Source: Pelagibacteraceae bacterium AG-390-D18
GTDB taxonomy: Bacteria > Pseudomonadota > Alphaproteobacteria > Pelagibacterales > Pelagibacteraceae
Reading direction: 5' to 3'
Length of the DNA stretch: 36,280 nt
Assembly (NCBI GenBank): GCA_003279715.1
Contig: QCGY01000014.1
Span: forward strand, 1-36,280
Part shown: positions 1 through 36,280 of the stretch, one piece after another
Layout of the letters: the number at the start of each line of letters is the position of its first letter
Position numbering within the stretch: the first letter of the stretch is position 1
Made by a program: the position numbers and the translations under genes
The notes under the pieces: model-generated
What the model was told of the DNA's origin: nothing
The model's input: the letters and a program-made list of their open reading frames with translations, nothing else
Database searches by the model: none

Positions 1-212
1 AAAGATTGCACTATAAATTGGAAATGTACGAAAAAAGTAAAAATGTTCTCTCTGCAACAACTGAGGTTTTAGCTTTATATATTAACTTAGATTTGAGAAA
101 AGTAGCAGAATTTGAAAAAGAAAAAATACTGATAATGAACAATTTTATTGATGAAAATAAATCAAAATTTAAATTTGATAACTTGAAATTTTTAAATAAA
201 CTTAAAAAATAA
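1..212 (+). CDS. thioesterase-domain protein, C-terminal fragment (gene runs off left edge)
   Basis: The reading frame is open to the left edge, so only about the last 70 residues are present. The visible part resembles the last strands and C-terminal helix of a hotdog-fold acyl-CoA thioesterase: a hydrophobic strand with 'LSAT.EVLALYI.LD' followed by a charged helix and a lysine-rich end. The TTG at position 6 is internal and should not be taken as a start. The same kind of thioesterase domain is known as a C-terminal extension of L-carnitine dehydrogenases (3-hydroxyacyl-CoA dehydrogenase type) in some alphaproteobacteria. The quaternary-amine flavour of the next genes makes that possible, but the upstream sequence is missing. 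The next gene starts only 10 nt downstream, so this is probably an operon member. Confidence 0.6.
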   Translation, partial: RLHYKLEMYEKSKNVLSATTEVLALYINLDLRKVAEFEKEKILIMNNFIDENKSKFKFDNLKFLNKLKK

Positions 213-222
213 CCTTAATTAA

Positions 223-1062
223 ATGAATACAGAAATAAAATTACTATCAGGTGCACTTGGTGCAGAAATTAAAGGAGTTGATTTAACTGATATTTCAGAT
301 GAAAATTTCAAAAAAATTAATGATTTGCTTTTAGAGCACAAAGTAATTTTTTTTAGAGACCAACCAATTACTAAAGATCAGCAGGTAGCTCTTGCAGAAA
401 AATTTGGTCCTTTAGAAACGCATGCTTATGTTAAAGGCTTAGAAAATTATCCAGAAATTGTAAGAATCATAAAGGGTAAAGAAGAAAAAAACCAATGGGG
501 TGAGAATTGGCATAGCGATGTAAGTTATAATGCTAAACCAACTAAAGCAGTAATTTTAAGATCATTAAAAATACCTCCTGTAGGAGGAGATACTTGTTTT
601 TCTAATATGGAATTAGCATGGGAAACATTAGATCCCAAAATTCAAGATAAAATTAAAAATAAAAAAGCTATCCATAGTTCACTTGGAGCAGAATTTTTTA
701 TTGATAATTACAAGTATATGGATGGTAATGAAAAAAGAAATTACGACTCATACTCTAACGAACATCCAATTGTTAGAACTCATCCAGAAACAGGTAAGAA
801 AATCCTTTATGTGAATTGGACATATACAAAACAAATTATTGGTATGGATAAAGAAGAAAGCGATCAAATATTAAAAGAAATATTTGAACATCAATCAAGA
901 TTAGATTTAACATGTAGATTTAACTGGACTAAAGATACTGTTGCTATCTGGGACAATAGAAGCGTTATTCATTACGCAATAGCAGATTTTTTTCCTGGAA
1001 GAGGTTTAGGTTATGAAAGAATAATGGATCGTATTGCAATTGAAGGTGACCACCCTCAATAA
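223..1062 (+). CDS. TauD/TfdA-family 2-oxoglutarate/Fe(II) dioxygenase
   Basis: This 279-residue protein matches the usual length of taurine/alpha-ketoglutarate dioxygenases. The HxD iron ligands are H97 and D99 (in 'NWHSDVSY') and the distal ligand is H250 (in 'SVIHYA'). The C-terminal 'RIMDR...GDHP' block aligns with the 2OG-binding arginine region of E. coli TauD, giving R266 and R270. Residues Gly-Gly-Asp-Thr in the middle fit the TauD core. The family couples decarboxylation of 2OG to hydroxylation of small substrates such as sulfonates, phosphonates and betaines, and it is cytosolic. The next gene, 5 nt downstream, is a PhnZ-like HD oxygenase. A 2OG oxygenase plus PhnZ pair is the arrangement of oxidative phosphonate cleavage systems (PhnY/PhnZ, TmpA/TmpB), so hydroxylation of the carbon later cleaved by the HD protein is a reasonable inference. 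Taurine itself is equally possible from sequence alone. Confidence 0.88.
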   Translation: MNTEIKLLSGALGAEIKGVDLTDISDENFKKINDLLLEHKVIFFRDQPITKDQQVALAEKFGPLETHAYVKGLENYPEIVRIIKGKEEKNQWGENWHSDVSYNAKPTKAVILRSLKIPPVGGDTCFSNMELAWETLDPKIQDKIKNKKAIHSSLGAEFFIDNYKYMDGNEKRNYDSYSNEHPIVRTHPETGKKILYVNWTYTKQIIGMDKEESDQILKEIFEHQSRLDLTCRFNWTKDTVAIWDNRSVIHYAIADFFPGRGLGYERIMDRIAIEGDHPQ

Positions 1063-1067
1063 TCTTA

Positions 1068-1604
1068 ATGCAAGTTGTAGATAAAATAATATCAAATTTT
1101 GTAAATAATAAATCTCTTTATATTGGTGAAAAAGTCACCATGTCGGAACACATGATACAAACTGCAATGCTAGCTGAAAAAGCAAAATGTGATGATAATT
1201 TAATTTGTTCATGTTTATTGCACGATTATGGTCATTTTATTTTAGAAAAACCAGAAGAGTTGGTTAAACTAAATGTAGACGGTCACCATGAAAATATAGG
1301 TTATGAATATTTAAAAAGTTTTTTTAAAAAAGAGATATTAGAGCCAATAAAATACCATGTTTTAGCAAAAAGATATTTGGCAAAAGATAAAAAGTACTTT
1401 GATCTTTTGTCAGATGCTTCTAAAACAAGCTTAAAACTTCAAGGTGGTGTATTAAATCAAGAGGAGAGTAATAAATTTGAAGCTCAAGAATATTTTAAAC
1501 CTTCAATACTTCTTAGAAAGTTTGATGAGGCAGCGAAAAGAATTGACCTTAAAATGAAATCTATTCATGACTATCAAAAGTTGCTAACTTCTAAACTTAT
1601 ATGA
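1068..1604 (+). CDS. PhnZ/TmpB-like HD-domain protein, probable diiron oxygenase
   Basis: 178 residues, HD fold. Residue spacing tracks the PhnZ oxygenase: Y18-x-x-E21 (the substrate-responsive Tyr and Glu), H28, H52-D53 with H56 ('HDYGH'), H74, H97 with K101, and R150-x-x-D153. These match my recollection of PhnZ Y24/E27, H34, H58/D59/H62, H80, H104/K108 and R158/D161 with near-constant offsets. The Y-x-x-E and the H-x3-K elements are not expected in ordinary HD phosphohydrolases, so a mixed-valence diiron oxygenase of the MIOX/PhnZ type is favoured. Members oxidise 1-hydroxyphosphonates and break the C-P bond. It lies 5 nt after a TauD-family oxygenase and overlaps the following GMC gene by 4 nt (ATGA). 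The actual substrate is unknown; a nucleotide-type HD hydrolase is the main alternative. Confidence 0.75.
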   Translation: MQVVDKIISNFVNNKSLYIGEKVTMSEHMIQTAMLAEKAKCDDNLICSCLLHDYGHFILEKPEELVKLNVDGHHENIGYEYLKSFFKKEILEPIKYHVLAKRYLAKDKKYFDLLSDASKTSLKLQGGVLNQEESNKFEAQEYFKPSILLRKFDEAAKRIDLKMKSIHDYQKLLTSKLI

Positions 1605-3181
1605 AATTTGATTATCTAATTATTGGAGCTGGTTCAGCTGGATGTGTTCTTGCAAATCGACTATCTAAAGATAGTCAAAATAACGTTGCTGTTTTTGAGG
1701 CTGGAAAACCAAGTGATATTTGGAAAGTTAATATGCCCCTTGCAATTCTTTATACAATGCATGATCCAAAATATAATTATAAATATTATTCAGAGCCAGA
1801 ACCTCATTTAAATAATAGAAATCTTTTTTGTCCAAGAGGAAAAATGATTGGGGGTTGCTCCGCTCATAATGGAATGGTTTATGTAAGAGGAAATCCAAAT
1901 GATTATGAAAGATGGGCTTCTTTTGGTTTGAAAGACTGGTCTTATGATAAAGTTTTACCCTATTTTAAAAAAATTGAAACTTGGTCAGAAGGGGAAAATG
2001 ATTACAGAGGTGGAAATGGAATTTTACCGGTAAACCAATCAAAAAATAAAAATCCTTTATTTAAAGCTTTTATAAATTCAGCCGGGGAAGCAGGTTATAA
2101 AATTAATGATGATATGAATGGTAAAGATCAAGAAGGTTTTGGTATGTACGATGTAACCATTCACAAAGGAGAGCGTGCAAGTGTCTCTAAATATTATTTA
2201 AATCCTGCAAAAAAAAGAAAAAATTTAAGTGTTTTTACTGATGCTTTTGTTGAGAAGATTATTTTCGATGGAAAAAAAGCAATTGGTATTGAAGTAAAAA
2301 TTAAAAATAAAGTTGAAAAAATTTATGCAAATAAAGAAGTTATCCTTAGTGGTGGTGCAATAAATTCTCCACAATTACTAATGCTTTCAGGAGTTGGACC
2401 AAGTGAACATCTTAAAGATAAAGGAATTGATGTCGTTCATAACCTTGAAGGTGTTGGAAGAAATTTACAAGATCACTTAGAAACATATGTTCAACAAGAG
2501 TGTAAAACTTCAGACACTCTATATTCTTATGTAAATAAGCTAAATATGATGAGAATAGGTATCCAGTGGTTTTTATCTAGAACCGGTCCCTGCTCTACTT
2601 CTTTTTTAGAAGCTGGTGGTTTTTGTAAATCTTCACCAGAAAGAGAATATCCAAATATACAATTTCATTTTTTCCCAGCTTTTGTAATTGATCATGGATT
2701 AGTTGATCCTGACCGTCATGGTTATCAACTTCATGCTAGCCCTAATCATCCAAAAAGTAGAGGTCATGTCACTTTAAATAGTTCTAACCCTTATGATTAT
2801 CCAAAAATTCAATTTAATTATTTAGAACATGAGGATGATCTTAAGCAAACAATAGAATGTATTCATGTAGCAAGAAATATTTTGGGTCAAAATTCATTAA
2901 AACCTTTTGCTGGAAAAGAAATTGGGCCTGGAGAAAATGTTCATACAAATGAACTATTTGAAGAATATATAAGATCCAAAGCTGAAACAGCTTATCACCC
3001 ATCATGCACTCTTAAAATGGGAGTGGATAATATGGCTGTAGTAGATGAAAAACTGAAAGTACACGGTCTAGAAAATATTAGAGTAGTCGATGCATCTGTG
3101 ATGCCTGAGATTACAAGTGGAAACCTAAACGCTCCAACATTAATGATAGCTGAAAGAGCTTCAGAATTTATTTTGGATTAA
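1601..3181 (+). CDS. GMC-family FAD oxidoreductase, choline dehydrogenase-like
   Basis: 526 residues. The N-terminal Rossmann motif 'IIGAGSAGCVLANRL' begins near residue 7, and the GMC signature 'RGKMIGGCSAHNGMVYVRG' lies near residue 80. The substrate-domain 'FLEAGGF' segment carries E337. The C-terminal FAD/active-site block has H466 in 'AYHPSCT' and N510 in 'GNLNAPT', the His/Asn pair that choline oxidase uses for alcohol oxidation. The length is close to BetA (about 550). It probably oxidises a primary alcohol to an aldehyde or acid, feeding electrons to the respiratory chain. Choline is the best-known substrate, but the family is broad and no BetB-type dehydrogenase is next to it. It overlaps the HD gene by 4 nt and converges with the ureohydrolase gene, overlapping its 3' end by 14 nt. 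Confidence 0.85.
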   Translation: MKFDYLIIGAGSAGCVLANRLSKDSQNNVAVFEAGKPSDIWKVNMPLAILYTMHDPKYNYKYYSEPEPHLNNRNLFCPRGKMIGGCSAHNGMVYVRGNPNDYERWASFGLKDWSYDKVLPYFKKIETWSEGENDYRGGNGILPVNQSKNKNPLFKAFINSAGEAGYKINDDMNGKDQEGFGMYDVTIHKGERASVSKYYLNPAKKRKNLSVFTDAFVEKIIFDGKKAIGIEVKIKNKVEKIYANKEVILSGGAINSPQLLMLSGVGPSEHLKDKGIDVVHNLEGVGRNLQDHLETYVQQECKTSDTLYSYVNKLNMMRIGIQWFLSRTGPCSTSFLEAGGFCKSSPEREYPNIQFHFFPAFVIDHGLVDPDRHGYQLHASPNHPKSRGHVTLNSSNPYDYPKIQFNYLEHEDDLKQTIECIHVARNILGQNSLKPFAGKEIGPGENVHTNELFEEYIRSKAETAYHPSCTLKMGVDNMAVVDEKLKVHGLENIRVVDASVMPEITSGNLNAPTLMIAERASEFILD

Positions 3182-4151
3182 CACAGATTAAGCAGATTAT
3201 TTCAAACATAATTGCTGCAGCAACCATAGATGTAATTTGATTTGGATTATCTTTTGTTGGCATTAAGCAAGCAACATCACCACCAATAACGTTTTTTCCT
3301 TTTAAACATTGAATGAGTTTTCTTGCCTCATCCATATTAAAACCTCTATATGCTGACTCTATATTTGCAACCCCTGGTGCAACGGTGGGGTCTAAACAAT
3401 CTAAATCAAAAGTTATGTAAATAGGATTATCTCCTATTCTATCTAAAATCTTTTTTACACATTTTTCATGTCCCCACTCTCTATACTCATCCATAGTAAT
3501 TACTTGGTAACCATTATCATAACTTGCCTGTAACCAATCTAACGTTCTTGGATTTCCTCTAATTCCAATTTGAGTACTTGTATGAGGATCTACATTTCCT
3601 TGTTTAACTAAATATGATGCCCAATGTGCTGCTGATTTTTTTGCACCTAAAAAATGATCTAATTTTTCAAAACAATCTGTATGTGCATCAAAATGAAGAA
3701 ATGTAATTTTTTTTCCTTTAGTTAGTTTAGAATTTTTTTTTGCTAAACTTTGAACAATTCCTCCTGTGATAGAATGGTCTCCACCAATTGATACAACTGG
3801 CTTTTCTGCTTGTTCAATTTGATCATAAAAAGCAGAAATTCTCTCAATACATTTTTCATTGTTATTTGCTTCAGGAAAAGGAACATCACCTAAATCATGA
3901 ATTTTTTTCATTTTCCAAGGGTCAATTCCGTAATCTAAATGTGATCTTTTAAGCATTGCTGAAATATTTCTTACAGCTCGAGGACCTAAATGCTGATCTC
4001 TTTCGGTAGTACCATTTCCTGTGCTATGTGGAACACCCACTAAGGCAATATCACAGTTTTTTGGATCAGGATCATTTTTGCATCTAAATAAAGTGGGAAT
4101 ACCCCACCAATAAAGAGTATCCATCATTATTTGATCTTCTTCTGAAATCAT
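3168..4151 (-). CDS. ureohydrolase (agmatinase/arginase family), substrate uncertain
   Basis: 327 residues with the complete binuclear metal site of the arginase fold: H126 in 'GGDHS', D155/H157/D159 in 'HFDAHTD', and D249/D251 in 'FDLDCLDP'. The enzyme should hydrolyse a guanidino group to urea plus an amine. Substrate-specificity loops are unlike textbook SpeB: the early loop reads 'HSTGNGTTERDQHLGPRAV' where agmatinases usually have a Gly-Thr/Arg-Pro-Gly-containing loop. After the last metal ligands it reads 'PTVAPGVANIESAYRG' rather than 'PAFAPGTGTPEPGG'. Guanidinobutyrate, guanidinopropionate, agmatine or free guanidine are all open. It is divergent from the EamA gene at 4205 (53 nt apart). 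Confidence 0.85.
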   Translation of the reverse strand: MISEEDQIMMDTLYWWGIPTLFRCKNDPDPKNCDIALVGVPHSTGNGTTERDQHLGPRAVRNISAMLKRSHLDYGIDPWKMKKIHDLGDVPFPEANNNEKCIERISAFYDQIEQAEKPVVSIGGDHSITGGIVQSLAKKNSKLTKGKKITFLHFDAHTDCFEKLDHFLGAKKSAAHWASYLVKQGNVDPHTSTQIGIRGNPRTLDWLQASYDNGYQVITMDEYREWGHEKCVKKILDRIGDNPIYITFDLDCLDPTVAPGVANIESAYRGFNMDEARKLIQCLKGKNVIGGDVACLMPTKDNPNQITSMVAAAIMFEIICLICVNPK

Positions 4152-4204
4152 AATTTAATATTGCACAATTAATAAAAATATAAAGAAGAAAAGTTCTATG
4201 TTAT

Positions 4205-5164
4205 ATGGGGCGAATGCCTAGACAAAATAATAATCCAAAAGGAATATTATACATCTTGTTAGCCATGATGGTTTTTTCAGTACAGGACGGAATTATGAAA
4301 CATATTTATAATTTTGTTTCACTTTATGAAGTTTACTTAGTTAGAACTGTAATAAGTTTTGTACTTATTCTAACATTTTTAATACTCACAAAAAAACCCA
4401 TAGTATTTAAAAGTAAATATCCAGTTTTAACTTTTTTTCGTGTAATACTTTTTTTCTTTGGCTTTAGTTCTTTTTATATTTCTTTAACAGTACTACCACT
4501 TGGCACTGCTACAGCTTTATTTTTTGTTACTCCATTTTTAATTACAATATTTGCTCATTTTTTTTTGAAAGAAGAAATAGGAATCAGAAGATGGTCTGCT
4601 GTAGTTGTTGGATTTATTGGAGTTTATATAACTTTAAATCCTGATTTCAGTAATTTTAACTATTTAAGCTTACTGCCTATTTTATGTGCATTTTGTTATT
4701 CATTATCGATGATAATAATAAAAAAAACATCTGATAAAGATAGCGTTTATACACAAACATTTACATTTTACATTGGTGCAATAATTTTAAGTATAATTTT
4801 TTATTTCATTATTGGAGATGGTCAATACAACACTTCAGATCATCCAGCTTCTCAATTTATATTTAGGGAATGGTTTGTTGATTTTAATAGTAGTATTCTT
4901 CTAATGAGTGTAACTGGAGTTACAGCTACCGTAGCTTTTCTTTTATTATTTACAGCTTATAGCATAGCTTCTCCATCTGTAATTTCACCTTTTGAATATT
5001 CAATATTATTTTGGTCACCATTATTAGGATGGTTATATTTTGATGAAATACCAACATTAAGTACCGTGATAGGAATTTTAATAATTGTATCAAGTGGTAT
5101 TTATATTTTCATACGTGAAAAAGCTCAAGATCAATCTATAGCTACAGAAAAACCTCTTAGGTAA
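4205..5164 (+). CDS. EamA-family (DMT) transporter
   Basis: 319 residues, about ten hydrophobic helices arranged as two EamA repeats, the usual DMT permease size. A short basic N-terminus (Arg/Gln/Asn-rich, residues 1-12) precedes the first helix, and a hydrophilic tail (last ~18 residues) follows the last. A purine-rich stretch before the ATG is a weak Shine-Dalgarno; an in-frame ATG at 4214 is a second possible start. Family members export or import amino acids, metabolites and drugs, and the direction cannot be read from sequence. It ends with TAA directly abutting the ATG of the next oxygenase gene, so the two are surely co-transcribed. It is one of three EamA genes in the window, none obviously duplicated from another. 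Confidence 0.85.
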   Translation: MGRMPRQNNNPKGILYILLAMMVFSVQDGIMKHIYNFVSLYEVYLVRTVISFVLILTFLILTKKPIVFKSKYPVLTFFRVILFFFGFSSFYISLTVLPLGTATALFFVTPFLITIFAHFFLKEEIGIRRWSAVVVGFIGVYITLNPDFSNFNYLSLLPILCAFCYSLSMIIIKKTSDKDSVYTQTFTFYIGAIILSIIFYFIIGDGQYNTSDHPASQFIFREWFVDFNSSILLMSVTGVTATVAFLLLFTAYSIASPSVISPFEYSILFWSPLLGWLYFDEIPTLSTVIGILIIVSSGIYIFIREKAQDQSIATEKPLR

Positions 5165-6133
5165 ATGACAAAAAACATAATTCCTACTATTAATATTTCA
5201 TCTATAGTAAAAAATGGTTTTGACAATTCAAAATCAATTATAGCTATTAATAAAATTAGAAATGCTTGTATTAATATTGGTTTTTTTCAAATTACAGGTC
5301 ATGGTATAAGTCAAAAAGATATTAAAAATATTTGTAAAATTGGAAATAAATTTTTTAATTCATCTGAAAAAAATAAAAAAAAATTAGCTCCAAAAAAGTG
5401 GAATAAAAAAAATAAGAATACATACAGAGGCTATTTTCCAAATAGCGTTAATGGTAAAGAAGGATTGGATTTAGGTGATCTCAAAATAACACCTCATAAT
5501 TTAAAAAAATACAGATCTCCTTTTATAGAGTATCTGGACTTAAATAAATCTTTTGATAAATCTTCTATTAAAAGTCTGTCAAATTATTTTGATGATATTT
5601 TTTCTTTAGGTGAAATATTGTTTAAAGGAATAATTAAGCTTTATAACAAAGATGATAGTATCAGTAATAGAGCTTTCTCAAGACTTAAAACTTTAAGTAC
5701 ATTAAGATTTAATTACTATCCTAATCAAACTAAACCAGTTGAAATTTCAAAACAAGATGGTGTAGCTCTTGGATGTGAAACGCATGTTGATAGTGGAGTT
5801 TTTACTGTTCTTTACCAAGATAAAAAAGGTGGTCTTCAAGTACAAAATAGAAAAAATAAAAAATGGTATGATGTGCCATTTAATAAAAAAGCTTTAGTGG
5901 TAAATACAGGAAGATCATTAGAGCTTTTAAGTAAAGGAAAGTTTAAAGCAACAAATCATAGAGTGTTATGGAACAAAAGTAAGAGATTATCTGTTCCCTT
6001 TTTTTTTGAACCCTCTTACGACTTTAAAATGAATAAATGTTTCCTAAATTCAAAAGAAAATTCAAAATCAGGGCAGATATATGAAAAATTTTTAAATCGA
6101 TCTTTGATGAAATTTGTCGAATATCAACGGTAA
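5165..6133 (+). CDS. 2OG/Fe(II) oxygenase, isopenicillin N synthase-like
   Basis: 322 residues. The N-terminal DIOX_N-type segment includes 'GFFQITGHGIS' near residue 38, typical of the IPNS/gibberellin-oxidase subfamily. In the C-terminal 2OG-FeII_Oxy domain the iron ligands are H207-x-D209 ('THVDSG') and H265 ('TNHRV'), and the 2OG anchor is R274-x-S276 ('KRLSV'). All cofactor residues are present, so it should be active. Bacterial members hydroxylate, desaturate or cyclise small molecules, and the substrate cannot be predicted. The start codon immediately follows the stop of the EamA gene, suggesting a transporter/oxygenase pair. Base composition is extremely A-rich in the N-terminal half (poly-Lys/Asn). 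Confidence 0.85.
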   Translation: MTKNIIPTINISSIVKNGFDNSKSIIAINKIRNACINIGFFQITGHGISQKDIKNICKIGNKFFNSSEKNKKKLAPKKWNKKNKNTYRGYFPNSVNGKEGLDLGDLKITPHNLKKYRSPFIEYLDLNKSFDKSSIKSLSNYFDDIFSLGEILFKGIIKLYNKDDSISNRAFSRLKTLSTLRFNYYPNQTKPVEISKQDGVALGCETHVDSGVFTVLYQDKKGGLQVQNRKNKKWYDVPFNKKALVVNTGRSLELLSKGKFKATNHRVLWNKSKRLSVPFFFEPSYDFKMNKCFLNSKENSKSGQIYEKFLNRSLMKFVEYQR

Positions 6134-6147
6134 TTCACATTAAGCCA

Positions 6148-6175
6148 TTGAATATTTGTAATTACATTTTATAAA
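6148..6175 (+). promoter_or_regulatory. possible sigma70 promoter for the GlpD-like gene
   Basis: TTGAAT (6148-6153) and TATAAA (6170-6175) are separated by 16 nt, resembling -35 and -10 elements. They lie just upstream of the ATG at 6192 in the 58-nt gap that follows the oxygenase gene. The match is partial (4/6 and 5/6) and the region is AT-rich, so this is tentative. Confidence 0.35.
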
Positions 6176-6191
6176 CAATAAACAATTTTAA

Positions 6192-7343
6192 ATGTCTAAA
6201 GTATTTGATTTATTCATAATAGGTGGTGGTATAAACGGAGCAGGTATTGCAAGAGATGCTGCGGGCAGAGGTTTGTCTGTTTGTTTAGCTGACAAAGGTG
6301 AGATTGGAGGAGCAACTTCTTCTTGGTCTACAAAATTAATTCATGGTGGCCTTCGTTATTTAGAAAATTATGAATTTAAATTAGTAAGAGAGTCTCTAAT
6401 TGAAAGAGAAATAGTGTATAAAATTGCTAAACCTATTTCAAAACCAATTCCTTTCATTATTCCTTATGTTGATAAAATTCGACCAGCCTGGTTAATTAAA
6501 ATTGGTTTATTTCTATACGATAACTTAGGTGGCAAAAGCAATATACCAAAATCAAAAACATTAGATCTTAAAAAAAAATTTCCAAACATTCTTAAAGAAA
6601 AATATAAAACTGGTTTTCAATATTTTGATATTCAAATTGATGATAAAAAATTAACAAAGTTAAATGTAAAAGATGCAAAAAGAAATAAAGCTAAAATACT
6701 AGAATACAATAAAGTAAAAAAAGCTGAAATTATTGATAACGAATGGGTCATTAGTCTTCAAAGTGGAAAAAAAATAAAATCAAAAGTTTTAATAAATGCT
6801 TCTGGTCCCTGGATAAATGAAACTTTAAAGAAAAATATAAAAATTAAATCTAAGAAAAAAATAAGACTAGTTAAGGGAAGTCATATAATTACAAAAAAAT
6901 TGTATAAAGCTAATATCGCTTTCACATTTCAAAATACCGATAAAAGAATAATATTTGTCATACCTTATAATAGAAAATTTTCATTAATAGGAACTACAGA
7001 AGTAGAAGTTAAATCACCTGAAAATAAAGGGATATCAAAAACAGAAACTAAATATTTAATTAATTCAGTAAATAATTACTTAAATAAACAAATTAGTACA
7101 AAAGACATTGTAGATACTTATTCAGGGATCAGACCTCTAATTGAAGATTTTAATACAGCTTCTAAAGTTACTAGAGATTATGTTTTTGATTTAAAGGTTA
7201 TAAAAAAATTACCTCTATTGAATATTTATGGAGGAAAACTTACTACCTATAGAAAGCTGTCCGAAAAAGTCCTAATTGACCTTAAAAAGTTTTTACCTAA
7301 GACAAAAAAAGGTCCATGGACTGACAAAAAGAAGCTTTTTTAG
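6192..7343 (+). CDS. FAD-dependent glycerol-3-phosphate dehydrogenase-like protein, short form
   Basis: 383 residues. The N-terminus has the GlpD/DAO dinucleotide motif 'IIGGGINGAGIARDAAGRG' near residue 9, then 'TSSWSTKLIHGGLRYLE', a hallmark of GlpD. Near the C-terminus, 'DTYSGIRPLIED' and 'IYGGKLTTYRKLSEK' complete the FAD-binding DAO domain. The protein stops at 'GPWTDKK', right where the roughly 110-130-residue C-terminal DAO_C domain of E. coli GlpD (501 aa) would begin. It probably oxidises glycerol-3-phosphate or a related substrate at the membrane and passes electrons to quinone. The downstream 120 nt hold no in-frame continuation, so the gene looks naturally short rather than frameshifted. 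Specificity may therefore differ from true GlpD. Confidence 0.8.
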   Translation: MSKVFDLFIIGGGINGAGIARDAAGRGLSVCLADKGEIGGATSSWSTKLIHGGLRYLENYEFKLVRESLIEREIVYKIAKPISKPIPFIIPYVDKIRPAWLIKIGLFLYDNLGGKSNIPKSKTLDLKKKFPNILKEKYKTGFQYFDIQIDDKKLTKLNVKDAKRNKAKILEYNKVKKAEIIDNEWVISLQSGKKIKSKVLINASGPWINETLKKNIKIKSKKKIRLVKGSHIITKKLYKANIAFTFQNTDKRIIFVIPYNRKFSLIGTTEVEVKSPENKGISKTETKYLINSVNNYLNKQISTKDIVDTYSGIRPLIEDFNTASKVTRDYVFDLKVIKKLPLLNIYGGKLTTYRKLSEKVLIDLKKFLPKTKKGPWTDKKKLF

Positions 7344-7367
7344 ATTTCCCCTTCTTTAAAAAAGTGA

Positions 7368-7462
7368 TATCGTTATCCAATAAAGCGATACATAACTCGT
7401 CGTTAAAATCAAAGATTTACGAAAGTGGGATCGGTCGTCTTTAAATTAACTTTTAAAGGAGG
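7368..7462 (+). promoter_or_regulatory. structured leader with three inverted repeats and strong Shine-Dalgarno
   Basis: The 123-nt gap before the luciferase-like gene holds consecutive inverted repeats. TATCG/CGATA (7368-7372, 7386-7390) has inner TTAT/ATAA complementarity. CGT..AAATC/GATTTACG spans 7401-7421 with a 3-nt loop. CTTTAAA/TTTAAAG (7439-7445, 7452-7458) has a right arm that runs into the Shine-Dalgarno. The SD AAAGGAGG (7455-7462) is near-perfect, unlike most starts in this window. Folding could mask part of the SD. I do not recognise a known riboswitch class. Confidence 0.45.
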
Positions 7463-7466
7463 CTTT

Positions 7467-8636
7467 ATGAAATTTGGTTATTTTTGTAATACCACAAACT
7501 GGACACACAAACCTTATCACGAACTATTAGATGAAACTAGAGAGATTACTGAATATTGTGATCAGAACAAATGGAATTCTATTTGGTACACGGAACATCA
7601 TTTTAACCATGAAGGAATGGAATCTTGTACAAACCCATTAATGATGGGTACAGATGCTGCTGCAAGAACTAAACAAATTAGAATTGGTCAGGCATGTAAT
7701 GTAATTACATTTCATAATCCTATACAGATGGCCGAAGATGTGGCTCTTTTAGATCAATTATCTAAAGGTAGAGTTGAAGTTGGTATTGGTAGAGGAATTT
7801 ATGGAAGAGAAGCTGTTAATTTAAATATTGAAGCTGACATGAAAGATCAGGCTAAAAACTTTAGACTATTTGAAGAAACTTTAACTATTTTAAAGAAAGC
7901 CTGGAAAGAAAAATTTTTTGATCATAAGGGTGAATTTTACACTTATCCATCACCTGATTATGTTTGGCAGCATGATATGAGCAAACCAAGTAAAGAATTT
8001 ATGGATATGAAAACTAATGTAATGAAAAAAATTAGCGTTATACCTCAGCCATATCAAAAACCTTACCCGCCAATTCATCAAGTTGTAGATGGTATCAGGT
8101 CTATTGAATGGGCTGCGCAACAAGGCTTAAATATTATTATGTGGATACCAACAGTTAAAGCATTAAAAATTAAATTTGAAGCTTTCAAGAATGCAAAATC
8201 TGAGGCTGAAAAAAGAAACGTGCCTATGGGTGAAGGAATTTCACTTGTAAGAGATATGTTTGTTGCTGATACGATGGAAGAAGCTAAAGAAAAAGCTGGA
8301 GAGCATATGGTAAATTATATGAGATGGGTATGTCATTGGAGAGGTCTAGGAAATCACATGGATCCAGGTGAAGAACTTCCAGAAACTAAAGGTAAATTAG
8401 ATTTATTAAATTATGAATTTTTACACAAAAGAAATATGTTATTTGGAACTCCAGAATATGTTGCTGATAAAATTCATGAATTAAAATCCGAACTAAACTT
8501 ACAAAACTTACAAGTTTGGTCAAATTTTCCTGGAGTGAAACATGAAGATTGTATGAAAAGTATTAAACTTTTTACTGAAAAAGTTATGCCTCACTTCCAA
8601 GATGATATAGAGACTGAAGTCAAAAAAGTTTCGTGA
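7467..8636 (+). CDS. luciferase-like (LLM) flavin-dependent monooxygenase
   Basis: 389 residues from the ATG at 7467, chosen because AAAGGAGG lies 4 nt upstream; a GTG at 7425 would add 14 unconserved residues. The TIM-barrel LLM fold is shown by 'FGYFCNTTNW', 'WYTEHHF' near residue 45, 'TKQIRIGQACNVITFHNP' near residue 75, and 'LDQLSKGRVEVGIGRG' near residue 100. Family members use reduced FMN from a separate reductase to oxygenate sulfonates, pyrimidine or pyridine rings, aldehydes and amines. No flavin reductase is encoded nearby, so a reductase from elsewhere in the genome would be needed. It is the first gene of a six-enzyme cluster and overlaps the next gene by 4 nt (GTGA). Confidence 0.88.
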   Translation: MKFGYFCNTTNWTHKPYHELLDETREITEYCDQNKWNSIWYTEHHFNHEGMESCTNPLMMGTDAAARTKQIRIGQACNVITFHNPIQMAEDVALLDQLSKGRVEVGIGRGIYGREAVNLNIEADMKDQAKNFRLFEETLTILKKAWKEKFFDHKGEFYTYPSPDYVWQHDMSKPSKEFMDMKTNVMKKISVIPQPYQKPYPPIHQVVDGIRSIEWAAQQGLNIIMWIPTVKALKIKFEAFKNAKSEAEKRNVPMGEGISLVRDMFVADTMEEAKEKAGEHMVNYMRWVCHWRGLGNHMDPGEELPETKGKLDLLNYEFLHKRNMLFGTPEYVADKIHELKSELNLQNLQVWSNFPGVKHEDCMKSIKLFTEKVMPHFQDDIETEVKKVS

Positions 8637-10333
8637 TCAAATCACATAAGAAAATATCTGGTGGCCAGGCTGCCATTCAATCTTTAAAAAAAGAAAAAGT
8701 TGAACATGTTTTTGGTCTAATCGGTTCTGCTACAATGGAGATGTTTGATGCTCTTTACCATGAAAAAAAAATAAAATTTATTGGAGTAAGAGATGAAAGA
8801 ACAGGCACTCATATGGCTGACGGGTATGCAAGAGCCTCGAACAAACCAGGTGTTATAATAGCTGGACAAAATGGACCTGGGGCTACAAACTTAGTAACTG
8901 GTGTTGCTCAAGCAAAAGCTGCTTTTTCACCTGTAATTGCAATTGCTGGCTCTTATTCCACAAAAGATAAAATGGAAGATGCATTTCAGGGTCTTGATCA
9001 GAAATCTTTATTTACTCCGATAACAAAGAAAACCTGGACTGTTAAAAATTCAAAAATGATACCTAATGTTATTAGTGATGCTTTTAGCCTTGCAATGAAA
9101 CCTAGAAGAGGTCCAGTTTGTGTTAATCTACCAAGAAATATTTTAGCAGCAACAAATACTTATAAAATCAATACTAATAAGCCCTCTTTTGAAAGCGAGA
9201 GCAGTCTTAAAGGTAAAAATGAAAAAATAAAAAAAGCTGCAAAAATTATAAATCAAGCAAGTCAATTTGTAATAATTGCTGGTGGTGGGATTAAATATAC
9301 CGCTAAATATAAAGAAGTAATCAAACTTGCTGAATTGTTAAATGGACCAATTGTTACAGCAGCTGGGCATGGCGATGCCATTCCATTTAATCATAGACTA
9401 AATGCAGGACAGATGGGACCCCGTGGAAATCCTGTTGCTTCAAGACTTGTTAAAGAAGCAGATGTCATTTTAGCAATTGGGACTAGATTAGGTTTTAACT
9501 CTACTTTTTACTCTTATGACAACATAAATAAAAAAGCAAAAATTATTCAAATTGAAATTGAAAAAAAAATGCTTGGAAAATATTTTCCAATAGTTGTTGG
9601 AATTAATGCTGATGCAGCCACCACTACCAATCAAATATACAATGAAATTAAAAAACAGAAAATTAAATTAGATATAAAAAATTGGACAAACTCATATTTA
9701 AAAGAAAGAAAAGATTATTTAAGTAACAGAGATAGAGATAATCTTGGAAAAAACTTCCCTATTCAACCAAAAGGGTTATTTAAACAATTAAGAAAAGCTC
9801 TACCAAAAGATACTGCTATTACTTTAGATGCAGGAACACTTTGTTTGCAAGCAACAGATGCTTTAGAATATTATAATCCACCTTCATTATTTACACCTTT
9901 AGACTTTGGATTGGTGGGTTTTTCATTTGCTTGCGGTCTTGGTGTTAAAATCGCAAAACCTAAAAAAACTGTTGTCAGCTTGATGGGAGATGGTGGTTTT
10001 GGCATGACTATATCTGAATTAAGCACTGCTGTTGAATATGGAATAAACACAACAACTATTGTAATGAATAATCAAAGTTGGGGGGCAGAAAAAGCTTACC
10101 AAAAAGATTTTTTTGGAAAAAGATATTTGGGTGCAGATATTACTAGCCCTTCATTTGATAAAGTTGCAGAATTATATGGTGCAAAAGGGTTTAAGGTTAA
10201 AAAAATTTCTGAAGTAAATGAGGCTGTTAGAGCAGCTATTAAATCTAATAAACCTGCAGTAGTTGATGTTGATGTGGATCCTAGTGCATTATATAGTTTC
10301 AGAAGAGATAGTTTTAAACATAGGCAAAAATAA
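8633..10333 (+). CDS. ThDP-dependent enzyme related to sulfoacetaldehyde acetyltransferase (Xsc-like)
   Basis: 566 residues, GTG start overlapping the upstream stop. The three ThDP-enzyme domains are in order: N-terminal pyrimidine-binding (E55 in 'VRDERTG' as the activating Glu; 'GLIGSA' and 'GQNGPG'), central, and C-terminal pyrophosphate-binding ('GDG' at 452-454, 'NN' at 479-480). Features recalling Xsc rather than IlvB are 'FGLIGSATM', 'AGQNGPGATN', 'NNQSWGAEK' and the C-terminal 'FRRDSFK'. Xsc converts sulfoacetaldehyde plus phosphate to acetyl phosphate and sulfite. No phosphotransacetylase or sulfite exporter of the usual Xsc context is adjacent, so another 2-oxo acid or aldehyde substrate is quite possible. 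Alternative calls are acetolactate synthase-like or oxalyl-CoA decarboxylase-like. Confidence 0.8.
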   Translation: MIKSHKKISGGQAAIQSLKKEKVEHVFGLIGSATMEMFDALYHEKKIKFIGVRDERTGTHMADGYARASNKPGVIIAGQNGPGATNLVTGVAQAKAAFSPVIAIAGSYSTKDKMEDAFQGLDQKSLFTPITKKTWTVKNSKMIPNVISDAFSLAMKPRRGPVCVNLPRNILAATNTYKINTNKPSFESESSLKGKNEKIKKAAKIINQASQFVIIAGGGIKYTAKYKEVIKLAELLNGPIVTAAGHGDAIPFNHRLNAGQMGPRGNPVASRLVKEADVILAIGTRLGFNSTFYSYDNINKKAKIIQIEIEKKMLGKYFPIVVGINADAATTTNQIYNEIKKQKIKLDIKNWTNSYLKERKDYLSNRDRDNLGKNFPIQPKGLFKQLRKALPKDTAITLDAGTLCLQATDALEYYNPPSLFTPLDFGLVGFSFACGLGVKIAKPKKTVVSLMGDGGFGMTISELSTAVEYGINTTTIVMNNQSWGAEKAYQKDFFGKRYLGADITSPSFDKVAELYGAKGFKVKKISEVNEAVRAAIKSNKPAVVDVDVDPSALYSFRRDSFKHRQK

Positions 10334-10963
10334 ATGTCACAAAAAGATATTGGTAATAAAATTCCAATTTATAAATTAAAAGCAGGTAAGGAAGTTGAAG
10401 ATTATTATGACGAATGGACTGTTGAAAATAAATATGACAAGGATATGGTTGATTGGAAATATTCTGGACCTCAAGAAACTGTAGACCTTTTTAACAAACA
10501 TGTTCCCAACAAAGATATAAAAATTTTAGATGCAGGTTGTGGGACTGGTTTAGTAGGTATTGAGCTAAAAAAACATGGTTTTAAAAACTTTGATGGAGCT
10601 GATTTTTCACAAAAAATGCTGGACTTGGTACCAGAGAATATTTATCAAAACTTATTCAAAATCGATCTAAATAAAAAAGTTGATATAAAAGATAATACTT
10701 ATGATGGGATAACCTGCGTTGGTACTTTTACATTTGGTCACGTTAACCCCCCTGCTTTAGATGAAATGGTAAGAATTTGTAAAACAGGATCATTTATTTG
10801 TTTTACAATTAATCTAGGTATTTACGAAGAATATGGATTTGACAAAAAGATCAAAGAATTAGAAGATAAGAATTCTTGGAAAATAATTGAATTCTTTAAA
10901 TCAAATTATATTGCAAGCAAAGGAGTAAATGCTTGGTTAGTGTTAGCTCAAGTAACAAAATAA
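10334..10963 (+). CDS. class I SAM-dependent methyltransferase
   Basis: 209 residues with a Rossmann methyltransferase core. Motif I is 'ILDAGCGTG' (64-72), the acidic residue after strand 2 is D90 in 'GADFS', and motif IV-like 'GITCVGTFTFGHV' follows. The first 50 residues are Tyr/Asp/Trp-rich ('YDEWT'), as in Williams-Beuren-type small-molecule methyltransferases. It should transfer a methyl group to a small metabolite or free carboxylate; the target is unknown. The ATG abuts the stop of the ThDP gene, and the next gene starts 7 nt downstream. Its presence inside an otherwise degradative operon is odd: it may methylate a toxic intermediate or transfer a methyl group released in the pathway. 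Confidence 0.82.
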   Translation: MSQKDIGNKIPIYKLKAGKEVEDYYDEWTVENKYDKDMVDWKYSGPQETVDLFNKHVPNKDIKILDAGCGTGLVGIELKKHGFKNFDGADFSQKMLDLVPENIYQNLFKIDLNKKVDIKDNTYDGITCVGTFTFGHVNPPALDEMVRICKTGSFICFTINLGIYEEYGFDKKIKELEDKNSWKIIEFFKSNYIASKGVNAWLVLAQVTK

Positions 10964-10970
10964 AAAAATT

Positions 10971-11558
10971 ATGGATATTAACTTAAGAAAATTTACAAAA
11001 TTTGTTGATAAAACTTTCATTGAAGGTGGCAAAAAGGCTAATGAACCAGTTTTGTTAGTTTCGGTTGCTGCTGTATTTAAAAATCCTTGGCATGGACAAG
11101 GTTTTGTTGAAGATTTAAGACCTATAATTTTAGATTTAGCACCTAAACTCGGTGATTTATTAGTGCCCGAACTAATTAAAGAAATTGGATCTCCAGAAAA
11201 AATATTAGCATATGGTAAAGCTGGGGTAGTTGGTTTAAATGGAGAGATAGAACATGCTTCAGCTTTTATACATACATTAAGATTTGGTAATAAATTTAGA
11301 GATGCTGTTGGTGGAACTTCTTATTTAAGTTTTACAAATACTAGAGGGCCAGCTGGATCTAAAATTTCAATTCCAATGATGCACAAAACAGACTCTGGAT
11401 TGCGACCTTATTATTTAACACACGAATTTACGATACATGATGCTCCATTCGACGATGAAATTGTTATAGCAATTGGAGGAGCTTCAAGTGGAAGAGCTCA
11501 TGCAAGAACTGGTGATAGATATCAAGATATGAAAGAAATGGGTATTGAGCCTAAGTAA
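10971..11558 (+). CDS. PF06684 (DUF1185, 'amino acid synthesis') family protein
   Basis: 195 residues, the expected size of this family. Characteristic segments are 'KKANEPVLLVSVAAVFKNPW' near residue 21, 'YGKAGVVGLNGEIEHASAFIH' near residue 81 (Glu-His), and the C-terminal 'IAIGGASSGRAHARTGDRYQD'. Structures of the family show a variant of the chorismate-mutase-like fold. To my knowledge no firm catalytic role is established, although the Pfam name suggests amino-acid metabolism. The conserved Glu-His, the Gly/Ala-rich turn and the Arg-His-Arg cluster suggest an enzyme acting on an anionic substrate. It sits between a methyltransferase and an alpha/beta hydrolase in the luciferase-like monooxygenase cluster, which argues for a catabolic step there. 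Confidence 0.8.
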   Translation: MDINLRKFTKFVDKTFIEGGKKANEPVLLVSVAAVFKNPWHGQGFVEDLRPIILDLAPKLGDLLVPELIKEIGSPEKILAYGKAGVVGLNGEIEHASAFIHTLRFGNKFRDAVGGTSYLSFTNTRGPAGSKISIPMMHKTDSGLRPYYLTHEFTIHDAPFDDEIVIAIGGASSGRAHARTGDRYQDMKEMGIEPK

Positions 11559-11564
11559 TATTTG

Positions 11565-12347
11565 ATGACAACCGGGAATACTGCATCAGGTACTTTTTAT
11601 ATCTTCAATAAAAAAGAGCAATCAATCCCAATAGTTTTTATTCATGGTGTTGGTTTAACTTATGAAATCTGGCAACCACAATTAAATTTTTTTAAAAATT
11701 ACTCTAATCTTTCATATGATATTCTTGGTCATGGAAGGTCATCTTTAACAAAACAAAATATAAGTTTTGATGATTTTTCAGAACAGCTTATAGAATTAAT
11801 TGATGAACTTAAAATTAAAAAAATTCATTTAGTTGGTTTTTCAATTGGATCTTTAATAGCTAGAAATTTTGCAACTAGATATGGTGACCGATTACAATCA
11901 TTGATTCTTTTAGGTTCAATATACAAACGATCTGAACAACAACAAAAAATAGTTAATGAAAGATTTGATCAAGCTAAAAAAGAATTAAAACTCTCAAGAC
12001 AAGCGTTGAAAAGATGGTTTACAGACAAATATTTAGAAAATAACCCTGATACTTATAAAAAAATTAGTTCAATTTTATCTGCAAATAATATGGCTAATTT
12101 TTTAAAAGTTTATGAGTTATTTGTTAGACATAAAAATGATGAAGACTTTGAAAAAATCTATTGCAAAACCTTAGTAATGACTGGAGAACATGATATTGGG
12201 TCTACAATTGAAATGTCACAACAGTTAAACAACATAATTAAAAATAGTGAACTAAAGATCATCAAAGATGGTAAACATCTTTGTGGTATTGAGTGTGCAG
12301 ATGATGTAAATTTAGCAATCAAAAAATTTGTAGACAAAAATGACTAA
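11565..12347 (+). CDS. alpha/beta-fold hydrolase
   Basis: 260 residues from ATG 11565; a TTG one codon upstream is also possible. The catalytic triad from sequence is S93 in 'VGFSIGS', D210 in 'TGEHDIG' and H238 in 'DGKHLCG'. The oxyanion region is 'FIHGVGLTYEIW', and 'LGHGRS' follows the second conserved strand. This is the enol-lactonase/amidase-like size class. Related enzymes hydrolyse ring-cleavage products, for example E-2-(acetamidomethylene)succinate in vitamin B6 breakdown and the corresponding trigonelline intermediate. Position between PF06684 and an aldehyde dehydrogenase (8-nt overlap with the latter) fits hydrolysis of an oxygenated intermediate. Exact substrate unknown. Confidence 0.85.
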   Translation: MTTGNTASGTFYIFNKKEQSIPIVFIHGVGLTYEIWQPQLNFFKNYSNLSYDILGHGRSSLTKQNISFDDFSEQLIELIDELKIKKIHLVGFSIGSLIARNFATRYGDRLQSLILLGSIYKRSEQQQKIVNERFDQAKKELKLSRQALKRWFTDKYLENNPDTYKKISSILSANNMANFLKVYELFVRHKNDEDFEKIYCKTLVMTGEHDIGSTIEMSQQLNNIIKNSELKIIKDGKHLCGIECADDVNLAIKKFVDKND

Positions 12348-13821
12348 GCTAAAACAGTATAAAATGTTCATTAATGGGGAGTGGGTTGACTCGGAAAGTA
12401 AAAGAACTTTTGAAACTTTAAACCCAGAAAACAATGAACCTTGGGCAATTGTTCCAGAAGCAAGTGCTAAAGATGTAAACAACGCAGTTAATGCGGCACA
12501 AAAAGCATTCGAAGGTGAGTGGCCTAAATTACTTCCAAGAGAAAGAGCTAAATTCTTAAGAGCTATTGGAGATCAATTGAGACAAAACGCAGAGATGTTA
12601 GGTGAAATAGAAACGATTGATACTGGAAAACTTTTTAGAGAAACAAAAAAACAAGCAATCTATATTGCTGAGTATTATGATTATTATGCAGGTCTTGCTG
12701 ATAAAGTTGAAGGAACAGTTCTTCCAATTGATAAACCAAATGTTCAAGCGATAACTACAAGAATTCCAATTGGTGTTATTGCAGCAATCATTCCTTGGAA
12801 TTCACAAATGTTTTTAACAGCAACAAAATTAGCTCCTGCCCTTGCTATGGGGAATACAGTAGTAATTAAATCTTCAGAATTAGCACCCGCTGTAATGTTT
12901 GAATTTGCAAAACTTATTGAAAAAACTGGTATTCCTAAAGGAGTAGTAAATGTTATCACTGGCTTTGGTGATCCGTGTGGAAAAACTCTAACAACACATA
13001 ACTTAGTTGAAAAAATTGCTTTTACTGGTGGACCTGAAACAGCAAGACATATAATTAGAAATTCAGCAGATAATTTATCAGAGGTAAGTTTAGAACTTGG
13101 TGGAAAAAGTCCTGTTGCTGTATTTGATGATGCAGAACAAGAAAATGCAATAAATGGTATTGTTGCTGGAATTTTTGGTGCAAGCGGTCAAAGTTGTATA
13201 GCTGGTTCAAGACTTTATATTCAAAAAGGCATTTATGATGAATTTTTAGACAAACTCTCAAAACGTGCATCAAAAATTAAAATTGGTGCTCCTATGGACT
13301 CTGAAACTGAGATGGGACCATTAAGTAGTTTTAAACAATTAGAAACAATTGAAAAAAATATAAAAGCGACAATTGACCAAGGTGGAAAAATAAAGTGTGG
13401 TGGTAAACGACACTCTTTTTCTAACAAAGGATACTATTTTCCAGCGACAATTGTAGAATGCGACAACCATAATTTACCTGTTGCAGAAAATGAATTATTT
13501 GGACCAGTTCTATCTGTTATGAAATTTGACACTGAAGAAGAAGTAATAAATAAGATGAATGATAATCAGTATGGATTATCGTCTGGAGTTTATACCAGCA
13601 ATCTTTCAAGAGGAATGAGAGTTTCTAAAGCAATAAGAGCAGGGATAACTTTTGTAAATACTTATAGATTAATTTCTCCATCTGCTCCATTTGGAGGTAT
13701 TAAAGATAGTGGTTATGGTAAAGAAGCAGGAATCGAGTCAATAAAAGATTATACAAGAGTTAAAACAACTTGGTTCTATACTTCTGATGAACCTTCACTA
13801 GACCCTTTTTCAATCAGGTAA
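12340..13821 (+). CDS. NAD(P)-dependent aldehyde dehydrogenase
   Basis: 493 residues, standard ALDH superfamily length. The catalytic Cys is C286 in 'GASGQSCIAGS' and the general base is E252 in 'LELGGKSP', 34 residues apart as in typical ALDHs. The cofactor segment is 'PWNSQMFL' with 'FTGGPETARHI', and the C-terminal 'FGPVLSVMKF' and 'PFGGIKDSGYGKE' are conserved. It resembles betaine-aldehyde and semialdehyde dehydrogenases rather than acylating ones. It begins inside the last codons of the hydrolase gene (8-nt overlap). It likely oxidises the aldehyde made by an earlier step of this operon to a carboxylate. Confidence 0.92.
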   Translation: MTKLKQYKMFINGEWVDSESKRTFETLNPENNEPWAIVPEASAKDVNNAVNAAQKAFEGEWPKLLPRERAKFLRAIGDQLRQNAEMLGEIETIDTGKLFRETKKQAIYIAEYYDYYAGLADKVEGTVLPIDKPNVQAITTRIPIGVIAAIIPWNSQMFLTATKLAPALAMGNTVVIKSSELAPAVMFEFAKLIEKTGIPKGVVNVITGFGDPCGKTLTTHNLVEKIAFTGGPETARHIIRNSADNLSEVSLELGGKSPVAVFDDAEQENAINGIVAGIFGASGQSCIAGSRLYIQKGIYDEFLDKLSKRASKIKIGAPMDSETEMGPLSSFKQLETIEKNIKATIDQGGKIKCGGKRHSFSNKGYYFPATIVECDNHNLPVAENELFGPVLSVMKFDTEEEVINKMNDNQYGLSSGVYTSNLSRGMRVSKAIRAGITFVNTYRLISPSAPFGGIKDSGYGKEAGIESIKDYTRVKTTWFYTSDEPSLDPFSIR

Positions 13822-13825
13822 TATT

Positions 13826-14683
13826 TTGTCCCCAAAACACACTGTATTAATTGTTTTGGTGATGTTTTTTCTTGGTAGCGCTTATCCACTTGGTAAATTT
13901 GGATTAAATGCTTCAATGAATCCAATTTTCTTTGGTGCATTAAGAATGGGCTTTGTTTTTTTATGTTTATTACCATTTTGCAAAATAATTATTCCTAAAA
14001 AGAAATATATATTACCTTTAATAGGATTTTCTCTTTGTATGGGTGCGGGTGTAAATATGTTTTTATACTTATCTATCAATGCAGTGACTTTATTGGCTCC
14101 TATTACAATTGGAGCACAACTATCTATACCGTTTGCAATACTAATAAGTTCTTTATTTTTAAAAGAAAGTATTAGTTTAAAAAAATGGATTTTTATTTTT
14201 TCATCATTTTTAGGAATACTATTTATAGCTTTTGATCCAAATATTTTCGATGAAATTGTTGGTACTTTTTTGGTTTTTGGAATGGCCTTTTTTTATGGAC
14301 TATCTCAAGTTTTTTCAAGATACATAAAAGACCTAGATGTAAAGTTTACAAACGCTTTTATGGGGCTTATAGGTTTTTTAGTCTTGATTATTTTTTCTCA
14401 AATATTTGAAGGAAACATCGTTAAACAAATGGAGAAAGTTGAAACAAATGGTTGGCTTGCGGTTATGTATGCTGGAATGATCATTTCAATTTTAGGACAC
14501 ATGATGATGTTTTATCTTTATAAATTTTATCCAATAGGAATGGTCATGCCTTTTTATTCACTATTTCCTGTTTTTGGACTGATATTAACTTTCTTTATAT
14601 TTGGCGAAGTACCCTCTTTAATAACAGTATTTGGCGGTATAGTTGTAATAACATCAATATATTTACTTCAAAAAACTAAGTAA
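13826..14683 (+). CDS. EamA-family (DMT) transporter
   Basis: 285 residues, around ten hydrophobic helices in two EamA halves. The TTG start at 13826 gives a complete first helix; starting at the in-frame ATG 13862 would cut that helix ('VMFFLGSAYPLG' onwards). An AGGT just upstream of the TTG may serve as a weak SD. It lies 4 nt after the aldehyde dehydrogenase stop and is the last gene before a hairpin with a T-tract. It probably moves a substrate or product of the preceding enzymes across the inner membrane, but direction and solute are not visible in sequence. Confidence 0.85.
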   Translation: MSPKHTVLIVLVMFFLGSAYPLGKFGLNASMNPIFFGALRMGFVFLCLLPFCKIIIPKKKYILPLIGFSLCMGAGVNMFLYLSINAVTLLAPITIGAQLSIPFAILISSLFLKESISLKKWIFIFSSFLGILFIAFDPNIFDEIVGTFLVFGMAFFYGLSQVFSRYIKDLDVKFTNAFMGLIGFLVLIIFSQIFEGNIVKQMEKVETNGWLAVMYAGMIISILGHMMMFYLYKFYPIGMVMPFYSLFPVFGLILTFFIFGEVPSLITVFGGIVVITSIYLLQKTK

Positions 14684-14701
14684 TTTTTCATTGAATTGTT
14701 G

Positions 14702-14728
14702 AGATAATCATCATTTAATTATCTTTTT
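14702..14728 (+). terminator. weak intrinsic terminator after the catabolic operon
   Basis: AGATAAT and ATTATCT (14702-14708, 14718-14724) form a 7-bp stem with a 9-nt loop, followed by TTTT. The stem is AT-rich and thus weak, but its position between the DMT gene and the next gene fits partial termination. Confidence 0.45.
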
Positions 14729-14732
14729 ATAA

Positions 14733-14744
14733 ATTGTTAACAAT
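14733..14744. promoter_or_regulatory. 12-bp perfect palindrome, candidate operator
   Basis: ATTGTTAACAAT is a perfect dyad centred on GTTAAC, 14 nt upstream of the ATG at 14759 and just before the SD AGAGGA. A TATAAA (14728-14733) directly precedes it and could be a -10. This could be a binding site for a dimeric repressor of the binding-protein gene. Confidence 0.35.
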
Positions 14745-14758
14745 AAAAGAGGAAGATA

Positions 14759-15949
14759 ATGAAAAAACTATTTATTGCTGCATTTATGCTTGTTTCAAGT
14801 TTTGGAACAAATGTAATGGCAGACGGACATGCGATTAAAATGGGGATTATCTTAGGATTTACTGGTCCTATTGAATCTCTAACACCAGCTATGAGAGACT
14901 CAGCTAAATTAGCTTTTGAAGAAGCTTCAGCGTCTGGATCTTTATTAGGTGGAAAAAAAATATCAGTTTTAGAAGCAGACTCAACTTGTGTTGACTCAGC
15001 AGCAGCAACTGCAGCAGCTGAAGGATTAGTATCACAAGGTGTAGCAGCTATAATGGGTGCTGACTGTTCAGGTGTTACGGGTGCAATTGCATCTAATGTT
15101 GCTGTACCTAATGGTGTAGTGATGATTTCACCATCAGCAACTTCTCCAGGATTAACAACTCTTGATGATAATGGATATTTCTTTAGAACAGCTCCATCAG
15201 ATGCTAGAGGTGGTCAAATCTTAGCTGATATTACTAAAGATAGAAAAGTTAAAAGTGTAGCAATTACTTACACTAACAATGACTATGGAAAAGGCTTAGC
15301 TGATGTTTATAAAGCAGCAGTTGAAAGTCATGGCATTAAAGTAACTACTGTAACTGCTCATGAAGATGGTAAAGCAGATTACTCATCTGAAGTTGCAACT
15401 CTTGCTTCAGCAGGTGGTGATGCTGTAGCTGTAATTGGTTACCTAGACCAAGGTGGAAAAGGAATTATTCAAGCTTCTTTAGACTCTGGAGCATTTGATA
15501 CATTTGTTTTATCTGATGGTATGATAGGTCAATCTCTAGTTGATGCATTTGGAAAAGATTTAAGTAAATCTTTTGGTTCAATGCCTGGTTCAACTGGAAA
15601 AGGTGCTGGTGTATTTGCCGATGTAGCAAAAGCTGGAGGAATTGATTCTTCTGGACCATACACAGGCGAATCATACGACGCAGCAGCTTTGATAATATTA
15701 GCAATGCAAGCAGGTAATTCTGCTGACAGAGCATCAATTGCAAAAAATGTAATGGGTGTTGCTAACGCTCCTGGAACTAAAATTTATCCAGGTGAGCTTA
15801 AAAAAGGATTGGATTTACTAGCTAAAGGTAAAAAGATAAATTACGAAGGTGCAACTGGAGTAACTTTTACTAGTGTTGGTGAAGCTGAAGGTTCTTTCTT
15901 AGAGCAAGAAATCAAAGGTGGAAAATTCAAAACTAAAAAACAAAGATAA
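14759..15949 (+). CDS. periplasmic substrate-binding protein, LivK/Peripla_BP_6 type (HAAT ABC transporter)
   Basis: 396 residues. The N-terminal signal peptide (positive K2-K3, hydrophobic core 4-16) probably ends at 'NVMA' before D22-G-H. The mature part has the type I periplasmic fold of branched-chain amino acid/amide binding proteins: 'IKMGIILGFTGPIE' at the start, 'VSQGVAAIMGADCSGVT' near residue 90, 'ISPSATSPGLT', and 'YTNNDYGKGLADVYK' at the second lobe. A clear SD (AGAGGAAG) precedes the ATG. The cognate permease and ATPase genes are probably livH/M/G/F at 20024-16149, which face it convergently across a strong terminator. Ligand not predictable; amino acids, amides or N-compounds are usual. 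The strong terminator and SD suggest high expression. Confidence 0.9.
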   Translation: MKKLFIAAFMLVSSFGTNVMADGHAIKMGIILGFTGPIESLTPAMRDSAKLAFEEASASGSLLGGKKISVLEADSTCVDSAAATAAAEGLVSQGVAAIMGADCSGVTGAIASNVAVPNGVVMISPSATSPGLTTLDDNGYFFRTAPSDARGGQILADITKDRKVKSVAITYTNNDYGKGLADVYKAAVESHGIKVTTVTAHEDGKADYSSEVATLASAGGDAVAVIGYLDQGGKGIIQASLDSGAFDTFVLSDGMIGQSLVDAFGKDLSKSFGSMPGSTGKGAGVFADVAKAGGIDSSGPYTGESYDAAALIILAMQAGNSADRASIAKNVMGVANAPGTKIYPGELKKGLDLLAKGKKINYEGATGVTFTSVGEAEGSFLEQEIKGGKFKTKKQR

Positions 15950-15964
15950 TTATTATCTAATTAG

Positions 15965-15998
15965 AAACCCCAGTAATGAAAATTACTGGGGTTTTTTT
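15965..15998 (+). terminator. strong rho-independent terminator
   Basis: A 13-bp perfect stem (15965-15977 with 15982-15994) is capped by a GAAA tetraloop and followed by an unbroken T run to 15998. It ends the binding-protein transcript. The hairpin is symmetric, so it may also stop minus-strand transcripts coming from the convergent permease operon, although the T-tract on that side is poor. Confidence 0.9.
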
Positions 15999-16148
15999 AT
16001 ATCTAAATACTAATTAAAATTCTTAAAACATCAAAAAAATGTACTAAAATATTAGACAGAGAATTGTGATTATTAAAACATATACTTGTCAGCCATATAC
16101 ATAGACCAAGCAATTGCAGCACCTAATATAATATATTTCATATGGTAA
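15999..16148. other. AT-rich intergenic stretch between convergent transporter units
   Basis: Apart from the strong terminator on its left and the 22-codon frame at 16073-16141, nothing else is seen here: no tRNA, repeat or further open frame with support. Confidence 0.6.
16073..16141 (-). CDS. possible 22-residue membrane micropeptide
   Basis: Directly after the livM-like stop (7 nt later) an ATG opens a 22-codon frame ending in TAA. The peptide starts with M-K-Y then a hydrophobic stretch 'IILGAAIAWSMYMA' and ends 'DKYMF', a plausible single transmembrane helix. It lies in the longest gene-free stretch here (15950-16148) at the end of the minus-strand operon. No SD is evident, but translational coupling to the upstream gene is possible. 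This could be chance in AT-rich DNA; conservation in relatives would decide. Confidence 0.35.
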   Translation of the reverse strand: MKYIILGAAIAWSMYMADKYMF

Positions 16149-17519
16149 TTACTTTATTTCTATTTTTTCAGGAAGTATACCTTTAGGTCGATATCTCATT
16201 ATCAACAACAACCCAAGGCCCATCATTAAATATCTAAAGTAAGGAACACTCTCAATTAAATGAACTTTTAATGCATGTGTGTCTGCCATTCCAGCTGTAA
16301 AAAAATTTATCAAAAATAGTGCTATAGGTGCAGCCTCAATCCATAAAAACCAAACTGCAAAACCTCCAAGTATAGCTCCAAAATTATTACCACTTCCACC
16401 AACAATTACCATCACCCAAATAAGAAATGTATATCTCATAGGTCTATAACTTCCTGGTGTAAATAAACCATCTTGAGTAACTAACATTGCCCCAGCAATT
16501 CCAACAATTGCAGAACCCAAAATAAATATCAACAGGTGTTGTTTAACAACATTTTTACCCATTGCATTTGCTGCTTCTTCGTTGTCTCTAATAGCTCTCA
16601 TCATTCTGCCCCATGGAGAATAAAGCGCTTTTTGAGTTAAAATTAAAAGTATAATAACAACAATCAAAAATAATCCTGAATAACAAAGTTTAACAAATAC
16701 AGTTGATCCTTCTATTACCATTTGATTTAATGCTGCCTGACGATCTGCAAGATTAGAAATTAATGCTAATTTTCCTGAATTGAATTTTTCTACTAAATTA
16801 ATAAACCATTCAGTTGTTTGAAGGTCAACTTCATATGGTGCTGGTCTTTTTAAACCTATTACATTTTTAACACCTCTTGTTAACCAGTCTTCATGCTTAA
16901 TTATTGCAATTACAATTTCAGAAATAAGTAAAGTTGCAATTGCTAAATAATCAGCTCTTAAACCTAAGGCAACTTTTCCAACTATAAAAGCTAGCCCACC
17001 TGCAAAAAATGCTCCAACAATCCAAGAAAAGATAATTGGCAATCCAAAGCCACCTAAGAATCCTGTTTTAGCTGGATTAACCCCTTCTATCGCTTCAATT
17101 CCGGGTTCAGCTGTTATTCTAATGATTACAATTCCAGCAACTATAATTGCAGCTATTCCATAAGTTCTAAATTTTGATTTTTCAAAATTTTTTAAAATAA
17201 ATCTAATAGCAAATACCATTGCAATAATTAGCCATAGACACATTATGATATCAAAACCACCTGCACGCCATGCTTCCTGTACAGGATCAACTGAGATTAA
17301 AACTGCCGCTAAACCTCCAAGCGCTGTATAGCCCATAATTCCAAAGTTAATTAGTCCTGCATAACCCCACTGAATATTTGCTCCCATAGTCATTACTGCA
17401 GAAATCAAACAAAGATTAAATATTGATAATGCTACATTCCAAGATTGAAAAATCCCTACAAGAATTATCAAAGCCATCATGATGCTATAAGCAGCTATTA
17501 CATTTAAATTCTTTCTCAC
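16149..17519 (-). CDS. ABC transporter permease, LivM-type (set 1)
   Basis: 456 residues, GTG start overlapping the LivH stop by 4 nt. The hydrophobic helices carry LivM hallmarks: 'QWGYAGLINFGIMGYTALGG' near residue 49, 'LGLRADYLAIATLLISEIV' near residue 187, the coupling-helix 'AIRDNEEAANAMGKN', 'VGGSGNNFGAILGG' and a final 'RYRPKGILPEK'. It is about 100 residues longer than the second LivM in this window. The excess lies in the second and third helices and in a soluble-looking insert near residues 220-275 (after 'VIGLKRPAPYE'). It forms the inner-membrane channel with LivH for import of an amino-acid-like solute. Confidence 0.9.
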   Translation of the reverse strand: MRKNLNVIAAYSIMMALIILVGIFQSWNVALSIFNLCLISAVMTMGANIQWGYAGLINFGIMGYTALGGLAAVLISVDPVQEAWRAGGFDIIMCLWLIIAMVFAIRFILKNFEKSKFRTYGIAAIIVAGIVIIRITAEPGIEAIEGVNPAKTGFLGGFGLPIIFSWIVGAFFAGGLAFIVGKVALGLRADYLAIATLLISEIVIAIIKHEDWLTRGVKNVIGLKRPAPYEVDLQTTEWFINLVEKFNSGKLALISNLADRQAALNQMVIEGSTVFVKLCYSGLFLIVVIILLILTQKALYSPWGRMMRAIRDNEEAANAMGKNVVKQHLLIFILGSAIVGIAGAMLVTQDGLFTPGSYRPMRYTFLIWVMVIVGGSGNNFGAILGGFAVWFLWIEAAPIALFLINFFTAGMADTHALKVHLIESVPYFRYLMMGLGLLLIMRYRPKGILPEKIEIK

Positions 17520-18526
17520 AATACTTTTCCTTTAAATATTCCTGAAGGTCTGTAAAGCAGTACTATGACTAATATTGAAAATGAAACTGCAAATTTATAA
17601 TCCGTAGATAAAAGTTGAACTAAACTTTCAGGCTCCATACTTTCTGGCAAAATGTACATAAAGAATTTTTTATAAGCATAAGTTAAAAATATTTCTGAAA
17701 ATGCAATAACATATCCTCCTAAAAAGGCACCAAATGGATTTCCTATTCCTCCAACAATTGCTGCTGCAAATATAGGAAGCATATTGTTAAAATAAGTGAA
17801 AGGTTTAAAACTTTTATCCAGACCATACAAAGCGCCTCCAATAGTTGCTAAAATACCTGCTATTATCCATGTAATCATCACTATTTTTTTTGGATCAATT
17901 CCTGATAGTAATGCTAAATCCTCATTATCAGAATACGCTTTCATACTTTTTCCTGTTTTAGTCTTATTTAAAAACCAAAATAAAAGAGAAACTAAAATAA
18001 TTGTAACCAATATTGTTAGTACTTGAGTGGACTTTAATGCAAGCCCTTCATTAAGACCCGTCATCTCCTTAAATTCTCGAGCTTTAATAATAAATTTTTC
18101 ACCGTCAAAAAATCTTTGATCAGAAGGACCAATAATAATTCTTACTACAGCCTGAGTAACAAACATTACACCAATACTAACCATTGCCAGTTGAACGGGT
18201 GGACTCTTATTAACTCTGTAATATTTAAATACAAATTTATCTATAAACAACATGTAAATAATCATAAATAAAATTGCAAATGGAATAGCTATTAACGCTG
18301 TTGGCAACACTCCAAGTGAAATTCCAATTGATTGAAAATACCAAGTAAATAAAATAGTAACCATTGTCCCAAAAGACATCATGTCTCCAGTTGCAAAATT
18401 AGCAAATCTTAGAATTCCATAAATTAATGTAACAAAAATTGCACCTAATGCTAACTGAGAACCATATGTTAAAGCAGGAATAAAAATATAATTTAATAAA
18501 AGAATTATAGCATTTAAAAAATCCAT
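17516..18526 (-). CDS. ABC transporter permease, LivH-type (set 1)
   Basis: 336 residues, multiple membrane helices. LivH features are 'LALGAIFVTLIYGILRFANFATGDMM' across the first helices, the coupling helix 'KAYSDNEDLALLSGIDPKK', 'AAAIVGGIGNPFGAFLGGY' and the final 'LLYRPSGIFKGK'. It pairs with the LivM at 17519-16149 and with the ATPases immediately upstream (gap 2 nt). Longer than E. coli LivH (308), mainly through a central loop around residues 135-165. Confidence 0.9.
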   Translation of the reverse strand: MDFLNAIILLLNYIFIPALTYGSQLALGAIFVTLIYGILRFANFATGDMMSFGTMVTILFTWYFQSIGISLGVLPTALIAIPFAILFMIIYMLFIDKFVFKYYRVNKSPPVQLAMVSIGVMFVTQAVVRIIIGPSDQRFFDGEKFIIKAREFKEMTGLNEGLALKSTQVLTILVTIILVSLLFWFLNKTKTGKSMKAYSDNEDLALLSGIDPKKIVMITWIIAGILATIGGALYGLDKSFKPFTYFNNMLPIFAAAIVGGIGNPFGAFLGGYVIAFSEIFLTYAYKKFFMYILPESMEPESLVQLLSTDYKFAVSFSILVIVLLYRPSGIFKGKVL

Positions 18527-18528
18527 AA

Positions 18529-19236
18529 TTATCCCCCTAAAAAAGAGCTTCTTACTCTTGGATCATTTAATAATTCATTTCCAGTTCCTGAATATCTATT
18601 TTCTCCAGTTACTAAAACGTATCCCCTGTCAGAAATATTAAGTGCTTGTTTTGCATTTTGTTCAACCATTAAAATGGCAACATTAGTTCTTTTAACTTTT
18701 ATTATATGATCAAATAATTCATCCATAACAATTGGCGAAACACCTGCAGTTGGCTCATCCAACATTAGAACTGTTGGTTTAATCATTAGTGCTCGACCAA
18801 GAGCTACTTGTTGTCTTTGTCCGCCTGATAATTCACCAACTAATTGATTTCTTTTTTCTTTAAGAATAGGAAATAAATTATAAATTTCCTCTATTGTATC
18901 TTTAATTTCTTCATTGATAAGAAAAGCTCCCATTTCTAGATTTTCTTCAACAGTCATTCCAGCAAAAACATTTTTAGTTTGTGGTACAAAAGATATTCCT
19001 TCTTTGACTCTATCTTGAGGAGATAATTTAGAGATATCTTTACCGTCAATTTTTACTGATCCAGATTTTAAATTCAAAAGACCCAACATCGCTTTCATGG
19101 CTGTTGATTTACCAGCTCCATTTGGTCCAAGAATTGAAACTATTTCACCTTTGTTAACATTTACTGTGCAAGAATTAATTATATCAGGTCCACTACCATA
19201 GCCTCCTGTCATTGCGTTTCCTTCAAAATAAGCCAT
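18529..19236 (-). CDS. ABC transporter ATPase, LivF-type (set 1)
   Basis: 235 residues, as expected for LivF. Walker A 'GPNGAGKST' near residue 38, Q-loop 'SFVPQTKNVF', ABC signature 'LSGGQRQQVALGR', Walker B 'VLMLDEPTAGVSP', and H-loop region 'AILMVEQNA', where LivF proteins have Gln-Asn instead of the usual His. Start ATG shares one base with the LivG stop. It powers the HAAT-type importer together with the neighbouring LivG. Confidence 0.92.
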   Translation of the reverse strand: MAYFEGNAMTGGYGSGPDIINSCTVNVNKGEIVSILGPNGAGKSTAMKAMLGLLNLKSGSVKIDGKDISKLSPQDRVKEGISFVPQTKNVFAGMTVEENLEMGAFLINEEIKDTIEEIYNLFPILKEKRNQLVGELSGGQRQQVALGRALMIKPTVLMLDEPTAGVSPIVMDELFDHIIKVKRTNVAILMVEQNAKQALNISDRGYVLVTGENRYSGTGNELLNDPRVRSSFLGG

Positions 19237-20024
19237 TAATTTGAGTCCTTAAGTTTAGATCCCCTACCTAAATAACTTTCTATTACTTTTTCATCTTTTT
19301 TAACTTCATCTACAGATCCTTCAAATAAAACTGAACCTTCGGCCATTACAATAACTGGGTCGCATAATCTTCCTATAAAATCCATATCATGTTCGATCAT
19401 ACAGAAAGTATACCCTTTTTCTTTATTGAGTTTTTCGATTGCTGTCCCAAGATCTTTTAGTAAAGTTCTATTCACACCAGCACCTACTTCATCTAATAAT
19501 ACTAATTTAGCGTCTACCATCATAGTTCTGCCTAATTCCAATAATTTCTTTTGTCCACCTGATAAATTTCCAGCCAATTCATTTGATAAATGACTAAGAT
19601 TTAAAAATTCAACAACTTCTTTTGCTTTTTCTTTTACAATAGCCTCTTCCTCAGAAACTAGTTTTGGCTTTAATAGTGCGGTCATCAGTTTTTCGCCAGA
19701 TTGGTTTCCCGGAACCATCATTAAATTTTCTAAAACTGATAAATTTGAAAATTCATGGGCAATTTGAAAAGTTCTAAGCAAACCTTTTGAAAATAATTCA
19801 TAAGATGGAACATCTGTAATATTTTCTTCATCAAAGTTTACTGCTCCACTTGATGATTTTAAATTACCAGCAATTAAATTAAATAAAGTAGTTTTACCAG
19901 ATCCATTGGGTCCAATAATTCCAGTTATAGTTCCTCTTTTAACATTTAAAGAACAATCAGATACAGCTGCTAAACCACCAAAATATTTTGATAAATTGTT
20001 TATTTCTAGAATATTTTCTGACAT
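19236..20024 (-). CDS. ABC transporter ATPase, LivG-type (set 1)
   Basis: 262 residues. Walker A 'GPNGSGKTT' near residue 37, LivG-typical 'LRTFQIAHEF', signature 'LSGGQKKLLELGR', Walker B 'VLLDEVGAGVN' with Val in place of the usual Pro (common in LivG), and 'CMIEHDMDFI' with the switch His. First gene of transporter set 1, 5 nt after the ProC-like gene and in the same direction. Co-transcription with the ProC-like and GlaH genes is therefore likely. Confidence 0.92.
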   Translation of the reverse strand: MSENILEINNLSKYFGGLAAVSDCSLNVKRGTITGIIGPNGSGKTTLFNLIAGNLKSSSGAVNFDEENITDVPSYELFSKGLLRTFQIAHEFSNLSVLENLMMVPGNQSGEKLMTALLKPKLVSEEEAIVKEKAKEVVEFLNLSHLSNELAGNLSGGQKKLLELGRTMMVDAKLVLLDEVGAGVNRTLLKDLGTAIEKLNKEKGYTFCMIEHDMDFIGRLCDPVIVMAEGSVLFEGSVDEVKKDEKVIESYLGRGSKLKDSN

Positions 20025-20029
20025 TAAAA

Positions 20030-20797
20030 TTATTTATTAAGTCGTTTATGGATACTATTTAAAGTTTTTTCTAATGATTTATAAAAACCAGCTTTAGTCA
20101 ATTCTTTAACACCTTGTTCATTAAGACCCTTAGGCGTTTGAGACTCTTTAACTAAATATTTCAAGTCTTCTTTAGAGTTTACAACAGCATCTTGAGATAA
20201 AGCTAAGAATAGTGATGTAATATATTTTTGAGCATTATCTCTTTTCACACCACGTTTTACAAGCCAATCTGTCATAACTCTAAGCAACTCATAAAAAGGT
20301 GCCATCATTCCAGAAGTAGACCAAAAATTAATTGAGGATTTCTCATTTTTAATTTCTACAGTTGTTCCTATTTGATTAAAGAATTTTTTTATTTTTGGGT
20401 TAGGTGGGCAAATGGGTACTGGTCCTTTTTTTAATGATATTGGAGGTAATGGTATCGCTCTTACAATATTTGCTTTTACTTTAATCGATTTTTTTAATTG
20501 CGATAACGTAATCGTTGAAATGAAACTTATAATAGTATGACTAGATTTAAATTTTAAATCTTTAATGATTTTTTCACCCACTGTTGGTGTAACTGATAAA
20601 AATATCCAGTCACATTTATCAATTATTTCTTGATTATTTTTAGAAATATTAACCTTTTTAAATTTTTTTTTTAAAGTTTTTGCAGTTTTCTTATTTCTTT
20701 CAGAGATTATAATTTTTTTGAATTTAATTTTAGATTTACAGATTCCTGTAATTACTGAAGATGCAATTTTTCCTGTACCAATAAATCCTAAATTCAT
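20030..20797 (-). CDS. pyrroline-5-carboxylate reductase-family protein (ProC-like)
   Basis: 255 residues against about 270 for ProC. The N-terminal NAD(P) motif 'GFIGTGKIASSVITGI' starts at residue 4. 'DWIFLSVTP' and 'RAIPLPPISLKKGP' match the ProC 'R.MPN.P' region in position but with Leu/Pro in place of the Asn. The C-terminal loop reads 'SQTPKGLNEQGVKEL' where canonical ProC has 'TPGG(T/S)T', so substrate binding may differ. It is highly basic (Lys-rich), which is partly base composition. It sits between a glutarate hydroxylase gene and a Liv-type importer, so reduction of a cyclic imine from an imported amino acid is plausible but unproven. Confidence 0.75.
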   Translation of the reverse strand: MNLGFIGTGKIASSVITGICKSKIKFKKIIISERNKKTAKTLKKKFKKVNISKNNQEIIDKCDWIFLSVTPTVGEKIIKDLKFKSSHTIISFISTITLSQLKKSIKVKANIVRAIPLPPISLKKGPVPICPPNPKIKKFFNQIGTTVEIKNEKSSINFWSTSGMMAPFYELLRVMTDWLVKRGVKRDNAQKYITSLFLALSQDAVVNSKEDLKYLVKESQTPKGLNEQGVKELTKAGFYKSLEKTLNSIHKRLNK

Positions 20798-20830
20798 AAA
20801 TTTTGATTACTTTATATTGATTATATTGAA

Positions 20831-21742
20831 TTAATTAACAAAAAAAGAGCCTCTAATTCTCAGCAATTCTCTATTTAATTCCTTATTTTCTTCAAAAGGT
20901 TTTCTGCCGTGTAACCAGAAGTAATTATTTGCAATAATAGAATTTCCAACCGGAAGCTTAGTAATAACTTTATTGTTACTCTCCTCTAAACTGTCTGATA
21001 ATTTTTGTAAAAAATTTCCTTGTTCCATATTTTTTGGCTCTGGAAATTGATCTATATAAGAAATATGAGGTCTTCCCTCTTCATCTGATGAAAAAACAGG
21101 GTGCTCAACCTTATAATCTATGTTTTTGCTTTTGGGTGATCCCCACATAAAATTTTGTTTACCAACTGGGTCACTAAATAAATCATCACAGTGCTCCCAA
21201 TCGTCTAAGTGCAACATTGCGGTCTCACCACCTTTTACATTCTCTTCATTTATTTTTGTCATTATTAACCAATCTGTAATTTCTTTTACATAGGTTCCAT
21301 CTGTATGAAGATCCATATTTCTATAAGCTTTTCTTAAATAAGAATCACTTTTGTCTTCATGCTTGACTTCAAATCTTGCATAATATTTTCCAGCCATTGA
21401 GTCATGATTGGGTACACCAATTAAATGAGCAATTGCAGTAGAAAGTTTTACTAAAAATTTATCATTAATTTTAGAAGTAATATTTTTAGGGCCAATTATA
21501 AAACATCCTGTATCCCTATCTCTTAATATTTTATTCATTAGTTCACTTAATTTATTATTAGTTAAATCATCTAAACTTTTAGCAATAGTAAATCTGGTAA
21601 ATGGTTTTAGTTCTAATGCGGTTAGATCAAATTTGTTAAAAGGGAAGATTAGTTTTTTTATGATTTCATCATCTAAACTAATATTAATTATTCGTTTTGA
21701 TTTTTCATGCTCATGTATTTCAAGACCAGCTATATTTTGCAT
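20831..21742 (-). CDS. glaH: glutarate 2-hydroxylase (CsiD/GlaH), 2OG/Fe(II) oxygenase
   Basis: 303 residues, CsiD family. It aligns along its length with E. coli GlaH (325 aa): 'LIGVPNHDSMAGKYYARF', 'DSYLRKAYRNMDLHTDGTYV', 'LHLDDWEH', 'YIDQFPEPK' and 'NNYFWLHGRKPF' are all in order. Iron ligands are H146, D148 and H278; the 132-residue spacing between the first and last His equals the E. coli enzyme (H160 to H292). It converts glutarate plus 2OG and O2 to L-2-hydroxyglutarate, succinate and CO2 in lysine/cadaverine/5-aminovalerate catabolism. The usual partner LhgO (L-2-hydroxyglutarate dehydrogenase) is not in this window. The gene lies between AzlD and a ProC-like gene inside a transporter operon. 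Confidence 0.9.
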   Translation of the reverse strand: MQNIAGLEIHEHEKSKRIINISLDDEIIKKLIFPFNKFDLTALELKPFTRFTIAKSLDDLTNNKLSELMNKILRDRDTGCFIIGPKNITSKINDKFLVKLSTAIAHLIGVPNHDSMAGKYYARFEVKHEDKSDSYLRKAYRNMDLHTDGTYVKEITDWLIMTKINEENVKGGETAMLHLDDWEHCDDLFSDPVGKQNFMWGSPKSKNIDYKVEHPVFSSDEEGRPHISYIDQFPEPKNMEQGNFLQKLSDSLEESNNKVITKLPVGNSIIANNYFWLHGRKPFEENKELNRELLRIRGSFFVN

Positions 21743-21782
21743 AATAAATTCTAGGTTAACTTTATTAATAAATCAATTTTAT

Positions 21783-22106
21783 TTAAAAATAATTGCTTAA
21801 AATTGCCATACTGACAGCAGAAAAAATAGTTGGATACACATAGTTTTTTTTTGAAATAAAAAAAACAATTAAAGATAAAATTACAACAGCTAATCTACTT
21901 AAATAACTAGCATCAATTAAAACTCCTACAGGAAAAATAATTGTTCTAGCAATCAGAGCAGCTAATGTTGCATAAGCTAAACAATTAAACCATTTAAATA
22001 ATTTTGATGTTTCTTTAATTCCTTCAGAACTTACTGCACCTAAAAATCTTGATAAAAAAGTTGCAAGTGATGTTACAAGGATTGCATAAACAATATTAGC
22101 TGACAT
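21783..22106 (-). CDS. azlD: AzlD-family small membrane protein
   Basis: 107 residues with four predicted hydrophobic helices, the size of AzlD (PF05437). The N-terminal helix ends 'FLSRFLGAVSS', and 'KLFKWFNCLAYATLAALIARTI' matches the family pattern of a short amphipathic segment before the second helix. AzlD partners AzlC in export of branched-chain or other amino acids. The gene overlaps azlC by 11 nt, as is common for the pair. Confidence 0.85.
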   Translation of the reverse strand: MSANIVYAILVTSLATFLSRFLGAVSSEGIKETSKLFKWFNCLAYATLAALIARTIIFPVGVLIDASYLSRLAVVILSLIVFFISKKNYVYPTIFSAVSMAILSNYF

Positions 22107-22800
22107 TTAATTCTCCAATCAAATATGCGATTGAACCACCCACCAATCCACCTAATAAAATTGACCACTCTGGTGTTAAAAAATAAAAAATTGGTCCTAA
22201 TACTAATCCAAGTATAACTGATAAGGAAACCTGTATAGTTTTAGAAGCCCCAACCATCATACATAAAAAATAAATAGGATTTAAAATTGCTAATCCCATC
22301 ATCAAATCTTTATTTAGATATTCTGAAGAAAAAAAACCAATAAACGTTCCAATTACCGCAATACTCCAGGTTGCAGTACCAATACCAATCCAATAATCAA
22401 TACGTTGTTCTTTGGGTATTGATTTGTAATTACTTTTCATAATTAACCACGCAGAAACAGCAATAAAATGACATGAAAAATAATATTTCCACTTTGGCTG
22501 ACTTTCATGCATCATCAAAGGGAATAACGATACGGCCATTGGATAAAGTCGGGCATTAACAAACCAAACAGCTAAAAAAATATTTAGCAAAGAAGCACCA
22601 ACTAACAATGACTCTGCCATTACCAAAGAACCTGGCAAGGCATAAGTTAACATTGTAGAAAAAACACTCTCTTGAATATTAAATCCTAAATTTTTAAGTA
22701 AAGCTCCAATAGCAATAAAACAGCATCCTAATGCAATAGCGGGGCTATCATGTTTTAATATGGATTTATAACCTTTAAGAAAAAATTCTTTATTTATCAT
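22096..22800 (-). CDS. azlC: AzlC-family amino acid exporter subunit
   Basis: 234 residues, about six to eight helices. AzlC-type features are 'AIALGCCFIAIGALLKNLGF' in the first helix region, 'MLTYALPGSLVMAESLLVGAS', and 'WFVNARLYPMAVSLFP', the conserved Asn-Ala-Arg segment. It forms the main transport subunit with AzlD. Its start overlaps the livF stop by one nucleotide, tying an exporter directly to an importer operon. That may serve as overflow protection against accumulating the imported amino acid. Confidence 0.85.
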   Translation of the reverse strand: MINKEFFLKGYKSILKHDSPAIALGCCFIAIGALLKNLGFNIQESVFSTMLTYALPGSLVMAESLLVGASLLNIFLAVWFVNARLYPMAVSLFPLMMHESQPKWKYYFSCHFIAVSAWLIMKSNYKSIPKEQRIDYWIGIGTATWSIAVIGTFIGFFSSEYLNKDLMMGLAILNPIYFLCMMVGASKTIQVSLSVILGLVLGPIFYFLTPEWSILLGGLVGGSIAYLIGELNVS

Positions 22801-23585
22801 CAGCCGCCAAGAAATAGTCTACCTACGTCTGGATTTTCCAATAAATCATTTCCTTTTCCAGCAATGGCAGTTTGTCCTGACACTAAAACATAACCAATGT
22901 CAGCAAACTCCAGACCTTTCTTTGCATTTTGCTCAACAAGTATTATTGTTTTTTTTTCATTTTGTTGAAGATCTCTTAAAATTTCAAAAACCATATCTAT
23001 ATATCTTGGCTCTAATCCAATTGAAGGTTCATCTACCAATAACACTGATGGTTTCATAACAAGAGCTCTAGATATTTCTAGCAATCTTCTTTCTCCACCA
23101 GATAAAACTTTTGCAGGTTGTGTTCTTCTATTTCTTAATCTTTCATATTTTGCAAAAATCTTTTCAGCTTCTTCATAAGATTCGTCTGTTTTATCTTTGA
23201 TGTATCCACCCATTAATAAATTTTCTTCAACTGTCATGTCGGGAAAAACAGAATTATCTTGAAGAATATAAGCTATCCCTACTGATTTTAATTTTTCAGC
23301 TGGTGATAAATTTGTAATTTCTTTTCCTTCTATTTCTATTTGACCTGAAAAAATATTTGTAAATCCATAAATAGAATGAAGTATTGTAGATTTACCAGCT
23401 CCATTAGGGCCAATTAAACATAACGATTGAGCTTTGTTTACAAACAAATCAAAGTTATGCAAAATTTCCATTTTACCGTATCCTGCATTTAAACCTTTAA
23501 TAGTTAAATGAATTTCATCTGGAGATAATTTTTTTAAATCATCTGCTGTTGGAGCTTTTCCTAATACTTCATATTGGTTTGACAT
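22800..23585 (-). CDS. ABC transporter ATPase, LivF-type (set 2)
   Basis: 261 residues; about 25 more than usual at the N-terminus, where 'LGKAPTADDLKKLSPDEIHL' precedes the ATPase core. Walker A 'GPNGAGKST', signature 'LSGGERRLLEISR', Walker B 'VLLVDEPSIGLEP' and 'IILVEQNAK' are intact. It overlaps livG at its start (1 nt) and azlC at its stop (1 nt). Confidence 0.92.
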   Translation of the reverse strand: MSNQYEVLGKAPTADDLKKLSPDEIHLTIKGLNAGYGKMEILHNFDLFVNKAQSLCLIGPNGAGKSTILHSIYGFTNIFSGQIEIEGKEITNLSPAEKLKSVGIAYILQDNSVFPDMTVEENLLMGGYIKDKTDESYEEAEKIFAKYERLRNRRTQPAKVLSGGERRLLEISRALVMKPSVLLVDEPSIGLEPRYIDMVFEILRDLQQNEKKTIILVEQNAKKGLEFADIGYVLVSGQTAIAGKGNDLLENPDVGRLFLGG

Positions 23586-24325
23586 TATTGTGCTCCTAAA
23601 TACGCATCTATAACACGTTTATCATTTTTAATTTGATCTGGAGAACCATTTGCTAGCATCTTTCCATGAGCTAGACAGAAAATGTCTTCAGCTAATTGCA
23701 TAATCACCCTCATATTATGTTCAATAACTAGCAGAGTGATTCCAAAATCTTGGTTAACTTTAATTAATCTATCTATAATCCCATTAATCAATGTTGGGTT
23801 AATTCCTGCTGTTGGCTCATCCAATAATAGCATCTCGGGCTCATTCATTAAAGCCATAGCAAGTTCTAATAATTTTTGCTGCCCAAAAGATAAGTCTCCT
23901 GCTCTTAACTTTCTTTTTTGAAATAAACCTACAAAATTTAATAAATTTTCTGCTCTTTCATTAAGCTCTTTAGGAATTTTTGAAAATATAGTCATTATAT
24001 TTGCATCACTATCTTTATGGCTAATAAGCATGTTTTCCACACAGTTTAGCTTGCCGTAAATTCGAGTTTGTTGAAATGTTCTTAATAAACCAAGTTTTGC
24101 AATAATGGGGACAGGTAACTCTGATACTTCTTTACCATTAAATTTGATAGAACCATTGTCTATTGGATATGTTCCAACAATAGAATTAAATAATGTAGTT
24201 TTTCCTGATCCATTTGGGCCAATCAAACCTACAATTTTGCCTTTTTCAACATTCATTGAAATATCAACATTAGCTTTTACACCACCAAATGATTTACTTA
24301 CATTGCTTACTTCTAAAATACTCAT
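23585..24325 (-). CDS. ABC transporter ATPase, LivG-type (set 2)
   Basis: 246 residues. Walker A 'GPNGSGKTT' near residue 36, 'LRTFQQTRIY', ABC signature 'LSFGQQKLLELAM' (Phe variant common in LivG), Walker B 'LLLDEPTAGINP', and switch 'LVIEHNMRVI'. Overlaps livM by 4 nt and livF by 1 nt, so translational coupling is expected. It is shorter than the set 1 LivG and clearly diverged from it, so the two sets are not a recent duplication. Confidence 0.92.
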   Translation of the reverse strand: MSILEVSNVSKSFGGVKANVDISMNVEKGKIVGLIGPNGSGKTTLFNSIVGTYPIDNGSIKFNGKEVSELPVPIIAKLGLLRTFQQTRIYGKLNCVENMLISHKDSDANIMTIFSKIPKELNERAENLLNFVGLFQKRKLRAGDLSFGQQKLLELAMALMNEPEMLLLDEPTAGINPTLINGIIDRLIKVNQDFGITLLVIEHNMRVIMQLAEDIFCLAHGKMLANGSPDQIKNDKRVIDAYLGAQ

Positions 24326-25374
24326 TTAAGTTCTACCTGTGCTTTTCGATCTGCTTCATCTACAACTTCCCCAAATCTTTCTGGGTATTTTTCTCTCAAC
24401 CAACCCATAATTCCCTCTGGGAAATATATTACAATTACAACAATTAAAACTCCAAGAGCTACGTACTGCCAGCCTAAGAAGAATGTCCAAAAGCCTTCTT
24501 TAAAAATATGAAATATGGTTGCTCCAATAACTGGTCCCCATAAAGTTCCTTTACCACCTAAAATTGCCATCAAAACCATGAACACTCCCATCTCTCTTCC
24601 ATCGAATGCAACATCGGTTGAGTCAATGTAACCAACTAATCCTCCCATGATTCCTCCAGCTAAACCACAAAAGAAAGCTGATATCATCCAACCAATGATT
24701 TTGTATTTCATAGTTTGAATTCCCATAGCTTCAGCTTTATCTTCGTTATCTCTTATTGCATTCAAGATTAATTTGAATCGAGTAGAGTAAATTGATTTAA
24801 CAGCTATAAAAGTCAGCACTAATACTAAAAAGCTTAAAAAATAAAAAAACTCTCCTCGTGCTTCTAAATCTCCAACCTCAGGGAATGGAGGAGTTGTAAA
24901 GCCTTGACCTGCTCCTATAATTTCTATTCCACCCGAAATCTCTCCTGCCGCAACTCCTAAACCTAAAGTGCAAATAGCAAAATAATGACCTCTTAATCCT
25001 AGAATTGCATATCCAATTAGACCAGCAACTATTGTTGGGACTATTGCAGCAACTACAAGTCCATATGCCATACCTTGGAAAAATTGACTAGGAGTATGTA
25101 CGAAAGTTTTTTCTCCACCACTTTCAGTCCATTCAGCTAAAGGGAAAAACATCCCAACTTGAACTGAGGCACATAAATACATTCCAAGACCATAGAATAG
25201 AATATTACCAAACGTATTATAACCCATTTCACCACCCTGAATATTCCAAGTTAAAGCTAGTACAATGAGTATACAAAGTATAGATAATTGAACCTTAAAG
25301 GCAGGTAGCACAAATGGTGCGATTACTCCAAAGATTAATATTGCAGCGTATAATATAATATTTTTATTTATCAT
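24322..25374 (-). CDS. ABC transporter permease, LivM-type (set 2)
   Basis: 350 residues. Typical LivM order: 'QGGEMGYNTFGNILFYGLGMY' near residue 46, 'ILGLRGHYFAICTLGLGVA', coupling helix 'AIRDNEDKAEAMGIQTMKYK', 'MAILGGKGTLWGPVIGA', and terminal 'YFPEGIMGWLREKYPE'. A soluble tail of about 20 charged residues follows. Overlaps livH and livG by 4 nt each. Confidence 0.92.
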   Translation of the reverse strand: MINKNIILYAAILIFGVIAPFVLPAFKVQLSILCILIVLALTWNIQGGEMGYNTFGNILFYGLGMYLCASVQVGMFFPLAEWTESGGEKTFVHTPSQFFQGMAYGLVVAAIVPTIVAGLIGYAILGLRGHYFAICTLGLGVAAGEISGGIEIIGAGQGFTTPPFPEVGDLEARGEFFYFLSFLVLVLTFIAVKSIYSTRFKLILNAIRDNEDKAEAMGIQTMKYKIIGWMISAFFCGLAGGIMGGLVGYIDSTDVAFDGREMGVFMVLMAILGGKGTLWGPVIGATIFHIFKEGFWTFFLGWQYVALGVLIVVIVIYFPEGIMGWLREKYPERFGEVVDEADRKAQVELK

Positions 25375-26264
25375 TTTAGGTACTCTCTTTTTTTAGAAAG
25401 TTTAAATCTTCGATAAACTAAAATTAAAACTAGCAACATAAAAACAGAACCAATTCTGAATTCTGTTCCAAGAATATAATCTGCAAATTCTTCAAATACT
25501 CCAAGACCCATACCTGAAACTGCAACACCAGGTAAATTTCCTAATCCAGCAATAATAACAATCATGAAAGATCTTATTGTATAAGGTAGCCCCATATAAG
25601 GATGAATTGTAAATGTAATAGCTACTAATGCTCCAGCTACACCACAAAGTGCTGCATTAATACCAAAAGTAGCTGCATAAACTTTTTCAGTATCAACACC
25701 TAAAATTTTTGCTGCTCTAGCATTTTGTGCTGTTGCTCTAATTGCACGACCTAACTTTGATTTTCTCATGTAAATAACAAGACCTATAGCAAAAATAATA
25801 CTTATGATTGCTGCAAATATTTTTGAATTTGGTAATGTCACTGAATTATTAAACAACATTGTTGTTCCAAATTCAGAATTTGCAAGAACAACATCTGCAC
25901 CAAAAGCAAAGTTCATTAATTGCATGAAAAGTATACTTATTCCAAACGTAGCTAGTATCGATATGAATAAATCTCTATCTACAACTTTATTGATGACTAA
26001 TTTATAAAGACCTACACCTACAAAATACATTATAGCAGGTGCTACTATCACTCCTAAAGCTGGGTGTATTCCTGATAGATACATAAAATAAGTAATATAA
26101 CCTCCAAGAATTACTAAATCTCCTTGAGCTATATTAATTATATTCATTACTCCCCATTGAAGAGCCATTCCATATGCAATAAGTGCAAATAAAATTCCAA
26201 GCAATATTCCATCTAATGATGCTTGAACCATTAATATTGGTACTTGAAATATAAGTAGATCCAT
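25371..26264 (-). CDS. ABC transporter permease, LivH-type (set 2)
   Basis: 297 residues, near E. coli LivH length. 'ALIAYGMALQWGVMNIINIAQGD' in the first helices and coupling helix 'RATAQNARAAKILGVDTEK' are diagnostic, and 'IIAGLGNLPGVAVSGMGLG' follows. It is preceded by a hairpin separating it from the binding-protein gene, so it is probably made at a lower level than that protein. Confidence 0.92.
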   Translation of the reverse strand: MDLLIFQVPILMVQASLDGILLGILFALIAYGMALQWGVMNIINIAQGDLVILGGYITYFMYLSGIHPALGVIVAPAIMYFVGVGLYKLVINKVVDRDLFISILATFGISILFMQLMNFAFGADVVLANSEFGTTMLFNNSVTLPNSKIFAAIISIIFAIGLVIYMRKSKLGRAIRATAQNARAAKILGVDTEKVYAATFGINAALCGVAGALVAITFTIHPYMGLPYTIRSFMIVIIAGLGNLPGVAVSGMGLGVFEEFADYILGTEFRIGSVFMLLVLILVYRRFKLSKKREYLK

Positions 26265-26285
26265 AATTTTTTATTGAGACTTTCT

Positions 26286-26320
26286 ATATAAAAATGCCCC
26301 CTATTACTAGGGAGCATTTT
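26286..26320 (-). terminator. hairpin between binding-protein and permease genes (attenuating terminator)
   Basis: On the minus strand a 13-bp stem with one U-G pair (26320-26308 with 26303-26291) is capped by a GUAA tetraloop and followed by a short, broken T tract. It sits 12 nt after the binding-protein stop. Such hairpins are common between highly expressed binding proteins and their permease genes and may also protect the upstream mRNA from 3' decay. Confidence 0.8.
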
Positions 26321-26332
26321 ACAAATTAGATA

Positions 26333-27568
26333 TTATCTTTGAGACCAAGAAGGAATCGGGTGTATTAACTCAGCTGAAGCCCATTTAGTAGGAGCTACAA
26401 CTTTGTTTTCACATTTATCCCCATCACACATAACTTGGAATAACACCATTGGCTTGTCAACATTCTGACCACCTTCTGCAAATTTTATGTTTCCATAAAA
26501 AGTTTGCATGTTGGTATCAGCAAGTGCATCTCTTACTTTAACTTTGTCAAAAGAGTTTGCTCTTTCAAATGCATCTTTAAAAACCAATAAAGCTGCTGAA
26601 GATTCAGCTGCCTGATAAGGAGGTGCATAACCGAACTCTTTAGTAAAGTCAGCATCATAAGTCATACCGTCTTTAAAAAAGTTATCTTTATAAGTTAAAG
26701 TCTTATGCCATTGTGAAGCACATAATGCATACTGAGAATTTTTACCATGTTGTTTTGATAATTTCGCAGCATCACAGTGAGTCATTGCAAGCATTGGTAC
26801 GTCAACTTTCATTTCAGCAATTTGTCTTATTGCTGTCAAAGCACCCTTAGTGTGACCAGAAACTACTAGAACATCTGGTTTAACAGCTTTAACTTTTGCT
26901 AAAGTTGCTGCCATATCATTTAGTTCTTTAGGTAGCTTGTCATCAATTACTTTTTTAGATCCAGTTCTTTTAATTGCATCTAAAACACCTAATCTTACAT
27001 CTTGAGAAAAAGCATCTTGCTCAAATGCCATTGCAACTGATACCGGTTTACCATTATTTTTCTCAACAGCTAAATCGATAGCCACATCTAGATATAAGTT
27101 TGCTGGTGCAAGTACTGCAAAAAGATATTTGTAACCTTTAGTGAACAAAGATCTTGAAGCTCCGTTTGCTTCAACCATTGGTACACCATACTTTTCAGTT
27201 ACAGGAGCTATTGCTTTAGTCAATCCTGAGCTGTATGGCCCAAGCATAAACTCAACTCCATCTTGTTTGATTAATCTTTCTGCAAGTTGTGCTGCTCTTT
27301 TTGGGTTTGACTCATCATCATAATAAATGATTTCAAACTTATAAGTTTTTCCACCAACCTTAACACCACCCATGCTATTAATTCTATCAACGGCCATGTT
27401 GTAACCGTTTTGAGTATGAACACCATTAGAAGAGTATTTACCAGTTAGTGAAATAGCAGATCCTAAAACTATCTTGTCACCTACAACTTTTGCAAAAGAT
27501 GTAACTGATGAAGATAATAAAATTGCTAATGCAGAAACAAAACTTAAGATAATTTTATTTAATTTCAT
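26333..27568 (-). CDS. periplasmic substrate-binding protein, amide/branched-chain amino acid type (set 2)
   Basis: 411 residues. Signal peptide with K2/K5, hydrophobic core 6-18, and likely cleavage after 'TSFA' (residue 26). The type I fold starts with 'IVLGSAISLTGKYSSNG'. 'YYDDESNPKRAAQLAERLI' and 'MLGPYSSGLTKAI' match the amide/urea-type branch of Peripla_BP_6. Two Cys near the C-terminus ('MCDGDKC') could form a disulfide. An SD AGAGGAA precedes the ATG. It heads the minus-strand operon with LivHMGF set 2, so the system is complete. The ligand is not predictable from sequence. Confidence 0.9.
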   Translation of the reverse strand: MKLNKIILSFVSALAILLSSSVTSFAKVVGDKIVLGSAISLTGKYSSNGVHTQNGYNMAVDRINSMGGVKVGGKTYKFEIIYYDDESNPKRAAQLAERLIKQDGVEFMLGPYSSGLTKAIAPVTEKYGVPMVEANGASRSLFTKGYKYLFAVLAPANLYLDVAIDLAVEKNNGKPVSVAMAFEQDAFSQDVRLGVLDAIKRTGSKKVIDDKLPKELNDMAATLAKVKAVKPDVLVVSGHTKGALTAIRQIAEMKVDVPMLAMTHCDAAKLSKQHGKNSQYALCASQWHKTLTYKDNFFKDGMTYDADFTKEFGYAPPYQAAESSAALLVFKDAFERANSFDKVKVRDALADTNMQTFYGNIKFAEGGQNVDKPMVLFQVMCDGDKCENKVVAPTKWASAELIHPIPSWSQR

Positions 27569-27584
27569 TTTATTTCCTCTGGTT

Positions 27585-27602
27585 ATTAATTAATTAATTA
27601 AT
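27585..27602. repeat. TTAA tetranucleotide tract in the promoter region of the binding-protein gene
   Basis: Four and a half copies of a 4-nt unit (ATTA phase) form an 18-nt self-complementary run directly upstream of the SD of the set 2 binding-protein gene. Copy number could vary between strains. Confidence 0.5.
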
Positions 27603-27616
27603 GATTAAATAAAGAA

Positions 27617-27639
27617 ATTGATCTTAATGCAAGTGTCAA
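27617..27639 (-). promoter_or_regulatory. possible -35 region of the set 2 transporter operon
   Basis: On the minus strand a consensus TTGACA lies at 27639-27634, 66 nt before the start codon. The region 17-20 nt downstream is T-rich (TTCTTTATT) but has no good TATAAT, so only the -35 is convincing. Confidence 0.3.
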
Positions 27640-27641
27640 TA

Positions 27642-27660
27642 AGCATCATGTATTGATGCT
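27642..27660. terminator. hairpin at the end of the LysE-type gene
   Basis: AGCATCA/TGATGCT (27642-27648, 27654-27660) with a 5-nt spacer form a perfect 7-bp dyad that overlaps the stop codon of the LysE-type gene. No strong T run follows on the minus strand, so termination would be weak; an operator role for the adjacent promoter is the alternative. Confidence 0.4.
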
Positions 27661-28273
27661 AATATTGTTGAGTAACAACTATTATCACTGCAATTATTAG
27701 TAAAACGCACGCTGAAATTGTATTAATAACTTTAGGGTTTGCTTTAATCCAAACAATTAGTTTTCTTGCAAGCACTGCATATGCAATTAAGGATAAAAAA
27801 TCTAAAACAACATAAGTTGTGATCAAAATAAAAAATTGAGCAATATAATTTCCGCTAAAATCGATAAATTGGGGAAATATTAATGGAAAAAACATCCATG
27901 CCTTTGGACTTGTGCCTGCAACTAAAAAACCATCTCTGTAAAAAGAAAGTAAACTTTTTGATAAAACGTTATCTGAATTTATATCTTTTGGTTTTGATTT
28001 ATAGAGATCATAAGCAAGATATAAAATATAAGTTACTCCAACCCATTTAAAAATATTTAAAAAATTTGGATTATCGACAAAAAAAGATCCAATTACAAAA
28101 ATTACTAAAGTTGCCTGTATAAAATTTGCAGTAACATCTCCCAATGCTGTCCAGATACATTTTTTAATCCCATAATTCATAGAATAAGAAATGATTACAA
28201 TTCTAGGAGTTCCTGGAGTGATAAATAAAAATAAAATTATCTGTAAAAATAAAAAGTAATTTAGGGGGTACAT
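27659..28273 (-). CDS. LysE/RhtB-family amino acid exporter
   Basis: 204 residues with about six helices, the normal LysE/RhtB size. Near the N-terminus 'FITPGTPRIVIISYSMNYG' matches the family's conserved Pro-Gly-Pro stretch, here P-G-T-P. 'GWAFFPLIF'-like 'SPKAWMFFPLIFPQF' in the second half is another family block. Exports amino acids or derivatives. Divergent from the DUF2805 gene across a 120-nt region with repeats. Confidence 0.85.
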   Translation of the reverse strand: MYPLNYFLFLQIILFLFITPGTPRIVIISYSMNYGIKKCIWTALGDVTANFIQATLVIFVIGSFFVDNPNFLNIFKWVGVTYILYLAYDLYKSKPKDINSDNVLSKSLLSFYRDGFLVAGTSPKAWMFFPLIFPQFIDFSGNYIAQFFILITTYVVLDFLSLIAYAVLARKLIVWIKANPKVINTISACVLLIIAVIIVVTQQY

Positions 28274-28282
28274 TTTATAGAA

Positions 28283-28338
28283 GATAGTCCAAAAAAACCG
28301 GGAGCTAAAGATGGCTAAGATGGACTATCGAATATAAT
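28283..28338. promoter_or_regulatory. divergent regulatory region with inverted and direct repeats
   Basis: GATAGTCCA (28283-28291) and TGGACTATC (28321-28329) form a perfect 9-bp inverted repeat with a 29-nt loop. Inside lie adjacent direct repeats CTAAAGATGG (28305-28314) and CTAAGATGG (28315-28323). A perfect TATAAT (28333-28338) follows with no recognisable -35, in the + direction of the DUF2805 gene. This is either a structured leader of the LysE-type gene (minus strand) or a binding site for an activator. Confidence 0.4.
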
Positions 28339-28393
28339 AATATCATTCTCTAAAAAAAATGCATTAATCTTTTTTTTCAAATATAAAGGATTT

Positions 28394-28690
28394 ATGAAAA
28401 AAAAAGGTCACACCCCTATCACGAGAGTTAAAAATCCTGAACCAGAGGTTAGTGACCCAGATTGGGTTATTTGGGCTGCCTGGGCAGATAGGATTACCTT
28501 TGAAGAGATAGAAAAAAAAACAGGTAAAACAGAGTCTGAAGTAATTAGGATTATGAGGAGATCTGTAAAACCTTCTTCATTTAGATTATGGAGAAAAAGA
28601 GTTAATCAAAAAAGTATAAAACATAGAAAAAAATTTGAATATTCTAGAAAAGAAATAACTAGTAAATTGAAAAAGAATGATTATTTATAA
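28394..28690 (+). CDS. DUF2805 / TIGR03643 family protein
   Basis: 98 residues. The conserved core is 'PDWVIWAAWADRITFEEIEKK' (split by me at family landmarks W-V-I-W-A-A-W and F-E-x-I-E), then 'IRIMRRSVKPSSFRLWRKRV'. It has a basic, winged-helix-like look and a Lys-rich tail. Function is not known to me. SD AAAGGA (28385-28390) supports the ATG. Three nt upstream of the glutaredoxin gene, so probably co-transcribed. Confidence 0.85.
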   Translation: MKKKGHTPITRVKNPEPEVSDPDWVIWAAWADRITFEEIEKKTGKTESEVIRIMRRSVKPSSFRLWRKRVNQKSIKHRKKFEYSRKEITSKLKKNDYL

Positions 28691-28693
28691 TAT

Positions 28694-28948
28694 ATGAAAT
28701 CGGTAACAATTTATACAGGTCCTCTTTGCAATTATTGTGATGCAGCAAAAAGATTGCTAGCTAGAAATAATATTGAATATAAAGAAATTAATATTGCTAC
28801 AGTTGATGGTGCAATGGATGAAATGATTAAAAAAGCTAATGGTAAAAGAACTATTCCTCAAATTTTTTTTGATGATCAGCACATTGGTGGTTACGATGAA
28901 ACAAGAGCATTAGAAAAAGAAGATAAACTGCAAGATCTTCTAAAATAA
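28694..28948 (+). CDS. grxC: glutaredoxin 3-type
   Basis: 84 residues, standard GrxC size. Dithiol active site C-N-Y-C ('GPLCNYCDAAKRLL') near residue 12, the cis-Pro 'KRTIPQIFFDD' near residue 52, and the glutathione-binding 'HIGGYDETRAL'. Reduces disulfides and glutathione mixed disulfides in the cytosol. Its TAA directly abuts the stop codon of the convergent DUF1479 gene with no intervening base. Confidence 0.92.
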   Translation: MKSVTIYTGPLCNYCDAAKRLLARNNIEYKEINIATVDGAMDEMIKKANGKRTIPQIFFDDQHIGGYDETRALEKEDKLQDLLK

Positions 28949-30187
28949 TTAATTACTATCTTCTAAAACTAATTGTTTTTTTGCTATAGAACTTAAATTT
29001 TCTAATTTTACTCTACCTTTATAATTAATTTCATAATCTTCTGGCGCAAAATCAGGTGGACTCTTACCTTCTAAAAATTTTTTTGATTGTTTTAGTGTAT
29101 AATCAAGGTTTTTCTTACAGTATGGAGTTGCACCAACGTAAACAACATTAGAATAGTTTTTTCCTAAATGTTTATCCTCAACAGCATGAACAATATCTGG
29201 ATGCCACCAAACTGTATCTCCTGGTTTCATTTTTGGAATTGAAACTAAACCTTTCAAAAGTAATTCATGATAATCTTTGTTTACTGACAAAGCTTTGCCA
29301 AGTTTTGAACCACATAATTCATTTTTAGGAACATCATCAAGTAAAGCCCTAGTTAAAATATAAGCCATCCCTTTTGTAATCGGAATTAATTGTAAAGTAC
29401 CATCATTAGGACCTTGTTCAGTTAAAGCAGTCCAACCTTGAAAAGTTCTAAAGACATGTGCAACTGCGGGGGATTCAAATTCAATTACTCTATCCCTATA
29501 CTTAGCATCAAAAGGATCATAATTTCTAAAGTTGTCTGAAAAAATATCTTTATAAATTTTTTGATAAGAACTATCTATCCATCTTTCAACAGATCCTGCA
29601 TCACAATGAGGAGATAAACCTAACGTATCATCACCTGGCTCTCTTCTTCTTACTCTATCAGCATAAGATAATTCTCTATTAGGATCAAAAACCTTATATT
29701 CATCATTTTCATATACCCAAAGATTATTAAGCCATTTTTTAACTTTTGCCATTTGCCCAGAATGTCTAATTTCTATTTGTGTTTTAGACCAATACAATCC
29801 AAAAATTTGAGGTTTTCCAGATTTTAGGTCACTGAAGTATTTATCTAAATCAGATTTCTTTTTTTGATCAGTGTAATAATCGTTGATATTTATATAATCT
29901 TCTAATTCTTTATTTAGAGTATTTATTACTTGTGCATTAAATACATTCCTAACAATTACACATCCTCTTTGTTTTATCTTTTTAATTAATTCTTCGTTAT
30001 TGTCCTCAATGCTATCTAAATTTATTTCAGGAATTATAGGTTGGTTTAAATCTTTAGATTTTTTAATTTCTTGGATTTCAATATCTATATAGTTTTTAAT
30101 ATTATTAAAATTTTTAATATAGTCTTTTGATTTTTTTTTTAATATATCTTTGGCTGACTTAATTTGATTGTCTATATCATCAAACAT
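28949..30187 (-). CDS. DUF1479 (YbiU-like) probable 2OG/Fe(II) oxygenase
   Basis: 412 residues, close to E. coli YbiU (about 420). DUF1479 landmarks: 'SYADRVRRREPGDDTLGLSP', 'DAGSVERW', 'VFRTFQGWTALTEQGPNDG' and 'KPGDTVWWHPDIVHAVED'. The jelly-roll iron ligands would be H194, D196 ('SPHCDAGS') and H334 ('DIVHAVE'). The family belongs to the 2OG oxygenase superfamily; substrate unknown. The first 50 residues form a charged helix/coiled coil. It lies 5 nt after msrB in the same direction. Confidence 0.85.
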   Translation of the reverse strand: MFDDIDNQIKSAKDILKKKSKDYIKNFNNIKNYIDIEIQEIKKSKDLNQPIIPEINLDSIEDNNEELIKKIKQRGCVIVRNVFNAQVINTLNKELEDYININDYYTDQKKKSDLDKYFSDLKSGKPQIFGLYWSKTQIEIRHSGQMAKVKKWLNNLWVYENDEYKVFDPNRELSYADRVRRREPGDDTLGLSPHCDAGSVERWIDSSYQKIYKDIFSDNFRNYDPFDAKYRDRVIEFESPAVAHVFRTFQGWTALTEQGPNDGTLQLIPITKGMAYILTRALLDDVPKNELCGSKLGKALSVNKDYHELLLKGLVSIPKMKPGDTVWWHPDIVHAVEDKHLGKNYSNVVYVGATPYCKKNLDYTLKQSKKFLEGKSPPDFAPEDYEINYKGRVKLENLSSIAKKQLVLEDSN

Positions 30188-30192
30188 TATTA

Positions 30193-30567
30193 TTAGTTCT
30201 TAGGTTTAAAAACAAGACATACTCCATTATTGCAATATCTTTTTCCAGTTGGATTTGGTCCATCATCAAAGATATGACCATGGTGTCCACCACATTTTTT
30301 ACAATGATATTCTGTTCTTGCATAACCTAGATGATGATCAGTTTTAGTTTCAAATACATCAGGAAGTGATTGATAAAAAGATGGCCAACCTGAACCACTT
30401 TCATATTTAGTATTTGAGTCAAATAATTTTTCTCCACAATTAGCACAATGAAAACTTCCTTCTCTTTTTTCATGATTTAATTTGCTTGTACCAGCAAGTT
30501 CAGTTCCTTCATCAAACAAAACTGATTTTTGTTCTTCAGTTAGATTAGGATTAATTTTTTTAGTCAT
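30193..30567 (-). CDS. msrB: peptide methionine-R-sulfoxide reductase
   Basis: 124 residues, near the usual MsrB size. Structural zinc Cys pairs C41-x-x-C44 and C89-x-x-C92 are present. The 'GSGWPSFYQ' motif lies near residue 58 and the catalytic Cys is C112 in 'GKRYCNNG'. C117 could be a resolving Cys. Repairs methionine-R-sulfoxide in proteins using thioredoxin. Located 3 nt after the HDAC-like gene and 5 nt before DUF1479. Confidence 0.93.
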   Translation of the reverse strand: MTKKINPNLTEEQKSVLFDEGTELAGTSKLNHEKREGSFHCANCGEKLFDSNTKYESGSGWPSFYQSLPDVFETKTDHHLGYARTEYHCKKCGGHHGHIFDDGPNPTGKRYCNNGVCLVFKPKN

Positions 30568-30570
30568 AAT

Positions 30571-31464
30571 TTAAAATAATTTAGCACAAGACTGATGTAA
30601 TAAAGAATGTAATTCTACTAATTTATTAAAATCTTTATTATATCCTCCACCTAAAACACCACAGATAGGTATCTTTTTTGAAGAAAAATTTTCAATTACT
30701 AGCTCGTCTCTTTGTTTTACACCTTCATCAGAAATTTTTAATTTTCCTAATCGATCGTTAAAGTGAATATCAACACCTGCTATATAAAAAACAAAGTCAA
30801 AGTTTTCATTATTGAGTGTATTTATATAAAATTTAAGTGTCTTTAAATAAGCATCATCTTCAAGGTCATCTTCTAGCTCAACATCTAAATCACTAATTGA
30901 TTTTTTTGCAGGATAATTAGTTTTTGAATGCATACTAAAAGTAAATACATGTCTATTATCCTTAAAAATTTCTGAGTTTCCATTTCCTTGATGAACATCT
31001 AAATCAACTATTAAAATTCTATTAGCAAAACCTCTATCTAACAAATAATGGGCAGCTACAGCTACATCATTAAATACACAATAACCTGCTCCTTCATCAT
31101 AATTTGCATGATGACTTCCACCAGCTGTGTTACATGCAACTCCATAATTCAACGCAAGTTTTGATGCTAAAACAGTGCCACCAGTTGCAACTAATGATCT
31201 TTGAACCACACTATCAACTAATGGAAAGCCAATTTTTTTTATTCCATATTTGTCTAAAGTCTTATTTTTTATATTATTTATATAATTTGTTGAATGTGCT
31301 CTACTTAAAGTTTCAAAAGAACAGGCAGTAGGATTGTAAAAATTTTTTACAACCTTTTGATTAAGTAAATAGTTAGCAAGTTCACCAAATTTATTTATTG
31401 GAAATTTGTGATCATCCCCAATTTTTGCAACATAGTCTTTATGATTAACTACTGGTAGCTCCAT
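30571..31464 (-). CDS. histone deacetylase-family metal-dependent deacylase
   Basis: 297 residues. Active-site His pair H118-H119 in 'GGSHHANYDEG', zinc ligands D156 and H158 in 'VDLDVHQGNG', third ligand D232 in 'AGVDIHFND', and the catalytic Tyr in 'VLGGGYN'. The 'DEGAGYCVFNDVAVA' and 'GVDIHFNDRLG' style places it with the class IV/acetoin-utilisation-like bacterial group. It likely deacylates a small amide or a lysine side chain. The start overlaps the hydroxyacid dehydrogenase stop by one nucleotide. Confidence 0.88.
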   Translation of the reverse strand: MELPVVNHKDYVAKIGDDHKFPINKFGELANYLLNQKVVKNFYNPTACSFETLSRAHSTNYINNIKNKTLDKYGIKKIGFPLVDSVVQRSLVATGGTVLASKLALNYGVACNTAGGSHHANYDEGAGYCVFNDVAVAAHYLLDRGFANRILIVDLDVHQGNGNSEIFKDNRHVFTFSMHSKTNYPAKKSISDLDVELEDDLEDDAYLKTLKFYINTLNNENFDFVFYIAGVDIHFNDRLGKLKISDEGVKQRDELVIENFSSKKIPICGVLGGGYNKDFNKLVELHSLLHQSCAKLF

Positions 31465-32417
31465 TACTTTTCAATAACACGAATGGGCTTTCCGTTTGCA
31501 CAAGCCTCAAGATCTTCAATCATCTGAGTATAAAAAATATTATAATTTTCCGCTGTTACATATCCAATGTGAGGAGTGAGTAACGCATTAGGTAAAAATC
31601 TTAATTTATTACCTTCAGGTAAAGGTTCTTTGTCATAAACATCAATTCCTGCTCCCATAATAACATTAGTTGATAACGCAATTATTAAATCATCTTCGTT
31701 AACAATTGGACCACGTGAAGTATTAATCAAAAAAGTAGTTTTTTTCATTTGATCAAATTCTTTTAGAGTAATGCAATCTTTATAGCGATCTCCACCTTGA
31801 ACATGAATTGAAATATAATCTGAAGTTTTAATTAAATCTTCTTTACTGCATGGAAGAACATTTAATTCTTTACATATATTTAGATCTAAATTTTCACTCC
31901 AAGCCATAACTTGCATACCAAAAGCATTAGCAATTTTTGCTACTTGAGAACCTACTCTTCCAAGTCCAATCAAACCAATAATTTTACCTTTTAATTCAAA
32001 GCCAACAGTTGTTTGCCAATAACCTTGGTACATATTATCAATTTCAGTTTTTAAATTTTTTGACAAACCTAAAATTAAAGCCCAAGTTAATTCACATGTG
32101 GGATTAAAATTAATCTCAGTTCCACAAACTACAATTCTTCTTTTCTTTGCAGCCTCTAAATCAATTGCTTTATTTCTTGAGCCACTTGTGATGATATATT
32201 TAAGATCATTAAGATTATCTATTAAATTTTTAGTAATCGGTGTTCGCTCTCGCATGATTAATAATGCTTCAAAATCTGATAACTGCTCAATAGCATCAGC
32301 TTCATCTAAAAAAGGTTCACTAAATATTTTAAATTCATATTTTCCAGATAATTTTTTTAAATCTACAAACTCTTGTGAAACATCTTGATAATCGTCTAGT
32401 ATTGCAACTTTAAGCAT
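31464..32417 (-). CDS. D-isomer-specific 2-hydroxyacid dehydrogenase
   Basis: 317 residues. NAD-binding 'IGLIGLGRVGSQVAKIA' (G151-x-G153-xx-G156) and the catalytic triad R235 ('NTSRGPIVN'), E264 ('DKEPLP') and H283 ('TPHIGY'), all at normal spacing. Interconverts a D-2-hydroxyacid and a 2-oxo acid. It lacks the regulatory domain of long SerA. Overlaps the EamA gene by 8 nt. Substrate likely related to neighbouring D-amino acid dehydrogenase products, by inference only. Confidence 0.9.
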   Translation of the reverse strand: MLKVAILDDYQDVSQEFVDLKKLSGKYEFKIFSEPFLDEADAIEQLSDFEALLIMRERTPITKNLIDNLNDLKYIITSGSRNKAIDLEAAKKRRIVVCGTEINFNPTCELTWALILGLSKNLKTEIDNMYQGYWQTTVGFELKGKIIGLIGLGRVGSQVAKIANAFGMQVMAWSENLDLNICKELNVLPCSKEDLIKTSDYISIHVQGGDRYKDCITLKEFDQMKKTTFLINTSRGPIVNEDDLIIALSTNVIMGAGIDVYDKEPLPEGNKLRFLPNALLTPHIGYVTAENYNIFYTQMIEDLEACANGKPIRVIEK

Positions 32418-33312
32418 TTTGAATTTTCCTATTTGACAATAAAATTCCTGTAATAATGAAACTAGCTCCTAAGATATGATAAAACATAAATTTTTCATTA
32501 AAAAAAACCATAGCCATTATGGCACTGAATATAGGCATCAAATGTAAAAATACTCCAGATCGATTTGCTCCAATCATTGATATACCTTTAATCCATAATA
32601 TAAATGAAGCTAAACCAGGAAGCAAAACTACGTATGATAAAATTAAAACAAATGCTGTATCAATTTTAATTCTGAAGCCAATTTGATACTCTATGAAATA
32701 AACCGGAATCAAAAAAATTAATCCAAATGTAATCAGAACTTGTAATAAACTTATTTGTGAAATTTCATATTTTTGTTTTTTTAATAAACTTGAATATAAA
32801 GCCCATGAAAACATAGCCACAACCATTGTAATATCACCTTTATTAAAATCTAAATTTTTTAAAATTTCAAAGTTAGCTTTAGTTATAATTATGATAACTC
32901 CAGTGAATGATAGTATTACTCCTATTATTTGAAAAATATTAGTTTTTTCAATTTTTAAAAGTGATGAAAAAAACATTATCATTACTGGTATTGTAGAAAT
33001 CATTAAAACACCACTTATAACTTGTGTGAAATTTAGAGAATAATAAACAATTGAATTAAAAATTGTAATACTTGTAACTCCTAGAATTATGAACAATTTA
33101 TAATTTTTAATTATGTAATCTTTTTTTCTAATAATTTCAGGTAAAGTGAAAGGTGCTAAAATCAACCAAGCAAAAAACCATCGATAAAAATTTAGTGAAA
33201 ATGGTGGAATGTTGTAAAGGCTTGCAAATTTACCAACTATAAAGTTACCTGCCCAAAAAGTTACGGTTAGTAATAAAAAAATATAAGCTAAAAAGTTAGT
33301 CTCTTTTCTCAC
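32410..33312 (-). CDS. EamA-family (DMT) transporter
   Basis: 300 residues, two EamA repeats with about ten helices ('FWAGNFIVGKFASLYNIPP' near residue 19; second repeat from 'TMVVAMFSWALYSSLL'). GTG start directly after the TAG of the DadA-like gene, with no gap. Probably transports an amino acid-like compound linked to the flanking enzymes. Confidence 0.88.
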   Translation of the reverse strand: MRKETNFLAYIFLLLTVTFWAGNFIVGKFASLYNIPPFSLNFYRWFFAWLILAPFTLPEIIRKKDYIIKNYKLFIILGVTSITIFNSIVYYSLNFTQVISGVLMISTIPVMIMFFSSLLKIEKTNIFQIIGVILSFTGVIIIITKANFEILKNLDFNKGDITMVVAMFSWALYSSLLKKQKYEISQISLLQVLITFGLIFLIPVYFIEYQIGFRIKIDTAFVLILSYVVLLPGLASFILWIKGISMIGANRSGVFLHLMPIFSAIMAMVFFNEKFMFYHILGASFIITGILLSNRKIQNA

Positions 33313-34554
33313 CTAACTAAATCTTAATGAACTATAAGGTTTTAAATCTAAATTAGTATTTTCTTTTGCAATCATTCCTGCCACAATCTTTCCAGATATT
33401 GGACCTAATGTCCATCCCAAATGATGGTGACCAAAACAATAAAAAATATTTTTATGTTTTTTTGAAGGGCCCATAACTGGCAAAAAATCTGGTAAAGATG
33501 GTCTAAAGCCTAACCACTCGTCTTCGTGTTCAGGTAATTCACCAAGCATATATTTAGCATTATCAATTAAATTTTTAACTCTTGATTTTGACAAAGGGTT
33601 ATTTAAGCCTCCAAATTCAACAGTACCTACTACTCTTAAACCTTGTTCCATTGGAGTAATCCCAAATCCACGATTTGAAAATATTACTGGTCTACTTAAC
33701 AAATGATCACATCCTTTAAAATGAACATGATAGCCTCTTTCAGTATCTAATGGTATTTTTTCACCCAAATTGTCTGTTAACTTTTTAGAAAAAGCACCAC
33801 AAGCAATTACAGCTTTATCAAAAATAAAACTTTGATTTTCAGTTTTAAAAACTGGCCTTTCTTCATCAAAATTAATATCTTTAATATTTACTTTGTTAAA
33901 CTTTCCACCTTTTTTCAAAAACAAATCAAAAAGTTTTAATAGAATTTTTTTTGGGTTTCTTGCGTGTCTTGCGTATGGATAGTAAACTCCTGCATGATAA
34001 AAGGGTTTGATATGTGGTTCAAGATCATGGATTTCTGATTTATTGACTAATTGTTGTTTAACACCTAATTCATCTCTAATTTTAATTTCCAGTTCTCTAC
34101 TTTTTAGGTCTTGGTCGTTCCAAATATATAATATTCCTTTATTTTCAACTAAACCTTCTAAATCAATTTCATCAAATAATTCATCATAAGCTGGTAATGC
34201 TAAGTCTAAAATTTGATGCATATTTTTTGCAGTATGCATCATATTTTTTGTAGTCGAATTCTTAATAAATTTTATAAACCATGGAATCATTTTAGGGACG
34301 TAATTCCATTTTAAAGCAAGAGGGCCTGAAGAACTTAATAACATTGCAGGAATATCTAAGAGAATATCTGGTCTATTAAGGGGAACAGAAGCATATGGAG
34401 AGAAATGACCTGCGTTTCCATACGATGCAGCTTGTGCACCAGGGTTATCACGATCAAAGATAGTTACATTGAAACCTTTTTTTTGTAAAAATAAAGCGTT
34501 CGATACACCTTGTATTCCAGCTCCTAAAATTCCAAGTTTAATATTTTTATTCAC
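33313..34554 (-). CDS. D-amino acid dehydrogenase-like FAD oxidoreductase (DadA family)
   Basis: 413 residues, GTG start with no clear SD. FAD motif 'LGILGAGIQGVSNALFLQ' (G11-x-G13-xx-G16), 'GAQAASYGNAGHFSPY' and 'TPMEQGLRVVGTVEFGG', with C-terminal 'GFRPSLPDFLPVMGPS', follow the DadA order. It oxidises D-amino acids to 2-oxo acids and ammonia with electrons to quinone. Heads a four-gene minus-strand run with the EamA, hydroxyacid dehydrogenase and deacylase genes. Confidence 0.88.
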   Translation of the reverse strand: MNKNIKLGILGAGIQGVSNALFLQKKGFNVTIFDRDNPGAQAASYGNAGHFSPYASVPLNRPDILLDIPAMLLSSSGPLALKWNYVPKMIPWFIKFIKNSTTKNMMHTAKNMHQILDLALPAYDELFDEIDLEGLVENKGILYIWNDQDLKSRELEIKIRDELGVKQQLVNKSEIHDLEPHIKPFYHAGVYYPYARHARNPKKILLKLFDLFLKKGGKFNKVNIKDINFDEERPVFKTENQSFIFDKAVIACGAFSKKLTDNLGEKIPLDTERGYHVHFKGCDHLLSRPVIFSNRGFGITPMEQGLRVVGTVEFGGLNNPLSKSRVKNLIDNAKYMLGELPEHEDEWLGFRPSLPDFLPVMGPSKKHKNIFYCFGHHHLGWTLGPISGKIVAGMIAKENTNLDLKPYSSLRFS

Positions 34555-34624
34555 AGAAACTTTTTATAGTTAAAAATTAGATATTTGGTAGTGACAAAAT
34601 ATACACTAATTAACTAGCAGATAG

Positions 34625-35749
34625 TTATGCAATCATTTGCTTGTGATTTATTTTTGCACTCAAAACTATTCCAAAACCGATCATAGTTGCTAGTAACGAT
34701 GATCCACCAAAGGACAAAATTGGTAGTGGTGATCCAACTATAGGCAATAAACCTAATACCATTGACAAATTTACCACAATATAAACAAAAATTGCAAAAG
34801 CAAATCCAAAACAAAAAAGCTTTGAAAAATTACTTCTGGAAATAGCTCCTATTCTAATAATTCTAATAATAATTATTGAATAAATTAACAAAAGACAAAT
34901 AGATCCAACAAAACCAAATTCCTCAGAAAACAAAGTAAAAATAAAGTCTGTATGTTTTTCGGGTAAAAATTCTAAATAACTTTGTGTTCCTTTCAAAAAT
35001 CCTTTGCCAGTTATTCCACCTGATCCAATTGCAATCTTAGATTGGATAATTTGATATCCTGCACCTAATGGATCTCTATCAGGATCTAAAAATGTTAAAA
35101 TTCTCATCTTTTGATATGGTTTCAAAAAAGAAATAATAAAAGGAAGTGAAATCAAAAAACCAATCAATGAAATAAAAAAATATTTTATTTTTACACCGCC
35201 CAACCAAAGAACTATTAACCCACTCAAAGCTATTAAGATTGATGTTCCAAGGTCAGGTTGAGATAGAACTAAAATAATTGGAACTATGATTATTGATAAA
35301 GAGATAATAATAGTTGTAAAAGAATTTACATTTTCAATTTTTAATCTATGGTAATATTTAGCAAGACATAAGATTATACCTATCTTCATAAGTTCTGAAG
35401 GCTGAAGAACTATAAAATATAAATTTATCCATCTTTGAGATCCTGAAACTTTTATTCCAAAAATAGATACCCAAATTAAAAGAAGAATGATGATAAAATA
35501 AATAAAGTAAGAGGTAATATGCCAAAGCTTTATATTAAAAAAAGAAATTACCATCATTAAAGAAAAAAAAGTCAAAAGCTTAATAAAATGGCTTTTAGTA
35601 TGATATAGAATCTCTCCACCATCTGTTGAATACATAACTAGTAAGCTAATAGCAGAAAGTAAAATAATACAAAATATTAGAATAAAATCTAACTTTTTAA
35701 CCTTTTGAAAAAAAGATAATTCTGAATTTAATTTATTATACTGAAACAT
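34625..35749 (-). CDS. rodA: rod shape-determining SEDS glycosyltransferase
   Basis: 374 residues, about ten helices, the usual RodA size (mrdB). SEDS hallmarks: 'GSQRWINLYFIVLQPSELMKI' around residue 108, 'LVLSQPDLGTSILIALSG', 'FLDPDRDPLGAGYQIIQSKIAIGSGG', 'LPEKHTDFIFTLFSEEFGF' and the final 'LPILSFGGSSLLATMIGFG'. Polymerises lipid II during elongation together with PBP2. The upstream gene (35750-) encodes PBP2 and its stop codon abuts the rodA start. Confidence 0.95.
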   Translation of the reverse strand: MFQYNKLNSELSFFQKVKKLDFILIFCIILLSAISLLVMYSTDGGEILYHTKSHFIKLLTFFSLMMVISFFNIKLWHITSYFIYFIIILLLIWVSIFGIKVSGSQRWINLYFIVLQPSELMKIGIILCLAKYYHRLKIENVNSFTTIIISLSIIIVPIILVLSQPDLGTSILIALSGLIVLWLGGVKIKYFFISLIGFLISLPFIISFLKPYQKMRILTFLDPDRDPLGAGYQIIQSKIAIGSGGITGKGFLKGTQSYLEFLPEKHTDFIFTLFSEEFGFVGSICLLLIYSIIIIRIIRIGAISRSNFSKLFCFGFAFAIFVYIVVNLSMVLGLLPIVGSPLPILSFGGSSLLATMIGFGIVLSAKINHKQMIA

Positions 35750-36280
35750 CTAAATATCTATTTTTTCAAAATTTGGCTGTTTGTCTCTTAATTTCTCTCT
35801 ATCAATTATCAATTTGAAAAGTTCTTTAGCTATTGGTGCTGCAGCCTTACTGCCTGATCCTCCATGCTCTACAATTATACTTAATGCATATCTTGGATTA
35901 ACATATGGACCATATGCAATGTACAAAGCATGATCTCTGTCATTATATGGAATTTGTTCAATTTTAAGATCAAGCTCCCTTTCTCTTTTACTAATTCTTT
36001 TAACTTGAGCTGTGCCCGTTTTTCCAGCAAATTGATATTTTTTATCATCAATTCTTGATTTATATGAAGTTCCCCTAATTTCGTTAGTGGAACTAAACAT
36101 GGCTTCTTGAATTATTCTTAAATTTTTTGGGTTTTTAACTAATTTAGTATTTATATTTGGTAAATTTTGTTCTTTAATAGATTTTTTAATTTCATTGAAA
36201 TTTAATGGATTGTTATTAACAATAATTTTTGGCTGTATTGAATAACCACCATTTGCAATTTGAGCTGTCATCAAACATAA
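35750..36280 (-). CDS. mrdA: penicillin-binding protein 2, C-terminal part (gene runs off right edge)
   Basis: The frame is open to the right edge, so only about the last 177 residues of a roughly 600-residue protein are present. The visible part includes the end of the transpeptidase domain: 'TAQIANGG' helix, KTG box in 'FAGKTGTAQVK', 'YIAYGPYVNPRYALSIIVEHGG' strands and a final 'KELFKLIIDREKLRDKQ'. The catalytic Ser and SxN motifs lie outside. TTG at 36274 and the following ATG are internal codons, not starts. Adjacent rodA fixes the identity as PBP2. Confidence 0.92.
   Translation of the reverse strand, partial: LCLMTAQIANGGYSIQPKIIVNNNPLNFNEIKKSIKEQNLPNINTKLVKNPKNLRIIQEAMFSSTNEIRGTSYKSRIDDKKYQFAGKTGTAQVKRISKRERELDLKIEQIPYNDRDHALYIAYGPYVNPRYALSIIVEHGGSGSKAAAPIAKELFKLIIDREKLRDKQPNFEKIDI

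Follow-up and report, generated by a model that had tools for sequence, protein, structure and literature searches.

Among described systems, the trigonelline (tgn) genes and, in outline, the Rut pyrimidine pathway are the closest to the locus reported here. Rut comprises RutA, an LLM-type (bacterial-luciferase-like) oxygenase, together with the hydrolase RutD, the flavin reductase RutF and RutC, a small protein with a chorismate mutase-like fold; we know of no aldehyde dehydrogenase (ALDH) or ThDP-dependent enzyme in this pathway. For trigonelline, the degradation genes tgnA-F of Acinetobacter baylyi and their gene functions were reportedly described by Perchat et al. 2018. One paper relates TgnF by homology to HcdD, a PF06684 protein that is co-induced during degradation of the lactone 7-hydroxycoumarin; the experiments with HcdD revealed no stimulating effect (PMC7913881). 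The open-licence literature, as represented by titles, the starts of abstracts and selected passages, yielded no description of the gene cluster analysed below.

Among heterotrophs in the ocean, SAR11 is the group with the highest abundance. The window, a stretch of 36,280 nucleotides from one SAR11 genome (Pelagibacteraceae bacterium AG-390-D18, contig QCGY01000014.1), carries six ORFs at 7467-13821 and, upstream of them, two further genes of interest:

5165..6133, + strand: 2OG-Fe(II) oxygenase, optional linked partner (PF14226 and PF03171)
6192-7343: DAO-family gene, between the 2OG-Fe(II) oxygenase gene and the LLM gene
7467..8636, + strand: LLM flavin-dependent monooxygenase (bacterial-luciferase-like), constant core (PF00296, 3.1e-43)
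8633..10333, + strand: ThDP-dependent enzyme, assigned by sequence to an unnamed clade sister to Xsc (TPP_enzyme N/M/C, 2e-34, 2.9e-31 and 1.8e-38)
10334..10963, + strand: class I SAM-dependent methyltransferase, optional (Methyltransf_25, 8.6e-12)
10971..11558, + strand: PF06684 protein (Bacillus chorismate mutase-like fold family), TgnF/HcdD-type, constant core (PF06684, 7.4e-64)
11562..12347, + strand: alpha/beta hydrolase, constant core (Abhydrolase_1, 1.3e-21)
12340..13821, + strand: ALDH, predicted tgn type, constant core (Aldedh, 2.5e-160)

As an earlier sequence-only reading of this DNA had stated, the six genes overlap or abut: all six ORFs are present on one strand, separated in order by -4, 0, 7, 3 and -8 bp. 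The ALDH gene is followed after 4 bp by a DMT permease gene and, after a further gap of 75 bp, by a gene for a LivK-type binding protein. The mechanical ORF of the LLM starts upstream, with a GTG at 7425; we placed the start at the ATG at 7467 because the LLM domain begins at residue 1.

We found that the core order LLM, PF06684, alpha/beta hydrolase, ALDH is constant in 89 of 100 SAR11 loci, or 87 of 98 distinct loci, since L013/L160 and L081/L162 are each the same contig. These 100 loci are the best 80 of 502, a choice biased to close kin, plus 20 hand-picked from the 99 PF06684-bearing genomes. Wherever a span includes both ends (89 spans), the genes stand in a single order on a single strand. 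In ten of the other loci (L009, L012, L015, L023, L038, L044, L068, L069, L075 and L154) the span runs off or is incomplete; the eleventh, L008, is a 3.9-kb contig with the LLM and ThDP genes on the opposite strand, the result of either a rearrangement or an assembly fault. The ThDP gene is found in 76 of the 89 spans and is thus not essential to the core, as 13 lack it; the methyltransferase gene is found in 14. Median dN/dS against SAR11 homologues was 0.068 for the LLM, 0.081 for the ThDP enzyme, 0.069 for the methyltransferase, 0.029 for the PF06684 protein, 0.121 for the hydrolase and 0.035 for the ALDH, with maxima of up to 0.50 (hydrolase) and 0.35 (ThDP enzyme).

The catalytic-type residues that we inspected are invariant, save Asp211 of the hydrolase: E43-H44-H45 of the LLM (93/93 rows), E55 and the GDG/NN residues of the ThDP enzyme (79/79), D66, G68 and G70 of the methyltransferase (17/17), C286, E252, N154 and K177 of the ALDH (96/96), and S94 and H239 of the hydrolase (98/98), in which position 211 is Asp in 92 rows and Glu in 6. 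In the PF06684 protein, H95, H101, H138 and H151 are present in 101/101 rows and H41 in 72/101. The low dN/dS, the near-invariant catalytic-type residues and the constant core order together indicate that the genes are grouped by more than chance. The proposal that they form one conserved catabolic unit thus held up, with no scattered orthologues seen in these relatives. Gene set, order and conservation, like family membership, are observed directly, as is presence or absence at a fixed site: 99 of the 297 Pelagibacterales genomes carry PF06684, among them 49 of the 150 with a completeness of 90% or more, and comparison with empty sites in SAR11 reveals that the island genes are gained and lost there.

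SAR11 genomes without the island keep the DMT and LivK-type genes at the empty site, and the binding protein is present in 10/10 SAR11 genomes lacking PF06684 (at least 77% identity in eight). We therefore place the DMT and binding-protein genes outside the gained and lost unit; this comparison rules out a DMT/LivK transporter as an island member and does not support the two proteins as partners. The 2OG-Fe(II) oxygenase gene, on the other side, is linked statistically to the island (Fisher test, with related genomes treated as independent): 59 of the 65 SAR11 genomes that have it also carry PF06684, 53 of them with both genes within 10 kb. It lies immediately upstream of the LLM gene in 45 of the 89 spans and at most two genes away in 64; in L152, it sits within the inserted stretch. 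The LLM gene of L075 is preceded by one gene of glutamine-synthetase type and one that is MetX-like, and genes of similar size occur in L052. A GMAS-type methylamine link is at most possible: the glutamine-synthetase-type protein of L075 scores 358 bits, short of the type III cut-off of 470. A 168-aa gene before the LLM gene in L144-L149 is probably not a flavin reductase, its sequence (inspected in L145, by eye only) being unlike one.

How closely does the island match tgn? In both, an LLM oxygenase, a tgn-type ALDH, an alpha/beta hydrolase and a PF06684 protein are grouped. For comparison we used an Acinetobacter locus (L112), taken as tgn from its gene set alone. The predicted TgnC-like identity of the island ALDH agrees with its 52% identity to the LLM-adjacent ALDH of L112, compared with 32% to the second ALDH there. 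The hydrolase is a weak match (31% over 247 residues), and identity between the LLM and its TgnB-type counterpart is just 26%. In the LLM tree (a tally of 94 that includes L122 and L123, each entered twice), the island LLM falls in a clade apart from TgnB-type LLMs, with support of 100/100 on the separating branches; judged on sequence, the SAR11 LLM is not TgnB-type, and this rules out the island as a tgn orthologue. Against each of the 25 NCBIfam LLM models listed, this protein scores below the cut-off. The claim that the TgnB/TgnD/TgnC core set is present therefore survives in part: the likeness to the tgn set and the ALDH match stand, whereas the LLM is of another clade and the hydrolase match is weak. 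Relative to tgn, the island lacks a flavin reductase (TgnA) and a second ALDH, and adds the ThDP enzyme, the methyltransferase and the 2OG-Fe oxygenase. A Pfam scan of the six-gene cluster detected no flavin reductase, and PF01613 had 0 matches in the host genome (82% complete) against 13 of 14 control genomes positive; two PF03358 matches are present in the host, and these proteins may or may not stand in for the reductase. The likeness to Rut is one of outline, namely LLM ring opening, a hydrolase and a small chorismate mutase-like protein; the island proteins fall far below the RutA (TIGR03612, 20.4 against 498.3 bits) and RutD (75.9 against 238.5 bits) models.

The PF06684 protein scores 214.9 bits, against a gathering cut-off of 27. 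It has solved relatives (2qtp and 3byq), its AlphaFold2 model has a mean pLDDT of 41.7, and it is 54-61% identical to module members elsewhere, including 54% to the L112 protein. It had earlier been regarded as foreign to the trigonelline route. This proved incorrect, as TgnF is named an HcdD homologue (PMC7913881) and PF06684 shares an operon with the other families in Acinetobacter and on a Chimaeribacter arupi plasmid (PF06684-hydrolase-flavin reductase-LLM-ALDH). Two rhizobia carry a split version of this set. The Chimaeribacter and Acinetobacter operons share all four core families with the island, but their LLM is of the other clade, a flavin reductase is present, and no ThDP gene was seen in the stretches examined. 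By tblastn, used for GC-rich stretches of distant genomes, non-SAR11 stretches with an LLM of the island type have PF06684, hydrolase and ALDH genes nearby in just 2 of 12 cases: L122, an alphaproteobacterium with a SAR11-type LLM (53%) in the order flavin reductase-LLM-PF06684-hydrolase-ALDH, and L123, which is not a single operon and in which a 22% paralogue accounts for the ThDP match.

Of the NCBIfam models, those for Xsc match the ThDP enzyme best, yet it misses the cut-offs of both (NF005713, 415.4 against 620; TIGR03457, 399.8 against 676.4). In the ThDP tree, it belongs to an 18-row clade (support 100/99), whereas all five Xsc rows fall in a separate clade of 8 rows. The two clades share the WGAEK and C-terminal FRRD stretches; the island enzyme differs at several other active-site stretches and has other gene neighbours. 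Together, the curated cut-offs and the tree rule out Xsc, and sequence comparison places the enzyme in an unnamed sister clade. Among its six closest non-SAR11 relatives, four (L165-L168, alphaproteobacteria) have an ALDH and a hydrolase alongside; a TgnB-type LLM accompanies three of these and no LLM was seen in one, and PF06684 was seen in two. Compared with the island, identities are 59-64% for the ThDP enzyme, 50-54% for the tgn-type ALDH and 31-33% for the hydrolase. That two LLM types occur with the same ThDP partner points to a single step downstream. In L168, L171, L172 and two Ruegeria, members of the ThDP clade have neighbours of N-demethylase type (MttB, DAO+GCV_T), which suggest N-methylated substrates.

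From these comparisons, we give about an even chance that this SAR11 accessory catabolic island is an undescribed variant of the flavin-dependent module for ring opening whose known example is tgn. Its resemblance to the tgn genes means that it probably enables SAR11 to open and feed on a dissolved ring compound. We infer every reaction, their order and the substrate class. The LLM, with O2 and with reduced flavin produced elsewhere in the cell, would open a heteroaromatic ring, most likely one containing nitrogen, to give an N-formyl enamine that ends in an aldehyde or a hydroxylactone; this activity is carried over from distant kin, given the 26% identity to TgnB-type enzymes. The ALDH would then oxidise that end to an acid, after which the PF06684 protein, together with the alpha/beta hydrolase, would open the lactone or hydrolyse the enamide; the products would be formate, an amine and a small oxo compound. 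Most carriers also have the ThDP enzyme, which may channel this oxo compound towards central metabolism; this is the least certain of the steps, based on the sister relation to Xsc and on gene neighbours. Optional tailoring may come from the methyltransferase and the 2OG-Fe(II) oxygenase. In its fullest form the proposal is less likely than not: about one third of SAR11 genomes might encode an undescribed O2-dependent pathway that opens the ring of a methylated N-heteroaromatic metabolite from phytoplankton, with a new ThDP class, sister to Xsc, acting last and converting the oxo compound set free to a central metabolite.

An unlikely alternative is a route resembling Baeyer-Villiger oxidation that acts on a ketone or on a ring without nitrogen, in which the LLM would form a lactone, the hydrolase open it, the ALDH oxidise the product and the PF06684 protein assist the lactone chemistry. 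The trigonelline route also includes a lactone, which counts for this reading, and solved relatives of the LLM include 3,6-diketocamphane 1,6-monooxygenase (E 5.9e-12), with bacterial luciferase types ranking higher. The co-induction of HcdD with breakdown of a lactone, noted above (PMC7913881), is a further point for it. The ALDH, however, is of tgn type rather than generic (52% against 32%), and the ThDP clade and the L122 module adjoin N-demethylase or Rieske-type genes.

We regard it as very unlikely that the island is the trigonelline pathway itself in a SAR11 form. The four core proteins come from the same families, and trigonelline has been found in seawater particles at 1 to 300 pM (PMC8269262), but the LLM is of a clade other than TgnB-type, no PF01613 reductase was found in the genome (82% complete), and the cluster has no second, SSADH-like ALDH. 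A homarine (N-methylpicolinate) route with tgn-like reactions and with 2-oxoglutarate or N-methylglutamate as its end product also has a very low probability. Homarine is an abundant marine betaine, with values that a published correction describes as overstated, and ring-opening logic on a 2-carboxylate would yield a C5 dicarboxylate; against this, a homarine pathway involving N-methylglutamate dehydrogenase has been reported (Nat Microbiol 2026), and TgnA/TgnB-type attack on homarine was judged sterically unlikely by Heal et al. Finally, the sulfonate route suggested earlier, in which the LLM would desulfonate or make sulfoacetaldehyde and the ThDP enzyme would form acetyl phosphate and sulfite in Xsc fashion, is highly improbable, for although Xsc models head the NCBIfam matches (415 and 400 bits) and WGAEK and FRRD are shared, the cut-offs of 620 and 676 are missed, the clades are separate and well supported with other residues at several active-site stretches, the alkanesulfonate monooxygenase model gives the LLM 33.5 against 518, the eight genes scanned include no phosphate acetyltransferase (one adjoins xsc in 2 of 5 Xsc loci), and the ThDP gene is absent from 13 of the 89 spans.

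As a proposed variant ring-opening module, the island would bear on the range of dissolved compounds that SAR11 can use, and hence on ocean carbon and nitrogen cycles. Its PF06684 gene is carried by 99 of 297 genomes, and its genes turn over at a fixed site; the island would therefore serve as a marker for a metabolic niche among SAR11. The analysis also delimits a clade of ThDP enzymes with informative neighbours. The PF06684 family, labelled 'amino acid synthesis' by a fold and context argument, gains a catabolic setting with defined partners; across the phylum, 21 of 30 PF06684 loci examined lie in another context, as tandem pairs or with a binding protein.

The six genes that the sequence-only reading had grouped as one cluster (LLM oxygenase, ThDP enzyme, methyltransferase, PF06684 protein, alpha/beta hydrolase and ALDH; window 7467-13821, forward strand) indeed lie together on a single strand, with gaps of -4, 0, 7, 3 and -8 bp. 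A domain search placed the family domain well above chance in each, and comparison with SAR11 homologues yielded median dN/dS values of 0.03 to 0.12. The inspected catalytic-type residues were invariant across rows, except for the hydrolase aspartate (Asp in 92/98 rows, Glu in 6/98).

We assessed conservation in 100 SAR11 loci, comprising the best 80 of 502 relatives and 20 hand-picked from PF06684 carriers, and found the full LLM-to-ALDH span in 89, on one strand in all 89 (87/98 after removal of two repeated contigs). LLM, PF06684, hydrolase and ALDH form the constant core: 76 of the 89 spans have the ThDP gene between LLM and PF06684 and 13 lack it, and the methyltransferase gene is present in 14. 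Within the window family, LLMs are 85-99% identical to the window LLM in spans with the ThDP gene (n=69) and 75-79% identical in those without it (n=13); the latter fall outside the window LLM clade in the tree. A second family (f238, seven loci) has the ThDP gene and LLMs 56-58% identical to the window LLM. A few spans carry inserts or broken ThDP frames (L014, L016, L021, L031, L071); in two SAR11 loci, ThDP and PF06684 are separated by an ORF of 346 aa whose start resembles a signal peptide (L021:4234-5274, L071:8920-9960). In another, glutamine-synthetase-type and MetX-like genes stand immediately 5' of LLM (L075:4658-7093), with similar-sized genes in L052; the former scores below its family cut-off, and the pair is a possible amine-assimilation link.

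The steps of the trigonelline route, which involves a lactone, serve as the model for a proposed mechanism. By analogy, the LLM would open a ring, the ALDH would oxidize the freed aldehyde or hydroxylactone, and the hydrolase and PF06684 protein would liberate formate and an amine together with either an oxo acid or an aldehyde. Compared with proteins of tgn-like modules, the SAR11 ALDH is the best match (52% identity), followed by the PF06684 protein (54-61% to module-type members), whereas the hydrolase matches weakly (23-33%) and the LLM differs (25-27%). Because ALDH and PF06684 match well but the LLM does not, we infer from sequence that the later chemistry is probably shared and the ring substrate different.

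PF06684 had been placed outside the trigonelline route. PMC7913881 contradicts this: TgnF of Acinetobacter baylyi is stated to be a homologue of the PF06684 protein HcdD. TgnF stimulates TgnE, an effect that, according to the same text, HcdD did not show. The coumarin route with a PF06684 protein is likewise described there as involving a lactone, which may be a thread common to both known PF06684 routes. PF06684 structures show a hexamer with a chorismate mutase-like fold; from this fold and from context, BCAA transporters nearby included, their authors argued for a role in amino-acid metabolism (PMC2954203). PF06684 was found in 59/398 Pseudomonadota genomes; a hydrolase, LLM, ALDH or flavin reductase gene lies within 1.5 kb in 9/30 short loci, and 3/30 have none of the query genes nearby. 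These loci (L082-L111) also reveal a second context, with tandem PF06684 pairs in 9/30 and a binding-protein-gene neighbour in 9/30.

The window LLM forms a clade separate from TgnB-type enzymes, and none of the NCBIfam LLM models searched, including RutA, SsuD, DmoA/NtaA and SfnG types, reached its cut-off. Matches at 1e-20 occur in 41/385 alphaproteobacterial genomes, including the window's own. Among 12 non-SAR11 stretches with window-type LLMs (L122-L133), two carry the other core genes and ten do not: in L122 a Rieske oxygenase gene precedes a run of flavin reductase, LLM, PF06684, hydrolase and ALDH genes, and in L123 the core genes are scattered over both strands. The window's genome (1.22 Mb, 33 contigs, 82% complete), which is SAR11 by its closest relatives, all named Pelagibacteraceae, has two PF03358 matches and no match to the PF01613 flavin reductase, so reduced flavin must come from elsewhere. 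LLMs 28-32% identical to the window LLM, near ribB-type and lactonase-like genes in Sulfitobacter and Peribacillus (L115, L116), represent a different setting.

The ThDP enzyme had been read as Xsc-like. We found that it misses both Xsc cut-offs and belongs to an 18-row clade (support 100/99) beside the clade that holds the five Xsc rows. Matches at 1e-90 occur in 20/385 alphaproteobacterial genomes, again including the window's own. Its six closest non-SAR11 relatives are 58-64% identical; four (L165-L168) have tgn-type ALDH and hydrolase alongside, and a TgnB-type LLM accompanies three of the four, PF06684 two. The fifth lies on a cut contig (L169), and the stretch around the sixth (L170) shows none of these genes. 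That one ThDP clade accompanies two LLM types suggests that the enzyme works downstream of ring opening, on a product that both types would yield. Distant members (40-43%) adjoin MttB-type genes in L171 and L172; in Ruegeria pomeroyi and Ruegeria sp. THAF33 they belong to a LysR-MttB-aminotransferase-FAD-FAD-ThDP run. This operon-like run (L175:2351-11671, on the R. pomeroyi DSS-3 megaplasmid; L176:353-9662), with its MttB-type methyltransferase, class III aminotransferase and two FAD-dependent oxidoreductases, looks like a quaternary-amine route with a putative ThDP step. L168 joins the tgn-type-module and MttB settings: a DAO+GCV_T gene comes after its ThDP gene, and then MttB on the opposite strand.

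Candidate substrates that suit both the module and its N-demethylase neighbours are N-methylated pyridine carboxylates. The LLM argues against trigonelline itself. For homarine, a different pathway has been reported, and Heal et al. considered TgnA/B-type attack sterically unlikely (PMC8269262); a later correction states that the homarine values of that study were too high. The core families are already known; in the open-licence literature, as far as its text was available, we found no description of the core combined with this LLM clade and ThDP clade.

Of 297 Pelagibacterales genomes, 99 carry PF06684 (49 of the 150 more complete). A homologue of the window binding protein was present in each of 10 SAR11 genomes selected from among those lacking PF06684 (77-91% identity in eight, 43-45% in two), followed in the eight by Liv transporter genes, as in the window. 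At filled sites, 4.2 kb replaces 63 bp of the empty site (L062), or 6.8 kb, from the 2OG-Fe(II) oxygenase to ALDH, replaces 36 bp (L152). From these comparisons, the DMT permease and LivK-type protein, previously proposed as partners, adjoin the insertion point and are not island members. The 2OG-Fe(II) oxygenase, encoded upstream of LLM, has stronger support as an additional partner: of its 65 carriers, 59 have PF06684 too (53 within 10 kb) and six lack it, while 40 PF06684 carriers lack the oxygenase. The Fisher value for this linkage, 2e-28, overstates its strength because the genomes are related. On the reverse strand at 16149-21742, the window carries Liv-type permease and ATPase genes, then a P5CR-like gene and CsiD (glutarate hydroxylase family), which adjoin the site in island-less SAR11 genomes too. 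Just upstream of the island, at 223-4151, are TauD-family dioxygenase, GMC oxidoreductase and arginase-family genes, and accessory catabolic genes abound in the surrounding region.
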